From positions 55,345 to 119,344 of IMG/VR virus record IMGVR_UViG_3300021424_000003: 64,000 bases of DNA. One strand, 5' to 3'. The stretch is from a virus. The notes below the pieces were generated by a model. The model was given only the letters and a program-made list of their open reading frames with translations, did no database searches and had not been told where the DNA came from. Numbering within the stretch: position 1 is the stretch's first letter; each line of letters starts with the position of its first letter. Shown piece by piece: positions 1 to 64,000 of this stretch. The translations under genes and the position numbers were made by a program.

Positions 1-3000
1 TACTCATCCGAAATATCAAAGCGCGACAAAATAAAAGGTTCCGACAGATTCTCTTCAGGAAAAGCCATTACCCCAGAAGACAGACGCAAAAGAAGACATG
101 CTCCGCTGGGTACAACTGGAGAATTTGACCTTCCAGACGAAGTTGCCACAAGAAATAAGCACGAAGAGTTTGTAGCAGAATTTAGAAAAAACAACGGATT
201 TTGGCTGGATATCCCAAGAGAGGGAACCGTCGCTTCAATGAATACGTCGGAGGAGTGGCAGAGGGCTAGAGAAATAGCAACAAACGTCGGGATTCTTGAG
301 TGGCAGGAAAATGAAAGAAATAGAAGGCCGAAGGGTTTTAGCGAAAAAGCGCGTTCGTCCATGGACTACCTAACATGGTTCGGTGGATATACAAAGCGCC
401 TTGGTGACTATCTCGATAGGGAAGAGTCCAGTGAAAATGTAACCGATGACGAACTTGCTGGTGCAAGGGCGGCAGTACTAGATGCATTGGCATTCAGAAT
501 GGCAACGCCAACTGGTCCAGAAAGCCAAAATACGCTTGCGGCAATGCTCGCAGACGCCGGATTCGGTCCAAATGGAAAACACGAAAAAGCATTCGGTGGG
601 CGCAAGAAATCCAGCGTTGTTGGATTCTCTTCTGGTCGCGGAAACAGAGTAGACACTCGAGTGCTAGACCAACTTATGAACGATGGTAAAGAGGTCAGCG
701 ACGATGACGTGAAGGCAATACTTATGCCTAACGCCGGCATATTGATGCATCCAGAATATAACGACAGAACCGGCGAGGTATCTCTTGGCTGGAAGAACGT
801 CCTAGAATCCTCATTAGAGGACAGGAGTTTCAATAGGGGTTCCCAGAGGGCGATGATTCGCCTTGACGATGAGGGTTATCAAAAATTTACAGAGGCACTA
901 GAAGCAGCAAATGGAGAGCTGACCCCATCGGACGGCCTGCCATCTAGCTCAAGAAGCGTAAGGGACAGGGAATACCCATATTCATGGGGCAAGTCTCGAA
1001 TGGGGGCTTTTTCATCTGGGCGCAAGTATCCACCAGAAATAGAAGACGAGCTTGTATTCGATTCCGAACTGGGCGGCAATAGAGCAGCAGACAGAATCAA
1101 TACCGAAAATGTCGACATGGAGATAGTTCCATCTTCCGATATTGGCCTTGATGGTCCAGATGATGGAGCATGGACTGTTGTCGGCATGTACAGGGGAGAA
1201 GACTATGGCTCCGTCGACTACATCTATGAACTAGATACTTTTGATTCGGTAGAAGAAGCAAGACGCTTCATAGAGACATTTGACAGATTGATAGATGAGG
1301 AAATTAGACCTGGCGACCCAGATTTCTTCCTCGATATAGATAACTACAACAAAGACAACAAAATATCCCTGGATGATGACCTTGACTCCGCTATATCTAA
1401 GGCTGTTCAGTCAAGAAAAGATAGAGAGAACGACCCATACGACTATGGCAGTCTCCTGTCATCAGTTCTTTCCGACAGGTCATTAAACCTTTTTGGTGAT
1501 GGAGAATCAAGATTCTCTTCCGGAAGAAACAAAGCAGAAAGACGCCAATCTGTCAAGAGAGTCATGGCAGAAGATATGGCCGATAGAGAGGTCAATCTAG
1601 GAATACTTTCTCGCCGCATGAAGGGTGAAACCCTGGACGAAGTAGGTAGAGCATACGGAATAGACAGGGGAACAGTCCGCCAAATGGAGATGCGCGAGAT
1701 GAAGCGTCTCAGGGATGGAGCAACACCAAGCGAAATACTTGCCTACAGAATGACAGGCCTCACACTCGACGATATGGGCAGAATGCTCGGCATGTCCCGT
1801 GAAGAGGTTAGAAGAATCGAGTCTAGAGAAATAGCACGGATGAGACTCGGCGGTCGCGACGGAAGCGACGCGATATTCGAGGGTCGTAAAGCTGGTCTAA
1901 GCCGCAATTCAATCAAAAAGCTAACTGGCATGTCTATGGATGACATAGCGACTAAGGAAAGAAAAGGATTTGAGAGGGCCGTAACACGAGAAGATGTCTC
2001 TCATCAGATATTTGACAAATACGTAACTAGATTCGGCGAAGACGAACTAACTGATGCGGAACTTGCGGAGGAGCTAGGGGTTAGCGAAAGAATTGTTTCC
2101 GAAGTTCGCGCGGGGGCAAAGAAAGACATACTCGATGCCCGTCGTGGCATGGACGAACACTACAGCAGCCTTCCGGAGCCAACCGACGAAGAGCTTCAGG
2201 AGATGGCAGACTACTATGCAAATGATTTTGCTAGAGAGCAGGGTTTTGGCTCCTATGCGGAGTATAAGGATTATGTTTCCAGTGTCGGCAGGGAAGACGA
2301 TGGAGAGAGGCTGTCTTCTGGAGCAGGTAAGCGCGACCTTACATTTAGTCAAAAAGTTGGTCAAAGAGTATTTGAGGAAGCAGAAAAGATAGCCAAAGAA
2401 GACAATAGGGACATTTTCGACACCCTGGATTCGCTCGTCTTTGATAAGCGCATGGATTCAACGAATCGTAGAAAAGATTTCGATGTAGCAGAGATGTATT
2501 CTCACATTAATTCCCTTCTTTTCCCAGAGGGTGCTAGAGAAAGCAGGAAGCGCAGACTCTGGAGAAGAGAAAGACTCTCCTCTGGCAGAACCGGTAGAGG
2601 TCGGAAGAATCGGCGACAGGGCAAATCAAATCAGGGAGCATGGTCAGAAGAGGACCTTCAGAGATTCCGCGATAGAAATGTTCTACGCGCCAAAACTCGT
2701 CCCGGAAAGCGCAAGGATGGCCCATCAGCGGAAGAATTCTCTTCTGGACGCAAGAGAATAGATACGGCCGGTAGTTCAGCGCTGACTGGAGCATTCTACG
2801 ATGCCGACAACAAAAGGCTTGTTGTCGGATTCAACAAGGGTGGGGTATATGCCTATGACGGCGTAACCCCAGAAGACATAGAAGAGATGCACAATGCCGA
2901 AAGCAAAGGTGCAGCTATGGCTTCTATCAAGAAGAAGTACAAAGGCGTAAGACTTTCAGAAGCGGACGACAGCTTTAAGGCCACCAAACAGGGTGACGAA

Positions 3001-6000
3001 TGGGTTGTAAATCCAGATAACGAAACGACTTACTCAATATCCGAAGACGGTGGAGAGTTCTTTGTTCTGAGAACTTCTGGAAGCTACGCACGCGATGGCG
3101 GCCAGTCTGGAGATGAGTACTACCATCCAGAGTCGTTTAAGAATATGGACTCCGCGATGAAGTGGGTCGAGCAGGACTTCCTGCCATCAATAACTCCAGA
3201 ACCGTGGGACGAAGATGACTACGATGTAGACAGGCTTTCATCTGGTGGGCCAGCTCGCGCCGCAGCCCAGATGCAATTTGATACTCGTAGAAGTAGAAAA
3301 GCGACAGAAATGACATACGACCCGCAAGACGGTCGTGTTGGAATAACTTATAACGATGGAAAGCAGAGATTCTTCTCCGAGGTGCCTTACGAGGTTGCTA
3401 GGGCGGCAGGCAATCCATCAAAAGATATAGACAACTTCATTGATGACCTAGAGCGCGGGAAAGTGGGCAAGGAGGGCGGAAGATTTAGTTCCGGTGCAAG
3501 CTCGGTGCCTCGCACTGACTTTGATTACTCCTATCAGAAGTTCCCACCGACAGAAGAGCAGGCAGTCATTGCGGATGCGGTGGCGACTGGCGAGAACGTA
3601 ATTGTAAGAGCATTCGCCGGCACTGGCAAAACTTCTACTCTTGTAATGATTGCTGAGAGACTGAAGCGTCAGGACCCAAAGAAGAAAATCGTCTACATGG
3701 CGTTCAACAAGGACATCCAGCTTGAGGCTGAGGGAAAGTTCCCTGGTAATACAGAGTCACGAACAGGCGACTCCATATCGTGGAACTGGGTCAAGCAGAC
3801 AATGGGCGAAGCCTTCACGGACAGAATGAAGGGCAACCCACCAGAAAGAGTGAAGTCAAAGGGAACAAGAAACAAGGATATATCTATTCATTTCAAGATT
3901 AAACAAATGGAGCATCCGGACGGGCTAAAAGATGAGAAAACCGGAAACCCCATAGTCCTTGATGCTGTTGATGTTACAAAGCTTGTAAGAGAAGCGGTTA
4001 AAGAATTCCTTATTTCGGAAGACGATGAGATAGGCACACAGCACTTTAAGAAAATACAGAATGTTCCACCAGCTCTTTTGGGACATGCCAAAGCTATATG
4101 GGATGACATGAACGACCCTGATGGCGTGATGAAATTGGATAACTCCGTATTCACCAAGATGTGGGCACTATCTAGGCCTCAGCTCAGTGACGGTGTCGGT
4201 CTATTCAAAGGAAAGCCATCAGTAATATTCTTTGACGAAGCTCAGGACATAAACCCAGTAATGGCAAAAGTCATGCGGGAACAGAACATCCAAGTTATAT
4301 TTGTTGGAGATAGTTACCAGGCTATTTACGGATTCCGTGGAGCATCGGACAGTCTCGAGAAAGCGGAAGCCACATATGACTTGCCTCTCACTGGGTCATG
4401 GAGATTCGACAGCAAGATAGCTGGATACGCAAACAGATTCCTAGCGTACATGGGTTCAAAAGATAGAATTCGTGGCGTAGGAAAGCCGGGTGATGGTGTT
4501 GTTGAACCAGAGTCGATGGTTGACCCAGATGCAATTCTGACAAGAAGTAACGGTGGGGCGCTACGTGCAGTTGTTGAGCAAATAAAAAACGGAAGAATCG
4601 TAGGGACTTCGGAAAACTTCAAGAAAGACCTAACGAAATTCGCATGGCACGCAATAAGTCTCAAGGCCGATAAGCCAGTAAAAAATCCACATCCAGAACT
4701 AGAGGAATTCTCTTCATGGCAGGAGGTTACAGATGCAGCCAACGCCGAGGATGCAAGCCCTCGACTAAGAATGCTTGTACAGCTATTCAATGACACACCA
4801 AACATTATCGAGATACTGGACCAAGTCGTTGTCGGTGGCAAGCTCAGGGGGGAATCTGGTGGAGGCTCCGGCAAGAGGATTCTTCCTAGCGAAGTAACAG
4901 ATGGCTTTGAGATGTCCATAGACCCAAGCAGTCTGGGTAAATGGGCAGGAGACAAAAAGACATCCGTTTTGTACAAAAATGGAAAACTGTTCTTTCAGTT
5001 GCCATACACAGCAAAAGGCTCATCTGGTGATGACAGCAAAAAGAGCTGGATTAAAGAAAACTTAGGAAAAATCAATCGCTTTGAGTATGGCAAGCCAGAA
5101 GAGACTGGCGGCAAGTTTGCAGTATTCGTAGACGCAACACCAGAACAGGCTGCAAAACTTCTCTCCGGAATAACATCGGGTGATGCTCAGGAAGTAGACG
5201 TCATGGTAATGACGGCACACAGGTCAAAGGGTCTTGAGTTCGGAAAAGTTCAGCTTTACGGAGACTTCCCAAGACCAAGAAAGAACAAGAATACCGGTGA
5301 GATGGAGTACCCAGCTCCGGAAGAGCAAAGACTTCAGTACGTTGCATCAACTAGGGCCATACGCGAACTAGACCCAGGCCCAACTTCATGGATATATAAC
5401 GAAACATCTGAAGATGACGAAAGCCCAGGCGTACCTAGTGGTTTCTCGTCTGGCGCAAAAGGTAACCCAATGCCGAGCGCCATTGGTAAGGACATGGTTC
5501 TAGAAGACGGCGGCACATACGAAGACAACATGTTTAGGGGCACGTACGTTGCCGACTTTAATGGCGGGAAGATGGTAATCCAGCCGGCAGGCAGGGATTC
5601 GTGGGCTGTTTACAGGGCAGACTTTATGGGCGGCGAAGATGGGCCTTCTTACAACTTCAGCTATGGTCCACCAACGGACGAGTCTGAGTTCAGTTCACTC
5701 GCAGACGCATACGAGCATGTTCTCAATTATGTAAAAGACAACGACATAACGCTTGACCAGATGGATGGAAGTCGCCGCTCAAAGGGGAGTGAGTCCTTCT
5801 CGGTGGCAAAAATCGGAAACTCCGGTTCTGGAATATCTGAAAGATTTAGCTCAGGTCGCAAGAATGCCGATAAAAGATTAAAGGCAGCTAGAAAATTTTC
5901 AAGGGGGGGAGATGCCGATGATGATGGTCGTCTGTCTTCTGGAAAGAGAGATTCTGACGAAGGGTTCGCATCGGGCCGAATACTGTCTCGACTTCGCGGC

Positions 6001-9000
6001 CGAGAAGAAACCACTCAGAAAGAAGCAGATGAACTCTATAAATGGGCGGCGGAAGCAAGCAAGAAGCGTCCCGACGACGAATACTTGAGTCGCGTTGTTG
6101 GTAAGGGCTCAGAATACGGAGAAGGTCTAGACGAAAAAGACTTCGAATACATACGCCAACAACAGCTCATTGATTTTATAGTCGATAACGACCTGCACCT
6201 ACGCGACCCGGAAGGAGCTGGTCGAATATTAGATATATGGACCGGTGAAAGCCGGGGAAGAATTAAAGATAAAGACTGGGAGGCCCTGTCGGAACTCCGA
6301 TACCGGCGCCAACAGAGAGAGGACGACGCATTTAATCGTGAAGCATTAAAGGACGTTGCCGAATCGCAAGGCATGCCACGTGACGACCAGCAAAAACTTG
6401 CCATTTTTGCGTGGGCGGCTTCTCGATTTGGGAAATATCCACTGGTAGAAGACGTCGTGAGAGGTGGGAGAACAAACATCCCAAACAGCCTCGACGACAG
6501 AGAATGGAAATTTCTTAAAACCGAATGGCTCAACAGCGACGCTCCAGACCCACAACCACTCAACACTAGAATGACCAATGGTGACATGGGCCCAGATAGG
6601 TATCTAGAACAAGACTATCTAGCGTACATGCGCGAGAGCGGTATGACCGGCTTGCTGGAAAAGTACCAGACGCGAGGTGGACTGACCGGCAAAGATTGGG
6701 CTTATGTAAAGAAGTTACACGACGACCTTGGCCCAAGGGGATGGCGAAATCCAAAGAGTGCCTCATACAGGGGAATAACTAGAAAAGAAAGAAGGGAAAT
6801 TGACAAAAAAACTGGACGCCTGAGTGATTGGGATGTTCTGACCGAGGCACAAAGAGCTTCACTAGAGAAGCGCAAGGAAAAATTCAACCTTACAGAATCA
6901 ATGGCCAACGCGCTTTCTTCAGGCCGTACCACCCCGAATAAGCCCAAACAGGATGATGGTCGTTTGTCTTCTGGCGGTGACCCTACTCCTGAACAGATTG
7001 AAGCGGAAGACAGAGAAAATAGGGCTGACTTCTACAAGAACAGCTCTGGTCTTTATGAAAATGAACTTGCCGAATGGCTGGATGCAAATCCAAGCAAGAC
7101 AGAAAAAGACTATGAGTCAAGCCCTGAATTTGCAGAGAGACTTGACGATATGGACAGCATCATGGGCGATTTCGCCGATGCTGAGGCAGAACGTCGTCTA
7201 GATGATTATGCAAATCGCATGTCGTCCGGGGGAAAGCCACCCCGTTATCCACGACCCCCCACGCTCGGAGCGTTTCTCGGTTCTACGGATGACTTATTCA
7301 AAAATGTAGATTCATGGGAAGATTTCAGGAATATATACAACGACCAAGAAATCATATTTTTTGATTACGAAACTACCGGTTTAGTATTTGATGAATTCGG
7401 CAGAGCGACTAGCAACGGAGCACCAGTTCAGTTTGGTGCAGTAAAAATTAAAAACGGCAAAGAAATAGGCCGAATAAACCTATTCATGAACCCCGGCGAG
7501 TCGCTCGGAGAATGGTCGCGAAACAATCTCAAAGACATAGACGGAAATCCACTAACAGATGACTGGCTTGGTGGACAGATTTCCGTTGAAGATGCTCACA
7601 AACAGCTAATCGAGTTCGCTGGGGCTGATGCAATATTCGGAGTTCAAAATGCAACGTTTGATAAAGCTGTTTTGGACGATGTGTTATCAAAAATGAAATC
7701 GGACTGGAGGCCGTCAGGCTACATAGATACACGAGAGCTCGCAAGCCTTGTGCTCCCCAGATGGACACCAGAAACAGAAGATGGGCCATTTCAGACAAAC
7801 AAAGATGGTGAAAAGGTCCCTTCCTCAAGTCTTGCCGCAATTACTGAATATCTTGACGTTGAGCTTGGAGATGGCCACCACAACGCAGATGTTGATGCTT
7901 TCGCAGCAAGCGAAGTAATGAGAAAAATGATTGATGGGGCAATCGAAAATGATTGGTCGCGAGATGCCCTATCAAAAGAAAAACGTGATTCTCGTCATGC
8001 GGAAACGATTGCAAAATTTGAAGAGAGCGTTCGGCAATTTGAGTCAGAATTAAGCCAGTATGGTCTATCTTCTGGGCGCCGCCAGCGGCCATCTGATGAG
8101 GAGATTTATAACCTCAGAATGTCTGGCCCAACCCTAGAGGAAGTCGGGGAGAAGTATGGAATGACGCGCCAAGAAGTGCGCGCTGCAGAAATGCGCCATA
8201 TCAGGAAAATGCGTGATGCCGACTTTGAGGCAACTGGGGCACAGACATCTAGAAGAGAGCGTCGTCTATCTTCTGGAGGGAGACCCACACGCGCCGGTTC
8301 AGCAAAACAAAGAGGGAAAGTAGTCCTCACAAGCCAAGAACCAGGCGGTAAGTGGACTGACGTACCAGAAAACCAACTAAGTCGAAAAGACGATTTCTTT
8401 GACAATGAAACAGCTTCAAGAATATTGGATAACCCACTAGAGAATTACAACGACCAAACCGGCTGGCCAGTAGCTGCTAGGGATTTCTTCCAAAGCCTAG
8501 TTTTGCAGCAAGAAGGAAGAGACATTCCTGTAATGGATGAAGATGGAAGGTTCACGCCTGAAGGACGCAACCAAGTCAAGAAGATGCTTTTCGGCTCTAA
8601 TGAAGCAAGGGAAAAATTCCTAGACCAAATAGAGTCAGGCGATGTATCTCATATGCAGGCCGTTGCGGCTATCACAATTCTCGAAAAGCTTGGCGACGAT
8701 AATACAAAACTGGGCCCAAGGGGTGCTTCAGACCACATGTTGGAAACATTTGGGTTTAAGTCTGCACCAGTCTGGGTTTCTGGCCTGGATTCAAGAGACC
8801 CCGACTACGACCTTATAAGAGGAGAGGTCAACTGGACTCCGTTGTCCGAAGAGCAGTGGCTTGATGAGGTCAAGCAGGCGTATGTTGATAACAAAAACAT
8901 AACCAACTATGTTGGAAATAGAAGAGATTGGGTTACAAAGAATAAGGGCAAGTCTGAAAAAGACTACGAATCAAGTCCTGAATTCATCGCAGACGCTAAG

Positions 9001-12000
9001 CGCGCATACTTGGAGAACAAGAACACCATTGGTCCTGCAGAAGTCTACTCTCACCCATTCACACATTTCTATGGGATGCGTGAAGAGCAAAAAGATACAG
9101 TCAAGAAGAATTGGCTTTCCCAGAACCCTGGCAAAACAGACGCTGATTACGACAAAGCAATGTCGTGGGACGGAGAGGGTGACCCTGACAAGTCAACGGA
9201 AGCTGGAAGTTGGGGATTTGGAGACCCACGCAGTCTTGGTGGGAAACCATCTACACAGGCAGATGGTGCTTCTAGTAAGAGGCCGACTTCAGCACGGGGT
9301 ACGACTAAGAGGCCGACTTCAGCACGGGGTACGACTACTTCTTCATTGCCGCCGGAAACGACACAGAAGCTATTCCAAGCCATAAAGCTCGATACGATTC
9401 TGTCGGCGCTTGGTATAAAAGACGATGTTACCAGAGAAGAACAAAGAAAGAAGCTTTCTGAACTTATTGGATTTACGATAACGGAGGACTCATTCAAGGG
9501 CTACAAGCGCACGGGTCCGAGGCCAAGAATTATTCTGGAACTTCTACGCAGGGGTCACATTAAGGACCTAGATTCGCTACGCGAAGCCGACAGGACAGAT
9601 GCAAACCTGGGGAACCTTGTCAATCAAGCAAGAGACTCAGTTTTCATTGCTACCGCATACGGAAGACTGCGTGAAGCAGCAAGAGGTGCTGGTTTGTCTG
9701 AGGATTCATTTGGAGCAAGGCTTTGGGGGAGACTCGGGAAAGAATACGAAGACCATGTTATTAATGGTAAGGGGCAGCCAAGAAGCAGGATGGCTGACGG
9801 TGCAATTCCAAAAACGTTTAACCTAAGCAAACTAGACCTTATTGGGGAAACGGAACTGTCAGAACTTGTTGACGGCCTAAATGCAATGGCTGAATCAGAG
9901 GGCTCTTCTGCTCGGTTTACGATTGACGATATATTCCCCAAGAACGATAGAGGTTACATCGATGCATTCGGTGAATCAAAGATAAGAATGAGCAGCGGAA
10001 AACCATCTACGCAAAAGGGACAGAGATTCGTTGCCAAGCCTAAGGGGAATAGGCTAACCAGTGCTGCAAATGACACTGCTGAAATGAGATTCTCCTCGGC
10101 GGCTAGACCAACGTACAGAACACCTGGCGGAGGAATCGACAAAGATGCAATGTCTGCAGATATTGAAGATGCGATTCGCGGTCCTCGACTTGGCGCTGTT
10201 GCAATAACTTCTGCAAATGCAGAAACGGTCGGCAGAGAGCAAGTAGATAATCTCACTAGAGCCATAACTCTTCGTCAGCACATAGCAGACATGTTCCCAA
10301 GCGTTGTTAACGATAGAACACAGGTCTCCTACGATATAGAGCCTCTCCTGACGGAGCAAGGCATAAGTCCAAAAGATGCAGAAAAACTGACAGACCTAGT
10401 TAACGACCTAGATGAATACATCGACGGGATAGTTAAGCAGTTCGAGGACGAGGGTGACAAGCTAGAAAGCGGTCTGCGCGAAATGACAGACATGCTCGAC
10501 GAGGTATCTGAGCTACGTAAGTATCGCAAAGAGACAATCGACAAGTATGGCGAAGATGACGCAAGAAACTTGATAGACAGACTTGACGAAAAGATAAATA
10601 AACTTACGACATCAATTGATGACAAGTATCAGGCTACCATAGGTAGCAACAGAACAAACATGGCAAAACTTCGCGATGAAGCGCTTGCCTTGGTTGACGA
10701 AAATCCAGGGTTTGACAGGCCAAAGAAGGGCGGCGACAAGCCGCGCCTATCAAGCGGCGCCAACTCCCTGTCGTCGAAGCTGATAGGCATTGAAATGGCC
10801 ATGGGCCGAGCCGAAGAAGGCGGTCTACCTAAATACAAGCCGGTCAGCAAGATGGACATGAACCTTCCAAACGGAACGCGCCTGTCTTCTGGCAAGGCTG
10901 ACGAATGGTACGAGAACCTGACAGCGAAGCTTGTAGAGCAGATTGAAAAGATTCAGGCATCGGGCGGGGACAAGTGGGAATTCCCATGGCATCGAACTGG
11001 GGCCATGCCGAAGAACGCAATCAGCGGCCACGTTTTCTCTGGTATGAACCCATTTGTCCTGTTGCTTGCTGCTGATGAAAAGGGTTACTCAACACACCGC
11101 TGGGCTACATACAAGCAGTGGCAGAGCGTGGGTGGAAATGTAATGAAGAACGAAAAGGGCCAGACACTCCTGAAGCCAGTTTTCAAGAAGGTTAAGGACC
11201 CAGACACAGGTAAAGAAGAGACAAAGCTTGTCAACTGGAGCGCATATACCGTGTTCAACGTTGCCCAGGTGGAGGGAATAAATCCAGAAGATTACGACGA
11301 CAAGCCCAAAGACCTTCTTGATGAGGCAGCCAGAGTGGAGAGGGCCGAAAAAGCATTCGCCATAGTCGGTGCAGACATAGAAACCGGAGATGGCTCACGT
11401 GCTTACTACAGCCCGTCAAACGATAAGATAGTTATGCCGCCGTTTGCTTACTTCAAGACCCCAGAGGGCTACTACGCGACCCTTGGCCATGAGCTTGTTC
11501 ACTGGACTGGACACTCCTCCAGACTTGATAGGCCAAACATGAACCGCTTCGGCACCCCTGCATACGCTCGGGAGGAATTGGTTGCAGAGCTTGGCTCGGC
11601 TTTCTTGATGGCCAATTTCGGCATGGCTGCAGAGCCACGAGAAGACCACGCTCACTACCTGGCCAACTGGCTAAAGGTTTTGCGCGAGGAGCCAAAGGCC
11701 CTACAAGAAGCAGCAAGAGAGGCCCAAAAGGCGTCGAAGCTTCTCATCGAAAAGATGAGGGAAGTGCTTGAGGGTGCCGAAGTAGCCGAAGAAACGCTTG
11801 ATGATGTTGACGGGACGAAGAGCGCATGGGTCGGAATGTCTGACGACATTGGGAGAGAATCACTGCTCCAGGTTGCAGGCATTCTTCCCGCATACCTACG
11901 CATGGAGGTGGAAGCGGCCATTAAAAGCACCGCCCCAGGGGGACCCCTATCAACTAAGGTTATTAACAGAATTTCAAAAACAATTGAACTTCTAGAGACA

Positions 12001-12024
12001 TTCTCAAAGCAAAAAGGTATTTGA
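1..12024 (+). CDS. giant polyvalent protein (5'-truncated by window edge): sigma4-like HTHs, KTSC, SF1 helicase, DnaQ exonuclease, ArdC-like domain plus zincin
   Basis: The frame is open from base 1, so the ATG at 238 is internal and the protein exceeds 4,000 aa. Order by nucleotide: unknown domains (64-1500); two sigma-70 region-4-like HTH modules (about 1600-1860) and a further HTH (2040-2130); KTSC-like domain (about 2770-2960) and a weaker one (3280-3460); UvrD-type SF1 helicase (3510-5420) with Walker A AGTGKT near 3620, FFDEAQD near 4230, GDSYQAIYGFRG near 4310 and TAHRSKGLEF near 5215; DnaQ-like 3'-5' exonuclease (7290-7960) with FDYETTG near 7357 and HNADVDA near 7880; third sigma4-like HTH (8090-8220); coiled coil (10200-10700); ArdC N-terminal-like domain (10897-11300) and metallopeptidase HELVH at 11488-11502 with a following AELGSAF helix. 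Segments are separated by R-[FLM]-SSG motifs. The combination fits the 'polyvalent protein' class described in phages and conjugative elements (established knowledge), usually thought to be delivered with the DNA and to counter host defences. The exact role here is inferred. Confidence 0.88.
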   Translation, partial: YSSEISKRDKIKGSDRFSSGKAITPEDRRKRRHAPLGTTGEFDLPDEVATRNKHEEFVAEFRKNNGFWLDIPREGTVASMNTSEEWQRAREIATNVGILEWQENERNRRPKGFSEKARSSMDYLTWFGGYTKRLGDYLDREESSENVTDDELAGARAAVLDALAFRMATPTGPESQNTLAAMLADAGFGPNGKHEKAFGGRKKSSVVGFSSGRGNRVDTRVLDQLMNDGKEVSDDDVKAILMPNAGILMHPEYNDRTGEVSLGWKNVLESSLEDRSFNRGSQRAMIRLDDEGYQKFTEALEAANGELTPSDGLPSSSRSVRDREYPYSWGKSRMGAFSSGRKYPPEIEDELVFDSELGGNRAADRINTENVDMEIVPSSDIGLDGPDDGAWTVVGMYRGEDYGSVDYIYELDTFDSVEEARRFIETFDRLIDEEIRPGDPDFFLDIDNYNKDNKISLDDDLDSAISKAVQSRKDRENDPYDYGSLLSSVLSDRSLNLFGDGESRFSSGRNKAERRQSVKRVMAEDMADREVNLGILSRRMKGETLDEVGRAYGIDRGTVRQMEMREMKRLRDGATPSEILAYRMTGLTLDDMGRMLGMSREEVRRIESREIARMRLGGRDGSDAIFEGRKAGLSRNSIKKLTGMSMDDIATKERKGFERAVTREDVSHQIFDKYVTRFGEDELTDAELAEELGVSERIVSEVRAGAKKDILDARRGMDEHYSSLPEPTDEELQEMADYYANDFAREQGFGSYAEYKDYVSSVGREDDGERLSSGAGKRDLTFSQKVGQRVFEEAEKIAKEDNRDIFDTLDSLVFDKRMDSTNRRKDFDVAEMYSHINSLLFPEGARESRKRRLWRRERLSSGRTGRGRKNRRQGKSNQGAWSEEDLQRFRDRNVLRAKTRPGKRKDGPSAEEFSSGRKRIDTAGSSALTGAFYDADNKRLVVGFNKGGVYAYDGVTPEDIEEMHNAESKGAAMASIKKKYKGVRLSEADDSFKATKQGDEWVVNPDNETTYSISEDGGEFFVLRTSGSYARDGGQSGDEYYHPESFKNMDSAMKWVEQDFLPSITPEPWDEDDYDVDRLSSGGPARAAAQMQFDTRRSRKATEMTYDPQDGRVGITYNDGKQRFFSEVPYEVARAAGNPSKDIDNFIDDLERGKVGKEGGRFSSGASSVPRTDFDYSYQKFPPTEEQAVIADAVATGENVIVRAFAGTGKTSTLVMIAERLKRQDPKKKIVYMAFNKDIQLEAEGKFPGNTESRTGDSISWNWVKQTMGEAFTDRMKGNPPERVKSKGTRNKDISIHFKIKQMEHPDGLKDEKTGNPIVLDAVDVTKLVREAVKEFLISEDDEIGTQHFKKIQNVPPALLGHAKAIWDDMNDPDGVMKLDNSVFTKMWALSRPQLSDGVGLFKGKPSVIFFDEAQDINPVMAKVMREQNIQVIFVGDSYQAIYGFRGASDSLEKAEATYDLPLTGSWRFDSKIAGYANRFLAYMGSKDRIRGVGKPGDGVVEPESMVDPDAILTRSNGGALRAVVEQIKNGRIVGTSENFKKDLTKFAWHAISLKADKPVKNPHPELEEFSSWQEVTDAANAEDASPRLRMLVQLFNDTPNIIEILDQVVVGGKLRGESGGGSGKRILPSEVTDGFEMSIDPSSLGKWAGDKKTSVLYKNGKLFFQLPYTAKGSSGDDSKKSWIKENLGKINRFEYGKPEETGGKFAVFVDATPEQAAKLLSGITSGDAQEVDVMVMTAHRSKGLEFGKVQLYGDFPRPRKNKNTGEMEYPAPEEQRLQYVASTRAIRELDPGPTSWIYNETSEDDESPGVPSGFSSGAKGNPMPSAIGKDMVLEDGGTYEDNMFRGTYVADFNGGKMVIQPAGRDSWAVYRADFMGGEDGPSYNFSYGPPTDESEFSSLADAYEHVLNYVKDNDITLDQMDGSRRSKGSESFSVAKIGNSGSGISERFSSGRKNADKRLKAARKFSRGGDADDDGRLSSGKRDSDEGFASGRILSRLRGREETTQKEADELYKWAAEASKKRPDDEYLSRVVGKGSEYGEGLDEKDFEYIRQQQLIDFIVDNDLHLRDPEGAGRILDIWTGESRGRIKDKDWEALSELRYRRQQREDDAFNREALKDVAESQGMPRDDQQKLAIFAWAASRFGKYPLVEDVVRGGRTNIPNSLDDREWKFLKTEWLNSDAPDPQPLNTRMTNGDMGPDRYLEQDYLAYMRESGMTGLLEKYQTRGGLTGKDWAYVKKLHDDLGPRGWRNPKSASYRGITRKERREIDKKTGRLSDWDVLTEAQRASLEKRKEKFNLTESMANALSSGRTTPNKPKQDDGRLSSGGDPTPEQIEAEDRENRADFYKNSSGLYENELAEWLDANPSKTEKDYESSPEFAERLDDMDSIMGDFADAEAERRLDDYANRMSSGGKPPRYPRPPTLGAFLGSTDDLFKNVDSWEDFRNIYNDQEIIFFDYETTGLVFDEFGRATSNGAPVQFGAVKIKNGKEIGRINLFMNPGESLGEWSRNNLKDIDGNPLTDDWLGGQISVEDAHKQLIEFAGADAIFGVQNATFDKAVLDDVLSKMKSDWRPSGYIDTRELASLVLPRWTPETEDGPFQTNKDGEKVPSSSLAAITEYLDVELGDGHHNADVDAFAASEVMRKMIDGAIENDWSRDALSKEKRDSRHAETIAKFEESVRQFESELSQYGLSSGRRQRPSDEEIYNLRMSGPTLEEVGEKYGMTRQEVRAAEMRHIRKMRDADFEATGAQTSRRERRLSSGGRPTRAGSAKQRGKVVLTSQEPGGKWTDVPENQLSRKDDFFDNETASRILDNPLENYNDQTGWPVAARDFFQSLVLQQEGRDIPVMDEDGRFTPEGRNQVKKMLFGSNEAREKFLDQIESGDVSHMQAVAAITILEKLGDDNTKLGPRGASDHMLETFGFKSAPVWVSGLDSRDPDYDLIRGEVNWTPLSEEQWLDEVKQAYVDNKNITNYVGNRRDWVTKNKGKSEKDYESSPEFIADAKRAYLENKNTIGPAEVYSHPFTHFYGMREEQKDTVKKNWLSQNPGKTDADYDKAMSWDGEGDPDKSTEAGSWGFGDPRSLGGKPSTQADGASSKRPTSARGTTKRPTSARGTTTSSLPPETTQKLFQAIKLDTILSALGIKDDVTREEQRKKLSELIGFTITEDSFKGYKRTGPRPRIILELLRRGHIKDLDSLREADRTDANLGNLVNQARDSVFIATAYGRLREAARGAGLSEDSFGARLWGRLGKEYEDHVINGKGQPRSRMADGAIPKTFNLSKLDLIGETELSELVDGLNAMAESEGSSARFTIDDIFPKNDRGYIDAFGESKIRMSSGKPSTQKGQRFVAKPKGNRLTSAANDTAEMRFSSAARPTYRTPGGGIDKDAMSADIEDAIRGPRLGAVAITSANAETVGREQVDNLTRAITLRQHIADMFPSVVNDRTQVSYDIEPLLTEQGISPKDAEKLTDLVNDLDEYIDGIVKQFEDEGDKLESGLREMTDMLDEVSELRKYRKETIDKYGEDDARNLIDRLDEKINKLTTSIDDKYQATIGSNRTNMAKLRDEALALVDENPGFDRPKKGGDKPRLSSGANSLSSKLIGIEMAMGRAEEGGLPKYKPVSKMDMNLPNGTRLSSGKADEWYENLTAKLVEQIEKIQASGGDKWEFPWHRTGAMPKNAISGHVFSGMNPFVLLLAADEKGYSTHRWATYKQWQSVGGNVMKNEKGQTLLKPVFKKVKDPDTGKEETKLVNWSAYTVFNVAQVEGINPEDYDDKPKDLLDEAARVERAEKAFAIVGADIETGDGSRAYYSPSNDKIVMPPFAYFKTPEGYYATLGHELVHWTGHSSRLDRPNMNRFGTPAYAREELVAELGSAFLMANFGMAAEPREDHAHYLANWLKVLREEPKALQEAAREAQKASKLLIEKMREVLEGAEVAEETLDDVDGTKSAWVGMSDDIGRESLLQVAGILPAYLRMEVEAAIKSTAPGGPLSTKVINRISKTIELLETFSKQKGI
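49..10896 (+). repeat. 20-copy R-[FLM]-S-S-G-[RKGA] peptide motif dividing the giant protein
   Basis: Five-residue cores (x-S-S-G-x) at 49, 625, 1009, 1513, 2311, 2575, 2737, 3235, 3484, 5443, 5845, 5932, 6913, 6964, 7219, 8065, 8266, 9988, 10747 and 10882 (first base of the hydrophobic codon). Degenerate copies occur at 5965 (FASGR) and 10090 (FSSAA). Arg precedes the core in most copies. Serines are encoded by both TCN and AGY codons, so the repeat is kept at protein level rather than by recent DNA duplication. Copies fall between recognisable domains. Possible roles are a proteolytic processing site or a flexible linker; neither is proven. Confidence 0.9.
9277..9336 (+). repeat. perfect 30-bp tandem duplication inside the giant gene
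   Basis: Two identical 30-bp units (9277-9306 and 9307-9336) encode two copies of KRPTSARGTT. The region is a low-complexity basic linker following a GGKPST stretch. Perfect identity suggests a recent duplication or tolerance of length change in a linker. Confidence 0.9.
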
Positions 12025-12071
12025 CATTAGCGGATATATGCCGCAATACATACTCGAATGATAGTTTAGAG

Positions 12072-12102
12072 TATAATTTTACGGCAGTGACAATATAGGA
12101 GA
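12072..12102 (+). promoter_or_regulatory. promoter -10 and RBS for the acidic scaffold-like gene
   Basis: A consensus -10 hexamer TATAAT lies at 12072-12077 in an 87-bp gap after the giant gene. An AGGAGA ribosome-binding site is at 12097-12102, 9 bp before the ATG at 12112. No convincing -35 is visible at 17 bp. Confidence 0.55.
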
Positions 12103-12111
12103 CCGTCTTTT

Positions 12112-13689
12112 ATGGACAAAGAAATGCAGAACACTCTCAGTGTTGACGTCGACGGGAATGTACTTAAGTGCGCGAAGGGTGCCGACGTCTCTGCCTGCGG
12201 CTTCGAGGCCGACTCGAAAATATGCGGTAAATGCGGCGCTATTCCTGTTCAGGCCAAAATTGTACCAGTAGATGAAGAGATGCCAGAGGACGAGGAAGCA
12301 CAAGACGAGAAAGCATCTGAAGAGGAGTTGCCCGAGAACGAGGAAGACGAAGAAATGGACTCCGAAGAGGAAAAAATGATGGGTTCGTATAACCCTCCGT
12401 CCAAACTTCGTCGGAAACCCGCCAAGGGGATGCGTACCGACGGAGATATGTCGGAAGACGTAATGGAAGAGGAAGACGACTCTGAAGACGAGGAGTCGAT
12501 GAACGAGGAAAAGTACTCCTACTACAAGAAGTACGGCTTTGATAGGTATGTAAAGAAATATGGCAAGAAGCCTTGGGCTCCCGACATGGAGGACGAGGAA
12601 GAGGACATGGAAGAGGAAATGTCCAAGAAAGAAATGAACGAAGAGGACATGTCGGAGGATGACATGGACGAAGATGCCATGGACGACGAAGAGGACATGC
12701 AGTACGACGAAGATGAAGAGGAAGACGAAGACGAAGACGAAGACGAAGAGGATATGAAAGGCGCTATGGACCGTGCGTATAAGCGCCGCCTACAGACAAT
12801 GGGCATCAAATCAGCCGATATTGGCTCCTCCGGATATCTTTGCGCTCTTGACAGAAAGGCATATGCGGGACATATTCCCGTGTGTGACAACTGTGAGGGC
12901 GGTTGCGCTTCAGAAAAAGGTATGCCTGGTCTTATTCACGCCGAGGGAATGGCCGAAGAGATTATTGACGGCGTAACCGTGGCTTCTGGCTATTCAGTTC
13001 TTAACGATTTATTTGTCGTTGATGTTCAAAAGAAGTCGGGCAAGACATACGAGGTTTTCTACGAGGCTTCGACCGGGGAGCTACTGGGCTTCCATAAACT
13101 TGAGGACACCCTTAGTATCAAGTCAGCACTTGATGACCTGAGAGTAATTACTATGTTTGAGGCTGCTGATATTGCCGTAAAGGCGATTGACGGTCACGTA
13201 ATTGCGGTTGAGGGAGATTCATTCGAGGGAATAGATGCGTTTGCAGTAGAGGTTGACGGCTTTGATGGCAAATCATATGACGTTTTCGTTTCACTGGACG
13301 GCGAATTGCTTGGATATGACAAGTACGAGATGGATGAGGCTGAGGAAATTGAAGCAGAGGCTGCCGAAATTGCTTTGAAGCGCGCATTTAGCGATGATAA
13401 GAGACAGGCGATGGCCAAAGAGGGCACGGCAATGCCGGATGGTTCCTACCCAATAGCGGGTGAGGAAGACCTCAAGAATGCAATCCAGGCGTTTGGTCGA
13501 GCCAAAGATAAAGAAGCAACCAAGCGCCACATCATGAAGAGAGCTAAGGAAATGGGCAAAGAAAGCCTGATTCCTACAAACTGGGTGATGGGCGGAGACT
13601 CTGAGAAGAAGTCCTCTGAAGTTGACGCAGAGCTAATGGCATCGCTAATTGAGTTCGAGCTTCTTCAGGCCGAAACAGAAATCAACTAA
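12112..13689 (+). CDS. acidic virion-assembly protein, candidate scaffold
   Basis: 525 aa. The N-terminus has a Cys cluster (CAKG..ACGF..CGKCG) resembling a small zinc site. Residues about 50-220 are extremely acidic Glu/Asp/Met repeats, typical of scaffold or delta-domain regions. Residues about 285-420 contain two similar beta units ending in GELLGF and GELLGY, PepSY-like in pattern. The C-terminus (about 430-500) carries the segment DDKRQAMAKEGTAMPDGSYP, a module I know from many actinophage capsid-region proteins, where it is fused to proteases or structural proteins. Position just upstream of the second giant gene and the capsid gene suits a structural role. No protease catalytic triad is apparent. 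Function is inferred. Confidence 0.6.
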   Translation: MDKEMQNTLSVDVDGNVLKCAKGADVSACGFEADSKICGKCGAIPVQAKIVPVDEEMPEDEEAQDEKASEEELPENEEDEEMDSEEEKMMGSYNPPSKLRRKPAKGMRTDGDMSEDVMEEEDDSEDEESMNEEKYSYYKKYGFDRYVKKYGKKPWAPDMEDEEEDMEEEMSKKEMNEEDMSEDDMDEDAMDDEEDMQYDEDEEEDEDEDEDEEDMKGAMDRAYKRRLQTMGIKSADIGSSGYLCALDRKAYAGHIPVCDNCEGGCASEKGMPGLIHAEGMAEEIIDGVTVASGYSVLNDLFVVDVQKKSGKTYEVFYEASTGELLGFHKLEDTLSIKSALDDLRVITMFEAADIAVKAIDGHVIAVEGDSFEGIDAFAVEVDGFDGKSYDVFVSLDGELLGYDKYEMDEAEEIEAEAAEIALKRAFSDDKRQAMAKEGTAMPDGSYPIAGEEDLKNAIQAFGRAKDKEATKRHIMKRAKEMGKESLIPTNWVMGGDSEKKSSEVDAELMASLIEFELLQAETEIN

Positions 13690-13705
13690 AGAAAGCGGAC
13701 CCCAA

Positions 13706-16700
13706 ATGGCGGGTACGTTTACGCACAAGACGAGAACACTTGTTTCTCCACGTTTTGTATCTCCACTTGCAGGAAGAAAAAACTTTATAGAGTCTGCTCA
13801 ATCGTTCAGACTCTCGATTGGTGCCTCTTCAAAAACACTCACTCTTGACCCGGACTATGCAGTCAAGGCTGCTATGGCTGGTGGTATGGCCCTGCCCGGC
13901 CAAACTGACGATAAGAAGCGGGAGAATAAGGGGGGGCCGCCGGGAATGAAGCATGAGGTCGACGGTTACAGGTTGATGCCTAACGAAACTGCTGGCCCGG
14001 GAAAAGTTCTTCGTTTATTTCCATCATTTGAATCAAGGAATTCAGCGAAGATGGAGCCCAACTTCGGCTTTCTGCCAAAATCTAAACCAGTTTCCGTGGA
14101 GGAAATGAAGCGAAAGCTTGCAGAATCTCCGCTTATTCGCATGGAGAAGTATCAAATAAATCCAAGAAACGGAGAAAAAATAGAGGGTTCAGAGAAACTG
14201 ATGGACCCACTGTACTTCAATAGGGAACTAGATAGAGACAGAAATCCAGACCTCGATGGCATCGAAGGTAAAAGTCTTGGTGACTCGATAGGCAAAATCG
14301 CTCGCGGGAATAGCCTCATTGGCAGAGTTGCGCAGGGTATAGGTGTGGTCTTTGACGAATTAGGTAAAATGAGATGTCCTCCGGGCACTCCAGCCGCTAA
14401 CCAATTTACTGACGCAAACGGTTCTAACTGCTTCGGCGTGAGCCTCCCGAAGCTTGTTGGCAAACTTGTTGAACTAGCTAGGGAAGCCGCGCCAGAGGGT
14501 GAAGAAAGAAGAAGCGCAAAAAGTCTCCAAAAGAGAATTGCCAATTTTATATTTGACTTCGATAACAGCAGATTCGGCAGAGTTTCGTGGTATGACGAAA
14601 ACGGCAAGCGAATGGGTTTCGGCGAGTACAGAAAGTACCGCGACAAGGGCGGGGTTGCAGAGGGCGAGCGCTGGTTCGTCAATGCAATGGTTCGAGCCGA
14701 GGAGGAGTTTAGACGTCAAGGCGAAAGAGTAAGGGAGCTCCAGGAAAGGCTAGGAATAGATTCCTCTGATGCCAAAAGAGCAACAAACGCAGACCTCGTA
14801 GAGACAATCGACAAACTCCGAGAAAATGGGGTCATTAATACAAGACTAAAAAACAGAGATACTCCCGACATTGTCGAGGCAAGAATCAGGGCTCGACTGG
14901 AAGCTGACCCAACATACAAGTCCTTGTCAAGAGAGGATAAAGAGATTCTTGTTAAGGGTGACATAGCTAGGTATTACGAGACAGAAAGAGCCTCACTCGA
15001 GGCGTTCATAGACGAGGTAATCAAAAACCCGGAGCACATAAAGGACGTAATTGACTCCATCAGTTATGTCAATGGTAGAGATGAGGACGACGGAGCTTTC
15101 TCTATAGGAGGAATAGTTGGCGGAGAAAAGCTTTTAGGGAACATAGACCTAGATATAACCCACATGATGGGCAGACAAGAAAGCGAAATGCCCAATCTTA
15201 AAACGAATGAGCGCTTAAGAATATATGCAGAAGGTGGAAAAACTGAAGCAGAGAGAGTTGCACATCTGCACGACTTTTTAGTTAACTCAAATGCTTTTGC
15301 CACCAATATGGCATGCATGGTTGAGGGGCCTTCTGGCATAGGTCGCCATACGATGAAGCACGAAATAGCGCACTCAATACAAGCCAAAGCACTTCACGAA
15401 TACGTTAAGAACATGCTTGCTACTGGTGGAAGCATCAAGATTGGAAGAAGGGAAATAACCGACCCGTCAAAGCTCACGGCCGGAGATATACTCAAAATAA
15501 TGCGGGGGGAGACAAGCGTTCCTCTCGACGCAATTAAGGGCCTCCAGACCAGGGGTGAAGCAGTCTCCTTCCTGGCTGGAAGATATATATGGGAAGCAAA
15601 CCCAGAAGGCACGTCAAGCCGCTCGATGGAGATAGGCGCGGAGCTATGGGCTCTCAGAAGCCTTGGTCTTATTTTTGGAGATGACGTAGACGCCGCACTT
15701 GAGTACATGGACGACTTCGCCTATGGAAAAACTTTCTCAGATAGGGCCGCATCTGACGCTGATGCCATTAGAGCGGTGGCTGATTCCTATTATGACGCCG
15801 GTAGCAGAATAGCTAGAGATAGGGCTGAAAGAGTAAAAGAGCGCTATATAGAGGCCAAGAATGACGAGATAAAGCGTCTAAAAGAGCGTGCAAAAACGAT
15901 GTCAGAAGACGACATTATCGACATGCTTCTCACTCTGAACGAAGACCTCAATGTGATGGATGAGGCGCTTGAAGGGTCTGACGAGACTGCAGACTCACTG
16001 TGGCGCGAGGTAGCGGATAGAGACGCCGCAATAAGAATGATTCACGAACTGACAAAGGCTTGGGCCAAGAGGTTTACCGTCTTGCCATCACGTGAGGCAA
16101 TGGAAAGGCTCGAAGAGCTTCTTGCCGACAAGATGGCAGATAGGGGAACTCTTCCTCCTGACAAGGTTAAAGAGCGCGCAGAGGCAGTTTTCATGGAGAC
16201 CATCAGGACCGATGCCTCGTCTATGTCCATGGACGACCTGGTCAATGCATTCGTAGACGCTGAGCTTTCTAGGAAAGCGGAAGGCTTGTCTACCGAAGAG
16301 CGCGATGTCCTAAAGAAAATGGCAGGAATATATAGGGACGAGTACATAAAGAGAAGAACATCCGGAGTTGACTCAGTTGACAGAGAGGATGCTGTAAAAG
16401 AGCTAAAGGGAAAACTCAAGGAAAAATCAAAGCCAGAAACTATCGGTGGAGATGAAAGTGGTGGTTTTTCCGGAACAGGGCCAAAGAAGAAAAAGCCAGC
16501 AAAGAAATTTGACTCCCATAATGGGAAAAATGGTGCGCGCACTCATGCAATAAGCGAAAGAGAAAAACTTCTCGAGCAGGCAACTGCCGCCGAAAGGGAT
16601 GCTCTCGTTGAGATGGGCGACGCTGAAAACGACACCGGGAAACTCCTAGACCCAGAAACTGTCATGGGGGCAATTGCTGCCATAGCCAGAAGACGCAGAA

Positions 16701-19700
16701 GAGCGCAAAAGCTCGGAATTAAAGATGACCCAAAGAATAGATACATAGCAGACCTTGAGCAGCAGCTAGAAAATATATTGATTCCGTTCCTGGAGTTGAT
16801 GGATAAATCATCACTTTCCGAGACCATAGAAATAGAGGCAACAGAAGGAATACCTGATGAGATAATTCAGGAAATACTCAGGGGAGAATTAACTGAGCTA
16901 GAGCACAGCCTGTTGACTGGCCGAGTTCCTACGTCGTCTAATCCAGTTGGCCCTGGAAAGGTAGTAATTCGCGTACCGGAGGGAAGCAAGGGCATTTATC
17001 CTGACTGGTCATTTGATAAGGAAAAGGACGACGGGATACAAAGGATAGTCCTTCCAAGTGGAGATGTCCGTGTTGCAGAAATAAGAGAAGACGGCACCAT
17101 TGTTCTAGAGGTAGTTTCTCAGAAAGATACAGAAGCAGCCCTGGACGACCTAGTTAAGAGCGTAGCCCCTGGAGATGGAAGTCCTGATACTAAGGATTGG
17201 GCGCAACGCAAGGGCGCAGAAAAGAAGATAAAGAGAGTCGTTGATAAGCACATCAACAAGCGGCGTGAAGAAGGGCGGTACTCAGAACCAAGAGTTGCCG
17301 AGCCAGAAAAGACACGCATAGAAGACGACAACGATTCCGTATTGGATATATTCGATTTTCCTGATGAGCCTTCAGATTCAGACCCATCTCCAGATAAACC
17401 AAAGCCGAAGCCCAGCAACCCATCTGGCGGCGGGGGTTCTGCTGGTGAAGAAAAGCCGTTTTCGTGGGAAGATTTTGGTAAACCAAAACCAAAACCGGAA
17501 ACTCCAAAGCCAAAGAACAGGCCTTCATATGGCAGGGAAAGAAGAAATTCAACGGCAGCGATTAATAGAGTTGTCGAAGCCGGTAAGAGAGATAGATTTC
17601 CGGGCCCTGGCTCTGTTGCTAGAGATGAACTGCAAAGAATACAGGAACAACTAGACGGCACAAGATACACAAATTACAGTTCTTCCGCAAGAAAAGTCAC
17701 CTCGTTGATGAGGGAAAAGTTTGGTACGGACCAATTATCGGACCTTACTGATGAACAGTTAAGCGAACTGATAGATGATGTCAAAAAAATTGCTGATGGT
17801 ATCACTGGGGACAAGAGGTCGAGAAGCGGAGAAATATCACTAAACCAAAAGCAGTCAATGAGTAGACTTGCATCTTCGCTGCATGACTTTTTGGACATAC
17901 GCAGCATGATAAAGAACAATAACTATTCGGACCCATACGAAGGTCCTTCTCGCGGTTATCTGATTGACTGGGACAACATCCCAGAGATTAAGCCATATAT
18001 GGGTGGCGGGGACAGAATGTCATCCGGGAAAAAATGGGGCTCTGCTCCTTCCGGCGAAGTGTTAAACAGGGCGAAAAAGTCATCAAGAACTGACGAGCTA
18101 GATGAAATTTTTGGCATGCCTCAAAGCCGGACCGAAAGAATAGGAATGATGCATGAACAAAGAAACAGCGTCCTGGCTTCTTTGAGAGACATGCTAGACA
18201 GGGTTCCGGGAGCAGAAGAAGAGCTCGGCCTTAACTCCGGCGGAATAGACCCAGTAGTTCTCGATTTGATTAAAAATTCTTCCGATGAAGAAATTTCTGA
18301 AATTCTAAATACGGCTGCCAAGAGGTTCCATTCCCAGATTGACTCAAGACCGAGAGTCAGGATGCGTACAGAAGAGCTTGACGCATTTGTTGATAATGGT
18401 AGATATGGAAGAGAATCAAGATTTAGTTCTGGAGGAAAATCACGCCCAGATATAGCCGGAGTTGTGCTAAAGGGCGGACTAAAGAAGAGAGCAAAAGACG
18501 CAGCCATCAGCAAGGTCATAGAGAGATTCGACCTTAGCGAGGAAGAGCGCGATGTTGCTGAGATAATTCTTGATACAACCCTAAACCTGAGATATGGGCC
18601 ACAAGCAGCTCTTACTGGTTTGGCCATAGAACTAGCAAGACGAGGTGGCAGAGAAGTAGCGGAAAGAACGCTAGACAAGCTTGTAGAGAACGGAAAAATC
18701 ACTAGAGCTCAAGCTGATTCTGTTCTTTCAAAGATAGGCAGAATTGCTCCAGATGGACTGCCGGATAGGGCTGTTGATGCTGCGGTCGACAGCCTAAAGA
18801 GGGCAACAGAGAAAGCCAAAGAGCTAGCCGAAAGTGACTCCGTTAGGGCTGCTGGAGAGAAAGCCAAAGAAGTTGCTGGTGCAGCTGGAGATAAAGCGCG
18901 GGATGCCGCCAGTGCGGCGCGCGACAAAACCAGAAGTGTTGTTGGCAGATTGAGCAGGAGGGCCAAGGGCGACCGCTCGGTGGCAGACATAGAGGCTCTT
19001 GATTCACCAGAAACCGCCTTCACAGTTGGCGACGTAATAGATGACCCGTTTGGTTTACCCCCATCAGATAGTTCAAGATTCTCATCTGGGGCAACTAGGC
19101 GCAAGGTTAAAAATGGTTCTGTAAACAAAGAAACAGAAACTCTAACGACACCAGTTCTTAGCGATACAACTGATGATGTTTATGGCATTAGAACTCAGAA
19201 AAGATTTTCCTACCCGGTACACACAATAGACGGTCAAAAAGTTTCATTTGGTGGCCCCAAGGAGGGTATTGCTGATGATGTGGAAAGATTACCGATAAAC
19301 CCATATGCCATAAGTGGTTTAGACAGAACGACAAAAGAAGGTCGCGATATGGCTAGAAAATGGATTACTGCAAGGGCATATCACAGAGAGTATGGGGATA
19401 AAAATACCGAACCAACATACGTAGACGCCCTCCTATATGCGGCATCGCGAGGAGACAGCGACGCAGCAAAAGAATTGGATGAACTATCAGAAGCTGGTGA
19501 AAAAATAATAGCGAGAATGAAAGGGGAACAAAAAGAATTCCAACTTTCTCGCTTCTCAGACCAGGCGTCAAGCGCTAGAGCTTTTGGAGCAAAGAAAGAA
19601 GACCTATTTTTCGTACATGCCGTACCAGCAAAGTTTGAACCAGAAGAAGACGAAGCCGGAAATGTAATAATTCGTCCGCTCGGCGACCATGAGCTAAAGA

Positions 19701-20290
19701 AGGTGGACGGCACCCCTGGCGAGCACCACAGAGGAACTATTCACTTTGCGGTAAATCATTATGTAGGTGGACACGAAGAAAGAACGGGTGGAGCTTCTAC
19801 GGTAATCATCGTTCCAATGACGGAAATGATTGATTCAAATCCAGACTCTCTTGAAAACCTATATCCAATAGATTCGTGGATGGTCCCACCGCCTGGTTCC
19901 GGTCTTAAGGTTCCAAAAGGAAAATTTAAAATAGTTAAAACAAATGGAGACAATGGCGACCAGAAAATAGTTGACGATGCTCTCGTTGAGATGGGGATGA
20001 AGCACCCCATAGAGCCGGGAAGGCTAGAAACAAATACTCGTGGAGCCGCTAAAGCGCTTAATGACATCGCAGCTGAGCTTGGGGCAACCTCCGGGATACA
20101 CAATGGTGCGAGTGTCTCTTCAATGTACGAGGGGGTTACGTTCGATAATGGCTACCCTCTTTATATTTCCCTAGAGGAAATTTCCCGGATAAGCCCGAAC
20201 GGCTCCATAAGAATTGCTGATGGTGATAGATGGACGTCAGCAAAGCCGGCAGATATAACAGAGAACACAAGAGGGGGGATTGATTTCTGA
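13706..20290 (+). CDS. second giant virion-associated protein (2,194 aa) with zincin metallopeptidase motif
   Basis: ATG at 13706 follows a weak GAAAG site and is preferred over an upstream in-frame start inside the previous gene. Features by nucleotide: basic N-terminus; Cys-pair motif CPPG...FTD...NC (14376-14440); an alpha-helical charged region; zincin HEIAH at 15359-15373 followed by EIGAELW (about 15630) as possible third ligand; long coiled coils (15780-16400); Pro/Lys-rich linker (17390-17520); helical Ala/Lys-rich stretch (18780-18960); three R-[FLM]-SSG motifs at 18017, 18422 and 19079; an unknown C-terminal domain (19580-20290). The shared punctuation motif links it functionally to the giant protein at the window start. 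Probably a virion or ejected protein; exact role unknown. Confidence 0.7.
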   Translation: MAGTFTHKTRTLVSPRFVSPLAGRKNFIESAQSFRLSIGASSKTLTLDPDYAVKAAMAGGMALPGQTDDKKRENKGGPPGMKHEVDGYRLMPNETAGPGKVLRLFPSFESRNSAKMEPNFGFLPKSKPVSVEEMKRKLAESPLIRMEKYQINPRNGEKIEGSEKLMDPLYFNRELDRDRNPDLDGIEGKSLGDSIGKIARGNSLIGRVAQGIGVVFDELGKMRCPPGTPAANQFTDANGSNCFGVSLPKLVGKLVELAREAAPEGEERRSAKSLQKRIANFIFDFDNSRFGRVSWYDENGKRMGFGEYRKYRDKGGVAEGERWFVNAMVRAEEEFRRQGERVRELQERLGIDSSDAKRATNADLVETIDKLRENGVINTRLKNRDTPDIVEARIRARLEADPTYKSLSREDKEILVKGDIARYYETERASLEAFIDEVIKNPEHIKDVIDSISYVNGRDEDDGAFSIGGIVGGEKLLGNIDLDITHMMGRQESEMPNLKTNERLRIYAEGGKTEAERVAHLHDFLVNSNAFATNMACMVEGPSGIGRHTMKHEIAHSIQAKALHEYVKNMLATGGSIKIGRREITDPSKLTAGDILKIMRGETSVPLDAIKGLQTRGEAVSFLAGRYIWEANPEGTSSRSMEIGAELWALRSLGLIFGDDVDAALEYMDDFAYGKTFSDRAASDADAIRAVADSYYDAGSRIARDRAERVKERYIEAKNDEIKRLKERAKTMSEDDIIDMLLTLNEDLNVMDEALEGSDETADSLWREVADRDAAIRMIHELTKAWAKRFTVLPSREAMERLEELLADKMADRGTLPPDKVKERAEAVFMETIRTDASSMSMDDLVNAFVDAELSRKAEGLSTEERDVLKKMAGIYRDEYIKRRTSGVDSVDREDAVKELKGKLKEKSKPETIGGDESGGFSGTGPKKKKPAKKFDSHNGKNGARTHAISEREKLLEQATAAERDALVEMGDAENDTGKLLDPETVMGAIAAIARRRRRAQKLGIKDDPKNRYIADLEQQLENILIPFLELMDKSSLSETIEIEATEGIPDEIIQEILRGELTELEHSLLTGRVPTSSNPVGPGKVVIRVPEGSKGIYPDWSFDKEKDDGIQRIVLPSGDVRVAEIREDGTIVLEVVSQKDTEAALDDLVKSVAPGDGSPDTKDWAQRKGAEKKIKRVVDKHINKRREEGRYSEPRVAEPEKTRIEDDNDSVLDIFDFPDEPSDSDPSPDKPKPKPSNPSGGGGSAGEEKPFSWEDFGKPKPKPETPKPKNRPSYGRERRNSTAAINRVVEAGKRDRFPGPGSVARDELQRIQEQLDGTRYTNYSSSARKVTSLMREKFGTDQLSDLTDEQLSELIDDVKKIADGITGDKRSRSGEISLNQKQSMSRLASSLHDFLDIRSMIKNNNYSDPYEGPSRGYLIDWDNIPEIKPYMGGGDRMSSGKKWGSAPSGEVLNRAKKSSRTDELDEIFGMPQSRTERIGMMHEQRNSVLASLRDMLDRVPGAEEELGLNSGGIDPVVLDLIKNSSDEEISEILNTAAKRFHSQIDSRPRVRMRTEELDAFVDNGRYGRESRFSSGGKSRPDIAGVVLKGGLKKRAKDAAISKVIERFDLSEEERDVAEIILDTTLNLRYGPQAALTGLAIELARRGGREVAERTLDKLVENGKITRAQADSVLSKIGRIAPDGLPDRAVDAAVDSLKRATEKAKELAESDSVRAAGEKAKEVAGAAGDKARDAASAARDKTRSVVGRLSRRAKGDRSVADIEALDSPETAFTVGDVIDDPFGLPPSDSSRFSSGATRRKVKNGSVNKETETLTTPVLSDTTDDVYGIRTQKRFSYPVHTIDGQKVSFGGPKEGIADDVERLPINPYAISGLDRTTKEGRDMARKWITARAYHREYGDKNTEPTYVDALLYAASRGDSDAAKELDELSEAGEKIIARMKGEQKEFQLSRFSDQASSARAFGAKKEDLFFVHAVPAKFEPEEDEAGNVIIRPLGDHELKKVDGTPGEHHRGTIHFAVNHYVGGHEERTGGASTVIIVPMTEMIDSNPDSLENLYPIDSWMVPPPGSGLKVPKGKFKIVKTNGDNGDQKIVDDALVEMGMKHPIEPGRLETNTRGAAKALNDIAAELGATSGIHNGASVSSMYEGVTFDNGYPLYISLEEISRISPNGSIRIADGDRWTSAKPADITENTRGGIDF
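18017..19093 (+). repeat. three R-[FLM]-SSG motifs in the second giant protein
   Basis: RMSSGK core at 18017-18031, RFSSGG core at 18422-18436 and RFSSGA core at 19079-19093. They match the 20-copy motif of the first giant protein and lie in its C-terminal third, bracketing an Ala-rich helical region. Confidence 0.85.
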
Positions 20291-20490
20291 TGGATAACAA
20301 AATACCATCAACCCCAGAAGACGTTCCATTTGGCGACTGGAATCCATTCACAGTGTCTTCAGAGCCGTCGGGGGCTTCTTCACGGAGACTTGACAGAAGA
20401 ACAGCATTCAAGAATCCCAAAAAAGAAATTCGCAAAAGGAAAGGAATGGTGGCCAAAAGGACATCGTTCACTGGTAACAAAGATGACTGA
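20290..20490 (+). CDS. small basic protein, unknown
   Basis: 66 aa. ATG at 20290 overlaps the final base of the preceding stop, and its own TGA overlaps the next ATG at 20483, so translation is coupled. The C-terminal half is strongly basic (FKNPKKEIRKRKG). No family recognised; probably a virion-region accessory protein. Confidence 0.6.
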   Translation: MDNKIPSTPEDVPFGDWNPFTVSSEPSGASSRRLDRRTAFKNPKKEIRKRKGMVAKRTSFTGNKDD

Positions 20491-21478
20491 GTACATAAGG
20501 AAGAGATACGAGTCAAGACTCGGCATACCGGATGGGGCCCCAGACGAACTAAGACCAGTTATCGGCTATGTGCGCAATAAGTCAAACGACAAAAAAGTTG
20601 AGTCGAACGCAAAAAGAGACACCAATCCGTGGAGTACTGCCCCAATAGAAGAGGGGGATATTTCACCAAATGGTGAAGTCACGCTTCAGGGCGAAATAGA
20701 AGTAATACTGAAGCCAGAAATTTCTGGAAGAACAGCCTACATGCGCGGCGACAGCATGGAAACTGGCGGAAGACCAGTGGCGATGCGTTCGGAAGATTCT
20801 GAAGAAATACTCGACGCCCTAATACATGACGATGGCGCAGACTCTAAGAAGAATATGGCTAGAACAATTATCGGACTGCTAAAGGCGTCTATCGACGATG
20901 ACTTCTCTGGTCTAAATGCCCTCCCCGACAAAGAGGGAAGAATGCCACCGGTAGGCAAAGATGACCCATCTAAAGACAGAGCGCATGAAACCTACGAAGC
21001 ACAAATACTTGGCGGCTTCCTTAAAGAAGACGTTCAGGGAATACACTTCCCCTATACGAAAGTTTCTCAAATAGCGGAATCATTGGACATATCAGATTTC
21101 GCTAATGACAAGTTGTTCATGGACAGGGCAAAGCGTCTAGCCCCATCAATAGAGCCATCACTCATAGTTTCGGCCATAACCGAAAAGGGTCCAATAAACA
21201 CCCCTTCTATGCAGAAGTTGCGTGAATATAGAACAGCCAGAAACGTACGGAAAAAGTATGAAAAGTCTGGAATTGGCTATATCAAGTTTTCGCACCCGGA
21301 GGGTAGAAATATAGAGGACCCTAGAAACTACGACAAAATGGCTAGACCGTCAGACGACGTAGAGACAATCATCAAGTCCTTGATAGTCAAGGAGATTGAC
21401 GACATGATTAAAAGCTCCATATCCAAGGGGTTTGGCTTTGAAGGCAAAGTAAAAAAACCAGAAGGGGCTAAGAAATGA
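20483..21478 (+). CDS. conserved-type phage structural-region protein, unknown function
   Basis: 331 aa. The ATG at 20483 overlaps the previous stop and is chosen over a longer frame that would run through the 66-aa gene. A central region (about residues 60-170) has alternating strands (EIEVILKPEISGRTAY, then HETYEAQILGGF) of the kind seen in some phage ADP-ribosyltransferase-like or minor-capsid domains; this is only a resemblance. The C-terminus is basic. Tightly coupled to its neighbours in the operon. Confidence 0.6.
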   Translation: MTEYIRKRYESRLGIPDGAPDELRPVIGYVRNKSNDKKVESNAKRDTNPWSTAPIEEGDISPNGEVTLQGEIEVILKPEISGRTAYMRGDSMETGGRPVAMRSEDSEEILDALIHDDGADSKKNMARTIIGLLKASIDDDFSGLNALPDKEGRMPPVGKDDPSKDRAHETYEAQILGGFLKEDVQGIHFPYTKVSQIAESLDISDFANDKLFMDRAKRLAPSIEPSLIVSAITEKGPINTPSMQKLREYRTARNVRKKYEKSGIGYIKFSHPEGRNIEDPRNYDKMARPSDDVETIIKSLIVKEIDDMIKSSISKGFGFEGKVKKPEGAKK

Positions 21479-21921
21479 ACAAAGTTTTAGTCGCTTATGT
21501 CGGTGATTCAAAGCTCTACTACATAGTCGGCACTAGTCCAGGAGAAAAGGATGGCTCCCTCGTCGGCAGGGACGGCAAGAGTAAGGATGTAAACGTATTT
21601 TCTTACCTATCGAAGACATCGGGGATAACCAAAATCTCTTCCTCCCCTTTTCATAAGTTCTTCTGGGATGGTGATTCTGACCCAAGGAAACGCGCGATGT
21701 GGAAAGAGGTGTTTGTCCTCAAAATAGAAGACATACCAAAAGAGATGCTTGAAGGGGTAGTCGTATCAGACGGCAAGTCGCAAAAAAGAAAAGCCGTCAT
21801 AGACAAAAAGGCCGCAGACTTTGCCAACGGGAATATCCGTGTTCTCGTTAATGACAGACTAATATCGTCTAAAATGATTAAATCAGAAGTTTTACGCTCG
21901 GAAAATATGAGGCGGGACTAA
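21475..21921 (+). CDS. hypothetical protein in virion operon
   Basis: 148 aa, ATGA overlap with the preceding gene. Begins with a beta-rich segment (KVLVAYVGDSKLYYIVG) and ends basic. No recognised domain. Same strand and coupling as adjacent structural-region genes. Confidence 0.6.
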   Translation: MNKVLVAYVGDSKLYYIVGTSPGEKDGSLVGRDGKSKDVNVFSYLSKTSGITKISSSPFHKFFWDGDSDPRKRAMWKEVFVLKIEDIPKEMLEGVVVSDGKSQKRKAVIDKKAADFANGNIRVLVNDRLISSKMIKSEVLRSENMRRD

Positions 21922-22560
21922 ATGTCAATAGAATTTGAGAAAAAGGCACCCGGCGAAGGGGTGCTCCCAGATTTCATCCCGCAGGAGCTCATAACCGGCG
22001 ACATTCTGAGGGGCTACGGTCCTCGCCGTGGGAATCTAGAGAGACTTCTCCGCTATTGGAGACCAATCATGAGAAAACCTGGCGGGTTCCGCAGGTGCAG
22101 GGTCATTCTCGCGAACCATCCTGAACTATATCCACTAGAAAGAATTTGCGCCTGGCTCCACCACGAAACAACTGGACTTTGGCCAAATGAGGGCTGTCAC
22201 CACCCGGGGATGAAGAATTGTAAAGGCAAACTAAGGAAGAGGAACTGGGGTAATGCCCAGTTTAATGCCCGTCTAAGGAAGCTCAGGGGCGGCAAAAAGA
22301 AGGACGCATTCGGGGAGGAGATGTTCTTTTCCGACTTCTACGAATACAAGAGCGACGAAATGCAAAATTACGTTGTAACAGAGGCGGATTTTAAGCATGC
22401 CATTTCTGTTCTTCTTGACTTTGTGGAACTTGAACCGGTATTTGTGAAAGAACTACGCGATGTTTCTAACTGGGAAATTGAGGCAGAATTAGACAACGGC
22501 GAATTTAAAATTCTGCCATTCGATTACGAAATGATTGAAGACTGCTGCGATGAAAAATGA
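21922..22560 (+). CDS. conserved hypothetical protein with His/Cys-rich centre
   Basis: 212 aa, starting directly after the previous stop. The centre contains YWRPIMRKPGGFRRC, then LANHPELYPLERICAWLHHE and GCHHPGMKNC, a combination I associate with uncharacterised actinophage virion-region proteins. The CHH...C cluster may bind metal. Acidic C-terminus. Function unknown. Confidence 0.65.
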   Translation: MSIEFEKKAPGEGVLPDFIPQELITGDILRGYGPRRGNLERLLRYWRPIMRKPGGFRRCRVILANHPELYPLERICAWLHHETTGLWPNEGCHHPGMKNCKGKLRKRNWGNAQFNARLRKLRGGKKKDAFGEEMFFSDFYEYKSDEMQNYVVTEADFKHAISVLLDFVELEPVFVKELRDVSNWEIEAELDNGEFKILPFDYEMIEDCCDEK

Positions 22561-24583
22561 GGACTTCTCGGAATGTTGCGGAGAAAAGCCTGCAACTATA
22601 ACAAGATTTATAGTCGCTGACCTTTCGAAAAAGGCACTTAACGTTTTTAAGGACGTTGCCTCGTCGAATAAGTCAGTAGTCGAATATAAGGCTTCCGTTA
22701 ACCGGTCTAGCTCAATGCGTTCGTACTCCAGAAAAACTATTACCGCAGAGTCTGGGATAGAGACGAAAATTACAGCGCGGCAGGTTGGCCGCTCTATTGT
22801 CTCCACAATAATTCCGGGCGACGTTAGCCCAATTCGTTCACCAATCCGCTCCGCAGTGTGGAGAACAATCACCCCAGGACTACCTGGTGGTGGTGGAGGG
22901 GGAACTGTTCCTGGCCGCAATAGGGGGTACAGATGTCCCGAGGGATATCAGTACGGTGGAAGGTTTACCGACTCAAGACTTTCAACATGCGGCGCAAAGC
23001 TATTTGACATACCTTCACCATTGGGGTTGGCGTTATCTGCGGTCAGGAGAGCAATTCGTGGCCCTGCAGCAATGCCGGGAGTCACTGGTGAAATATTGGG
23101 GGGCGCTCCATCTCCAGGGAACATAATAGTTTCACGCGACCCTAATACGGTTATTCCTAAAGTTTCTGCCTATAACCAAAAAGCGGCGCTCGCCCGTATA
23201 AAAGAGATGGTAGAAGGTCTATCTAACCATAGGTCTCGAGCCGCAAGAATGGTTAGAAGAGATGGTTTTGTTCTTGAGCCAGTAGTGCCAGCAAGAGTTC
23301 TTCGCTCCGTCCCGGACAACAGGGATATGGAGGGGGCTACCTATCTCCTATCTGCCTTTTCCGCCAAGGATTTTGGCAACGACGAAATGGGGCTCCTATC
23401 CAACACTGGGATTAGTTCAGTGATGTATGTAATGCCCGGGGGTTCTGTAATTTCCCTATCTAAAGCCCGTGAATTGACTGTTGGGGAAAGAAGAAAACTG
23501 GGCAAAACAATCAAGGTTGCCGAACGCATGATTAATAGCAAAGACCCAGCAGCACGCCTCAAGTATGTTGCTGATGAAATGGGCGACGGTATTTCCTATT
23601 CTGAAAAGTTCGTCGGAATAAAAAATCCAAACGAAATAATAAACGGCAAGCCAAATTGGACAAAATACGCATTTGATATGTCCAGGATGAAGTCTCCCAA
23701 AAAGGCTCCCAACTTTGAGTCAACGAAAGATACAGATAGTGCGAGGGCTGCCGGTTCAAAAATAAAATCTGTTGATGAAGCGCTTGAGCATGTAGCAAAT
23801 GGCGGCTCCCTATCGGATATTGATTCTTCAATACTGGGAACTGTTCTCGCTAAATCAGACACCATAGCTAAACAGCGAATAGATGCGAAGCAAACAGTTG
23901 TAGTGGTAGGCAATAGAAAGTACGTTTTCTATACAAGACCTGACTATAAATTCCAGCACCTTGCTGAGCGTTTTGCTTCAGACGTACAGCAGCATCTTGG
24001 ACTCGAGTCTCCAGATGTTCTTTTTGTTGGTAAGGCTGGTGACAGGAGGCAGTACCTAAGAGAAGATATAGAAACATCTATACCTGGGGCAACATTCAAC
24101 CCAAATGCAAAAATGTCAGATTTTAAACCGCAAGACGTAGCAAGAATGATGATTTCTGACATTCTTACAGACCAGCGCGGCAGGCCGATGACTTCAGTTT
24201 ATGGAGTAACAACAATGGACGGCGAAGTACCGGTCCTTGCGCAGAACTTCACTTCCGGTCTCGTTGACTTAAGCAAAATAGAAATTACAAAACGCATGAA
24301 GCTAGGAATAGCTGGTCTTTATGGCGTAGAGGGCACAGTTGACTACTCTAAATACTATAAAGAACTAAAAATAGAGCAACAAATAGTCTTCAGAAAATTC
24401 CTTGATTCGCTCATCAGGAGAGCAAGAGAGTTTGAAGTAAGAGAACTAAGGAGAAAACTAAATATCGGGGGCCTATCGGACGGGGAGAAACAGCATCTTG
24501 AGATAATCGGAAAAATATACGCTATAAGACTCGATTTATTGACCTCGAGCAAGCGCTCAATTATTGATTATTTGCGAGGATAA
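22550..24583 (+). CDS. structural-region protein with Cys-pair FTD motif
   Basis: About 677 aa. ATG at 22550 gives an 11-bp overlap with the previous gene; ATG at 22535 is an alternative. A Gly-rich linker (22885-22920) leads to a motif RCPEGYQYGGRFTD...STCG (22931-22995), paralleling one in the second giant protein. The rest is helical and basic, with a LGLESPDVLFVGK segment near 24000. No enzyme signature. Likely virion component; unproven. Confidence 0.6.
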   Translation: MKNEDFSECCGEKPATITRFIVADLSKKALNVFKDVASSNKSVVEYKASVNRSSSMRSYSRKTITAESGIETKITARQVGRSIVSTIIPGDVSPIRSPIRSAVWRTITPGLPGGGGGGTVPGRNRGYRCPEGYQYGGRFTDSRLSTCGAKLFDIPSPLGLALSAVRRAIRGPAAMPGVTGEILGGAPSPGNIIVSRDPNTVIPKVSAYNQKAALARIKEMVEGLSNHRSRAARMVRRDGFVLEPVVPARVLRSVPDNRDMEGATYLLSAFSAKDFGNDEMGLLSNTGISSVMYVMPGGSVISLSKARELTVGERRKLGKTIKVAERMINSKDPAARLKYVADEMGDGISYSEKFVGIKNPNEIINGKPNWTKYAFDMSRMKSPKKAPNFESTKDTDSARAAGSKIKSVDEALEHVANGGSLSDIDSSILGTVLAKSDTIAKQRIDAKQTVVVVGNRKYVFYTRPDYKFQHLAERFASDVQQHLGLESPDVLFVGKAGDRRQYLREDIETSIPGATFNPNAKMSDFKPQDVARMMISDILTDQRGRPMTSVYGVTTMDGEVPVLAQNFTSGLVDLSKIEITKRMKLGIAGLYGVEGTVDYSKYYKELKIEQQIVFRKFLDSLIRRAREFEVRELRRKLNIGGLSDGEKQHLEIIGKIYAIRLDLLTSSKRSIIDYLRG

Positions 24584-24586
24584 ATT

Positions 24587-25318
24587 ATGAAACTTTTCTC
24601 ACTTATTTATGACCCGATAACATCGTCGCCATTCGCAGTAATGATTAAGTCGTCACCAAACGATGAATCAATACTTGCGATAACAGATAGAGCTAAAGAG
24701 ACATATTTTTCCTATGGTTACTCTTTTGTTCCAGAGGGAATGGTAAAGACTCCATATGGACCGCTAACGGCGAAAGCTCAAGAAAAAGTCTCATCCATGA
24801 TTGCCGGCGATGATTTTTTTCCCCTTTCGGAAATTAGAGAAATGCTAAGTCCCACATATGTGTATGTTGGTAGAAAAATGACGAACATTACAGCGAACGA
24901 GAAATCGGTGAACTTCAAAAGGAATAGTCATGGATTCTCGCAGGGCAGCCTCGATTATAGAACTACGCTATTTATCACTCATAGCAAGCAAATTTCAGCA
25001 TTGTCACACATGAAAGCGTCGCATGTGTTCTTCGACCCCATAACAAATAGGCCTTCTGTTTTACCAAACGATGCTGGCTATGGATATGAAGGAGAGAGAA
25101 TAGAGACATCGGTTGGTCGGTCTTCTGCAAGAAGAATGGGGCTCGCATCAAAGAATTACCTGCCAGTCCCATACTCAACAAATAGCCGCATAAATCGAAG
25201 GGTAAAAAGTCTCATAGGTGTCGATTACGTCGTCGGACAGGGAAAATCGATACAGGCGAGAATCTTTGAATCAAAAATCGAATACTCCAGACGTAGGGGC
25301 AGAAATGGCCAGGGATAA
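24587..25318 (+). CDS. hypothetical structural-region protein
   Basis: 243 aa, three bases after the preceding stop. Mixed alpha/beta with a basic C-terminus (INRRVKSL...SRRRGRNGQG). Not recognised. It sits between the Cys-motif protein and a Cys-repeat protein in the same operon. Confidence 0.6.
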   Translation: MKLFSLIYDPITSSPFAVMIKSSPNDESILAITDRAKETYFSYGYSFVPEGMVKTPYGPLTAKAQEKVSSMIAGDDFFPLSEIREMLSPTYVYVGRKMTNITANEKSVNFKRNSHGFSQGSLDYRTTLFITHSKQISALSHMKASHVFFDPITNRPSVLPNDAGYGYEGERIETSVGRSSARRMGLASKNYLPVPYSTNSRINRRVKSLIGVDYVVGQGKSIQARIFESKIEYSRRRGRNGQG

Positions 25319-25955
25319 GAACAAGAAGAAAAGAGTCCTTTCTGGCGATTTAGCTAAAAAGGAAGCAATCAGAATGGCCGAAATACTCGGATGTTCTGGA
25401 ATTCATCAGGACAAAAATGGAAACTGGGTGCCGTGCTCTTCTCATGAGGAATTACAGAAAATTTCTAACGCTGCTGAGTCTGACGAGACTTTCAAGGAAA
25501 ACAAGGACTCGGGATACGGCGGAAAATCCGAAAAACCAAAAAGATTCAGAAGAGGCAAAAAAGCAAGAAGAAGAGGTGACGACTGGGAGAACCTTGAGGA
25601 AAGGGGTCCAATATCAATTGACACGCTTCCCGGCGGGGGCCTTGTTTCCGGGGGCCTTGTCAGCAAGGCGGAATCTCGCAAGGGGCCGGAATATGTTAGA
25701 GACAACGACCCAGACGTATTTGTGGACCCGGAGTCGGCTAAATTCCGCTCGAGACAGCTTGGGTGTATAGGGATAAGCAGAAGAATATCCAAAACAGGCA
25801 GAGCAGTATGGATGCCATGCAGCAACATGAGCGACTATGCCCGTGTCGCAGGCTCAACTTCGTTGGGCAGGAGGGGAAGAGTGGCGGAATTTGAGCGTTC
25901 CGTGAGAACAATAGTCTCGCGAGAACTAGATAAGCGTAAGAAAAAAAATCGCTAA
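25305..25955 (+). CDS. basic protein with duplicated Cys motif (LGC-G-I...W-PC)
   Basis: 216 aa. The ATG at 25305 overlaps the previous gene by 14 bp and is preferred over a longer upstream frame. Two copies of the pattern L-G-C-x-G-I-x(7-9)-W-x-P-C: ILGCSGIHQDKNGNWVPC near 25387 and QLGCIGI...WMPC near 25757. The paired cysteines could form disulfides or bind metal. Very basic between and after the repeats. Last gene before the capsid regulatory region; probably structural. Function unknown. Confidence 0.6.
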   Translation: MARDKNKKKRVLSGDLAKKEAIRMAEILGCSGIHQDKNGNWVPCSSHEELQKISNAAESDETFKENKDSGYGGKSEKPKRFRRGKKARRRGDDWENLEERGPISIDTLPGGGLVSGGLVSKAESRKGPEYVRDNDPDVFVDPESAKFRSRQLGCIGISRRISKTGRAVWMPCSNMSDYARVAGSTSLGRRGRVAEFERSVRTIVSRELDKRKKKNR

Positions 25956-25956
25956 A

Positions 25957-26095
25957 AGATTTACACACAAAAGTTGTAAATTTAAGTAGTTACACTAATA
26001 GGTGTAAATCTCTGTTATGTTTATCTAACAGCGCTGGGTGCTTACCTAAGCCGAAGCAAAAATCCACCCATCTCACTTCACAAGAGGTAAACACA
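25957..26095 (+). promoter_or_regulatory. capsid-gene regulatory region with inverted repeats and RBS
   Basis: 140 bp AT-rich gap. AGATTTACAC (25957-25966) is the exact inverse of GTGTAAATCT (26002-26011), with partial copies GTTGTAAATT and GTTACAC between them. CAGCGCTG at 26029-26036 is a palindrome. GAGG lies just upstream of the capsid ATG at 26096. This is the largest untranslated gap in the virion region and should hold the capsid promoter and possibly an operator. Confidence 0.5.
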
Positions 26096-27427
26096 ATGTC
26101 GCAAGACAAATCAAGAATCGATGAGCTCCAAGCAGCTCTCCGTCAGAAAATGTCAGACAACAAGGCAATCGCCGACTCCTTCAGAATCGAAGACGGCGCT
26201 GTTGTTGTTTCTGCTGAGCAGAAGTCAGCGTTCGACAAGAACATGGCCGACATCAAGGAAATCAAGAGCCTAATCTCTGGACTTGAGGACATGTCGCAGG
26301 TTACTGCGTGGTCAGCAGAGCCACAAGAGACAGTTTCCGGTGCATTTGCTGCCGCGCAAAGCGAAATGCAGCAACTCACATCACGCGAAATCAAGACCAT
26401 CGGTGAGATGTTCCTTGATTCACCAGAGTTCAAGTCACTGAACAATGGTCGTAATGGCGCAAACATGTCCGCTCCGTGGCAGGCTGGCGTTTCGCTGACC
26501 GGCTATAACGTCAAGGATGTCTTCTCGGCACTGCCGACTGGCACCCCTGGTTCATTCGGCACAATCCAGCGTGACCCGATGGTTACTCCTCCAATGCGCA
26601 CAAAGCGTGTTCGCGACCTGTTCCCAGTTCGCACCACGACCGCAGCGGTTATCGAGTACTTCCGTCAGCTCGGCTTCACTACCATTTCGGGGGGCGGCAC
26701 AAACAATGCTGCCGCAGTCGCTGAAAGAACCGGCGCCGCTTTTGCACTTAAGCCGCAGTCGTCGTTCCAGTTCGTTGGTGAGCAGGCTCCAGTTCGCACC
26801 CTTGCGCACTGGGAGGCAGCACACCGCAACGTTCTGGCTGATGAACCGCAGCTGCGTTCAATCATCGACAACGAGCTGATGTACGGTCTACGTCTCCTTG
26901 AGGACTCGCAAATTCTCAACGGCAGCGGCACCGGCGAGAACCTGACTGGTGTTCTTCAGACCTCAGGCATCCAGGAGTACGACTGGTCAGACGGTGCGTC
27001 AACTCCGGTTGCAGACACGAAAGCTGACGCTCTGCGTCGCGCGGCGACACTGTCGTTCCTCGCGTACTACGAGCCAACCGGCATCGTTCTTCACCCGAAC
27101 GACTGGGAAGACATCGAGCTAGCCAAGGATGCCAACGGCCAGTACCTCATCGCGGTTTCGGTCGCGTTGGGTGGCGAGCCGAAGGTTTGGCGTATGCCAA
27201 TCGTCGACACTCCGGCCATGACCGAGGGCACGGCTCTCGTCGGCGCCTTCGGCACCGGCGCTCAGCTGTACGACCGCGAGCAGGCAAGCATCCGAATCTC
27301 AGAGCAGCACTCGGACTTCTTCGTCCGTAACGCCATCGTCATCCTCGCGGAGCAAAGACTGGCACTCGCCGTCAAGCGCCCAGAGGCTTTCGTTAAGGTG
27401 ACGTTCGACGAGGCACCTGGGGCCTGA
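26096..27427 (+). CDS. major capsid protein, HK97 fold
   Basis: 443 aa. The N-terminus (residues 1-90) is a helical delta-like region. The remainder matches phage major capsid proteins of the HK97 family: long helix EPQLRSIIDNELMYGLRLLE, then ILNGSGTGENLTGVL, LHPNDWEDIELAKD, the GEPKVWRMPIVDT loop and a C-terminal VRNAIVILAEQRLALAV strand. It forms the icosahedral shell. Codon choice differs from its neighbours: Arg is mainly CGT/CGC and many third positions are C or G, as expected of the most highly expressed gene. It is flanked by its own regulatory region and a strong terminator. No separate maturation protease is evident nearby. Confidence 0.93.
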   Translation: MSQDKSRIDELQAALRQKMSDNKAIADSFRIEDGAVVVSAEQKSAFDKNMADIKEIKSLISGLEDMSQVTAWSAEPQETVSGAFAAAQSEMQQLTSREIKTIGEMFLDSPEFKSLNNGRNGANMSAPWQAGVSLTGYNVKDVFSALPTGTPGSFGTIQRDPMVTPPMRTKRVRDLFPVRTTTAAVIEYFRQLGFTTISGGGTNNAAAVAERTGAAFALKPQSSFQFVGEQAPVRTLAHWEAAHRNVLADEPQLRSIIDNELMYGLRLLEDSQILNGSGTGENLTGVLQTSGIQEYDWSDGASTPVADTKADALRRAATLSFLAYYEPTGIVLHPNDWEDIELAKDANGQYLIAVSVALGGEPKVWRMPIVDTPAMTEGTALVGAFGTGAQLYDREQASIRISEQHSDFFVRNAIVILAEQRLALAVKRPEAFVKVTFDEAPGA

Positions 27428-27449
27428 GCCTAAATAATTAATAGCGAGA

Positions 27450-27491
27450 GCCCCACCGAAGCTGAAAAGCGGAGGTGGGGCCTTTCGCATT
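27450..27491 (+). terminator. Rho-independent-type terminator after capsid gene
   Basis: GCCCCACC (27450-27457) pairs with GGTGGGGC (27474-27481), 8 bp, 16-nt loop, followed by a CTTTCGCATTT tract. It isolates the capsid transcript. Confidence 0.85.
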
Positions 27492-27521
27492 TATGGGACA
27501 TTTATACTGATGTTTATGGGA

Positions 27522-27527
27522 TAATGT
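27522..27527 (+). promoter_or_regulatory. candidate -10 for the 27574 operon
   Basis: TAATGT at 27522-27527 follows two copies of TTTATGGGA (27491 and 27513 region). The start codon is 46 bp downstream, preceded by AGGAAGCG. No clear -35. Confidence 0.4.
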
Positions 27528-27573
27528 TTTACCCGTGCACACCACTTAACGGTCATAGGCAGGAAGCGCTTCG

Positions 27574-28827
27574 ATGGATGATATAGATAGCGAAATAAAA
27601 GAGCTGGAATCCTTGAAGTTGATTACAGTTCGCGTTAAAACGGAAGAGGAAGAACTCTTTGCAGATTTCCCCATGCCGCAGATATGGGAAGACTATTCTG
27701 ATGAAGCTCTCTTTGGGGATGAGGATGGACTTGATGCCTATGATTCAAAATCCCTGAAACAGTGGTTTAAAGAGAAATGGGTAGACATTTCCAGGCCAAA
27801 GCCTGGCGGTGGGTTTGAGCCGTGTGGGAGAGATAAGGCCGGCAAGGGTAAATACCCCAAATGCGTTCCAGCATCACGAGCAGCAAAAATGAAGCCATCC
27901 GAGATTGCCTCAGCAGTAAGGCGCAAAAGAAAAGCGGAGTCCACCCAGCAAAGGGACGGGAAAAAGCCCATATATGTCTCGACAATGAAAAAAGACGCCA
28001 GAGGTGAGGATTTCGGTGAGAAGGCCGCTATTCCAACAAATAGGGCGCTTTACGAGAGAGTTAAGGCGGAAGCAAAAGCCAAGTTCGATGTTTACCCATC
28101 GGCCTATGCAAACGCCTGGCTTGTAAGAGAATATAAAAAGCGTGGTGGTGGGTACAGAGAAGGCGCAAAAGAAATGGACGCCGACTACGTGGATGAGGTG
28201 GAGGAATTAAGCGAAAAACAACTCTCTGACTTCATAGATTGGGTTGACGAAAAGGCAGCGAAGAGAAATCCTCGCTTAAAAGACCCCAAAGGTGGCCTCA
28301 CGGCGGCCGGTAGGGCGTACTTTAAGAGGACTCAAGGGGCAAACCTGAAACCGGGGGTTCGTGGACCGGCAGATACTCCGGAAAAAATGCGCCGTAAGGG
28401 TTCTTTTTTGACAAGATTTTTTACCAATCCTTCTGGCCCCATGGTCGACGATAAGGGCAGAGCCACTCGGCTTGCGCTATCTGCTGCGGCGTGGGGCGAA
28501 CCTGTTCCCAAGAACGCGGAGGATGCGGCTCGTCTAGCAGCAAAAGGCAGAAGGCTTCTAGACAGGTATGAGAATACAAAAAAACGTAAAAAAGACGACG
28601 CTCCCAATGTGGAACCTCAGTCAATTTCAATGTCCAACGAAGATATGGCTCAAAAATTCATAGACGGCCTATCCGACGATGATTTTGAGAAGATATTCCC
28701 AGAAGGTAGCGAGTGGGTAATACCGACAGAAGAAAAGTGGCTGTTTGACGTCGCAGGTGCATTTTTGCGTCGCAGCATAACCAACAGAAGGAAAAGGAAA
28801 CGCAAAAAGCGGAGAATGTTCCTATGA
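27574..28827 (+). CDS. basic phage protein with DUF5872/DUF6321-like segments
   Basis: 417 aa. An acidic N-terminus is followed by SLKQWFKEKWVDISRPK and a Cys motif EPCGR...KYPKC (residues about 65-95), then YPSAYANAWLVREYKKRGGG (about 175-195) and GGLTAAGRAYFKRTQGANLK (about 235-255). These resemble small domains of unknown function (DUF5872 and DUF6321, assigned from memory) found in phage and algal-virus proteins. The C-terminus is highly basic (RRKRKRKKRR). ATGA overlap with the nuclease gene. A DNA-associated or virion role is plausible but unproven. Confidence 0.6.
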   Translation: MDDIDSEIKELESLKLITVRVKTEEEELFADFPMPQIWEDYSDEALFGDEDGLDAYDSKSLKQWFKEKWVDISRPKPGGGFEPCGRDKAGKGKYPKCVPASRAAKMKPSEIASAVRRKRKAESTQQRDGKKPIYVSTMKKDARGEDFGEKAAIPTNRALYERVKAEAKAKFDVYPSAYANAWLVREYKKRGGGYREGAKEMDADYVDEVEELSEKQLSDFIDWVDEKAAKRNPRLKDPKGGLTAAGRAYFKRTQGANLKPGVRGPADTPEKMRRKGSFLTRFFTNPSGPMVDDKGRATRLALSAAAWGEPVPKNAEDAARLAAKGRRLLDRYENTKKRKKDDAPNVEPQSISMSNEDMAQKFIDGLSDDDFEKIFPEGSEWVIPTEEKWLFDVAGAFLRRSITNRRKRKRKKRRMFL

Positions 28828-29234
28828 GTAGCAGATTTTGGTATGGAGCGACCACGCTTGGGATTGTTGACGGTGACACAATAGACCTGATGATTGACCT
28901 TGGCTTCAATATCCACCACAAAATCAGAGTCCGGCTCTATGGCGTGAATGCCCCAGAATCAAGGACAAAAGACCTTGCCGAGAAAGAACTAGGTTTGAAA
29001 GCGAAAAAGTTCACCGAGGAATGGCTTACTCAGAACAAGTGGATTTATGTCAACACAATCCCAGACAAAAATGACAAATACGGAAGAATTCTGGCCAAAA
29101 TATATACAGACGAAAACATCTACAGACCAGAGGTGAAGTGCCTCAACGAGGACATCATTAAGTCGGGATTTGCCCGCGAGTACTACGGTGTTGGCGATAA
29201 AACGTGGGCAGAATTCAAGAAGAAAGGGTCGTAG
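28824..29234 (+). CDS. staphylococcal nuclease-like (thermonuclease) domain protein
   Basis: 136 aa, a single SNase OB-fold domain. Visible hallmarks: VDGDTIDL near residue 13, an RVRLYGVNAPE block (catalytic Arg and Glu region) near residues 32-42, and the DKYGRILA block near 80. The family hydrolyses DNA and RNA with calcium. Start overlaps the preceding stop (ATGA). No signal peptide, so it acts in the cell, perhaps in host DNA degradation or recombination. Confidence 0.85.
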   Translation: MSSRFWYGATTLGIVDGDTIDLMIDLGFNIHHKIRVRLYGVNAPESRTKDLAEKELGLKAKKFTEEWLTQNKWIYVNTIPDKNDKYGRILAKIYTDENIYRPEVKCLNEDIIKSGFAREYYGVGDKTWAEFKKKGS

Positions 29235-29992
29235 TGGAAGAGAAAAACATACTCGCAATGCTCATGTCTGGCATGCCTATTCGCATTGTTTCAGACAGCA
29301 AACCGGAACATCATTCGCTTGCCCCTGAAGAGAGAGAGCTTGCAGATTCGCTAGTGCGAATAGCCGAAAAATTCGGGAAATTCAACGAAGACGGCAAGGG
29401 AATCTGGGCTGGATACAAGCCCGCATCGAGCAACACCAAAGCCTCAATCGGGGTCAAATGCTCAAACTGTGTTCTTTATTTGGGCGGCGGCCAGTGCAGG
29501 ATAATACAAAATACCGTTGAGCCGGAAGGAAAGTGCCGTTTTGCTGTAATTCCAGACGGAGTTGTTGAGGGTTATAAATCAGCGGAGGACGGCATCGAGT
29601 ATAAAGTGGGCGACAAGTGCCCCACCGCCACACGCGACATAGCCGTAAACCTCAAGAATAGAGGTAAGGCAATCAAGACAGCAATGTATGGGCCCCTGAA
29701 TCCATCAGAAGAAAATAACGAATACTGGGCGAAGATTGGCTCAGAATGGGATGTCACTGCTGATGAGGCAAGAAAGCAGAGATGCGGAAATTGCGCCGTC
29801 TTTATAGTCACACCAGAAATGAAGGACTGTATCAAAACAGGCCTAACCGAAGAGAACAAAATGGACGATTGGGATTCAATTGACGCGGCGGGTGAACTTG
29901 GGTACTGCGAGGCTTTTGATTTTAAATGCGCATCCAAGAGGACATGTAGGGCCTGGGTCACGGGCGGACCAGTAACTCGGACTAAGAAGTAA
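29234..29992 (+). CDS. cysteine-rich phage protein, unknown function
   Basis: 252 aa. The GTG at 29234 overlaps the nuclease TAG (TAGTG) and is preferred over an upstream in-frame ATG that would overlap by 31 bp. Cys motifs KCSNCVLYLGGGQCRI (about residues 75-90) and RCGNCAVF (about 185-192), with GKCRFAVIPDG between. The spacing suggests metal or Fe-S binding in virion-associated proteins. Ends 2 bp from the convergent RNR gene. Function unknown. Confidence 0.65.
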   Translation: MEEKNILAMLMSGMPIRIVSDSKPEHHSLAPEERELADSLVRIAEKFGKFNEDGKGIWAGYKPASSNTKASIGVKCSNCVLYLGGGQCRIIQNTVEPEGKCRFAVIPDGVVEGYKSAEDGIEYKVGDKCPTATRDIAVNLKNRGKAIKTAMYGPLNPSEENNEYWAKIGSEWDVTADEARKQRCGNCAVFIVTPEMKDCIKTGLTEENKMDDWDSIDAAGELGYCEAFDFKCASKRTCRAWVTGGPVTRTKK

Positions 29993-29994
29993 AC

Positions 29995-31920
29995 CTACTT
30001 AATTGGGCATGCCCCTGTAGCACAGTTCTCTGCATCGATATCTTCGCCGACTTTAGAAACGTAAAGCGGTACGGAGAAGTCGACTTTAGCAAGCATCTTT
30101 TCGTATGAATCTTTTGTTATTTCCTCATATGGAGCAAGAGCAAAATTGTGCTCTGAATGGAGAAGGAAAGAAACAGATTTAACGGAAGAGTCGTAGTTCT
30201 TCTCAAGCCATTCTTTTATGTCCGTTAGCTCCTCTTTTCGGTAGTAAACAGTCACAGAAACGGCGTTATCTGCCCACACGGTCTGCATCATCTTAACCCA
30301 CTCAAGTTGTTCAATTGCTGTCATTTCTGCTGCGAGCACCGCGTTCGCTGGAGACTCACACGGGAATTCGACGACGTACCTTGTGTGGTCTTCGCGGCCG
30401 TCAATACCAATATCCCACTGAACCCTGTATCCACGCTTGCGGCAAGCCTCAACCAGGGGGTCAGCCGAACCAAATCGAACTCTTCTTATGTAATACCTAG
30501 CGTAGGCTGGGTGCACCCCTGGAGTTATGCCCGGCAAGAGCGAAAGAGTTCCGGACGGCTGAACAGTAGTAAGCCTTACAGACTTGGGGAAATTATTTTC
30601 TTTTGAGTAATTCTCATCAAATTCGCGAAGGTTTCTATAAACGGAATCTAGCCATGAAGTCTGTTCTTCTGATGCCTGAAGAATGCCAGTTACTGACTGC
30701 CCCAGTCGTGCGTTCTGCTTAACAATATTGGTTGTCTTCTCATACGGGTAGTTCATTCGTGTTATCTGCTTCTGGACCTTATACAGCAGAATGCTTATTT
30801 CCTGAAACTGCTCAATCGAATCTATATTCGGCAAGAAAATTGTTGCAAGGTTGCAAGATTCACCATCGGCAAGACCTATTTCTGCGCAAGGGTTGAACCC
30901 GTCTACTGTGTTGTCTTGCCTCTTTTCACCTAGACGTCCATATGTACGCGCAAGGCGACGATTTAGCAGACCGTATGGTTCCCCCGAGCCATCATACCCC
31001 TTCCATAGTTCAGGCATTATTTCATCAAAATGGTCTGCATAAATACTGTTATTGGAATTAGCCCTCCATGCGGGGACGTTCCCTGATGACCAATTCTTTG
31101 CACGAAGGAAAAGAACGTCATCGGGGTCACCCATCGCTATTTGCGCTGACCGCCTTGACGAGCCGGAAACAACAATGCGACCAATAATGTTGCAAATATC
31201 CAAAACATCAACAGACCTCAATTTCTTGCCAATACGATTATCTAGAACTTTACAGATGTCAGTAATTCCTTCAATCAACGCACCAGGACCGGAAGCTGTG
31301 CCCCCGAATGTTTTTAGCGGAGCACCAAACTCTCTAATTAATAGCGTGGAATACGTGAAAGACCGTCCAGTATCAAAGTAAGACTTTAAAACACTATGTA
31401 GGAGTCGGCGCCACCCGGTTCGACTATCTGGAACAATAATATCTGCATCATTCGTGCGCTCATGCGCAATCACAACGCCAGCCTTGACTTTAGGGAGCTC
31501 GTGAATTTTCGAGCGCTCTACCGAAAACCCAACCCCGCCACCGAGCATGAGATAATCGAAAAGCATTTCGAAGTCCTCAATTTTTTCTATGTTTGTGAAG
31601 TAGCAGTTATTCAGCGATGTTGCATTGAATTTGTTAACGAGAGGCGTACCAAGCTGCCATAGCGAACGGCCGGAAAATGAGCACCGGAGATTAAAGCAAT
31701 GGTCAAACAGCTTCTCTGCTTCTTTCTCTGATAATGGGACTCCAATTTCAAGAGCGCCATTTATCACACGCTCAAGCGTTTCAGTCCATGTTTCATTATT
31801 TCCATTATCGTTCCGTCTGCTATATGTGCGAAGAAAAACTATTTCCCCCAAGCCGTTAAAGCCCCACGGGGGTGTTTTTAGGGAATATGAATCTACAAAA
31901 TCTCTTCCTAGCTGCATCAT
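29995..31920 (-). CDS. nrdJ: adenosylcobalamin-dependent (class II) ribonucleoside-triphosphate reductase, monomeric type
   Basis: 641 aa. Reduces ribonucleotides to deoxyribonucleotides using B12. The active-site NPCAEIGLADGESC has two cysteines 11 residues apart, as in the Lactobacillus monomeric enzyme (C408/C419). The N-terminal redox Cys is in SLNNCYFTN, and the C-terminal shuttle pair is in CATGAC at the extreme end. Glycine-rich GGGVGFSVE lies near residue 130. All five key cysteines are visible, so it should be active. RBS AAGGAAG precedes the start, where two ATGs are adjacent. It is convergent with the gene ending at 29992 and heads a minus-strand island of three genes. With thyX it supplies dNTPs for replication. 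Confidence 0.93.
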   Translation of the reverse strand: MMQLGRDFVDSYSLKTPPWGFNGLGEIVFLRTYSRRNDNGNNETWTETLERVINGALEIGVPLSEKEAEKLFDHCFNLRCSFSGRSLWQLGTPLVNKFNATSLNNCYFTNIEKIEDFEMLFDYLMLGGGVGFSVERSKIHELPKVKAGVVIAHERTNDADIIVPDSRTGWRRLLHSVLKSYFDTGRSFTYSTLLIREFGAPLKTFGGTASGPGALIEGITDICKVLDNRIGKKLRSVDVLDICNIIGRIVVSGSSRRSAQIAMGDPDDVLFLRAKNWSSGNVPAWRANSNNSIYADHFDEIMPELWKGYDGSGEPYGLLNRRLARTYGRLGEKRQDNTVDGFNPCAEIGLADGESCNLATIFLPNIDSIEQFQEISILLYKVQKQITRMNYPYEKTTNIVKQNARLGQSVTGILQASEEQTSWLDSVYRNLREFDENYSKENNFPKSVRLTTVQPSGTLSLLPGITPGVHPAYARYYIRRVRFGSADPLVEACRKRGYRVQWDIGIDGREDHTRYVVEFPCESPANAVLAAEMTAIEQLEWVKMMQTVWADNAVSVTVYYRKEELTDIKEWLEKNYDSSVKSVSFLLHSEHNFALAPYEEITKDSYEKMLAKVDFSVPLYVSKVGEDIDAENCATGACPIK

Positions 31921-31954
31921 TTCTTCCTTTGGAGACCGTGGGTGGCTTTAGAGA

Positions 31955-31970
31955 TACGATTGTATCTCAT
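31955..31970. promoter_or_regulatory. palindrome upstream of nrdJ
   Basis: AGATAC-GATT-GTATCT, a perfect 6-bp inverted repeat 35 bp upstream of the nrdJ start in the gap between nrdJ and the next minus-strand gene. It could be an operator. Single copy. Confidence 0.4.
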
Positions 31971-32021
31971 TGGAAAATACTGAAACCGTCCAGTGTCCCC
32001 GGAAGTTTGACCGTTCAGTTT

Positions 32022-32360
32022 TTATAGAGATTTTGGATTCTTGACTATTCCAAGACGAAGTGCTTCAGAAAAGGGAACATACTTTCCCTTGCTGTGGATA
32101 AGAACATCTGCCTTAACGTATGGATTTATATGTCGCTCTTCATAAATGTCCTCTTCTACGAGAATCATCTGCGACTCCATTAATGTTTCGCTTATTCCTA
32201 GACCAAATATAATTTTCGGTGCAGACTCTTCTGAGCCGGGACAGTCCCCTGTTGGGTGTCCGCAAATCGGACATGGCCCTCTATCTCCGCTCAGGATTGT
32301 TGTGTCGGGGAATACCCTCCTGTTCCCCCCATCATTCGGCGTGTTATAAAAGGAATTCAT
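32022..32360 (-). CDS. small zinc-ribbon-like hypothetical protein
   Basis: 112 aa. CPICGHPTGDC (residues about 30-40) resembles a zinc knuckle. The second half includes KADVLIHSKGKYVPFSEALRLG. I associate this layout with uncharacterised actinophage proteins. Minus strand, between the RNR and the 211-aa gene. Confidence 0.6.
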   Translation of the reverse strand: MNSFYNTPNDGGNRRVFPDTTILSGDRGPCPICGHPTGDCPGSEESAPKIIFGLGISETLMESQMILVEEDIYEERHINPYVKADVLIHSKGKYVPFSEALRLGIVKNPKSL

Positions 32361-32377
32361 TGGATAATTATACAGTA

Positions 32378-33013
32378 TTACATTTCCTGTACGAAAAATC
32401 CGTTCCTGACCATCGCCATCATCAACTCGTCGAAGGCCTCGGGTGGTAACTCTTCAGAATTTATATCCTGAGAAATGGCCATGCCAAGCATCTTGGGATA
32501 TGTGTATTCTCTCATAACTTTTTCCCCGCCGCCAGGGTGAATAAGCATGTCGAGCCATGTAATTTTCCTTCCCTCGCCATAGACGTACGGAACTGCAACA
32601 ACATCGACACGAGGCTCGCCATCTATGAGAGATGCGTGAGATATTGTCACACACTCATGAACTCCAGAAATACTGTCATCTGCAAATATTTTAGCTAGGT
32701 CTAATTCATGAGTTTTTTCTTTATCGAATGAGCAAAACCCCTCCGCGACCATTGTTATGTCCGTTGCGCCCCAGAATTTACGGAGCGCCACGCACAGGGA
32801 GCCGCATTGAGCCAGTCTGTCAGCCGGGGGCATTCTCATGTATTCCCTCTGAAGTTGAGCCACGATAGACAGACGACCGTCCGCCCAGCCAAAAAAATTG
32901 AAATTTAGGTCTTCGCCGAGCCCGTATTCCGTTACGGACAGGGCTTTTGCTAGTTGGGCAGACGTTACGGACAGCGCTATTTTACTAAAAATGTTGTCAT
33001 AATTTCCGTCCAT
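32378..33013 (-). CDS. hypothetical protein of the minus-strand RNR island
   Basis: 211 aa, acidic, mixed alpha/beta; not recognised. It starts at 33013 only about 13 nt after a TATACT -10 on the minus strand, and is divergent from the H1-like gene. The segment FCSFDKEKTHELDLAKIFADD and the C-terminal EAFDELMMAMVRNGF have no motif I can assign. Confidence 0.6.
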   Translation of the reverse strand: MDGNYDNIFSKIALSVTSAQLAKALSVTEYGLGEDLNFNFFGWADGRLSIVAQLQREYMRMPPADRLAQCGSLCVALRKFWGATDITMVAEGFCSFDKEKTHELDLAKIFADDSISGVHECVTISHASLIDGEPRVDVVAVPYVYGEGRKITWLDMLIHPGGGEKVMREYTYPKMLGMAISQDINSEELPPEAFDELMMAMVRNGFFVQEM

Positions 33014-33090
33014 TTAAAAAATTCTAGTATATTTTTCCTACATTTCAGGACATCCCCTGGGGCCGCGCTTCTACTACTAATATTGGCGAT
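33014..33090. promoter_or_regulatory. divergent near-leaderless promoters
   Basis: Plus strand: -10 TAATAT at 33078-33083 with ATG only 7 nt further (33091), implying a leaderless mRNA. The element CTACTAATAT recurs before the gene at 38804. Minus strand: TATACT, about 13 nt before the ATG at 33013. Confidence 0.5.
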
Positions 33091-33492
33091 ATGAGCAACA
33101 CTAAGAAAAAAACAGTCAAAAAGACAACGGCCAAAAAAGCACCCGCGAAAAAGCAGGTAGCCAAAAAAGCCGCAGCACCCAAAGCCCCCGTGAAAAAGCA
33201 GGCGGCCAAGAAGGCTGCACCAGCTAAGAAGGCTGCACCGGCTAAGAAAAATAAAAACCTTATTGATTCAATCGAAAACAAAATTGAGGCAGCTACGGGC
33301 ATTGAAATTCCTCAGTCCGTAATTAAAGAAGTTAAAGAAATGCACAACGCTTTGAGCGAGATGGATATGCCAAAGTTTTCGACAACAAAAACCAGCAACG
33401 GCGATGTAAATGTAAGTGTGTCATTTTCTACTCCCCCATCGCTAAAAAAGCTCTCCTGGTTTAAAAGAATATTTGGTCCTAAAAAAAAGTAA
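33091..33492 (+). CDS. histone H1-like Lys/Ala/Pro-rich DNA-binding protein
   Basis: 133 aa. Residues 1-55 are KKTAKKAPAKK-type repeats like the tails of H1 and of actinobacterial HU/Lsr2-associated proteins. The remainder is a short helical domain with DSIENKIEAATGIEIP and a basic C-terminus. It presumably binds DNA non-specifically for genome compaction or host nucleoid interference. Probably leaderless (see promoter). Confidence 0.7.
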   Translation: MSNTKKKTVKKTTAKKAPAKKQVAKKAAAPKAPVKKQAAKKAAPAKKAAPAKKNKNLIDSIENKIEAATGIEIPQSVIKEVKEMHNALSEMDMPKFSTTKTSNGDVNVSVSFSTPPSLKKLSWFKRIFGPKKK

Positions 33493-33501
33493 ACTTCGCC
33501 C

Positions 33502-33906
33502 GTGACGACGGAGCACAGGAAAGCCCCAAGGCGGAAAATAGTATCCGTTAAAAGAACGGGCCGATGGGGTCAATATCAGCACGAGCACAGGCTTAGCTGC
33601 GGTCACGTTGAATTACGCCCAAGAAAAGCGTCTACCCCCACCCTCGCGTGCGCATGGTGCTATAGGGCGGCAAGGATGCAAATTGAACTTTCGTCGCTGG
33701 GAAAAAATGAACAGCAGCAACTTGACGAGGGCGATGACCCGACTGTAGAGTCGCGCATCAGTCAGATACGGGCATCAATAGCTGCGAGATTTTCTGTTCC
33801 GCTGGAAGCAGTGGACATAGTTTCGAGCATTGCGACTGGGGAAGTTGTTGTGAGTTATGCAACTGTTTTTCTTTCGCAAAACGACATACGCCGCATATCT
33901 GAGTAA
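33502..33906 (+). CDS. hypothetical protein with zinc-finger-like Cys/His set
   Basis: 134 aa, GTG start nine bases after the H1-like gene. CGHVELRPR...CAWC (residues about 33-55) is a C-H...C-C arrangement. The C-terminal half (ARFSVPLEAVDIVSSIATGEVVVSY) is compact alpha/beta. Function unknown; possibly DNA-binding. Confidence 0.6.
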   Translation: MTTEHRKAPRRKIVSVKRTGRWGQYQHEHRLSCGHVELRPRKASTPTLACAWCYRAARMQIELSSLGKNEQQQLDEGDDPTVESRISQIRASIAARFSVPLEAVDIVSSIATGEVVVSYATVFLSQNDIRRISE

Positions 33907-33922
33907 AGCATCTACGGCATGG

Positions 33923-34297
33923 GTGGGAAATTTGGGAGACAAATTCGATGAAGCACCAGAAAATGGGAGATGCAGCGGGGAAGACCCAAACATATGGTTC
34001 CCTGTATTCAGCAGGTCGCCAAGCAAGCGGGAACGCACGGCGGTAAACAAAAGAATAGCGATAGCAAAATCGTTCTGTTCAACCTGCGAGCACTCAGTCC
34101 AGTGTCTCGAATACTCCTTGCGTCACGAACCCCTAGGCATATGGGGGGGAATGACGGAGCTGGAGAGGGCCAAGTTGAGGTCAGCGCGCGGAATCAATCT
34201 CTCCCGTGAGGGTAGGATATTTTTTCCTGGTGTCGGCATGAGGAATGCCAACGGCACAAGTGCTAGCTACAGGGCAAAGATAGATATCGATGGCTAG
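33923..34297 (+). CDS. WhiB-family iron-sulfur transcription regulator
   Basis: About 124 aa from GTG 33923; a longer start at 33857 would overlap the previous gene by 50 bp. Four conserved cysteines: RCSGEDP, then FCSTCEHSVQC. The GIWGGMTELER turn that defines WhiB/Wbl proteins follows. Wbl proteins bind a 4Fe-4S cluster and partner with region 4 of the principal sigma factor, and are restricted to Actinobacteria and their phages, which supports the host assignment. The gene overlaps the primase-helicase start by 8 bp. It may redirect host transcription or act at phage promoters. Confidence 0.92.
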   Translation: MGNLGDKFDEAPENGRCSGEDPNIWFPVFSRSPSKRERTAVNKRIAIAKSFCSTCEHSVQCLEYSLRHEPLGIWGGMTELERAKLRSARGINLSREGRIFFPGVGMRNANGTSASYRAKIDIDG

Positions 34298-36032
34298 CGC
34301 TCAATATAAACACACGCAAACGCTCCTCAGCAGACTCGTCGGTGTCAGGTCGACCCCTGCGGGGTGGGAGGCCTCATGCCCCTGCAGGGACGATGACAGG
34401 AATCCTTCCCTATCCGTGGCGGAGGGTGACGATGGGAAGGTATTGCTCCACTGTCACAGGGGGAACGGGTGCGATGTGGACAAAATATGCTCATCGATTG
34501 GCCTGACCACATCTGACCTATGGCCACCGAAAGAACCAGAGCCGATTAAAGAAAAAGACAAGCTTACTTTTGTCAAGTCTTACGACTATCTAGGCGAAGA
34601 CGGAAACTTACTGTTTCAAAAAGTTAGATATGTAAATCAATATGGGGTAAAAACATTTAGGCAACGAAAGCCGTCAGGAAGAGGAGAGTGGACCTATTCC
34701 TTGGGCGACACTCCAAAGGTTCTATATAACCTTCCGACGGTATTAAAAGCCGTTAAGGGCGGCGACCCAATCTGGATTGTCGAGGGCGAAAAGGATGCAG
34801 ACACCCTCACCGAGATGGGTGCGACAGCAACAACTGCCCCAGGTGGCGCCGGCAAGTGGCTAGACATACATACAGCAGCTCTTGCTGGTGCAACGATTGA
34901 CATAATTGCAGACAACGACACACCAGGGAAAGAGCATGCCGCACTCGTCTGCTCGGAGTTAGAAAAAGTCGGGTGCGACGTTCAGGTATGGATATGCCCA
35001 GACGTAAAAGACATTACAGAGCATCTTAATTCTGGTAAGGGCATAGATGACTTGGTTTTTTTTGATGTATCTACGGTGGAAAAAACAAATACATCAACTG
35101 GGCTGGACCAGGGCGAAGGAGCCAGCGATGGTGAGGTCGTATTATCGAAAATATCTACTCTTCTAAACAGGGACGACCTAACTATCGAACAGAAGATAGT
35201 CAAGGTGTCGAATGCTATTCATTCCTATTCCTCCACAGAATTAACGCTGGACGCTGGCCGCCTTGTTAATTGGGAGGAATTCCTAAAAGAGTCATCCAGT
35301 GATAATTATGACTGGGTAATACCGTGGCTTCTTGAAAAGTCGGAGCGAGTTATCGTTGTCGCAGCAGAGGGCGTTGGCAAAACAATGCTTGCGAGACAGG
35401 TCGCCATACTCACCGCGACTGGAATGCACCCTTTTACGTATCAAAGAATTAGTCCTGTCCGGACTCTTACCGTGGACCTGGAAAACCCAGAAAAAATTAT
35501 CAGACGAACCTCTCGGTCTATTCAGGCCCAAGCCCTCAGCTATGGATTCGAGAGAAAATCTCTGGCCGAGCTCTTTATTAAGCCATCTGGCATTGACCTG
35601 TTGAGAGTAAGCGACAGAATGCTTCTTGAGGAGCAGATAGAGAAAACTCAGCCGCAGATACTCGTAATGGGACCTCTTTATAAGTCATTTGTCGACCCTG
35701 GTGGAAGAACGTCGGAGGCGATAGCAGTTGAGGTGGCCAAGTATCTTGACTACATCAGAACCGTCTATGGGTGCGCATTGTGGCTGGAGCACCATGCCCC
35801 CCTCGGCCAGACTACGTCTACAAGAGACCTTAGGCCATTCGGCTCGGCAGTATGGTCTCGGTGGCCGGAATTTGGAATATCACTCCAGCCAGATTTCGGT
35901 GCTTCAACGCCATACACATATGATGTTCGACATTTCCGTGGTGCCAGAGATGAGCGCCCATGGCCTACTAAAATAAAGAGGGGTAAACGATTCCCGTTTG
36001 AGGTCATCGAATTCTCCGGAAGCTCCACATAG
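34290..36032 (+). CDS. primase-helicase (zinc finger, TOPRIM, RecA-like ATPase)
   Basis: 580 aa. N-terminal zinc-binding region CPCRDDDRNPSLS...CHRGNGC (residues 30-62), TOPRIM-like IWIVEGEKDADTL and IIADNDTPGKEHA (about 165-220), then a RecA/RepA-like ATPase with Walker A AAEGVGKTMLARQ (about 357-369), a Walker B-like ILVMGPLY (about 455) and LEHHAP (about 495). This architecture primes and unwinds DNA at phage forks, although the primase polymerase core itself is not obvious, so it may act mainly as a DnaB-type helicase or loader. Overlaps whiB by 8 bp. Confidence 0.85.
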   Translation: MASAQYKHTQTLLSRLVGVRSTPAGWEASCPCRDDDRNPSLSVAEGDDGKVLLHCHRGNGCDVDKICSSIGLTTSDLWPPKEPEPIKEKDKLTFVKSYDYLGEDGNLLFQKVRYVNQYGVKTFRQRKPSGRGEWTYSLGDTPKVLYNLPTVLKAVKGGDPIWIVEGEKDADTLTEMGATATTAPGGAGKWLDIHTAALAGATIDIIADNDTPGKEHAALVCSELEKVGCDVQVWICPDVKDITEHLNSGKGIDDLVFFDVSTVEKTNTSTGLDQGEGASDGEVVLSKISTLLNRDDLTIEQKIVKVSNAIHSYSSTELTLDAGRLVNWEEFLKESSSDNYDWVIPWLLEKSERVIVVAAEGVGKTMLARQVAILTATGMHPFTYQRISPVRTLTVDLENPEKIIRRTSRSIQAQALSYGFERKSLAELFIKPSGIDLLRVSDRMLLEEQIEKTQPQILVMGPLYKSFVDPGGRTSEAIAVEVAKYLDYIRTVYGCALWLEHHAPLGQTTSTRDLRPFGSAVWSRWPEFGISLQPDFGASTPYTYDVRHFRGARDERPWPTKIKRGKRFPFEVIEFSGSST

Positions 36033-36040
36033 TAGGAATA

Positions 36041-36685
36041 ATGACAAACGACAAAAACAAGCCCATATCTCGAGAATTCCTCAGTGAAAGAGATGCTCGC
36101 ATATTTAAGATGCGGCAGGCCGGAACATCGACTTCAGAAATAGCGAGACGGTTCGGGGTGACAACTAGGGCAGTCTCTAAGGCCATTCAGCGCCAGCTAG
36201 AGAAGATGAATCAAGAAACGATGATGGCATACCCAGAGGTCCTCAGAATGGAGCTAGAGCGCTTAGACAGCCTCCAGCAGGCAATATGGCCGATGACTCA
36301 GCATCGTAAGGTCAAAATGGACGACGGCTCAGAGGTGCCCGTTGAGCCGGATATGAAAGCGATTCAACAAGTTCTTTCTATTATGGATAGAAGAACGAAA
36401 TTGCTCGGTATGGACCACGTAAATCTAAACGTGCAGATGGATATGAACCAAATAAATTCCGACCCAATTAAGGTCACTCTTGCCGGTGCCCTGGGAAATC
36501 AGGAAAGCGAAAAATTTGACCCCGAATCGGAGGCCAAAAAACTGCTCGAACTTATGGGCGCTTCAGGGATACTCCCACCGGCTATGGTTAAGAAACTGCT
36601 TGATGGCGATAGCGATGTAATAGACGCAGACATCGTCGAAGACGAAATGGTCGCTGAGGGAGAATTAATAACTGAGGATGAGTGA
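36041..36685 (+). CDS. HTH protein, candidate terminase small subunit
   Basis: 214 aa. The N-terminal HTH (TSTSEIARRFGVTTRAVSKAIQ, shown as separate helices TSEIARRFGV and RAVSKAI) is followed by helical MELERLDSLQQAIWP and IMDRRTKLLGMDH, a pattern typical of small terminase subunits in actinophages. The C-terminus is acidic. No large terminase is present nearby, so the assignment is by sequence pattern only; a regulatory protein is the alternative. Confidence 0.5.
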   Translation: MTNDKNKPISREFLSERDARIFKMRQAGTSTSEIARRFGVTTRAVSKAIQRQLEKMNQETMMAYPEVLRMELERLDSLQQAIWPMTQHRKVKMDDGSEVPVEPDMKAIQQVLSIMDRRTKLLGMDHVNLNVQMDMNQINSDPIKVTLAGALGNQESEKFDPESEAKKLLELMGASGILPPAMVKKLLDGDSDVIDADIVEDEMVAEGELITEDE

Positions 36686-37016
36686 GAAAAACTCTATGAG
36701 AAAAGCTATGGACAAGGTAGTTGGCGAAATGCCCAATCTATCCGTTGCACCAATGACCAAAGACGACGATGGGCCAGTAGACAAGCAGGTTCTAATCCGC
36801 GTAAACGAAAAAGACCGAGCGAAATGGAAAAAAGCAGCCGAAGTAAGCGGAGTGAATTTATCAACCTGGATTAGGCACGTTCTGAACGCAGCGGCCACCG
36901 ATTTGCTTGAGTGCGGACACCCCATTAATCGACGGAAATACTATCCATGGGCGGAGTTCTGCCTAGATTGTGGTATGCGTCTTTCCGAAAAGCGACCTTC
37001 CGCTAGCAAACTATAA
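36678..37016 (+). CDS. ribbon-helix-helix protein with C-terminal zinc ribbon
   Basis: 112 aa. Residues about 37-75 (VLIRVNEKDRAKWKKAAE, then NLSTWIRHVLN) match the MobC/Arc-like ribbon-helix-helix pattern. CGHP...CLDCG at the C-terminus suggests a zinc site. ATG 36678 overlaps the upstream gene by 8 bp. Probably a DNA-binding regulator. Confidence 0.65.
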   Translation: MSEKNSMRKAMDKVVGEMPNLSVAPMTKDDDGPVDKQVLIRVNEKDRAKWKKAAEVSGVNLSTWIRHVLNAAATDLLECGHPINRRKYYPWAEFCLDCGMRLSEKRPSASKL

Positions 37017-37017
37017 T
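37012..37017 (+). promoter_or_regulatory. -10 element TATAAT before the zincin gene
   Basis: Consensus TATAAT overlaps the stop of the previous gene; the ATG of the zincin gene is 21 bp downstream (37039). Confidence 0.4.
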
Positions 37018-37038
37018 TAAAAGTACAATGCATTCGTT

Positions 37039-38112
37039 ATGGAAAAAAACAATTCCGGCCAACCACGTCGCCGCAGCATAGTCTCCGTTGACCCGGAAGC
37101 CCCTCGAAGAAAAATAACCGGCAAAAGAATGCCGAATATCAATATTGAGAGAAAATCAATAGAACCATCTCTTATAAAAGCCTTAGATTCGGCCGAGAGG
37201 ACAGTCGCGCCGATAACTAGGCCGCCCCTCGCCGATGGACGGTCAATGTATTTTGGAATGACACCATCAGAGATATCAAAGATGTGTGTTCCTATGTCAA
37301 GAGACGAGCAATTTACCTCTCTGGTAAAGATGAATTCGCTCGATAAATCAAATAAAGAAATAATTGAACCGTTTAGAAAAAGATTCGATAAATGGGCAGA
37401 AAATAAGTCTAACGCCGTTGATTTTTCCACTGGCCCCCTATCGCAGCTGCGCACCGCAGTCGAAAGGGCACTACTGGAATCAAGCGAGTTTCTAAATGCC
37501 GTGCACAAATATGGCATGCCATCACTCGTTATTCGTTCTGAATCTGCAGAGAAAAGTTTGATGGAAACAGGATTTATCAAAGAACATCTTGATGCAGCAG
37601 AAAAATCAGACCAGAGCATTGATTTCGTTCATTCAGTATTTGACCCGTTTGGCAATGAAATAAGTTTTTCCCCCAAATCTCTAATACCGAGGGAGGCACT
37701 CGACGGCTCCCCAGAAAGCGGAGACATACAAATAGATTCGTCATTCTCTGGACACCTGCGTCATGAGTGGGGCCACTATTTGCACATAGCGGTCCTCAAT
37801 GACTCTGAAAGGTCTGTTGGCATAGGGTCGCTCAAGAACAGGGAAAGTTCTCGACTGCTTGAAATAGCGGAAAAATATTGCTCGAATCAACCGCTATCTA
37901 AATACAGGGCAATACCGTTCGGGGATACGCCGGATACGCCGAGAGCCATATCGCAGCTTTCTCACGAAAGTCTTCTGGAAATGTTTGCGGAGGGCATATC
38001 CGCCTACTTGCATCCAGACGCAGAAGTAGGGCGGAAATCAATCAACTCTGTTTTGCGTAAAGACATAGAAACTATTCTGGGAGTCGTCCCGGATGAGCCT
38101 GAAATTCAATAA
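37039..38112 (+). CDS. zincin-type metallopeptidase-like protein
   Basis: 357 aa. HEWGHYLH (HEWGH at 37762-37776) is an HExxH zinc site; SLLEMFAEGISAYLHPD about 70 residues later supplies a plausible third ligand. The N-terminal 100 residues are basic and disordered. It is the third HExxH protein in the window and could process or degrade host or phage proteins. No signal peptide. Stop overlaps the next start (TAATG). Confidence 0.7.
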   Translation: MEKNNSGQPRRRSIVSVDPEAPRRKITGKRMPNINIERKSIEPSLIKALDSAERTVAPITRPPLADGRSMYFGMTPSEISKMCVPMSRDEQFTSLVKMNSLDKSNKEIIEPFRKRFDKWAENKSNAVDFSTGPLSQLRTAVERALLESSEFLNAVHKYGMPSLVIRSESAEKSLMETGFIKEHLDAAEKSDQSIDFVHSVFDPFGNEISFSPKSLIPREALDGSPESGDIQIDSSFSGHLRHEWGHYLHIAVLNDSERSVGIGSLKNRESSRLLEIAEKYCSNQPLSKYRAIPFGDTPDTPRAISQLSHESLLEMFAEGISAYLHPDAEVGRKSINSVLRKDIETILGVVPDEPEIQ

Positions 38113-38291
38113 TGACCATGCCACGCTTTGAGGATAGTGACGACCTCTACGATGAATACCAGCGCTATGCACAGGGGGCTCATGGTGAGCCGGAAGATTA
38201 CGACACGTGGCTTGAATCGGAATACGGCAGAACCAAGCGTAAACGCCCTAAAAAGCAAAAGCCCATAAGGTTTGATAGGGACGGTGACTAA
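38112..38291 (+). CDS. small acidic/basic hypothetical protein
   Basis: 59 aa; ATG at 38112 overlaps the upstream TAA. Acidic N-half (FEDSDDLYDEYQRY) and Lys/Arg-rich C-half (KRKRPKKQKP). No family recognised. Confidence 0.6.
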   Translation: MTMPRFEDSDDLYDEYQRYAQGAHGEPEDYDTWLESEYGRTKRKRPKKQKPIRFDRDGD

Positions 38292-38294
38292 ACT

Positions 38295-38483
38295 ATGTCA
38301 ACAATTTTCGGCTCAACCAAGGAGCCAAACTCAACCGCCCTGATTCGAATACTGAACTCTCAAATGCTCAGACAAAACGACTCGCTGATGGACGCGATAG
38401 CCATCGACGAGAGCGAATCCAAGAGTAAGCTTCCATCTCGAGAAGAGCGACTTAAGATGTCCCTAACAGAGACAAAAGAGTAG
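38295..38483 (+). CDS. small hypothetical protein
   Basis: 62 aa, three bases after the previous stop, with no good RBS of its own, so probably translationally coupled. Polar and helical; no motif. Confidence 0.5.
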   Translation: MSTIFGSTKEPNSTALIRILNSQMLRQNDSLMDAIAIDESESKSKLPSREERLKMSLTETKE

Positions 38484-38493
38484 GAACTAAGTT

Positions 38494-38703
38494 CTACTTT
38501 TCTGCCTTCATTAGTTCCTTGAGTTCGGCCGCAAGAATATTCTCGTAGTCCTCTGGGTAACGATGCTGCAAAACGATGAGGGCACGGCGACGAGCCTCCT
38601 GTCGGATGGTCATGAGACGCTTCCGTTCGGCCCTTTCGCCTTCGGACAGCCTCGGCCGACCCCTGTGAAGCCCCTTGTTCTTGAGCTTGCTGTACTCGGA
38701 CAT
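38494..38703 (-). CDS. small basic HTH-like or coiled-coil protein
   Basis: 69 aa on the minus strand with a strong GGAGG site 8 bp upstream of the ATG and a TATATT -10 about 40 bp further. GRPRLSEGERAERKRLM is an AT-hook-like GRPR followed by a long basic helix. It is likely DNA-binding. Converges with the plus-strand gene ending at 38483. Confidence 0.6.
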   Translation of the reverse strand: MSEYSKLKNKGLHRGRPRLSEGERAERKRLMTIRQEARRRALIVLQHRYPEDYENILAAELKELMKAEK

Positions 38704-38788
38704 TGAAATTCCTCCGTTTTATGTAGGTGGTAAGAATATATGCCATCTAAATACCCGATGCAACCCCCAACCGAGATTTTTTTTCTAC

Positions 38789-38794
38789 TAATAT
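38789..38794 (+). promoter_or_regulatory. -10 TAATAT of a near-leaderless promoter
   Basis: TCTACTAATAT precedes the ATG at 38804 by 9 nt, as in the promoter before 33091. No RBS is present. Confidence 0.45.
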
Positions 38795-38803
38795 CTCGCT
38801 ACT

Positions 38804-38989
38804 ATGACTGAACTAGACAAATACCTAACAGAATTATCTGAAATGTATGTTTATGACCAATTCTTTAGAGTTTCTATCTCAAGTGTTATAGATAGGCTTT
38901 TGGAGATAAGAAACAGCCTAGAACAGAATGCGGTTGTAATGGACGGGGACGAAATGGTGAAGCATTTTAACCGAAAGGGCCCCAAATGA
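38804..38989 (+). CDS. small helical hypothetical protein
   Basis: 61 aa; helical with VIDRLLEIRNSLEQ. ATGA overlap with the membrane protein that follows. Probably translated from a leaderless mRNA. Confidence 0.6.
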   Translation: MTELDKYLTELSEMYVYDQFFRVSISSVIDRLLEIRNSLEQNAVVMDGDEMVKHFNRKGPK

Positions 38990-39216
38990 CAGAGTTGCAG
39001 TGGTCCTGGCTGCTCGCCGGGATGGGCGTTATGGGGATGTACTTCGTTGGGAAAAAGAGGTGGGAGGCATTTCTCTGGCTAATCGTTATGGAGTGCCTCT
39101 GGGTAGTCTTTGCCATACAAACCCGGACATATGGGTTTATATTGGGGTCAATTGCCTATATTCTCGTTTACCTGAGAAACGTCAAACACTGGAGGAGCGG
39201 TGGAACAGGTCGCTAA
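38986..39216 (+). CDS. small membrane protein
   Basis: 76 aa with about three hydrophobic segments (WLLAGMGVMGMYFV; FLWLIVMECLWVVFAI; FILGSIAYILVYL). No family recognised. ATGA overlap upstream; the next micro-gene begins inside its 3' end. Confidence 0.6.
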   Translation: MTELQWSWLLAGMGVMGMYFVGKKRWEAFLWLIVMECLWVVFAIQTRTYGFILGSIAYILVYLRNVKHWRSGGTGR

Positions 39217-39292
39217 TGTCTGGATTATATTTTTTCTCGCTGTTTTTTACCTGTTGATGAAGTCTTCGTCTGGCGATAGCTGGAAAGACTAG
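39200..39292 (+). CDS. 30-aa single-span membrane micropeptide
   Basis: GTG at 39200 with GGAGG at 39191-39195, overlapping the previous gene by 17 bp. Residues 8-20 (WIIFFLAVFYLLM) form one membrane span with a short polar tail. The good RBS supports translation. Confidence 0.45.
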   Translation: MEQVANVWIIFFLAVFYLLMKSSSGDSWKD

Positions 39293-39424
39293 CGACCCTA
39301 CGGTGGGCTCTTCTTTTCCTATCGCTACTGAGGTGGGCGTAAGTTTCGTTTAGTAAAAATTCCATTGGACAATGGTATTGAGAAGTGATAAACCACAGTG
39401 TAAGTTTCGTGTGACATGGCACAC

Positions 39425-39504
39425 GGGCTTGTGGCGGAACTGGCAGACGCGCAGGATTTAGGTTCCTGTTCTACGGAGTGAGGGTTCGACTCCCTCCAGG
39501 CCCA
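39425..39504 (+). tRNA. tRNA-Leu (UAG)
   Basis: Acceptor GGGCTTG/CAGGCCC, anticodon stem CAGGA/TCCTG with loop TTTAGGT (anticodon TAG), an 11-nt variable arm and T arm GAGGG/CCCTC. 3' CCA is not encoded. Confidence 0.92.
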
Positions 39505-39523
39505 CCGAACAATCAGAGGAACA

Positions 39524-39721
39524 ATGAGCGACAATTTCAAAGAAGAGACCTTCATCACGGAAGATGTGGAATGGCTTTCTGCAAGCCTTTACTTCTCAAA
39601 AAAAATAAAATCCCTTGAAGAGAGAATTAAAAGTCTTGAGTCGTCTCTTATGAATGCGAAAGATAGGGCCATAACGGCTGAAGAAATGATAAGAAAGATA
39701 GAGAGGGCCCTAAGTGAGTGA
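39524..39721 (+). CDS. small coiled-coil protein
   Basis: 65 aa with RBS-like GAGGAA before the ATG. Residues 25-60 (KKIKSLEERIKSLESSL) form a heptad coiled coil. Overlaps the next gene by 8 bp. Confidence 0.6.
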   Translation: MSDNFKEETFITEDVEWLSASLYFSKKIKSLEERIKSLESSLMNAKDRAITAEEMIRKIERALSE

Positions 39722-39908
39722 ATACAGTATGGACGAGCTCGGAGAAGACCTTCGACTCTTAATTAAGGCCGGTCTTGTCGATATTTCGATTAAGGAAAAT
39801 GGCGATTGGGTGTACAGAGCCGTCGATGGGGTTTCCGATATTTCTACCGAACAAATTCTTGCGGCCATCAATGCAGTAATAGAAGAAGAAGAATCAGAAG
39901 GTGTTTAA
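39714..39908 (+). CDS. small acidic hypothetical protein
   Basis: 64 aa from GTG 39714, coupled to the coiled-coil gene. Contains LGEDLRLLIKAGLVDISI and an acidic C-terminus. Not recognised. Confidence 0.55.
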   Translation: MSEYSMDELGEDLRLLIKAGLVDISIKENGDWVYRAVDGVSDISTEQILAAINAVIEEEESEGV

Positions 39909-39913
39909 TACGC

Positions 39914-39987
39914 CCGAACGTGGCGCAGCTTGGTAGCGCACCTGCTTTGGGAGCAGGGGGCCGCAGGTTCAAATCCTGCCGTTCGGA
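39914..39987 (+). tRNA. tRNA-Pro (UGG)
   Basis: Acceptor CCGAACG/CGTTCGG, anticodon loop TTTGGGA (TGG), T arm GCAGG/CCTGC. No encoded CCA. Confidence 0.93.
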
Positions 39988-39996
39988 CTGGCGCAA

Positions 39997-40070
39997 CCGA
40001 ACATAGCCCAATTGGCAGAGGCAGGGGACTTAAAATCCCCTCAGTGCAGGTTCGAGTCCTGCTGTTCGGA
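39997..40070 (+). tRNA. tRNA with UAA anticodon (Leu-type) but short variable arm
   Basis: Acceptor CCGAACA/TGTTCGG, anticodon stem GGGGA/TCCCC with loop CTTAAAA (TAA), 5-nt variable region, T arm GCAGG/CCTGC. Leucine tRNAs normally have a long variable arm, so charging identity is uncertain. Confidence 0.88.
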
Positions 40071-40095
40071 CACATGGCACGTAGAATGAACGCTG

Positions 40096-40401
40096 ATGAA
40101 TAACATAAAAGTCATCTTCATCTTTTTTGGGAAGATTTTTTTAGCCATTAAAACCATGTCCTCACCGTCCTATTGGACGCGCGCCAACACCCTGGAGGCA
40201 TGTGGATTTGCCACAAAAATTGCAATTATCTTTCCTGGTCTTCTATTTGGCAAACAGTTCTGGTGGATATACATTTTTGCAATTATTTCCAGCATTGCAC
40301 TCATCTGGACATCCACAGTAAAAACGCTCCCCACCATAATCATTTTCAACGTTTTATGGGTAGTCCTTGCTTCCACGGCAATAATAAAACATTTCTCCTA
40401 G
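40096..40401 (+). CDS. small integral membrane protein
   Basis: 101 aa with three or four hydrophobic segments (IKVIFIFFGKIFLAI; IAIIFPGLLFG; WIYIFAIISSIALIW; TIIIFNVLWVVLAS). Located between tRNA genes. Function unknown. Confidence 0.6.
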   Translation: MNNIKVIFIFFGKIFLAIKTMSSPSYWTRANTLEACGFATKIAIIFPGLLFGKQFWWIYIFAIISSIALIWTSTVKTLPTIIIFNVLWVVLASTAIIKHFS

Positions 40402-40406
40402 CTCGA

Positions 40407-40479
40407 GCCCCTATAGCTCAGTTGGTAGAGCAGCGGACTTTTAATCCGTGGGTCGCAGGTTCGAGCCCTGCTGGGGGTA
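40407..40479 (+). tRNA. tRNA-Lys (UUU)
   Basis: Acceptor GCCCCTA/TGGGGGT, anticodon loop CTTTTAA (TTT), T arm GCAGG/CCTGC. Confidence 0.94.
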
Positions 40480-40583
40480 CAAAATAAAACATAAAATTGC
40501 TTATTATTCGGTTGAACTATCCTGATGAATAAGATATGGTTGCGTCGCTTGATGGGGAAATTTCGAACGTAAAAGCGAAAAGG

Positions 40584-40656
<73 letters not shown>

Positions 40657-40657
40657 C

Positions 40658-41356
40658 ATGAAAAATGAAAAAAACAACTGCATCTACATAGGCTCGTCGG
40701 GCTTTGTTCGGCTGGACGGCTGTATGGGCGATGACCTATCAGTGGTAAATGCTGCTCGCGTTTCCTTCGCAAAGCGTTCGGAAGAAATGACAACCGCAGA
40801 CATCGGATTAATAGGTTTTCTAATGCGTGAGCGTCACGGCACACCGTTCGAGCATAACGCCTTCAGATTTCACGTTCGATGCCCAATATTTGTCGCTCGT
40901 GAGTGGTTTAGGCATCGCATCGGCTCTTTCAATGAATTTTCTGGAAGATACTCAGAGATGACGGAGGATGCATACATGCCAGAGTATGAATACATAAGAA
41001 CTCAGACTGGGAAGCCTGGCGCATACAGTTTTGAGCCGATAACTGATGAAAATAAGTTACTTTCCATAAGTAGCGAAATCGAAAAATCGTACACTCAATC
41101 GTTTACGCATTACCGTCAATTACTCAGTATGGGCGTAGCGAAGGAATTGGCCAGAGTGGTGATACCGGTTGGTGCATATACTGAATTTTATTGGACAGTC
41201 AATGCAAGGTCACTAATGAACTTCCTATCTCTGAGAACGCATGAAACGGCCCAGCTAGAGATACGGGAATTCGCCAATGCGGCAGCATCTCTTTTTATGG
41301 AAGAAATGCCAATCACCCACAGCGAGTGGGTGAAGAATAATAAGACGGCGCCATGA
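40658..41356 (+). CDS. thyX: FAD-dependent thymidylate synthase
   Basis: 232 aa. Makes dTMP from dUMP using methylene-tetrahydrofolate, FAD and NADPH. The signature RHRxxSxNExSxRY is visible as RHRIGSFNEFSGRY (residues about 88-101), with FEHNAFRFHVRCPIFVARE before it and a late SLRTHETAQLEIR block. Normal length for the family. The ATG follows tRNA-Arg by one base, so the mRNA may be generated by tRNA processing. ATGA overlap with the nuclease-like gene. Works with NrdJ in dNTP supply. Confidence 0.95.
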   Translation: MKNEKNNCIYIGSSGFVRLDGCMGDDLSVVNAARVSFAKRSEEMTTADIGLIGFLMRERHGTPFEHNAFRFHVRCPIFVAREWFRHRIGSFNEFSGRYSEMTEDAYMPEYEYIRTQTGKPGAYSFEPITDENKLLSISSEIEKSYTQSFTHYRQLLSMGVAKELARVVIPVGAYTEFYWTVNARSLMNFLSLRTHETAQLEIREFANAAASLFMEEMPITHSEWVKNNKTAP

Positions 41357-41808
41357 AGGGTTTTGATATTTCCAATAAGGAGTTCAATTTTGACGAGGAC
41401 TTAAAGTTCGGTGAGATGGGGGAAGATTATGCTCGTTCTTTTCTTAGGGCAATAACAACCGGCGATTATGAAGTCAAAACAGATAGATACAGAAATGGTC
41501 GCATGGTCATAGAGACCAACCAAAACCCCAGAGGGATGCTCGACCAAAACGGACAAAGAATTTGGGTCCCGAGCGGAATTAATGTAACTACCTCTAAATG
41601 GTGGATTTATATATTTTCTTTAGATGGAGCATTTTTAATGCTCGAAGTTGCAAGATTAAAAAGATACTTAAAATTTAATAAAAAAGTCTTTAATGATGCT
41701 ACGAAAATATCTCTTGGAGGCCTTGACAATCCTGCCCGTGGATTCATACTATATCCAAAGCACGTCAGCGACTTGCTGGCTAGTAGCGAATATGACCTGG
41801 GAGGGTAG
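41353..41808 (+). CDS. PD-(D/E)XK-like nuclease-fold protein
   Basis: 151 aa. GEMGEDYARSFLRAI, then GDYEVKTDRYRNGRMVIE, gives the E...(D/E)xK...(ExK/ET) pattern of restriction-endonuclease-like phage resolvases or nucleases. Catalytic residues proposed: Glu in GEMGED and the D/E-V-K. Overlaps thyX by 4 bp. Substrate unknown. Confidence 0.6.
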   Translation: MKGFDISNKEFNFDEDLKFGEMGEDYARSFLRAITTGDYEVKTDRYRNGRMVIETNQNPRGMLDQNGQRIWVPSGINVTTSKWWIYIFSLDGAFLMLEVARLKRYLKFNKKVFNDATKISLGGLDNPARGFILYPKHVSDLLASSEYDLGG

Positions 41809-41865
41809 AAGATGCCCAATATTTGGCCTACTGAAATTTCAGAGCGAATATCCGCCTAACTCCGA

Positions 41866-41938
41866 GCCTTCGTAGCTCAGTGGTTAGAGCAGCACTCTTA
41901 TAAGGTGTTGGCCGTGGGTTCAATTCCCACCGGAGGCA
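41866..41938 (+). tRNA. tRNA-Ile (UAU)
   Basis: Acceptor GCCTTCG/CGGAGGC, anticodon loop CTTATAA (TAT), T arm GTGGG/CCCAC. It reads AUA directly, a codon bacteria usually decode with a lysidine-modified CAU tRNA. Confidence 0.88.
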
Positions 41939-41953
41939 CTGAGAAAGGAAATG

Positions 41954-42730
41954 ATGTCATCCTTTAAATATCCAAAACATCCACTCGAACGTCTCAACTA
42001 TGAAGATGTCGTTAAGCAATACAAGACGATGAAATTGTCCAAGACACCGGAAACGCAGTGGGAAAAAGACGTTCGTGGCTACGTCCATCGTTCTCGTCTC
42101 ATAGGCTGCGACAGGGTTGTCCGCGCACCGCGCTTCAGCAAAAGCAATAGGGGAGAAACTGGGCCGATACCGAGAAACAGCACCTACTACAAGATGCTTA
42201 CTTCGTTCAATAAACTTAGGCGCAATAAAGTTCAAGCCAACTGGAACATCCCAGCATGGGGCTCATGGACTAACTACTGGTGCTCGCTTCCAGATTGCAG
42301 CGGGCCACGAATTACGCACTGGAAAGACCTGGGCAACGTAATAGGCACCGGTCTAATGTGGACGCAGGATTGGGAGCCGGTTCCAGATTCTATTGAATTC
42401 GATTGCATCAATGGGGCAACAGAAATTTTGATTAACGAGCTAACAGATATCGGTGTTTCCATCGGCATGGACATTACTGAGCATGATGGGTTTGATAGCG
42501 TAAATGTCATTTTCAGGGGCGATGGCGAAACATGCCTTGCTAAATGGGAGTGGACCGACCAAATGTTTACGGCTGAATGGATTGAACCAGAACCGATAGG
42601 CTCGGTAGTCAATGACATCTCTCGCTATTTGCCGAAATTTGCCCTAGAACGACCGCCATCAAGAACAATGATTCATTTCGAAGTTGTTGGAGACGTGGCC
42701 AAGTTCATCAAAGAAAACCAACTACCGTAG
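41954..42730 (+). CDS. hypothetical protein
   Basis: 258 aa; two adjacent ATGs (41951, 41954) after a GAAAGGA site. Contains WGSWTNYWCSLPDCSG and an alpha/beta C-terminal half (DSIEFDCINGATEILINEL). Not recognised. It lies between tRNA-Ile and a small coupled gene. Confidence 0.6.
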   Translation: MSSFKYPKHPLERLNYEDVVKQYKTMKLSKTPETQWEKDVRGYVHRSRLIGCDRVVRAPRFSKSNRGETGPIPRNSTYYKMLTSFNKLRRNKVQANWNIPAWGSWTNYWCSLPDCSGPRITHWKDLGNVIGTGLMWTQDWEPVPDSIEFDCINGATEILINELTDIGVSIGMDITEHDGFDSVNVIFRGDGETCLAKWEWTDQMFTAEWIEPEPIGSVVNDISRYLPKFALERPPSRTMIHFEVVGDVAKFIKENQLP

Positions 42731-42743
42731 AAGGACTAAAGAA

Positions 42744-43028
42744 ATGCCCAACAATAGAGGAACACTTGGCGAGATACACATCGGCGGAAACGATTATGAA
42801 GTTGTTTACGTCATTTGGCATACCACAGACCCGGTTGCTAGATGGTTTGTGACTATCGAGGAAACCGGCGAGAGAGCGATATTGAAATCTCTTGTCGACA
42901 GACGCCCTCACCCCGGAAATCTCGGATATACACAGGATGCATGGACATACAATATTGTTGATGAAAAGACATGGCTCAGAATGAACGCCGGGGGGCTTCC
43001 AATACCCCCAAAAAAGATGATTCCATAG
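42744..43028 (+). CDS. hypothetical beta-rich protein
   Basis: 94 aa from ATG 42744, which has an AAGGA site; an earlier in-frame start would overlap the upstream gene. Beta-rich (EIHIGGNDYEVVYVIWHT). Not recognised. Confidence 0.55.
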   Translation: MPNNRGTLGEIHIGGNDYEVVYVIWHTTDPVARWFVTIEETGERAILKSLVDRRPHPGNLGYTQDAWTYNIVDEKTWLRMNAGGLPIPPKKMIP

Positions 43029-43046
43029 GGCGCCAGTAGAGTAGGT

Positions 43047-43265
43047 ATGGGGCCACGTGGCGGTGACTCCGTAAAAAAGTCTCTTCTAAAAACCACTACT
43101 TGGTATTTTACTGACCTTATTTTAACATTTACTATTGCATTTGCCATAACACGCGACTTAAAGCCATCTATTGCTATTGGCATTGCCCAGCAAACATGGG
43201 AACTACTTCTGTACTTCTTCCATGAGCGAGCGTGGGTAAAGTTTGGCAAAGACAAGGGCGCTTAG
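43047..43265 (+). CDS. DUF2061-like small membrane protein
   Basis: 72 aa. KSLLKTTTWYFTDLILTF, AIAFAITRD and the ending LLLYFFHERAW match the DUF2061 pattern (two membrane spans). Function of the family is unknown. Its stop codon lies inside the following tRNA-Val gene. Confidence 0.75.
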   Translation: MGPRGGDSVKKSLLKTTTWYFTDLILTFTIAFAITRDLKPSIAIGIAQQTWELLLYFFHERAWVKFGKDKGA

Positions 43266-43327
43266 CTCAGCGGTAGAGCAACTCGTTTACACCGAGTAGG
43301 TCGGGGGTTCGAGACCCTCAGCGCCCA
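43256..43327 (+). tRNA. tRNA-Val (UAC)
   Basis: Acceptor GGGCGCT/AGCGCCC, anticodon loop TTTACAC (TAC), T arm GGGGG/CCCTC with one weak pair. Overlaps the last 10 bp of the DUF2061 gene. Confidence 0.93.
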
Positions 43328-43408
43328 CTTCACCCTTGACTTCTGGGGGCCCAGCCTGTAGCGTACTGAGACATAGCTCGTCAATTGACGACGATAGAGA
43401 GGAGAACC

Positions 43409-43630
43409 GTGGGGGATGACCTGACAACGAGCGACATCATTACTCGGCTTAAAATTGGCGCCACGCTACTTGACGAAGAAGTCAATAATGATGCGTATAT
43501 TCGCAGGCTTTTGCCGCCGGCAGAAATTTGCCTTGCCGCCGTCAAAGAGCTTGAAAGTCTTCAGGCTCGCTGTGTAGCGTACGAGGAGACCATCCGTCAA
43601 TTGACGGCTGAGTTGAACAAAACCAGATAA
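43409..43630 (+). CDS. small hypothetical protein
   Basis: 73 aa from GTG 43409, with GAGGAG 6 bp upstream; a TTG further upstream is less likely. LTTSDIITRLKIGATLLDEE and a C-terminal coiled coil. I recall similar short actinophage proteins of unknown function. Confidence 0.6.
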   Translation: MGDDLTTSDIITRLKIGATLLDEEVNNDAYIRRLLPPAEICLAAVKELESLQARCVAYEETIRQLTAELNKTR

Positions 43631-43653
43631 ACAAACAACAGAAAAGGACAACA

Positions 43654-43845
43654 ATGAAGCCCATAAAAATACTCAAATCAACAACAATTCTTGCGGCGCT
43701 CGCTGGCTTGATTTTGAGCATCTCGCTCTTCTTCAGTGGTGACACCGAGGCAGACAAACTCAACGGCATCTACGTCGGCATCTGGGTGCCCTCAATTCTC
43801 GCCCTCGGTTGCTTCATGCTCACCATTAAGGACAGGGATTGGTGA
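43654..43845 (+). CDS. small two-span membrane protein
   Basis: 63 aa with RBS AAAGGA. Hydrophobic segments TILAALAGLILSISLFF and IWVPSILALGCFML. Stop overlaps the next start. Confidence 0.6.
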   Translation: MKPIKILKSTTILAALAGLILSISLFFSGDTEADKLNGIYVGIWVPSILALGCFMLTIKDRDW

Positions 43846-44042
43846 CCGTGTCTCAAGCAACTCTTTTTTGTTTTGGGGCGGTGATTTTTCTCGTAGCCTT
43901 CACGGGGGCAATTCTGTATGGCATGTCCGCCACCGAACAAAAGTTTATGAAAGATACGAATACGAAATCGGGAAACCCCAAGGCGTGGGAGGTTTCTGCT
44001 GGCGGCATCGTTTCGGCCAAACGAAAAGTGAGGAATAGGTGA
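43842..44042 (+). CDS. small single-span membrane protein
   Basis: 66 aa from GTG 43842 (GTGA overlap). One membrane span (LFCFGAVIFLVAFTGAILYG) and a basic cytoplasmic tail. With its neighbour it may form a paired membrane module. A holin is possible but not supported by position next to a lysin. Confidence 0.55.
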   Translation: MTVSQATLFCFGAVIFLVAFTGAILYGMSATEQKFMKDTNTKSGNPKAWEVSAGGIVSAKRKVRNR

Positions 44043-44254
44043 CGAGCAGGGACACATACGACATAGAGGAGTACGCCAGAGAACAGGAGCGCGAGATGAA
44101 GCGCATAAATGTTCAGCCAGCGCTTCTCATAAAGCTCCTGATGGAGTCTGAGCCATGTCTGTTCTCGAATAAGTCGGAACCCATCCCCGTAAAAGAGGTG
44201 AGTTCCAGCATTAAGGTGCCCCAATTTGAGAATGTCATTTGGCGCGAAGAATGA
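44039..44254 (+). CDS. small hypothetical protein
   Basis: 71 aa from GTG 44039 (GTGA overlap). Acidic N-terminus and helical centre; no motif. Confidence 0.55.
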   Translation: MTSRDTYDIEEYAREQEREMKRINVQPALLIKLLMESEPCLFSNKSEPIPVKEVSSSIKVPQFENVIWREE

Positions 44255-44312
44255 GTAGCGCCCTCATGTTGGTCAGGCTCGACGGATAAGAGAGTCGTTC
44301 GGACACAAGTTC

Positions 44313-44385
<73 letters not shown>

Positions 44386-44420
44386 CTATGCAGGAAACAA
44401 AAGATTATTCAGGAGGGAAA

Positions 44421-44495
44421 ATGCAGTTTCCATTCATCGGACTACACCTCCTAAAGCCAGATTCGGTTTCGCCAAAAGAGACACGCCAAGGATGA
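44421..44495 (+). CDS. 24-aa leader-like peptide
   Basis: ATG at 44421 has a strong AGGAGGG site, and the stop overlaps the next ATG at 44492 (ATGA). The downstream gene has no RBS of its own, so this short frame probably couples its translation. Confidence 0.45.
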   Translation: MQFPFIGLHLLKPDSVSPKETRQG

Positions 44496-44983
44496 AGCAT
44501 CGTAAAAAGATAAGGCCGAAGGATTACGGCCCTGACCCGGGGTTCGAGCTATACCCAATCGTCATTCGCCAGACTCGCTATAGCGGTCTGTACGAGGGCG
44601 GGGAGTGGGCGGCATTTCCCAACGTTTACACCACGCTCGATAATGCGGCATTTGGCGACGATAAGTCCTGTTCCGCCTACTGGTGCTCACCTGCCGCCAA
44701 GCGCGTAGGCCTAGGCAGCACGCCCCAGGAGGCCTACGAGGACCTCATCAGGAGAAACGCCTATATCTGGAAAAAGCCGCCCCAGCGCCGCATCCCCCGT
44801 TACGCTGCTCGATTCTGGCTAAAACATTCCCCCGAAGGCGTAAGCCCCAACGCGATTTTTTTTAAAAAGGGCCCTCTCGAACTGCATCAGTTCGAGATTG
44901 ACCAGGATGACGACCAAAATGTCGGACGATATTCCGCACCAAAGTACCCAGACCCAGGACACCCCAATCCCAAGTTCGGATAG
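44492..44983 (+). CDS. hypothetical protein
   Basis: 163 aa. Contains EGGEWAAFPNVYTTLDNAAF and SPAAKRVGLGSTPQEAYEDL, HicB-like in flavour (a strand pair followed by TPQEAYEDL). A HicB-like fold is possible but no HicA partner is seen. Its stop lies within the palindrome at 44977-44992. Confidence 0.55.
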   Translation: MKHRKKIRPKDYGPDPGFELYPIVIRQTRYSGLYEGGEWAAFPNVYTTLDNAAFGDDKSCSAYWCSPAAKRVGLGSTPQEAYEDLIRRNAYIWKKPPQRRIPRYAARFWLKHSPEGVSPNAIFFKKGPLELHQFEIDQDDDQNVGRYSAPKYPDPGHPNPKFG

Positions 44984-44992
44984 ATTTATCCG
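44977..44992. promoter_or_regulatory. palindromic site CGGATA-GATT-TATCCG upstream of the LexA-like gene
   Basis: A perfect 6-bp inverted repeat with a 4-bp spacer. Its core GATAGATTTATC recurs at 45364-45375, inverted at 50333-50344 and, with one mismatch, at 45658-45669. Candidate operator for the adjacent HTH protein. Confidence 0.55.
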
Positions 44993-45071
44993 GAAACCAA
45001 CCCGAGCCTATATGTGTCAGCAAGGCTGATACTTGTAGACTCAAGATTCACCCATCCTGAAAGGACACCAA

Positions 45072-45359
45072 ATGAGGCCAAAGAAGCCACGCCAGGGATA
45101 CCCCATTAGCTCACCAGAAGTCGCCAGACACGCTCTGCGCTACATTCTGGGGTATGTGAAAGAAAACGGGTTTGCGCCCAGCGTACGCGAAGTGGGGGCC
45201 TGTGTGGGCTATACCAGCTCCTCTACGGCCCACCTACTCATCCAGCATCTCATAGATGAGGGTTATGTCGAGATGAACCCCAAGATTGCTCGCTCCATCC
45301 GGGCGACAAAAGGGGGCGTAAAGCTGGCAACTAAGCGACCGGCGGCCAAACGCCCGTAA
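45072..45359 (+). CDS. LexA-type winged-HTH DNA-binding protein lacking a protease domain
   Basis: 95 aa. ILGYVKENGFAPSVREVG, then YTSSSTAHLLIQHLIDEGYVE, matches the LexA N-terminal DNA-binding domain. The autoproteolytic C-terminal domain is absent; a basic KRPAAKRP tail replaces it, so it cannot be switched off by RecA in the usual way. RBS AAAGGA. It lies beside the candidate origin and the repeated 12-bp sites, so it may regulate replication and early genes. Confidence 0.78.
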   Translation: MRPKKPRQGYPISSPEVARHALRYILGYVKENGFAPSVREVGACVGYTSSSTAHLLIQHLIDEGYVEMNPKIARSIRATKGGVKLATKRPAAKRP

Positions 45360-45363
45360 TTCC

Positions 45364-45379
45364 GATAGATTTATCCACA
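45364..45379 (+). promoter_or_regulatory. operator-like site fused to a DnaA box
   Basis: GATAGATTTATC (45364-45375) overlaps a perfect DnaA box TTATCCACA (45371-45379), five bases after the LexA-like stop codon. Binding of the two proteins would be mutually exclusive. Confidence 0.5.
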
Positions 45380-45433
45380 GGAGCTGAAATATCTGTCAAA
45401 ATTCTATTTGCCACAACGGCTAGGAGACAAAAA

Positions 45434-45616
45434 ATGACCTTACGTACACCAGAGGACAGAATCAAGACAGTTATCAGGCTGCTAAGGGAGTACAAAAACC
45501 CTATTGCGGATGCCTACATCTCTTACTACGAGAGAAATGGCGATTTGACACCCGAAATGCTCAATGGTGCAGAACGTCTGGAGCGAAATCTGGATAAGCA
45601 GCGACTAACCGGATGA
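45434..45616 (+). CDS. small hypothetical protein near the origin
   Basis: 60 aa, helical; RBS AGGAG. Contains EDRIKTVIRLLREYKNP and MLNGAERLERNLD. Not recognised. Confidence 0.6.
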   Translation: MTLRTPEDRIKTVIRLLREYKNPIADAYISYYERNGDLTPEMLNGAERLERNLDKQRLTG

Positions 45617-45657
45617 TGTCCGTTAAGCCAGAAACGAGAGTTTTCTAGGGGTGTTTG

Positions 45658-45787
45658 GATAAATCTAACAGAGAAAGTTTGGGGTCAAAAATTTGAAATT
45701 TGGCTCCCCCCCGTATTCTCAGTAAAACAGGAAAGTATGCGGGGCTCCCGAGGCAGTTATCCACAGTTATCCACAGGCTTATCCACA
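45658..45787. other. candidate replication origin with three DnaA boxes
   Basis: Three perfect TTATCCACA boxes in tandem at 45757-45765, 45767-45775 and 45779-45787, all in one orientation, plus a fourth at 45371. An 11/12 operator-like site is at 45658-45669, and AT-rich sequence (45658-45735) lies beside the boxes. No gene covers 45617-45845. The arrangement resembles a bacterial-type DnaA-dependent origin or DnaA-titration site. Confidence 0.65.
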
Positions 45788-45845
45788 GGGTCAAACACCG
45801 TGGAAATGCTTGACTCGACCATTCCATTCGTGTACCGTCGAAGGT

Positions 45846-46211
45846 ATGAGGACACACACCCTACACACCACCTACCACCCAACCACTCACCCACGGGCTA
45901 CCCGTATCAGGTGGGAAGCAACACCGAAGCACGCTCGCCGTCTCGCAGTTCGTCGCCGTCGCCGTATCGTGAAGGCGTTGCTCGCAGTCGCACTCGTTTA
46001 TTCATTCGTGTTCGTCATCGGCAAGGTAGTCGATAGCAAGTACGCCTATTCGTGTCCGTCTCTCACCGTGACCGTTCTAGGTGGCGACACACTTAGCAGT
46101 ATCACCGAAAGGTATTGCGAGGGACACACACTACAAGCGGCGTTCGACCTCGCAGACAAGCGAGGCTCGTCATTCATTCAGGTCGGCGACATTATCACGC
46201 TCGGCAACTAA
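45846..46211 (+). CDS. membrane-anchored LysM-domain protein
   Basis: 121 aa from ATG 45846. Basic N-terminus (RRLAVRRRRR), one membrane span (IVKALLAVALVYSFVFVIG), then a LysM-like domain (TVLGGDTLSSITERYC ... FIQVGDIITL). LysM binds peptidoglycan, so it probably sits at the cell envelope, perhaps for lysis or exclusion. First gene of an A+C-rich operon. Confidence 0.7.
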   Translation: MRTHTLHTTYHPTTHPRATRIRWEATPKHARRLAVRRRRRIVKALLAVALVYSFVFVIGKVVDSKYAYSCPSLTVTVLGGDTLSSITERYCEGHTLQAAFDLADKRGSSFIQVGDIITLGN

Positions 46212-46229
46212 GAGAGGTATGCTCGCACT

Positions 46230-46433
46230 ATGACTACACACACCGACACGCACGACAGGTTTCGCCAGTGCCCCCGTTGCCACGGTTTCATTCCGAACAA
46301 TGAGACACCGGGGGCATACCCCGGTGCTATCTCACGCCTAGACAACACGACCGAAGTGTGCTCATCGTGCGGTACGGAGGAAGCGATAGAACAATGGCAG
46401 GGGCAACTCGTGGACTGGCGTGCGACTAAGTGA
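46230..46433 (+). CDS. small zinc-ribbon protein
   Basis: 67 aa. CPRCHGFIPN and CSSCGTEEAIEQW form a four-cysteine zinc ribbon. I recall similar short proteins in many actinophages. Overlaps the next gene (GTGA). Confidence 0.65.
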   Translation: MTTHTDTHDRFRQCPRCHGFIPNNETPGAYPGAISRLDNTTEVCSSCGTEEAIEQWQGQLVDWRATK

Positions 46434-46984
46434 ACGACGCAGGCGACACGGGTACACCACGGGATACCCACACACCCACACCCCTACCCATCGACTTCAC
46501 TACCGATAACGATACGACACTCGACGCACTAGGCGCAGAAGTCGGCGGAGGCGTACGGGTATCTATTGGTTGGCGACACACTCGCACAGGTGACGCACCC
46601 GTATCAGTCACCATTTCACTACTAGATAGTGACGCACTAGGTACACCGTCACGCACTCGTGAACTCAACGGCAAGATACTACGCTCGCTAAGACTCGGCA
46701 CACTCATTCGTTCAGTCCGACGCAGTAGATACACACCACCAAGTATCACCGCAGGCAAGGTTGAGATACCCTCACACAAAGGTTCACGCACCACAGTTGA
46801 GATGCTCGCATACATAGCAACTCTTTATCGTGAGGCATACGCAAGAGGCGAACCGATACAGGCATACATAGCGAACCAAACAGGCAGACCACTATCTACC
46901 GCAGCGAAACTCATTATGAGAGCACGCAGGCAGGGACTACTAGGAGTCACCACCCGAGGCAGGTCAGGCGAGACAGAACTATGA
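46430..46984 (+). CDS. HTH-containing hypothetical protein
   Basis: 184 aa from GTG 46430. The disordered N-terminus leads to a beta region and a C-terminal helical YIATLYREAYARGEP, then GRPLSTAAKLIMRARRQGLL, an HTH pattern. Probably DNA-binding. Part of the A+C-rich operon. Confidence 0.6.
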   Translation: MNDAGDTGTPRDTHTPTPLPIDFTTDNDTTLDALGAEVGGGVRVSIGWRHTRTGDAPVSVTISLLDSDALGTPSRTRELNGKILRSLRLGTLIRSVRRSRYTPPSITAGKVEIPSHKGSRTTVEMLAYIATLYREAYARGEPIQAYIANQTGRPLSTAAKLIMRARRQGLLGVTTRGRSGETEL

Positions 46985-47319
46985 GAGATGAGGAAAGTGA
47001 AGCACACGACGAAACAGATGAGGAAAGTGAAGCACACGACGAAACAAAAGACAGACTGACTATCGAACTCACGATTAGGGAAGCCGAAGCATTAGAGGCA
47101 TTACTGAAAAGTCAGATGAGCGTTCTCAATAGGCGTATTCACGAAGGGCGACAGAAGCGTGACGGAAAGTATCTAATCTCACGCACGATACTGTCTAAGG
47201 TGAGTGACGCAGTAACCACACACAAGGCGGAAGAAATCATTAGTGGAAATGTCAATGACGCTATGTTACGCCTCGTAATGGAACTATGGTCGGAAGACGG
47301 CGGTATCTGGCGAGACTAA
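46981..47319 (+). CDS. hypothetical protein with duplicated acidic N-terminus
   Basis: 112 aa, ATGA overlap. The first 22 residues contain two copies of DEESEAHDET encoded by a perfect 30-bp tandem repeat. The rest is helical (LTIREAEALEALLKSQMSVL). Not recognised. Confidence 0.6.
   Translation: MRDEESEAHDETDEESEAHDETKDRLTIELTIREAEALEALLKSQMSVLNRRIHEGRQKRDGKYLISRTILSKVSDAVTTHKAEEIISGNVNDAMLRLVMELWSEDGGIWRD
46987..47046 (+). repeat. perfect 30-bp tandem duplication, in frame
   Basis: Units 46987-47016 and 47017-47046 are identical. It is the second exact in-frame 30-bp duplication in this window (see 9277-9336). Confidence 0.9.
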
Positions 47320-47497
47320 CGAATAGCAACAGAGGCGCACGGGTATCTACGGGTAAGTAACCAGTGCCACCGTTTCGCTAGTAGTACCACCACAACACCA
47401 CGCTAGTACCACCACCACCACACCATTAGGGGAAGCCACAGGCACCACGCAAGGATTAGAAGTCTGCCCGACACAAACATTCTCCAAGTAACGAAAG

Positions 47498-47555
47498 AGC
47501 CTCACCTATCGGAGTCTCGGGGGGCGAGACTACTACGATAGATGAGGCTTTTTCG
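47498..47555. terminator. bidirectional terminator between convergent operons
   Basis: AGCCTCA-C-CTATCG (47498-47511) pairs with CGATAG-A-TGAGGCT (ending 47549), followed by TTTTTCG on plus and preceded by CTTTCG on the minus reading. It separates the A+C-rich operon from ssb. The preceding gap (47320-47497) holds only short ACC-rich repeats. Confidence 0.75.
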
Positions 47556-47603
47556 TTTCTCACCGTAGCACACTCTCGGGTATGCCGTGACGGTCAAAAC
47601 CGG

Positions 47604-48071
47604 TCAGAAAGGTTCGTCGTCTGGAACGTTCGCAACACTCGCCATCGCAGGGCGACGACGCTGACCACTCGACGGCTGACCGCCACGGGTATTCGTATTG
47701 CCACCCTCGTTGTCTTGACGCTTGCGACGCTCGATACTTTCTAGCGAGAGACTATTCACCGCAATAGTTTCGGCGACAAACTCAACGGTGGAACGCTTGT
47801 TGCCTTCCTTGTCCTCGTATGAGCGTTGTTCCCAGCGTCCGGTCACGACCGCACCAACACCCTTTTCCAAGACTCGTGCCCCTGCCTCAGCGATGAACCG
47901 CCACGCAACGATGTTGAAGTATGAAACTTTTTCTTGTTTCTCACCAGCGTTGTCGTACCAGACATAGTTACACGCAATGGAAAATCCGAGGCGTGCCTGA
48001 CCTGATGTTGTAAATGTTAGTTCGGGGTCTTGTGTAACATTCCCGACCAATACTCCTGAACTGTTGTTCAT
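47604..48071 (-). CDS. ssb: single-stranded DNA-binding protein
   Basis: 155 aa from the ATG at 48071, with AAGGAGAG upstream; a longer frame is rejected. OB fold: GVLVGNVTQDPEL, VSYFNIVAWRFIAE, GAVVTGRW. A Gly/Gln/Arg-rich linker and the acidic tip DDEPF match bacterial SSB, which uses this tip to recruit replication partners. It coats ssDNA at phage forks. Confidence 0.93.
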   Translation of the reverse strand: MNNSSGVLVGNVTQDPELTFTTSGQARLGFSIACNYVWYDNAGEKQEKVSYFNIVAWRFIAEAGARVLEKGVGAVVTGRWEQRSYEDKEGNKRSTVEFVAETIAVNSLSLESIERRKRQDNEGGNTNTRGGQPSSGQRRRPAMASVANVPDDEPF

Positions 48072-48209
48072 TCTGTCTCTCTCCTTGTTTGAGGTACAGC
48101 CCCAACATACCAACCGTCGGTGACCAGCGCAACACGGGTTACCCACGGGTAACAATAAATCACCAGCGTTACGCGCGCGTATCAGTAAACGGGAGTAAGG
48201 TACGGGTCT

Positions 48210-48500
48210 ATGGCACAAACACCAGAAGAAATGACCAAAGAACAGAAAGCCGCTTTCCTTACGCTCGTGGAAGGGATAGCCAGTGGGTTCTACTACTTCC
48301 TCTTTGATGAAGAAACTATGGACGAAGAAGAAGGCACAGAACTAGGCGTAGATTGCGCTGAAATGGCGTTCCAAATCTGTCTCGCAATGGATGTCGACGT
48401 AATGGAAGTCAGGTCGGACACGGAGTTCGTCGTGAAGTTCGTTATGCCGGAGAACATAAATGACCACCTGAGCGAGAAGTTCGGCATAGGGTTCTTTTAG
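48210..48500 (+). CDS. acidic hypothetical protein
   Basis: 96 aa, net strongly acidic (DEETMDEEEGTELG). Divergent from ssb; GTAAGG-type RBS. Acidic DNA-mimic behaviour is possible but there is no motif to support it. Confidence 0.6.
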   Translation: MAQTPEEMTKEQKAAFLTLVEGIASGFYYFLFDEETMDEEEGTELGVDCAEMAFQICLAMDVDVMEVRSDTEFVVKFVMPENINDHLSEKFGIGFF

Positions 48501-48652
48501 AAATCTCCCCGCAGGGGTTGTGGAGCCCCGTTCTAGGCACTAGGGTATGGGGAGGTGCCAAATACTCCATTCCATTTATGGTAGTATTGAGAAACACCTC
48601 ATAGCCCACCCGATGGTAGGGCAGTCCGTATCCGCCGAGGCTTGGAGACAAC

Positions 48653-49882
48653 TTGACGAACAGACACCTTTCTCTCATTCCTGCCCTTTTTATCCTCGTC
48701 ACCACCTACGGGTGGGGTCAGGTTCAGGCGAAGGAGGGAGAGGGGGTCAGTCCGAAAACACCTAAGGTCGCCGTTACGACTGCCACACCGTCCACGGGCG
48801 AGGTTCAGGGGCAGGAATACCCATTAGACCTAAGCCCCTCGACCATACGCAGTCAAGCGGTCAGGCGACCCCACGCCCTACCGACCGACTCATTCTGGGA
48901 CGAGCTGGCACAATGCGAAACAGCGCAGGACTGGCAGAACGGCGGGCGCTATGCGGGCGGTCTCGGGATTATGACTGCCAGTCAGTTCCCGAAAGCGTCT
49001 ATGGGTACTTGGGAGCGGTTCGGGGGCGAGGAGTTCGCACCGTCCCCCGACAAGGCGACCCGCGCCGAACAAATAGAAGTCGCCAACCGTATTGCCGTCA
49101 AGGGTTGGAGCACTATCCACCACCGAGATAAAGACTGGGCAAAACGAAAAGGCATACCCGTCGTATGGCACTACAAGCGACCAGCAGTGGGTCTTACGGG
49201 TTGGGGTTGCTACAAATCGAAGTTCACGGGCAAATACAGAATGGCAAAACCGAAGTTGTATTACTACATAGACCACGAGAAAGTGCCGTTGTTCCAGTTC
49301 TCGTGGGGCGAGCAGAGTCACGCAACTCACGACCTACAAGTGCTCATAGGGGGCGTGAAGGTGGACAGCGTGTATGGAGAGAAAACACGCCAAGCGCACA
49401 TCGCCTACCTCAAAAAACACGGACTCTCCCGTGAGGGCGTTCCAAGTAAGCCGAAAAAGGAATGGCGCACGGGTTCCGTATCAACACAGTCAGCAAGCGA
49501 GACAATAAAGCGTTGCCCCCAATGGGAAAGAGCACTAAAAAAGTACGGCCTTCCAGTTAGTCGGTTTTCCTACATTATGTGGAGAGAGAGCCGATGCGAG
49601 CCGAAGGTAATCGGGTGGAACTACAAACCGGGTACCGGCTATTGGAGTTGTAAGAGAGTGCCTGCCGATAGATACAAGAAGTGTTCAGCCATTCATTCTT
49701 ACGACAGTGGGCTTCTACAAATCAACAGTTCGTGGAAAACGGTGACAGCGCAAGTGTGCGGTTCTCGATGGGGCGACCTAACCGTTCTACTAACGGTGGA
49801 ATGTAATCTACGGGTTGCTTCGTATCTCTACAATGAGGGCGGAGGAATAGATAACTGGGCAGCAACCAGCGGTCGCAACTAA
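48653..49882 (+). CDS. secreted muralytic protein: Rpf-like module plus lytic transglycosylase domain
   Basis: 409 aa, TTG start at 48653 behind GGAGACA. An N-terminal signal peptide (LSLIPALFILVTTYGWGQVQA). Residues about 80-150 resemble resuscitation-promoting-factor domains (FWDELAQCETAQDWQ...GGLGI). Residues about 295-409 resemble a lysozyme/SLT transglycosylase (FSYIMWRESRCEPKV, YDSGLLQINSSWK) with several cysteines. Both cut peptidoglycan glycan strands. The signal peptide suggests Sec export of the lysin or an envelope role. No holin is adjacent. Confidence 0.8.
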   Translation: MTNRHLSLIPALFILVTTYGWGQVQAKEGEGVSPKTPKVAVTTATPSTGEVQGQEYPLDLSPSTIRSQAVRRPHALPTDSFWDELAQCETAQDWQNGGRYAGGLGIMTASQFPKASMGTWERFGGEEFAPSPDKATRAEQIEVANRIAVKGWSTIHHRDKDWAKRKGIPVVWHYKRPAVGLTGWGCYKSKFTGKYRMAKPKLYYYIDHEKVPLFQFSWGEQSHATHDLQVLIGGVKVDSVYGEKTRQAHIAYLKKHGLSREGVPSKPKKEWRTGSVSTQSASETIKRCPQWERALKKYGLPVSRFSYIMWRESRCEPKVIGWNYKPGTGYWSCKRVPADRYKKCSAIHSYDSGLLQINSSWKTVTAQVCGSRWGDLTVLLTVECNLRVASYLYNEGGGIDNWAATSGRN

Positions 49883-50079
49883 ATGTGTCCAGCGTCTATT
49901 GCGACGCAGTAGTCAGCAACCGCCTGATACCTACGGGCTTCATCGTACAATGCGAGAGCGTCACGTAGTTTCTCTCGTCTGTAACCGTGAAGGACGACGA
50001 CCGTCTCGTCGTACTCCTCTAACTCACTTAGTAGTAATGAGTCATACAGTGCTTCGGCAGCATCTTTCCATTTGTCCAT
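49879..50079 (-). CDS. small hypothetical protein downstream of tRNAs
   Basis: 66 aa from ATG at 50079 (an alternative ATG at 50094 abuts tRNA-Ser). Helical and acidic (LLLSELEEYDETVVVL). No RBS is seen; translation may follow tRNA processing. Converges with the lysin gene by 4 bp. Confidence 0.45.
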   Translation of the reverse strand: MDKWKDAAEALYDSLLLSELEEYDETVVVLHGYRREKLRDALALYDEARRYQAVADYCVAIDAGHI

Positions 50080-50099
50080 AGACAAACGATACACTTTTG

Positions 50100-50187
50100 C
50101 GGAGAGAGAGGGATTTGAACCCCCGGTGGGCTACAAACCCACGCCTGTTTTCAAGACAGGTGCTTTCAGCCACTCAGCCATCTCTCC
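50100..50187 (-). tRNA. tRNA-Ser (UGA)
   Basis: Acceptor GGAGAGA/TCTCTCC, anticodon stem CCTGT/ACAGG with loop CTTGAAA (TGA), a long variable arm (about 20 nt) and T arm GGGGG/CCCTC region. Minus strand. Confidence 0.93.
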
Positions 50188-50217
50188 CGTCGCCGTTCTC
50201 GGGCGGGTCTATTTTAG

Positions 50218-50289
50218 AGCCCAGAGTCAGGATTGAACTGACGACCTACCGCTTACAAGGCGGTTGCTCTACCACTGAGCTATCGGGGC
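50218..50289 (-). tRNA. tRNA-Thr (UGU)
   Basis: Acceptor GCCCCGA/TCTGGGC with one mismatch, anticodon stem ACCGC/GCGGT with loop CTTGTAA (TGT). Minus strand, adjacent to tRNA-Ser. Confidence 0.92.
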
Positions 50290-50332
50290 TTCGTGTTGCC
50301 AAACTGTCCCTAGTAGGCTATCATTCGTTTCA

Positions 50333-50344
50333 GATAAATCTATC
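50333..50344. promoter_or_regulatory. operator-like site before the DUF932 gene
   Basis: GATAAATCTATC is the exact reverse complement of the site at 44979-44990 and 45364-45375. It lies just after a TATCAT -10-like element and 24 bp before the DUF932 start codon. Confidence 0.5.
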
Positions 50345-50368
50345 AGAACCGCAAGGAGGAGGCACACG

Positions 50369-51394
50369 ATGTCTCACGATTTGGAAATGGACGCAAAAGG
50401 GTTCGCAAGAATGGCTTATGCCGACAGGGAGATACCGTGGCACAGGCTCGGTACGCCAATGAAGGGACTACAAACAGCCGAGGCGATGCTGGCGGCGGCA
50501 CAGGCAGATTTCGATGTTGTTATCACGAATGTCGCAGCCGTGGACGCAGACGGGAACTTCATTCGCAACCCCGACGGTACGCCCGTACTGGTCAGAGATA
50601 GTCGGGCAACGGTACGGGTAAATCCTGACGGCTCTTTTGACGGTCTAGCGACAGTTGGCACACGGTATGTCGTTCAGCAGAACAGAGAGTGCTTGGACTA
50701 CGCCATCGCAGTTGTTGGGGCTTCTCGGGGTGACGCAGTAGTAGATACTGCCGGCGTGCTCGACGGGGGGAGGGAGTTCTTTTCCTCCCTTGACCTCGGC
50801 TCCCTGATTATCGACCCGAAAGGTATCAACGACAAAATCGAACGGTATTTGTTGGTGCGCAACGGTCACAACGGTAAAACTGCCATTACTTTCGCCAATA
50901 CAAGCATTCGTGCCGTATGTAAGAACACGGTACTGGCAGGAATAAACAACGCACAACGAGTGTTCACGGCTCGCCACACACGAAATGCGGAATACGCAAT
51001 AGAGGAGGCGCAGAATGTTCTGAACATCTCTACCGAATGGGCTAAGGACTTTGCTAATGCTGCCGAGAAAATGCTTTCCGTCTCTATGCCGAATGGAGCA
51101 ACACGCTTTGATTACTTCGTCAAGTCTATGTTTCCGGAAAAACCACAAGAAACAGATAGACAAAGGCGGAATAGGCAAAACAACGCCTCAATAGTCCGTG
51201 CCCTTTACGCCAATGAGCGCAACGGCGAGGGGTACGGGTACAACGGGTGGTCGGCATACAACGCCTATGTGGAATACCTTGACCATTACAGAGACGCAGG
51301 GGCAACAGAGCGAGCAATAGCATCTATGGACTCGAACTCGTCCACTACGCAAAAGAAACTGAAAGCACAGGAGTTCATACTTTCTTTCGCTTGA
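50369..51394 (+). CDS. DUF932 family phage/plasmid protein
   Basis: 341 aa with AAGGAGGAGG upstream. PWHRLGTPMKG near the N-terminus, LDLGSLIIDPKG, YLLVRNGHNGKTAITF and ANTSIRAVCKNTVL are the DUF932 (phage/plasmid-like TIGR03299) pattern. The family is common in actinophages, with unclear function; a DNA-metabolism role is usually supposed. The promoter carries the LexA-region palindrome. Confidence 0.88.
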   Translation: MSHDLEMDAKGFARMAYADREIPWHRLGTPMKGLQTAEAMLAAAQADFDVVITNVAAVDADGNFIRNPDGTPVLVRDSRATVRVNPDGSFDGLATVGTRYVVQQNRECLDYAIAVVGASRGDAVVDTAGVLDGGREFFSSLDLGSLIIDPKGINDKIERYLLVRNGHNGKTAITFANTSIRAVCKNTVLAGINNAQRVFTARHTRNAEYAIEEAQNVLNISTEWAKDFANAAEKMLSVSMPNGATRFDYFVKSMFPEKPQETDRQRRNRQNNASIVRALYANERNGEGYGYNGWSAYNAYVEYLDHYRDAGATERAIASMDSNSSTTQKKLKAQEFILSFA

Positions 51395-51460
51395 CATTTG
51401 ATGTTGATTTGTGCGGTTATTATTGTGTTGCCGACATTCGACAGGAACGGGGGCGAGAAA

Positions 51461-51889
51461 ATGGACTTTGATGACGAGTTTGATGAAAGTCCGCCGAATA
51501 GTCCTGATGAGATGGCTATTTGGCTCAGCGAGTTTATGAACGCTGCCGATAGTGCTGCCGATGTTTATCGGAACCACGTCGTTACTCTTATTGCGAACAA
51601 GGTCTACACGGATTTTGGTTATGAAGGCTTTTGCGAACTGATGGTTGCTATGGATAAAAAGGCTGGGTGGATTTCCGACATAATCATCGAGAACTCCGAC
51701 CTAGACGACATTATGTTCCAGAAGTACGGAACCTACGACCATCGTGTAATACACAAGGCTCGCAGTACCGAGGCTATTCAGGAACTAAATAAAAAAATCT
51801 GGCGTTTGCGCCGCAAATACGCTAGGGCAATAGTGGACGAACTTATGGTGGGCATAGAAAATCCCGGAGACACAACTCCCGCTTCCTAG
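51461..51889 (+). CDS. acidic hypothetical protein
   Basis: 142 aa from ATG 51461; an earlier TTG start is less likely. Acidic N-terminus (DFDDEFDESPP) then helical. Converges with the SNF2-like helicase gene by 4 bp. Not recognised. Confidence 0.55.
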   Translation: MDFDDEFDESPPNSPDEMAIWLSEFMNAADSAADVYRNHVVTLIANKVYTDFGYEGFCELMVAMDKKAGWISDIIIENSDLDDIMFQKYGTYDHRVIHKARSTEAIQELNKKIWRLRRKYARAIVDELMVGIENPGDTTPAS

Positions 51890-53802
51890 ATACCCATTAG
51901 GTCAAGTATGAGTTTGATAGCCCCGTCGTCGTCGTCTGCCATTACGCCATCGACGGCTGCGTTCACAACGCTACGCTTTCTCTCAATGAGGCTGTAAATC
52001 TCCTCGTCTATCGTCCCCTCGGTGAGTGCGTATGTAACGGTGACGCTTCCTTTCTGTCCGAGTCTATGTAGCCTCGAAAATGTCTGGTCTAAATCTGCTG
52101 GTGTCCACGGAAGTTCTACAAACAAAATGTCTTGTGCTGCTGTGAGTGTGTGTCCAGTTTTGGCAGCCTGAATAGAAAGGACTATGACGGGTGCTTCCTC
52201 GACCGAAAGTTCCTGAAACTTTCTTTTCTGTTCTTCTATCTCAGAAACTTCCATACCGCCCTGTATCCGTAAGTTCCCGAACTTACGAGCCAGTTCATCA
52301 ACAATGTCTCGATGGTGTGCTGCTATCACAACCTTTTTGCCGTCGCTCACTCGCAACTGTACCCATTCCTCAACACTCGCCATTTTCGCTTTTGCGGATA
52401 ACCGTCGTAGAACAGAAAGTCTCACCAATGTTTCGTTACTCTCTGCTTTTATTCTTGCCACTACCGCCGCCGAACGGGGTGACTGTCCGAGTTCTTTCGC
52501 TATCTGCTTCGCTCGTTCGACCAGATAATCAACTATGTCCCTTTCTGCCTTGCGATACTCCGCCATAGAGTTTGCGTTCCCCTCGACCAGCACAGGGCTG
52601 TGTATTACTGGGGGCAACTCGGATAGAACTTGGTCTTTCGTTCTCCGTATGTAGCAAGTTCCCCGTAGTCTGTCGTTGAGTTCGTCTAAGTGTGAGTGAC
52701 CGCTTATGTTCCATTGACCGTAACTATCCTGAAATGCGTTACAGTACCTACGATAAAACCCCCATAAGCCGCCGAACTCTTTGAGTTTGCCCAGTATTTC
52801 CAACTGAGATGCGTACTCCGCTGGTCTATTCGTAACTGGCGTTCCGGTTAGACACAGAACTAAACCGTCTTTTGCGGCGCTTTTGGCTACCCTCTGAGCG
52901 GACTTCGTTCGCTTCGCCGTAGTCGTCTTACAGTAGTGGCTCTCGTCGAAAACATACGAGCGATGCTTCGACAGTTGCTTTTCCCACTTAGTTAGGTTGC
53001 TGTAACCAACTACCAACACGTCGTAGGTGCCCTGTTCGGGTACTTCCTTTGCCCCTGGGCGTATGACCTCAACCCTGCGTTCGGGTAGCCAACGGTTGTA
53101 TTCGGCTTTCCAGTTGAGAACGAGACTCGGTGGGCAAACAACTACTGCCGGATAACTGTCCCACACGTGCTCAATAGTCGCTATCGCTTGGAGAGTCTTA
53201 CCCAACCCCATCTCGTCGGCTATGAATACTCTCTTGGCATTGGATGCGTAGGCTACGCCAGCCCTCTGATACGGGAGAAGTTCCGCTCTGAGGCTCGGTA
53301 TCACAATCTCTGCGTCGGTGGAACGTGACGCTTCTATGAGCTTCCCGACCTCTTTCTTGACCGACTCCGAGTACGCTCGTATCTCGTCGTCTAGCGGGAT
53401 AGAGAAATGCTCCGCCCACGCGATTACCTCAGCAACTGAGGACTTTGGAGCCATCCACGCCTTTTTCGTGGAACTCCAAGTTATTCCGGGAACCTGCTTG
53501 ACCGACTTGATAATGACTCTCTCGTATGGGAACTCCAAATACAACCAGTCGCCGTCCATTGAGACATTCCTTCCAGTCCGCTTCTTGGGGACTGGAAACG
53601 TGAGAACTTCGTTTTCTATGATAAACCCGTGCCGTACAGCGAAAAATCGAGCGTCCTCTATCGAGGTAACGGGCAGTCGCCATACCCTCGAAATCTTGTC
53701 CCATTTGGAGCCGGTAATCCGTTTTATCTCGTCTACCTGCTCTTTGTCGTACGGAAAGTCCAGAACAAGATGGTCGTTCACTATTCGCAAGGTAGAACTC
53801 AT
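51886..53802 (-). CDS. SNF2/SMARCAL1-like DNA helicase
   Basis: 638 aa. N-terminal tandem beta modules (LRIVNDHLVLDFPYDKEQ and WLYLEFPYERVIIKSV, each ending in W-x-x-P/A) resemble HARP-type motifs. The SF2 core follows: DEMGLGKTLQ (Walker A, residues about 195-204), DESHY (DEAH-type), LTGTPVTNRP, and C-terminal SRLHRLGQKG. HARP-bearing SNF2 proteins rewind or anneal DNA and remodel forks; several phages carry short versions. It probably supports replication or repair. Confidence 0.85.
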   Translation of the reverse strand: MSSTLRIVNDHLVLDFPYDKEQVDEIKRITGSKWDKISRVWRLPVTSIEDARFFAVRHGFIIENEVLTFPVPKKRTGRNVSMDGDWLYLEFPYERVIIKSVKQVPGITWSSTKKAWMAPKSSVAEVIAWAEHFSIPLDDEIRAYSESVKKEVGKLIEASRSTDAEIVIPSLRAELLPYQRAGVAYASNAKRVFIADEMGLGKTLQAIATIEHVWDSYPAVVVCPPSLVLNWKAEYNRWLPERRVEVIRPGAKEVPEQGTYDVLVVGYSNLTKWEKQLSKHRSYVFDESHYCKTTTAKRTKSAQRVAKSAAKDGLVLCLTGTPVTNRPAEYASQLEILGKLKEFGGLWGFYRRYCNAFQDSYGQWNISGHSHLDELNDRLRGTCYIRRTKDQVLSELPPVIHSPVLVEGNANSMAEYRKAERDIVDYLVERAKQIAKELGQSPRSAAVVARIKAESNETLVRLSVLRRLSAKAKMASVEEWVQLRVSDGKKVVIAAHHRDIVDELARKFGNLRIQGGMEVSEIEEQKRKFQELSVEEAPVIVLSIQAAKTGHTLTAAQDILFVELPWTPADLDQTFSRLHRLGQKGSVTVTYALTEGTIDEEIYSLIERKRSVVNAAVDGVMADDDDGAIKLILDLMGI

Positions 53803-53833
53803 AGATGTATGCTAGGGCAACGGAGGTGTCGCT

Positions 53834-54070
53834 ATGGATAATGCAGAAGAACGAATACTCGGTCTGGAAAAGACGGTAATGACCCTTATCGGGCAGATAG
53901 ACGCTCTTCGTCGCAGGCTGGATAAGCTCGAGCATCCGTCTAAGTCCGTTGTCGTCGAGATGAGCCCTGCTGGCTCCCTCGGCAGGACACATAAAAGCCT
54001 CAGCGACCTGTCCACTTCCGGTAGCCCTATCCCCCGCCACCCCGGCCCATACGGCGGTGACGCCGCGTAA
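53834..54070 (+). CDS. small coiled-coil protein
   Basis: 78 aa, RBS GGAGG 9 bp upstream. The first 35 residues form a leucine-heptad coiled coil (ILGLEKTVMTLIGQID); the tail is Ser/Pro-rich. Divergent from the SNF2 gene. Confidence 0.6.
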   Translation: MDNAEERILGLEKTVMTLIGQIDALRRRLDKLEHPSKSVVVEMSPAGSLGRTHKSLSDLSTSGSPIPRHPGPYGGDAA

Positions 54071-54114
54071 GCGGGGCCCAGGACGGGGTGAGCGAGTGAC
54101 CCACCCACTATGGA

Positions 54115-54300
54115 TTAGTAGTCGTCGCCCCCGAAATACCCGTAGTCCTCGTCGGTTCCCCATCCCGCACTAGCGAGAGCGTCGGCATCCGCCCAAACGT
54201 CATCCTCCCACGGCTCGGTGTCGTCGTCGTCGTACTCGTAACAAACGTCATCCTCCTCACGGATGTCGTCGTCATCTTGGATTTCGTGGTCGCTGTTCAT
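54115..54300 (-). CDS. very acidic small protein
   Basis: 61 aa, almost half Asp/Glu with Tyr and Trp (YEYDDDDTEPWEDD). The start codon is 7 nt after its promoter's -10, so the mRNA should be leaderless. DNA mimicry is possible but not shown. Confidence 0.6.
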   Translation of the reverse strand: MNSDHEIQDDDDIREEDDVCYEYDDDDTEPWEDDVWADADALASAGWGTDEDYGYFGGDDY

Positions 54301-54307
54301 AAGTAGA

Positions 54308-54335
54308 ACAATAACGAAGGGGGGTAAGAGTCTCC
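54308..54335 (-). promoter_or_regulatory. early promoter copy P1
   Basis: GGAGACTCTTACCCCCC, 5 nt, TATTGT, then 7 nt to the ATG at 54300. Confidence 0.8.
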
Positions 54336-54427
54336 CCGACCCGTTCGGCGGTTCCCTCTCCCCTCATGAGCCGAGAGCCCCCATTGGGGGCGAAGCGGAA
54401 CCCGGGGCTCCCGCCATAAACAAGAAC

Positions 54428-54462
54428 CCCCTCCCCGAATGATGTGCGGTGGGGAGAGGGCT
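54428..54462 (-). terminator. terminator of the 54820-54477 operon
   Basis: On the minus strand a C-rich CCCTCTCCCC arm pairs with GGGGAGGGGG and is followed by TTCTTGTTT. Confidence 0.55.
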
Positions 54463-54476
54463 CCTGCGACCCCAGC

Positions 54477-54644
54477 CTAGTCCACGTGGAGTTTCTTGCG
54501 ACACCAAGCACAACGCATACCGTCCCACAGTCGGGGGTCGCCCTCGTAGATAGGTTCGGGGGCTGTTACCTGCTTGTCGGAGCACCTAAGGCAGTTGATG
54601 TGCCTGCCTGTTGCCCACGCAGCCTTTCGGCGGTTCTCGCTCAT
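54477..54644 (-). CDS. small zinc-ribbon protein
   Basis: 55 aa; ATGA overlap with the upstream membrane gene. CLRC and CAWC pairs form a zinc ribbon, with GDPRLWDGMR between. Function unknown. Confidence 0.6.
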   Translation of the reverse strand: MSENRRKAAWATGRHINCLRCSDKQVTAPEPIYEGDPRLWDGMRCAWCRKKLHVD

Positions 54645-54820
54645 CGGTACCATTCGGGGTCGTAGGTAAGTTCCCCGTCCTCGTCCTCAGAGGACGAGAA
54701 AAGGGGGACGTTCGCACGTACCCACTTCACCACGGTCACAAGACCAATGGCGAAGATACCGAAGCCGGCCATCTTCACAAGGAAGCCAATGACGATGATG
54801 AATGCTTGCGCTGTTTCCAT
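54641..54820 (-). CDS. small membrane protein
   Basis: 59 aa. One long hydrophobic region (AFIIVIGFLVKMAGFGIFAI) and an acidic C-terminus. Leaderless start 7 nt after the P2 -10. Confidence 0.6.
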   Translation of the reverse strand: METAQAFIIVIGFLVKMAGFGIFAIGLVTVVKWVRANVPLFSSSEDEDGELTYDPEWYR

Positions 54821-54827
54821 GAGGTGA

Positions 54828-54855
54828 ACCTTACCGAAGGGGGGTAATAGTTCCC
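54828..54855 (-). promoter_or_regulatory. early promoter copy P2
   Basis: GGGAACTATTACCCCCC, 5 nt, TAAGGT, then 7 nt to ATG 54820. Confidence 0.8.
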
Positions 54856-54938
54856 CGGGGGCTAATGCCAACTTCGTTCAGTCTCTCATTCATAATCCAA
54901 CCCTATCATTCCGGCAAACGGGGCTCCAAACGGGATTT

Positions 54939-55070
54939 TCAGTCCTCGCTTTCGCAGTCGTGACCGTAGAACCATTCGTTCGCTTCGTCCTCGTCCAGTA
55001 GGCGAAACACACGCCCACACTCAACACACTTGGCCTCGCTGTGAGAGGCGTACACGCTTCTCTCGCTCAT
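54939..55070 (-). CDS. 43-aa zinc-ribbon-like protein
   Basis: CVECGRVFRLLDEDEANEWFYGH ends in HDC: two Cys pairs or Cys/His. The ATG overlaps the upstream TGA (TGATG). Translated from the P3 transcript. Confidence 0.55.
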   Translation of the reverse strand: MSERSVYASHSEAKCVECGRVFRLLDEDEANEWFYGHDCESED

Positions 55071-55312
55071 CAGTAATCCTCGTCCTCGTCGTCCTCGTCG
55101 GCCTCGTCCTTGTCCACCGAGAACCACGCCATAACGGTTCTCAACAGGTTGTCGTAGTCGCCCGAGGTTGCTTCCGATACGAAAGTGTCCACCTCGTCTC
55201 GCAAGCCGTTCCGCTCCATCTCCCTCGTACACCGTGCGAGGATAGAGAAAGCGTTTCCGTCCTCACCGACAAGGCGAATGGAAATGTCTGGGTATTTGGT
55301 CGATGTGTTCAT
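55070..55312 (-). CDS. acidic small protein
   Basis: 80 aa from ATG 55312, six bases after the P3 -10. Ends in an acidic run (DEADEDDEDEDY). Not recognised. Confidence 0.6.
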   Translation of the reverse strand: MNTSTKYPDISIRLVGEDGNAFSILARCTREMERNGLRDEVDTFVSEATSGDYDNLLRTVMAWFSVDKDEADEDDEDEDY

Positions 55313-55318
55313 ACCCCC

Positions 55319-55346
55319 AACATACGCAGAGGGGGTAAGAGTTTCC
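55319..55346 (-). promoter_or_regulatory. early promoter copy P3
   Basis: GGAAACTCTTACCCCCT, 5 nt, TATGTT, then 6 nt to ATG 55312. Confidence 0.8.
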
Positions 55347-55377
55347 GAGAGGGCTTTCCCGAGCCCCGTTTCCCCAT

Positions 55378-55584
55378 TCACCACGGCAGGCTTGTCTTTC
55401 CGAAACGGTGCGCCCAGATGCGCTTAGTACGCCACGACCTCCGCAGGTCGCATAGCCGAACTGTCTCCCTCGGGTCGCCGTGGCAGTCCTCGATGTTCTC
55501 CGCTATGAGTCTCGACAGTCTGGCTAGTTGGCTGTCGCACTCCTCGACGGTGGGCAGTTGGGCTACCCAGTCTCTCCGAGCCAT
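55378..55584 (-). CDS. small basic protein
   Basis: 68 aa (a GTG one codon upstream is possible). Overlaps the upstream stop. Helical with two cysteines; not recognised. Confidence 0.55.
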   Translation of the reverse strand: MARRDWVAQLPTVEECDSQLARLSRLIAENIEDCHGDPRETVRLCDLRRSWRTKRIWAHRFGKTSLPW

Positions 55585-55844
55585 CACTTGTTCCAGCGAC
55601 TATTCCAGTTGCTAGGAAGCCCCCACGGTGTGAGGGTTGCTTCTATCGCTTCCTCGACCGCCTGTATGGCTCTACGTGCGTGACCGTACTTGTGAACGAG
55701 GGCGAGAATGTCGGAGTGCTCGGCTCCTAGTGCGTTCTCGAACCCGTGAGACCTAAGAGCCTTCTCCATAGCCCTTAGGGTCTCGTCGATAGCGTCGAGC
55801 GCCATCGCTGCTGAATGAATAGTGAAAGTGTCGCTGTTGTTCAT
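55584..55844 (-). CDS. helical hypothetical protein
   Basis: 86 aa, leaderless start six bases after the P4 -10. Helical (ALDAIDETLRAMEKALRSHG). N-terminus MNNSD carries the shared downstream AACAGCGAC element. Confidence 0.6.
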   Translation of the reverse strand: MNNSDTFTIHSAAMALDAIDETLRAMEKALRSHGFENALGAEHSDILALVHKYGHARRAIQAVEEAIEATLTPWGLPSNWNSRWNK

Positions 55845-55850
55845 GCCTGA

Positions 55851-55878
55851 ACTGTACCTAAGGGGGGTAACAGTTCCC
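55851..55878 (-). promoter_or_regulatory. early promoter copy P4
   Basis: GGGAACTGTTACCCCCC, 5 nt, TACAGT, then 6 nt to ATG 55844. Back to back with P5. Confidence 0.8.
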
Positions 55879-55928
55879 CCGACCCCTACCCGTGGGCGAC
55901 ACGAAATCCGGGGCTCAGAGCCCCTGTT

Positions 55929-55956
55929 AGAAACTCTTACCCCCCTGCCGTATTAT
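55929..55956 (+). promoter_or_regulatory. early promoter copy P5
   Basis: AGAAACTCTTACCCCCC, 5 nt, TATTAT, then seven C residues to the GTG at 55964. Confidence 0.8.
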
Positions 55957-55963
55957 CCCCCCC

Positions 55964-56332
55964 GTGGATAGCGACAAGAAAGGAACCACAGTGGCAGACA
56001 GCGACTTCATCTTCCGTGTTCGGGAGGCGTTGGAGGGGAGGAAGATAATCCCAGACGGGCACACCATCTTTGCCCCCTCTTTCTACTTCCCACACTTCAC
56101 GGAGGAACAACTAGCAGAGGCGAAACTAATCCGTCGTCACAAGAGCGATGGCACTTGGAAGGGAAGCATTACGACAAACGGCGAGCCCGTGGACGAGTGT
56201 GAAGGGGTCTACAACCTTTCGTTCCTCTACTGGGTGGCTAGCGAGCTCGGAGTTACCGAGTCGGTACAAGCCTCAGGGCGTGGCTTCCAAGCACAAGAGT
56301 TGGTCGGCTACATCACCGACGCTCTGGCCTAA
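55964..56332 (+). CDS. hypothetical protein
   Basis: 122 aa with a leaderless GTG start fixed by P5. Alpha/beta with FYFPHFTEEQLAEAKLI and a C-terminal helix. Not recognised. Confidence 0.65.
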   Translation: MDSDKKGTTVADSDFIFRVREALEGRKIIPDGHTIFAPSFYFPHFTEEQLAEAKLIRRHKSDGTWKGSITTNGEPVDECEGVYNLSFLYWVASELGVTESVQASGRGFQAQELVGYITDALA

Positions 56333-56437
56333 GGAGTCGGGCTGGCCTAAGGGGTCGGGTCGCTCACGGGTTCCGGCCCGTGGGTGCCCCTCACCCCCCT
56401 CCCGAGCCCCGTTTTGGAGGTTTCGGGGGTTGTCTGA

Positions 56438-56465
56438 GGAAACTGATACCCCCCGGTGGTACATT
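56438..56465 (+). promoter_or_regulatory. early promoter copy P6
   Basis: GGAAACTGATACCCCCC, 5 nt, TACATT, then 7 nt to ATG 56473. Confidence 0.8.
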
Positions 56466-56472
56466 CCTACCT

Positions 56473-56628
56473 ATGGAAAGCGACAGCGCACCGAGCATCA
56501 AAGACGAACCGTGGTACGACGAATGGCTCGACCACGAAGCCAGCCGAGCCGAGGCTTACCTCTGTGAGACAGAGCCCGAGAAGCCTGAGCCCGATTTCCC
56601 CGACTACGAAGACGACGGAGTCTTCTAA
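56473..56628 (+). CDS. small acidic protein
   Basis: 51 aa; the leaderless ATG fixed by P6 is preferred over a longer upstream frame that would cross the promoter. Acidic, Pro/Glu-rich (ETEPEKPEPDFPDYEDD). Confidence 0.6.
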   Translation: MESDSAPSIKDEPWYDEWLDHEASRAEAYLCETEPEKPEPDFPDYEDDGVF

Positions 56629-56861
56629 TGACCTACGAAGATTTTGAGATGCTCGTCCGGTCATCGTTCCCCGATGACGGCGACATTCGGTATGGACAGC
56701 ATTGGTTCAACACTCTGTATTCGGTGAAGCCCGAGGTTGCTGACCGCATCAGGGGGACACTCCACGACCCTTTCCACCGGGAGAAAGTTTCAGAGCAGGC
56801 ACAAGGCGTTGCTCGTACTCTCTGGAACGACATTCGTGCTCACGACAGGGTGAGTGAGTAA
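56628..56861 (+). CDS. hypothetical protein
   Basis: 77 aa, TAATG overlap. Helical (YEDFEMLVRSSFPDDG). Second gene of the P6 operon; not recognised. Confidence 0.6.
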   Translation: MTYEDFEMLVRSSFPDDGDIRYGQHWFNTLYSVKPEVADRIRGTLHDPFHREKVSEQAQGVARTLWNDIRAHDRVSE

Positions 56862-57046
56862 TGGGGCTTATCTCTTCTGTCGTCGCCTACAAGGTCGGCA
56901 AGAGGCGTGGTGAACGCCGGGCGGAACGACGCAACAGCGGAGCTCCCGATGGTCCTTACGACCCACGCTGCGACAACTATCATTACTGTAAGGCGCGACA
57001 GGTTTGTAGTGGCGACTGTACTTATGAGGACTTAGAAGATGAGTGA
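56861..57046 (+). CDS. small Cys-containing basic protein
   Basis: 61 aa, start shares a base with the previous stop. Arg-rich centre (GKRRGERRAERR), then C...C...C...C (CDNYHYCKARQVCSGDC), a possible zinc site. Confidence 0.6.
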   Translation: MGLISSVVAYKVGKRRGERRAERRNSGAPDGPYDPRCDNYHYCKARQVCSGDCTYEDLEDE

Positions 57047-57149
57047 AGAAAAGCCGAAAGAAAAGAAAGTCATCATTGGCGGCGAGAAGAAGCCCCGTTC
57101 CGCCAAGATACAAACTAGGCGTGTCCGGAAAAAGTGTTGCCGGGGTTGA
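57039..57149 (+). CDS. 36-aa very basic peptide
   Basis: ATG 57039 overlaps the preceding gene by 8 bp. Lys/Arg-rich and ends in KKCCRG. Last gene of the P6 operon. Confidence 0.5.
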   Translation: MSEEKPKEKKVIIGGEKKPRSAKIQTRRVRKKCCRG

Positions 57150-57152
57150 GCA

Positions 57153-57419
57153 TTACTGTCTTATGGGGCGAACGAAAATAGGTGTCTGCTCTCCGACCCA
57201 AGCACCGACAACATTGAACTCGATGTATTCGATAGCCTCGTCGTATGTCATTCCGTCTCTGAACATCAAAACATCGACGATTTTGTTGTAGTCATAAACA
57301 GCAAGTAGTGGTTCGTTTATCCGTTGTGCGAACCCTATGAGTGCGTCTTCAAACCCGTCAGCCAAAAGAGCTGACTCTCCGATGTCGTTGAGGTATTGGT
57401 CTATGTCGTCTCTCGTCAT
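57153..57419 (-). CDS. hypothetical protein
   Basis: 88 aa from ATG 57419 (a longer frame would overlap the upstream gene). Contains LNDIGESALLADGFEDALIG and MTYDEAIEYIEFNVVGAWVG. I recall this second segment from short actinophage proteins; function unknown. Confidence 0.6.
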   Translation of the reverse strand: MTRDDIDQYLNDIGESALLADGFEDALIGFAQRINEPLLAVYDYNKIVDVLMFRDGMTYDEAIEYIEFNVVGAWVGEQTPIFVRPIRQ

Positions 57420-57423
57420 ACGG

Positions 57424-57615
57424 TCAGAATAGCGTAGGGTCGTTGTCTTTACCAGGGGCAAGACAAAACTCGTGGGCGTACCTAAACTCTTCCTCAACCA
57501 CAGAATGAACTGTCCTGCCACTTCCTTTGAGCCACACTACTGCTCTCCGGACTGTTGAGTTGGACTTTCTATCTAGGGGGTATCCACACTTTTCGCAGAA
57601 GAACAAATCGGTCAT
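57424..57615 (-). CDS. zinc-ribbon protein
   Basis: 63 aa. CEKCGYPL and a later AHEFC. A TATGAT hexamer ends 6 nt before the ATG, again a leaderless arrangement but without the C-rich box. Confidence 0.6.
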   Translation of the reverse strand: MTDLFFCEKCGYPLDRKSNSTVRRAVVWLKGSGRTVHSVVEEEFRYAHEFCLAPGKDNDPTLF

Positions 57616-57653
57616 AAACCAATCATACCGGGGCTTCGGGGGAGGAAAAAACA

Positions 57654-57688
57654 AGGGAAGTGGGTACAGCGACGAAACCCACTTCCCT
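57654..57688 (-). terminator. strong terminator of the P7 operon
   Basis: Perfect 12-bp stem AGGGAAGTGGGT/ACCCACTTCCCT with an 11-nt loop, followed on the minus strand by TTGTTTTTTCC. Confidence 0.85.
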
Positions 57689-57737
57689 CTAACCGTCTCA
57701 ACCGATGTCTGGAAATACCGGGAGCCGGAGTTCTTGC

Positions 57738-58271
57738 CTAATCGAAAGGGTCGTACCCTCTTGTGTTGTAGGGCGGTTGTCCCTTGATGTTCGGAATGGC
57801 ATCGCCGATGTTCTCGCCGATGTTCTCCCAACCTAAGTAGAGAATACGCTTCACGAAAAACTGAATACTGGAACGGACATAGTTGTCCACCATCGCTTCG
57901 GTTAGAAGTCTAGAAACCTGACTTCCATTTTTCTTTCGGTCTTGAAGCGTCTTTACGACTTTTTCTGTGACGTGCTGAGAAATGAAAGCACCTCTGTCTC
58001 GTCTGAGGCCGAGGTCTATCTCTAAGCCTTCTGATAGAACCGAGATGATGGTCTCGCCTATCAGCGTCGTCACTTTGTCGAGAGTTCTCTTGGGGTGGTA
58101 GACCCCCGGCAGAACGCCGTTCCAGTCCTCTACTGAGTATTTGCCTCTACGCTCATAGAGAACGTGAGACACGCCGTAGTCCTGTGATGTCGCCCACGCA
58201 AGGTCGGCCTCTGAGAAACGCAGTCTCAGGGTCACGTACCTCGGCGGTGCGGAAATGGTGTCGCTGTTCAT
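57738..58271 (-). CDS. hypothetical protein
   Basis: 177 aa, ATGA overlap with the upstream gene. Helical centre (TVLSEG-type helices, VVKTLQDRKKNGSQVSRLL). Starts MNSD like several neighbours. Second gene of the P7 operon; not recognised. Confidence 0.6.
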   Translation of the reverse strand: MNSDTISAPPRYVTLRLRFSEADLAWATSQDYGVSHVLYERRGKYSVEDWNGVLPGVYHPKRTLDKVTTLIGETIISVLSEGLEIDLGLRRDRGAFISQHVTEKVVKTLQDRKKNGSQVSRLLTEAMVDNYVRSSIQFFVKRILYLGWENIGENIGDAIPNIKGQPPYNTRGYDPFD

Positions 58272-58621
58272 ACAGTCGAATGCCCTAAGCGGGTTATTTC
58301 ACCGGGAGTAAGACGGTCGATAGCGATAGAGGCAGTCTCTAACAGTCGGCAACCTTTCATGTATGCCTCAGCGTCAGGGCCGTAATGGTCATACCCGTTC
58401 GACCACCAATAGGCCGGGAGTTCATACCCCTTGGCGGCTGGCGACATTAGTTTTAGTTGGTCATCGCTTAGCCCATTCAGCCAACGCTCACGCCAGAGTG
58501 GGTCGTTCCACTCGTCACTGTAAGGGTGTGGAAACTGACGGCTTTCGGGCTCCCAGAGCTCCTCATCTCCCGCGCTGTATGGGTAGGCAATGACCTGTTC
58601 GCTGTTGTGTTCGCTGTTCAT
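58268..58621 (-). CDS. hypothetical protein
   Basis: 117 aa, leaderless start seven bases after the P7 -10. Tyr/Trp-rich (NDPLWRERWLNGLSDDQLK; YWWSNGYDHYGPDAEAY). I associate the WWSNGYDH segment with unknown phage proteins. Confidence 0.6.
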   Translation of the reverse strand: MNSEHNSEQVIAYPYSAGDEELWEPESRQFPHPYSDEWNDPLWRERWLNGLSDDQLKLMSPAAKGYELPAYWWSNGYDHYGPDAEAYMKGCRLLETASIAIDRLTPGEITRLGHSTV

Positions 58622-58628
58622 AGGTGTA

Positions 58629-58656
58629 AATGTATCACCGGGGGGTAAGAGTTTCC
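58629..58656 (-). promoter_or_regulatory. early promoter copy P7
   Basis: GGAAACTCTTACCCCCC, 5 nt, TACATT, then 7 nt to ATG 58621. Confidence 0.82.
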
Positions 58657-58694
58657 TATGGGGCTTTCTGACGAGGCGCCCGGGGCTTCTGACC

Positions 58695-58726
58695 CTCCGA
58701 GAGAGAGGGGGGCTTCTCTCTCGGAG
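58695..58726 (-). terminator. hairpin after the 58735 gene
   Basis: Perfect 12-bp stem CTCCGAGAGAGA/TCTCTCTCGGAG with an 8-nt loop, immediately downstream of the minus-strand gene ending at 58735. No long U tract. Confidence 0.65.
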
Positions 58727-58734
58727 GAGGGGGG

Positions 58735-59061
58735 CTACGGGTGGAACTTGTAGAGGAAGGGGAATGAAGGGTGAGACTTGCGGGATTTCCTACGAAGGCT
58801 CTCTATCTCGTTGCGAGCCCACACGGTCGCTAGGGTCGCCACACAAGACGACGCAACCGTGAGAACAAGCCCGAGAACGAGGTCAAAAAGTCTGCCCGTG
58901 AAGTGTGACCTCACGGTACTGATGGTGCCTGCCAGAGCACACGCCCAGAGAGCCCAAGCAACGAAATGGTAGGGAGCCGTGGGGTACTTCTGGTCTAGCC
59001 ATCGGCTCATACGAGCGTCCCACCTGTCTAGAAGGTTGATGATGTTTCTGTCGCTGTTCAT
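58735..59061 (-). CDS. membrane protein with two spans
   Basis: 108 aa. Hydrophobic segments YHFVAWALWACALAGTI and LFDLVLGLVLTVASSCVATLA; amphipathic N-terminus and basic C-terminus. Leaderless from P8. Could act at the host membrane; function unknown. Confidence 0.62.
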   Translation of the reverse strand: MNSDRNIINLLDRWDARMSRWLDQKYPTAPYHFVAWALWACALAGTISTVRSHFTGRLFDLVLGLVLTVASSCVATLATVWARNEIESLRRKSRKSHPSFPFLYKFHP

Positions 59062-59068
59062 ACGGGTT

Positions 59069-59096
59069 ACCTTACAGAGGGGGGGTAAGAGTTTCC
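59069..59096 (-). promoter_or_regulatory. early promoter copy P8
   Basis: GGAAACTCTTACCCCCC, 5 nt, TAAGGT, then 7 nt to ATG 59061. Confidence 0.8.
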
Positions 59097-59181
59097 GAGG
59101 GACACCCCGGGGCTCCGATGTGAGAAAGACAAGGGGAGACAGGTCGAGGGGGCGACCTTCTCAACCCTTGCCTTTCTCTCT

Positions 59182-59202
59182 CTGTCTGCCAGCGACAGAC
59201 AG
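59182..59202 (-). terminator. hairpin after the 59209 gene
   Basis: CTGTCTG/CAGACAG stem with a 7-nt loop just downstream of the minus-strand stop. Confidence 0.5.
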
Positions 59203-59208
59203 ACAGAA

Positions 59209-59493
59209 CTAGACGACTGTCCTCATTGGGATAATCGGTCGGGGGATACCGTGAGGGTCGCAGTCGTCCTCGTTGGTCTCTTGCTGTGGGCAGTATCGAG
59301 GGTCAATGCCCCAAGTGTCCTGCCACACTTTCGCAAGTGCGTAAGCCTGCCCCACCGTGAGACACGGAATGGAGAAGCGGTGGCTGTCGCTACTGTCCCC
59401 AGTCGGGCTGGATAGCCAAACCGTGAGAGTGGTGTCCACTACTTGTAGTGCTATGGGTGTGCCCTTGTAAGAGGCGTATTTGGTTGTTTCCAT
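59209..59493 (-). CDS. hypothetical protein
   Basis: 94 aa, leaderless from P9. Beta-rich (IALQVVDTTLTVWLSS). Cys pair and acidic segment near the C-terminus (YCPQQETNEDDCDPHG). Not recognised. Confidence 0.6.
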   Translation of the reverse strand: METTKYASYKGTPIALQVVDTTLTVWLSSPTGDSSDSHRFSIPCLTVGQAYALAKVWQDTWGIDPRYCPQQETNEDDCDPHGIPRPIIPMRTVV

Positions 59494-59500
59494 AGGGTGA

Positions 59501-59528
59501 ACATTAGTGAAGGGGGGTAAGAGTTCCC
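59501..59528 (-). promoter_or_regulatory. early promoter copy P9
   Basis: GGGAACTCTTACCCCCC, 5 nt, TAATGT, then 7 nt to ATG 59493. Confidence 0.82.
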
Positions 59529-59569
59529 AAGCCTCGCCATTATCCCCATTCAGAACCCAGAGGCGAGCC

Positions 59570-59751
59570 CCGTATTCATAGGTTGTAACACATCACTATC
59601 CGTTGCAGTCGGCAAACGGGGCTCACCCTCACGGTTCGACTCTTGGGGGTAGGGCAGGCGGGGAGCCTGTCGGCAGGATTACGGGTCACCCGATTTACCT
59701 TGCCGATTAGCGTTATTGGGGCACTCTTCAGTCCCCACCCGCCCTACGACC
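59570..59751. other. structured gap with two long inverted repeats
   Basis: GAGCCCCGT near 59570 pairs with ACGGGGCTC near 59615. A further 16-bp arm GTAGGGCAGGCGGGGA near 59648 is 14/16 complementary to the sequence ending near 59751. No gene covers 59529-59743. Likely terminator or structured RNA. Confidence 0.45.
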
Positions 59752-59917
59752 TGTTTGCGCCTACTGGCACGACATCACCCGTACCGCAGTCGGCGCAGTC
59801 CTCGCCATCAAAGTACCAATAGTCGCCCTCGACCGCCATTTCGCCTTTCAGGACTTGCCCACAGACGGCGCAGGCGTAGCGGGGGGTCTTGGTGGTCTTG
59901 GTGTCGCTGTTCTTCAT
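59744..59917 (-). CDS. small zinc-ribbon protein
   Basis: 57 aa. CAVCGQVL and CADCGTG pairs, with a YWYFDGED centre. Leaderless from P10. Confidence 0.62.
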   Translation of the reverse strand: MKNSDTKTTKTPRYACAVCGQVLKGEMAVEGDYWYFDGEDCADCGTGDVVPVGANRS

Positions 59918-59923
59918 ACGGAC

Positions 59924-59950
59924 AACATAACAAGGGGGGGTAAGAGTTCC
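59924..59950 (-). promoter_or_regulatory. early promoter copy P10
   Basis: GGAACTCTTACCCCCC, 5 nt, TATGTT, then 6 nt to ATG 59917. Confidence 0.8.
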
Positions 59951-60081
59951 CCGCCTATCGCTCTCCCTGCCGAGCCCCGGGTGCTTCGATACGGGTACAC
60001 AAGTGTTTGCCCTGAATGTCGGCAAACGGGGCTTTGCTGTAAGGCTAATGGTTGCGCTGTACCTTGCCATTCCCGGCCTCC

Positions 60082-60450
60082 CTACTTCCAAGTGCCGGCG
60101 TTCCAGACGATTTCCGACAGTCCGAAACAGTCCACGTCTTGCGCCTCGTACTCGTTCACCACGGTTCCACGCAGTTCGCCACGGTTCACCAGACGGACAC
60201 GGCGCACGTTGTAGTAGTCCAGAAAGTTCAGCACGATTTCCACCGCACGGCTCTCACCGCAGAACAGGAGAACGCCCACGGTGTCGCCGTAGTCGTCACG
60301 GATAGCCGTCCACCGGCCTCCGCAGGTGGCGAGGAAGGTGGGCGCACCCATCTGCCTGATGACCTCTTGGGGGTCGCACGCACGGAACCCGGTACGGTCA
60401 CGGGCGAGAAGGTGGATGAGGGTTGCTTGGGTCTTGGTCGCTGTTGCCAT
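60082..60450 (-). CDS. hypothetical protein
   Basis: 122 aa, leaderless from P11. Alpha/beta with IRDDYGDTVGVLLFCGESRAVEI and a C-terminal GLSEIVWNAGTW. Not recognised. Confidence 0.6.
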   Translation of the reverse strand: MATATKTQATLIHLLARDRTGFRACDPQEVIRQMGAPTFLATCGGRWTAIRDDYGDTVGVLLFCGESRAVEIVLNFLDYYNVRRVRLVNRGELRGTVVNEYEAQDVDCFGLSEIVWNAGTWK

Positions 60451-60457
60451 AGGTGAG

Positions 60458-60485
60458 ACATTACGGGAGGGGGGTAACAGTTCCC
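60458..60485 (-). promoter_or_regulatory. early promoter copy P11
   Basis: GGGAACTGTTACCCCCC, 5 nt, TAATGT, then 7 nt to ATG 60450. Confidence 0.82.
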
Positions 60486-60566
60486 GCAGGCTCTCTCTCT
60501 CGAGCCCCGCGTTCCGTGTCGCCCCCGAAGGGGGCTAACGGCTCAGGAGGGACGGGGTGGGTCGGG

Positions 60567-60594
60567 GGAAACTTCTACCCCCTCCACCTAGTGT
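60567..60594 (+). promoter_or_regulatory. early promoter copy P12 (with leader)
   Basis: GGAAACTTCTACCCCCT, 5 nt, TAGTGT. A leader of about 30 nt containing AACAGCGAC and GAGGAGG precedes ATG 60628. Confidence 0.7.
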
Positions 60595-60627
60595 CTACTC
60601 AACAGCGACGACCTGAGGAGGTTCCTA

Positions 60628-60879
60628 ATGGGCTGGTATGGCGGCGAGTGGGTCAATGGCCCGTGCGAGGACGCTCCGTGTTGTGGGTGCTGTGGCCCCT
60701 CTCTCGACCGAGCCGACGACCTGTATTGGGAGGAGCGCTCTCGCTACGAGGACGACGACCCGGACGCAGGGTGGGAGGACGACGACGAGGACGAGGACGA
60801 CGACCCGGACGACGAGAACGGGGACTACTGGCAGGCCGAGGACTCGGCCTTAGAGTCATCACTATTTGGGGACTGCTGA
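60628..60879 (+). CDS. acidic Cys-rich small protein
   Basis: 83 aa, RBS GAGGAGG. CEDAPCCGCCGP N-terminal cluster, then a long Asp/Glu run (DDDEDEDDDPDDENGD). A metal-binding or DNA-mimic role is possible; unproven. Confidence 0.6.
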   Translation: MGWYGGEWVNGPCEDAPCCGCCGPSLDRADDLYWEERSRYEDDDPDAGWEDDDEDEDDDPDDENGDYWQAEDSALESSLFGDC

Positions 60880-60987
60880 CCGCAGGGGGGCGAGGCTCGG
60901 GCTTCTCCCCTCACGGGAGCCCCGGTCTCTGTCTGTTTCTTGCGGAACTTTAGGGTTTGGCATGGAAACACGGGGCTCCTAGGGGTA

Positions 60988-61131
60988 TTAGTGCCGGAAC
61001 TCTGCCCACGGGTCACGGCCTGCCGCTAGTTCCTCTTGCTCCCAAAAGATGAGGTCATACGCCCAATGGTCGCACTCGTAGCACGGACACTTGCTCTCGT
61101 GTCCTTCCGGCTGCTCGGGTCTCGGCCTCAT
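60988..61131 (-). CDS. 47-aa hypothetical protein
   Basis: ATGA overlap with the 163-aa gene. KCPCYECDHWAYDLIFWEQEE: a compact Cys/His cluster then Trp-rich helix, ending PWAEFRH. I recall this C-terminal pattern from actinophage small proteins. Third gene of the P13 operon. Confidence 0.6.
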   Translation of the reverse strand: MRPRPEQPEGHESKCPCYECDHWAYDLIFWEQEELAAGRDPWAEFRH

Positions 61132-61619
61132 ACCGTGAACGCTCTCTGCTTCGCCCCTATGAGGGCTGCCTTCTCCGGGTCACCCACTCGTCGCCCCTCT
61201 CGGAACCCGACAGGATTACGGAGGCCTTCGGGGAGAACCCACAAGTGGTATTGGTTGGCCTCGTCCACTAGGTCACTCTCCGGAGGGTAAATCTCGACGG
61301 CCTCTCTCTCGTCGCCCATTAGTTCGCTCTTGATGCGTTGGAGATGCCGCCAATCGTGAACGGCCTTCTTGTCTCGCCTCTTGATGGACAGCCATACCCA
61401 CACTCCCTCCTCCCTCTCAATCGGGATACAGGACACTTGGTAAATGTTGTTGATGAAAGTGGTGGAGTGCTGCCGGTACTCGGCTAGGCCATTCAGCTCG
61501 TCCTCGGGTAACCCGGCGGCAAGTAATCTGCTGCGTGTCTTCTCGAAGGGCGGCAGTACGGCCTGCTCCCACTCGCCCCACTCTCTCGGTGCGGTGCGAC
61601 CGTTCTTCTTCTTGGTCAT
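61128..61619 (-). CDS. DUF7694-like conserved phage protein
   Basis: 163 aa. NNIYQVSCIPIEREEGVWVWLSIKRRD (seen as NNIYQVSC, GVWVWLSIKRRD), HDWRHLQRIKSELMG, EAVEIYPPESDLVDEANQYH form a block conserved in many phages (DUF7694, from memory). Function unknown. Second gene of the P13 operon, ATGA overlaps on both sides. Confidence 0.75.
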   Translation of the reverse strand: MTKKKNGRTAPREWGEWEQAVLPPFEKTRSRLLAAGLPEDELNGLAEYRQHSTTFINNIYQVSCIPIEREEGVWVWLSIKRRDKKAVHDWRHLQRIKSELMGDEREAVEIYPPESDLVDEANQYHLWVLPEGLRNPVGFREGRRVGDPEKAALIGAKQRAFTV

Positions 61620-61768
61620 AGCCAGTCCACCAAGTCGCCATCGGCAATCTCGGAGTAGTCAAGGTCATTGGCATCGGCAATCGCCTGCCATACGGCCTCT
61701 TCCGTGAGGGGCACGTCCCAATCGATGTAGTCGTGCCATGTCTTTGTCTTTTTCGGGTCGCTGGTCAT
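61616..61768 (-). CDS. 50-aa acidic protein
   Basis: Leaderless from P13. Helical, acidic (LTEEAVWQAIADANDLDYSE) ending DLVDWL. Overlaps the DUF7694-like gene by 4 bp. Confidence 0.6.
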   Translation of the reverse strand: MTSDPKKTKTWHDYIDWDVPLTEEAVWQAIADANDLDYSEIADGDLVDWL

Positions 61769-61775
61769 GGGTAGG

Positions 61776-61802
61776 AATGTAGCAGAGGGGGGTAAGAGTT
61801 CC
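61776..61802 (-). promoter_or_regulatory. early promoter copy P13
   Basis: GGAACTCTTACCCCCC, 5 nt, TACATT, then 7 nt to ATG 61768. Confidence 0.8.
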
Positions 61803-61908
61803 GAAACGCTCGCGAGCCCCGATGTCCGGGTAAGCCCTGCTTGCTACCGCAAACTAGCGCTAGCAAGAGCAAGCATAGAAGTCGAGAGAACGAGGCTGGG
61901 GTAGCCTA

Positions 61909-61936
61909 GGAAACTGTTACCCCCCTTCGGTATTAT
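61909..61936 (+). promoter_or_regulatory. early promoter copy P14 (with leader)
   Basis: GGAAACTGTTACCCCCC, 5 nt, TATTAT. A GAGGGGG RBS lies before ATG 61963. Confidence 0.8.
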
Positions 61937-61962
61937 CCAGCCATAGCCGAGGGGGTGAAATA

Positions 61963-62130
61963 ATGAAAAGAGTCTACCGGGTATCCCTGTGGACCTCCAT
62001 TGAGGTTGAGGCAGATAACGAAGATGACGCTAGTGATAAAGCGTTCGGGCTTCTCCCCTTCCAGCGCCGACGTAACTTTGATGTTGAGACCCAAGAACTC
62101 AACCAAGACGGGCCCCAAGACCAAGCCTAA
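61963..62130 (+). CDS. 55-aa hypothetical protein
   Basis: RBS GAGGGGG. Starts YRVSLWTSIEVEADNEDDA, a beta strand pattern followed by an acidic helix, and ends NQDGPQDQA. Single-gene unit from P14. Confidence 0.6.
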   Translation: MKRVYRVSLWTSIEVEADNEDDASDKAFGLLPFQRRRNFDVETQELNQDGPQDQA

Positions 62131-62148
62131 GGTCAGGGAGGTCCCTTA

Positions 62149-62186
62149 GGGAGAGGGGAACCGTACCCCGAGAGTTCCCCTCTCCC
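62149..62186 (+). terminator. hairpin after the 61963 gene
   Basis: Perfect 13-bp stem GGGAGAGGGGAAC/GTTCCCCTCTCCC with a 12-nt loop, 18 bp after the stop. Confidence 0.65.
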
Positions 62187-62305
62187 CTCCTCCCTGCAAC
62201 TGGGCGGGATGAGTGTCTGTGTTACCACAGCACCGAGAGGAACCTAGCACCGTGAAGCCCCGTTCTAGTGGAACTGCGAGTTGGTAGCTCGGGGCTCCCC
62301 CGCAG

Positions 62306-62362
62306 TCACCGCCCCCCATCGGTCGGCTCGTGGTCGGCTCGGTGGCAGTAGCAGCACTTCAT
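62306..62362 (-). CDS. 18-aa Cys-rich micropeptide
   Basis: ATGA overlap with the upstream gene. MKCCYCHRADHEP: three Cys and two His in 12 residues. Last frame of the P15 operon; coding status rests on the overlap and the Cys/His pattern. Confidence 0.4.
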   Translation of the reverse strand: MKCCYCHRADHEPTDGGR

Positions 62363-62589
62363 TTGGCAGCACTCCCGTCGTTGTCCGGCTTCTCGTCCAT
62401 CGTCTGAATGATGCGCCCGTCCGCGTCCGTGAGCGTTATCGCTCCGCGTGCCCACAATGCGACATTTGGATAAGCGAGGGACAACACGCGGAATGTCCCG
62501 GTGAGTATCGCGTCGGCATCGTCGGTCGCGTGAACGGTGACCGACTTGCGGTGGCCGTCCAGTTCGGCAGTGAGTGTGTAGGTGTTCAT
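62359..62589 (-). CDS. small hypothetical protein
   Basis: 76 aa; ATG overlaps the upstream TAA (TAATG). Beta-rich (YTLTAELDGHRKSVTVHA) then a DADGRIIQTMDE end. Not recognised. Confidence 0.6.
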   Translation of the reverse strand: MNTYTLTAELDGHRKSVTVHATDDADAILTGTFRVLSLAYPNVALWARGAITLTDADGRIIQTMDEKPDNDGSAAK

Positions 62590-62651
62590 TAGAAACCTGC
62601 CTCGCCACAGGCGTAGCACTGGTAGCGACCGGCGAACCTGTCCTCGCTCAC
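62589..62651 (-). CDS. 20-aa zinc-knuckle micropeptide
   Basis: GTG at 62651 overlaps the previous stop (GTGA), and the stop overlaps the next ATG. YQCYACGEAGF is a minimal CxxC pair. The chain of overlaps argues that it is translated. Confidence 0.45.
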   Translation of the reverse strand: MSEDRFAGRYQCYACGEAGF

Positions 62652-62827
62652 CAGTCACCCTCCAACAGTTCACGGGCATCTTCGGCTGTGCCGATTTCCA
62701 GTTCACCACCGAGGTATCGCTTCTTCGGGCACCGAGCCTTGTGCGTGGACAGTTCACGCTGGGCCGTGTAGCCGTCGTAGGTGAATGTCTGCTCGCAATA
62801 CGGGCAGGTGAGTGTCTCCTGGCTCAT
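62648..62827 (-). CDS. small zinc-finger protein
   Basis: 59 aa, ATGA overlap. CPYCEQTFTYDGYTAQRELSTH followed by KARC gives a C2-H-C finger. Possibly nucleic-acid binding. Confidence 0.65.
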   Translation of the reverse strand: MSQETLTCPYCEQTFTYDGYTAQRELSTHKARCPKKRYLGGELEIGTAEDARELLEGDW

Positions 62828-63087
62828 CACCAGCCTCCCAGTTCGTCGAGGTAATCCTGCTCGTCTTCCCAACGGGCGAGAGCCTCCCATTCGGGAGTAC
62901 CGAACTCGGGTCGGTCAGAGGGGCGCTCCTCGCCATCACCCTCGGGGGCTGAAAGGTAACCCGCCCGATGAGCAATACCCGACTGCCAAGCACGGTCGGC
63001 ATCGGCAGAGCGTCCACCGCCCGAAACCCAAGAAGAAACGAACTCTGCGTAAGCCAGTCCCTCGTCCTCGTAATCCTCGTAATCCAT
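62827..63087 (-). CDS. acidic hypothetical protein
   Basis: 86 aa, RBS GAGAGGG; first gene of the five-gene P15 operon. Acidic and aromatic (DYEDYEDEGLAYAEFVSSW). Not recognised. Confidence 0.6.
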   Translation of the reverse strand: MDYEDYEDEGLAYAEFVSSWVSGGGRSADADRAWQSGIAHRAGYLSAPEGDGEERPSDRPEFGTPEWEALARWEDEQDYLDELGGW

Positions 63088-63128
63088 TTCCCTCTCGCTT
63101 TCTTGTCGCTGTTGTGATTAGGAACCTA

Positions 63129-63156
63129 AACATAACAAGAGGGGGTAAGAGTTTCC
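63129..63156 (-). promoter_or_regulatory. early promoter copy P15 (with leader)
   Basis: GGAAACTCTTACCCCCT, 5 nt, TATGTT. The leader of about 35 nt carries AACAGCGAC and a GAGAGGG RBS. Confidence 0.75.
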
Positions 63157-63251
63157 GGAGGGGCTCGCTGCTGAGCCCCGTGGTACGACATTTGGTATCA
63201 GCTCAGCCGGGGCTCCACCGCGAGTAGGGGCAAGGCGTTCGGTTCGGTTGG

Positions 63252-63572
63252 TCAGGCTAGTTTGTAGTGACCGCCTCGTGCCTCGTAGCGGGTCGTTGCC
63301 TCGTCGAGAGTGGCGCAGTAGTCGCCACAGGAGAAAGACCAACCCCTATCAGGGTGGTCAATGGCGTCCCACACGGCGAACGGGTGGTAAGCGTTGTGAG
63401 GTAGATGGCACAGGACAACCCAACAAGCGTAAGTGTCCACGTCGCTCGGACTCATGAGCCAGCAGGCTAGAACGGTCACGGGGTCGCTCATACTTGCCGA
63501 CTGCACGACCTCGCTCACGGACAATGTACGCATAGGGTAGGTGTCGGTTGGGGATTTGGAAGTGTTGGTCAT
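63252..63572 (-). CDS. hypothetical protein
   Basis: 106 aa, leaderless from P16. Centre rich in Trp, Cys and His (TYACWVVLCHLPHNAYHPFAVW). I recall this cysteine/histidine stretch from unknown phage proteins. No catalytic motif. Confidence 0.6.
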   Translation of the reverse strand: MTNTSKSPTDTYPMRTLSVSEVVQSASMSDPVTVLACWLMSPSDVDTYACWVVLCHLPHNAYHPFAVWDAIDHPDRGWSFSCGDYCATLDEATTRYEARGGHYKLA

Positions 63573-63579
63573 AGGTAGG

Positions 63580-63606
63580 AATGTAGCACGAGAGGGTAAT
63601 AGTTTC
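63580..63606 (-). promoter_or_regulatory. early promoter copy P16 (divergent sequence)
   Basis: GAAACTATTACCCTCT, 5 nt, TACATT, then 7 nt to ATG 63572. Least C-rich copy. Confidence 0.7.
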
Positions 63607-63738
63607 GCTAGTGGATAGTTTCAGAGTCAATAAGCGGGGCTTCTCGGGGCAAGAAGAAAGACCCCTCGCCCACCCTCCGAAACTGGGGCTAGCACCCACC
63701 GATACAGAGGGCTGTATCAGAGGAGGACGGTCGATAGC

Positions 63739-63785
63739 CGGAGGGAGTGTCGCGGTGACTAGTACACCGGAGGGACTGTCGCGGT
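63739..63785. repeat. short direct repeat CCGGAGGGA(G/C)TGTCGCGGT
   Basis: Two copies near 63739 and 63766, differing at one base, at the 3' end of the putative P17 gene. The gap 63607-63758 otherwise shows no gene. Confidence 0.6.
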
Positions 63786-63854
63786 TCGGAGCCTTATCCA
63801 GAAGGGAGCCGTGTATTCAGTTGTCTCGGAGGGGAGGCGAGGAGCCTCTCTCAC
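63759..63854 (-). CDS. 31-aa leaderless peptide (putative)
   Basis: GTG at 63854 lies exactly 7 nt after the P17 -10, the fixed spacing of the family, which is the main support. The peptide (VREAPRLPSETTEYTAPFW) has no motif. Confidence 0.4.
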   Translation of the reverse strand: MREAPRLPSETTEYTAPFWIRLRTATVPPVY

Positions 63855-63861
63855 AAGGGAC

Positions 63862-63888
63862 ACATTACGGGAGGGGGGTAAGAGTTCC
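63862..63888 (-). promoter_or_regulatory. early promoter copy P17
   Basis: GGAACTCTTACCCCCC, 5 nt, TAATGT, then 7 nt to GTG 63854. Confidence 0.8.
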
Positions 63889-64000
63889 AAGGGTCGCCAG
63901 TATGAGTCGTTTCGGAGCCCCGGGTGTCCCCCTTCGGTGCTAAGCACCATCGGGGCTCGGCAGAGAGTGAGAGTGTCCCCCTGCCCCCTGCCCCCTGCCA

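What the first reader, a model, noticed from the sequence alone, without database searches (positions are those of the whole stretch)
54308..63888. Seventeen near-identical promoters, fourteen of them driving leaderless mRNAs
Every copy is GG(G/A)AACTCTTACCCCCC, exactly 5 nt, then a TAnnnT hexamer. In 14 copies the ATG or GTG follows after only 6-7 nt; the other three (P12, P14, P15) have a leader and a Shine-Dalgarno site. Copies occur on both strands, always oriented towards the gene they precede, and nowhere in the first 54 kb. The C-rich tract sits where promoter spacer DNA would be, so a repressor or activator binding this box could control the whole set at once, comparable to start-associated sequences in some mycobacteriophages.
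Basis: seen in the sequence. Interest (0 to 1): 0.92.

Follow-up and report, generated by a model that had tools for sequence, protein, structure and literature searches.

The report
Phage's private leaderless promoter array
A virus of (probably) actinobacteria drives 17 transcripts from near-identical promoters, most of them predicted to start exactly at the start codon, and its relatives carry the same kind of array with a different "password" sequence that was replaced at almost every promoter of each genome, which points to a phage-encoded regulator that recognises only its own promoters.

Summary
All 17 copies of GGRAACTNTTACCCCCC sit exactly 5 nt before TANNNT. They occur only in the last 10 kb of a 119-kb phage record (chance about 0.3 in the window). 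A start codon follows after 6-7 nt in 14. One correction: P17's "GTG" opens a conserved, structured, roughly 200-nt non-coding RNA with no Rfam match, so 13 copies drive leaderless ORFs. P5 is also less certain.

Relatives carry arrays of the same architecture (25-40 copies in the longer records scanned, mostly leaderless). Their -10 and start spacing are the same, but the element between -35 and -10 is lineage-specific. Orthologous leaderless genes carry the element of their own genome in 66 of 70 cross-lineage comparisons. That concerted replacement is best explained by a phage-encoded DNA-binding factor that must match the element.

The phages lack detectable sigma region 2, MerR, HTH_3 (CI/Cro-type) and integrase domains. 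The second WhiB is nearly invariant between lineages. The lead candidate reader is a LexA-type winged-helix protein (window 45072-45359), whose recognition helix varies with the element. This is inferred, not shown. New variant of a known kind.

The parts
54308..54335 (-). P1: box 54319-54335, -10 TATTGT, ATG at 54300 (61-aa ORF, leaderless)
54828..54855 (-). P2: box plus -10 TAAGGT, leaderless ATG (59-aa ORF)
55319..55346 (-). P3: box plus -10 TATGTT, leaderless ATG (80-aa ORF)
55851..55878 (-). P4: box plus -10 TACAGT, leaderless ATG (86-aa ORF)
55929..55956 (+). P5: box plus -10 TATTAT, GTG 7 nt on (122-aa ORF; less certain, a second GTG follows behind an AAGGAA)
56438..56465 (+). P6: box plus -10 TACATT, leaderless ATG (51-aa ORF)
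58629..58656 (-). P7: box plus -10 TACATT, leaderless ATG (117-aa ORF, coupled to the 57738-58271 ORF)
59069..59096 (-). P8: box plus -10 TAAGGT, leaderless ATG (108-aa ORF)
59501..59528 (-). P9: box plus -10 TAATGT, leaderless ATG (94-aa ORF; orthologs in G008 and G012 are also leaderless but behind their own elements)
59924..59951 (-). P10: box plus -10 TATGTT, leaderless ATG (57-aa ORF)
60458..60485 (-). P11: box plus -10 TAATGT, leaderless ATG (122-aa ORF)
60567..60594 (+). P12: box plus -10 TAGTGT, leadered (AACAGCGAC at the predicted start, then GAGGAGG, ATG 33 nt on)
61776..61803 (-). P13: box plus -10 TACATT, leaderless ATG (50-aa ORF)
61909..61936 (+). P14: box plus -10 TATTAT, leadered
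63129..63156 (-). P15: box plus -10 TATGTT, leadered (AACAGCGAC in the leader)
63580..63607 (-). P16: most diverged box (CGAAACTATTACCCTCT) plus -10 TACATT, leaderless ATG (106-aa ORF; orthologs in G008 and G012 are leaderless behind their own elements)
63862..63889 (-). P17: box plus -10 TAATGT, drives the conserved non-coding RNA
63651..63854 (-). Conserved structured non-coding RNA with a terminal stem of about 27-29 pairs, starting 7 nt after the P17 -10
   Evidence: no Rfam match above chance
45072..45359 (+). LexA-type winged-helix DNA-binding domain without a peptidase domain: lead candidate reader of the box (inference)
33857..34297 (+). WhiB-family protein: possible RNA-polymerase partner, not the likely specificity factor
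36678..37016 (+). Protein with weak ribbon-helix-helix and DksA-like zinc-finger matches, conserved in all long relatives: second-line candidate regulator
51886..53802 (-). SNF2-type helicase flanking the array, used to find relatives

Best explanation
The right end of this phage record is a regulon of short, mostly monocistronic, presumably early genes. Each has its own sigma-A-type promoter (TANNNT) placed so that transcription starts on the start codon, giving leaderless mRNAs. The 17-bp box covering the -35/spacer region is the recognition sequence of one phage-encoded DNA-binding factor. Every promoter of a genome must match that factor, so when specificity changed in a lineage the element was replaced at almost all promoters while -10, start spacing and genes were kept. 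I judge it most likely that the factor acts mainly as a repressor that shuts these genes off later in infection, and that may block co-infecting phages of the same type. In this phage, whose box lacks any TTG-like -35, an activating role is a close second. The lead candidate is the LexA-type winged-helix protein (window 45072-45359). The A/C-rich, unstructured first codons probably help leaderless translation. Shown by sequence: box, phase, distribution, concerted replacement, conserved RNA start.
For: 17 boxes at fixed phase to TANNNT, RTG at 6-7 nt in 14. Relatives found by the flanking helicase at 62-72% identity lack this box but have their own arrays at the same place: aGGTTGT, 17-nt spacer ending in a lineage-specific ~11-nt element, TANNNT, 6 nt, ATG. 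Whole-record scans give 25-40 copies per record (G011, G012, G008, G004, G010), nearly all in one block of about 20-25 kb. Between different element lineages 66 of 70 orthologous leaderless promoters, chosen without using the element, fit their own genome's element better. In those cross-lineage pairs elements differ by 40-55%, the -35 by 6-33% and the -10 T, A, T by 0%. Pattern searches gave further lineages with other elements: L147, L154 and L155/L156. The conserved P17 RNA starts 6-7 nt after the -10 wherever it occurs. First codons are 77% A+C against about 48-50% downstream and much less structured (mean -3.9 against -11.1 kcal/mol). The LexA-like helix is identical in three records sharing an element (G012, G016, G017), near-identical in G011 with a close element, and different in G008, G006, G025 and the window.
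Against: No RNA data. Neither box nor element was shown to bind any protein. The LexA-like protein was not found in G022, a 100-kb array-bearing record that may be incomplete, and its gene has no box. Its helix variation follows phylogeny and is not an independent test. No CI/Cro-type repressor or integrase was found, so lysogenic immunity is not indicated. The window's box lacks a TTG-like -35, which fits an activator better than a plain repressor. Mycobacterial reporter work found no sequence preference downstream of a leaderless start (PMC4633059).
Confidence: 0.66

Rival explanations
1. The box is a positive element: an activator or RNA-polymerase partner of the phage reads it in place of the -35 and switches the whole set on, so the set is a private promoter class and not a repressed one.
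For: All 17 boxes keep one phase to the -10, as expected of a promoter element. No TTG-like -35 is present in the window's copies and the sigma-70 scan does not find them above chance. WhiB proteins, known sigma-A partners, are present in all array-bearing records tested that are longer than 8 kb.
Against: Most relatives keep a TTGTNN -35 at 17 nt plus TANNNT, which host polymerase should use unaided. WhiB2 is nearly invariant while elements differ. No MerR-type spacer-binding activator was found.
Confidence: 0.3
2. The box is the -35 region of a phage-encoded sigma factor (GGRAAC resembles ECF-type -35 elements).
For: GGRAAC lies 16 nt before TANNNT, a plausible -35 position. phiC31 carries a gene annotated as a sigma factor together with repeated early-region promoter-like sequences.
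Against: No Sigma70 region 2 in any of six records including this one, while most control genomes gave matches. The -10 is the housekeeping TANNNT. The sigma-region-4-like HTH of window 36041-36685 is conserved across lineages with different elements and looks like a small terminase.
Confidence: 0.06
3. The uniform boxes are recent duplications of a promoter-plus-gene-start cassette that have had no time to diverge, with no regulator reading them.
For: Many small genes side by side, with repeated sequence extending past the start codon.
Against: Downstream genes are dissimilar, upstream and linker bases are random, and in relatives the orthologous genes are old (46-76% mean protein identity between lineages) yet their elements match their own genome, not the ortholog.
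Confidence: 0.04
4. The element differences reflect different hosts' RNA polymerase preferences, not a phage factor.
For: Hosts are unknown and may differ between lineages.
Against: -10 and start spacing are the same in nearly all lineages; the element is confined to the array, and the helicase gene of several of the same phages has a leaderless-like promoter with a different spacer sequence; G004 and G008 orthologs are on average 76% identical yet differ in element.
Confidence: 0.07

Closest known systems
Cluster A mycobacteriophage operators/stoperators (L5, Bxb1, Trixie; PMC6550527)
   Same: Many copies per genome of a short asymmetric site; consensus is genome-specific, differs between related phages, and matches a phage-encoded DNA-binding protein of changing specificity.
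   Different: Most stoperators are not in promoters and block elongation; here every site is in a promoter at fixed phase to the -10. The L5-type consensus is at chance level here. Those phages have an immunity repressor; here no integrase or CI/Cro-type repressor was found.
phiC31 repeated early promoters and conserved inverted repeats (record NC_001978; their role is from general knowledge)
   Same: Around ten near-identical early-region promoter-like repeats (CCCGGGTTGCCGACTCCCTTAC) ahead of genes in an actinophage, sharing a GGTTG...CTTAC look with the relatives' promoters.
   Different: They stand upstream of leadered genes, lack TANNNT at fixed phase, and show no leaderless array above null. 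The motif is absent from the window.
[quoted passage not shown]
   Same: Multi-copy sites next to starts in the non-structural arm; the ESAS consensus differs between subclusters.
   Different: SAS contains a Shine-Dalgarno core just before the start; ESAS is a pair of 17-bp inverted repeats. Neither fits this box (SAS tested).
Actinobacterial leaderless genes (PMC4633059)
   Same: -10 hexamer placed so that +1 is the A/G of ATG/GTG.
   Different: Host leaderless genes are scattered; here much of one phage arm uses one promoter design with a common box.

Membership tests
Leaderless mRNA promoter (actinobacterial type) | TANNNT -10 with RTG 6-7 nt downstream and no Shine-Dalgarno site | tested here: met
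   13 ORFs of 17 boxes; P about 2.5e-14 for RTG spacing in 14
Leaderless mRNA promoter (actinobacterial type) | Transcript 5' end maps to the start codon | not testable with these tools
   Indirect only: the conserved P17 RNA begins 6-7 nt after the -10 in every copy
Cluster K start-associated sequences | GGGATAGGAGCCC within 3-7 nt of starts, with Shine-Dalgarno core | tested here: not met
   One chance-level hit in the window, outside the array
Cluster K extended start-associated sequences | Paired imperfect 17-bp inverted repeats upstream of an SAS | tested here: inconclusive
   Bases upstream of the 17 boxes show no conserved columns; no dedicated inverted-repeat search was run on the array
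Cluster A stoperators | 13-bp GATGAGTGTCAAG-type sites, mostly outside promoters, read by the cluster A immunity repressor | tested here: not met
   Chance-level hits for the L5-type string; all 17 boxes lie in promoters
Genome-specific multi-copy operator system (general kind) | One consensus within a genome, different between relatives, at orthologous sites | tested here: met
   66 of 70 cross-lineage orthologous promoters
Genome-specific multi-copy operator system (general kind) | A cognate phage protein binds the site | not testable with these tools
   Candidates only
phiC31-type early promoters | GGTTGCCGACTCCCTTAC-like repeat | tested here: not met
   No match in the window with up to 3 mismatches
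ECF/phage sigma-factor promoter class | Phage-encoded sigma factor with region 2 | tested here: not met
   No match in six records; some records are fragments

The most novel reading that the evidence does not exclude
These phages use private promoter passwords: a phage factor recognises a promoter element at fixed phase to the -10 and decides, genome-wide, which leaderless early genes (and one non-coding RNA) are expressed, and the element-factor pair is replaced as a set between lineages, giving a promoter-level incompatibility between co-infecting virulent phages without lysogeny.
Probability: 0.25. Interest if true: 0.85.

Novelty: new variant of a known kind. Interest (0 to 1): 0.7.

Why it matters
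It gives many orthologous promoter pairs in which mainly the control element has changed, a natural experiment on how a regulator and its many sites change specificity together. It also shows a group of uncultured phages committing much of a genome arm to leaderless translation. The same regulon drives a conserved, unclassified phage RNA.

Tried and rejected
Exact box in other viral contigs: 36 stretches, nearly all single hits without TANNNT at the right distance, apart from a near-identical contig (L017/L048). A second scan found L144, a different phage with a few copies of the same kind of box. Host assignment by genome contigs failed: no helicase relative, and one terminase hit in a contig binned as Phycisphaerae, judged unreliable. 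WhiB as specificity factor: judged unlikely for WhiB2, near-invariant across lineages. Window 36041-36685 as sigma-like factor: rejected, conserved and terminase-like. Sigma region 2, MerR, HTH_3, tyrosine and serine integrases: not found. Isolated phages Gray and phiC31 show no leaderless array above null, Ottawa only a marginal one (72 against 43-67). The EM motif search missed the L055/L062 group because their -10 reads CATAAT; the repeat search recovered it. EM aligned on the -10 over whole records did not converge on the box for G000, G001 and G006, so counts for the window come from direct scans. One script pattern for L156 matched nothing, so its downstream-element count rests on the listing.
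Full report
What was checked. The box is real and far beyond chance: 16 sites with up to 3 mismatches in the window against 0.27 expected, none of 100 shuffles reaching 16, and a 17th diverged copy. Column counts show T, A, T of the -10 and ten box positions invariant in all 17 (most others nearly so) and exactly 5 weakly constrained bases between box and -10. Bases upstream of the box are random, so this is not a duplicated block. The window is bases 55345-119344 of a 119,344-b virus record, and the box is confined to the last 10 kb. A second, nearly identical contig (L017/L048/G001) carries the first six copies.

The phage. A tail sheath, terminase, major head protein, class II ribonucleotide reductase, Thy1, WhiB and SNF2 helicase were found. 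This fits a contractile-tailed phage of an actinobacterium; the host is inferred from WhiB and the promoter type only. No integrase was detected. The record ends inside the array in a CCCCTG repeat, and relatives have 25-40 copies, so 17 is probably a lower bound.

Leaderless starts. RTG follows the -10 by 6-7 nt in 14 of 17, against a genome-wide 6.8% after TANNNT. P17 breaks the pattern in an informative way: the DNA from its GTG on is 69% identical to L147 and recurs in L154, L155 and L156 (twice in L156), each time 6-7 nt after the -10 of that phage's own promoter type. It folds into a rod with a long terminal stem (z = -3.8), with a both-sides change that keeps the pair at 11 of 57 predicted pairs in a five-sequence alignment (the covariation term itself is not favourable and sequences are few, so modest weight). 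It has no Rfam match above chance. A covariance model finds it only in this clade among the sequences searched. Because the conserved RNA begins at the predicted +1, it supports the start positions of the other promoters.

Downstream element. After the start codon the first 15 nt are 77% A+C (48% further downstream) and weakly structured. An ACAGC-containing stretch follows 8 of 14 starts in the window, in two reading frames, and occurs in the leaders of P12 and P15. L147 and L154 show the same motif, L147 in another frame from most of the window's, while the more distant relatives rarely have it. The frame changes argue for a nucleic-acid-level role. A copy at 58268 follows the ATG of a translationally coupled gene with no promoter, so I favour a translation effect. 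CA repeats downstream of start codons enhance leaderless translation (review PMC9031893), though a mycobacterial selection saw no downstream preference (PMC4633059).

Relatives and concerted replacement. Helicase relatives (25 loci, one of them the near-identical contig) otherwise have no copy of this box, but de novo repeat and aligned-motif searches find arrays in the same place with other elements: TTACTACC, CTAATAGCC, CTAATAARGGA, CTAGTAACC, CTTACAMGG and others, each fairly uniform within a genome and ending at the -10. The window's own clade adds three more: TTGTAAGCCNTCCGTAGG, TTGTCGGGTTGGGTAAGCCC and TTTGTCGGTTAGGGGTGGG. Orthologous leaderless genes were paired between records. Choosing the promoter of the ortholog only by TANNNT-N6/7-RTG, 66 of 70 comparisons between element lineages fit the own-genome matrix better (my sum over the cross-lineage rows). 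The comparisons are not all independent, since a promoter can enter more than once. Between G004 and G008, with 76% mean protein identity, the elements differ at 40% of positions, the -35 at 17% and the -10 T, A, T at none. Two window genes, P9 and P16, have leaderless orthologs with other elements. This is what a trans-acting reader predicts and what drift or host preference does not.

Who reads it. DNA-binding candidates conserved in long records are a LexA-type domain protein, WhiB proteins, and a protein with weak ribbon-helix-helix and DksA-like zinc matches. The second WhiB is nearly identical across lineages. The LexA-like recognition region is VSSSSTIHKFIRQ in three records with one element, VSSSSTIYKILRK with a close one, and LRSSATAYKVLNK, VFSTSTAYKVLFR, YNSTSSGKTLLEN and YTSSSTAHLLIQH with others. 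That is suggestive only: it follows phylogeny, and the gene was not found in one 100-kb array-bearing record.

Sign of control. Relatives have serviceable sigma-A promoters (TTGTNN, 17 nt, TANNNT), so a spacer element there most simply serves a repressor; the window's copies lack the TTG and could need an activator. I put repression somewhat ahead of activation, but this is open.

Comparison. As a kind it works like genome-specific multi-copy operator systems (cluster A stoperators, PMC6550527) and recalls phiC31's repeated early-region promoters. It is a member of none of the specific families tested: the SAS, L5-type stoperator and phiC31 motifs are at or below chance in the window and no sigma factor was found. 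What is new is that all sites are promoters at fixed phase, mostly leaderless, and replaced in concert across many uncultured lineages. The paper library was searched for leaderless phage promoters, start-associated sequences and stoperators without finding this system; subscription papers are not covered.

Noticed in passing
window 63651-63854 (minus); L147 12662-12867; L154 2809-3016; L155 2975-3182; L156 1095-1302 and 2729-2932: A conserved structured non-coding RNA of about 205 nt with a long terminal stem and several CCUCC-like stretches, driven by the array promoters, with no Rfam match. The CCUCC motifs could in principle pair with Shine-Dalgarno sites, which leaderless mRNAs lack; untested speculation.
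   Followed up: partly
window 54000-64000: GAGCCCC/GGGGCTC inverted repeats are concentrated between genes of the array (21 against 9 in the other 54 kb), possibly terminators.
   Followed up: no
L060, L066, L055, L062 upstream of the helicase: A second intergenic repeat, TTTCCRCCACCGT-N-TTAGAAA-like, is scattered between genes of the relatives' arrays.
   Followed up: no
G011 17364, G012 87263, G006 33339, G005 21101, G010 21411: The helicase gene of these relatives has its own leaderless-like promoter AAACGCTGGGCTATGATGC-GTG, one copy per genome, without the array element.
   Followed up: partly
L118, L119, L122, L125, L128: A phage group found through a DUF7694 gene also has leaderless promoters (TTGC...AGTGTGC TATACT GTATAT ATG) with very CA-rich first codons.
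   Followed up: partly
L144 (record G026): Carries four copies of the window-type box (one leaderless, others mostly leadered) but no blastn or tblastx similarity to the window at E 1e-5.
   Followed up: partly
L045 17999-19462: A tryptophan-halogenase-like gene (Pfam E 2e-96) lies near this phage's tail-fibre genes.
   Followed up: no
window 56318-56390: ARAGORN reports a tRNA-Leu inside the array that Rfam does not confirm; probably a false positive.
   Followed up: partly
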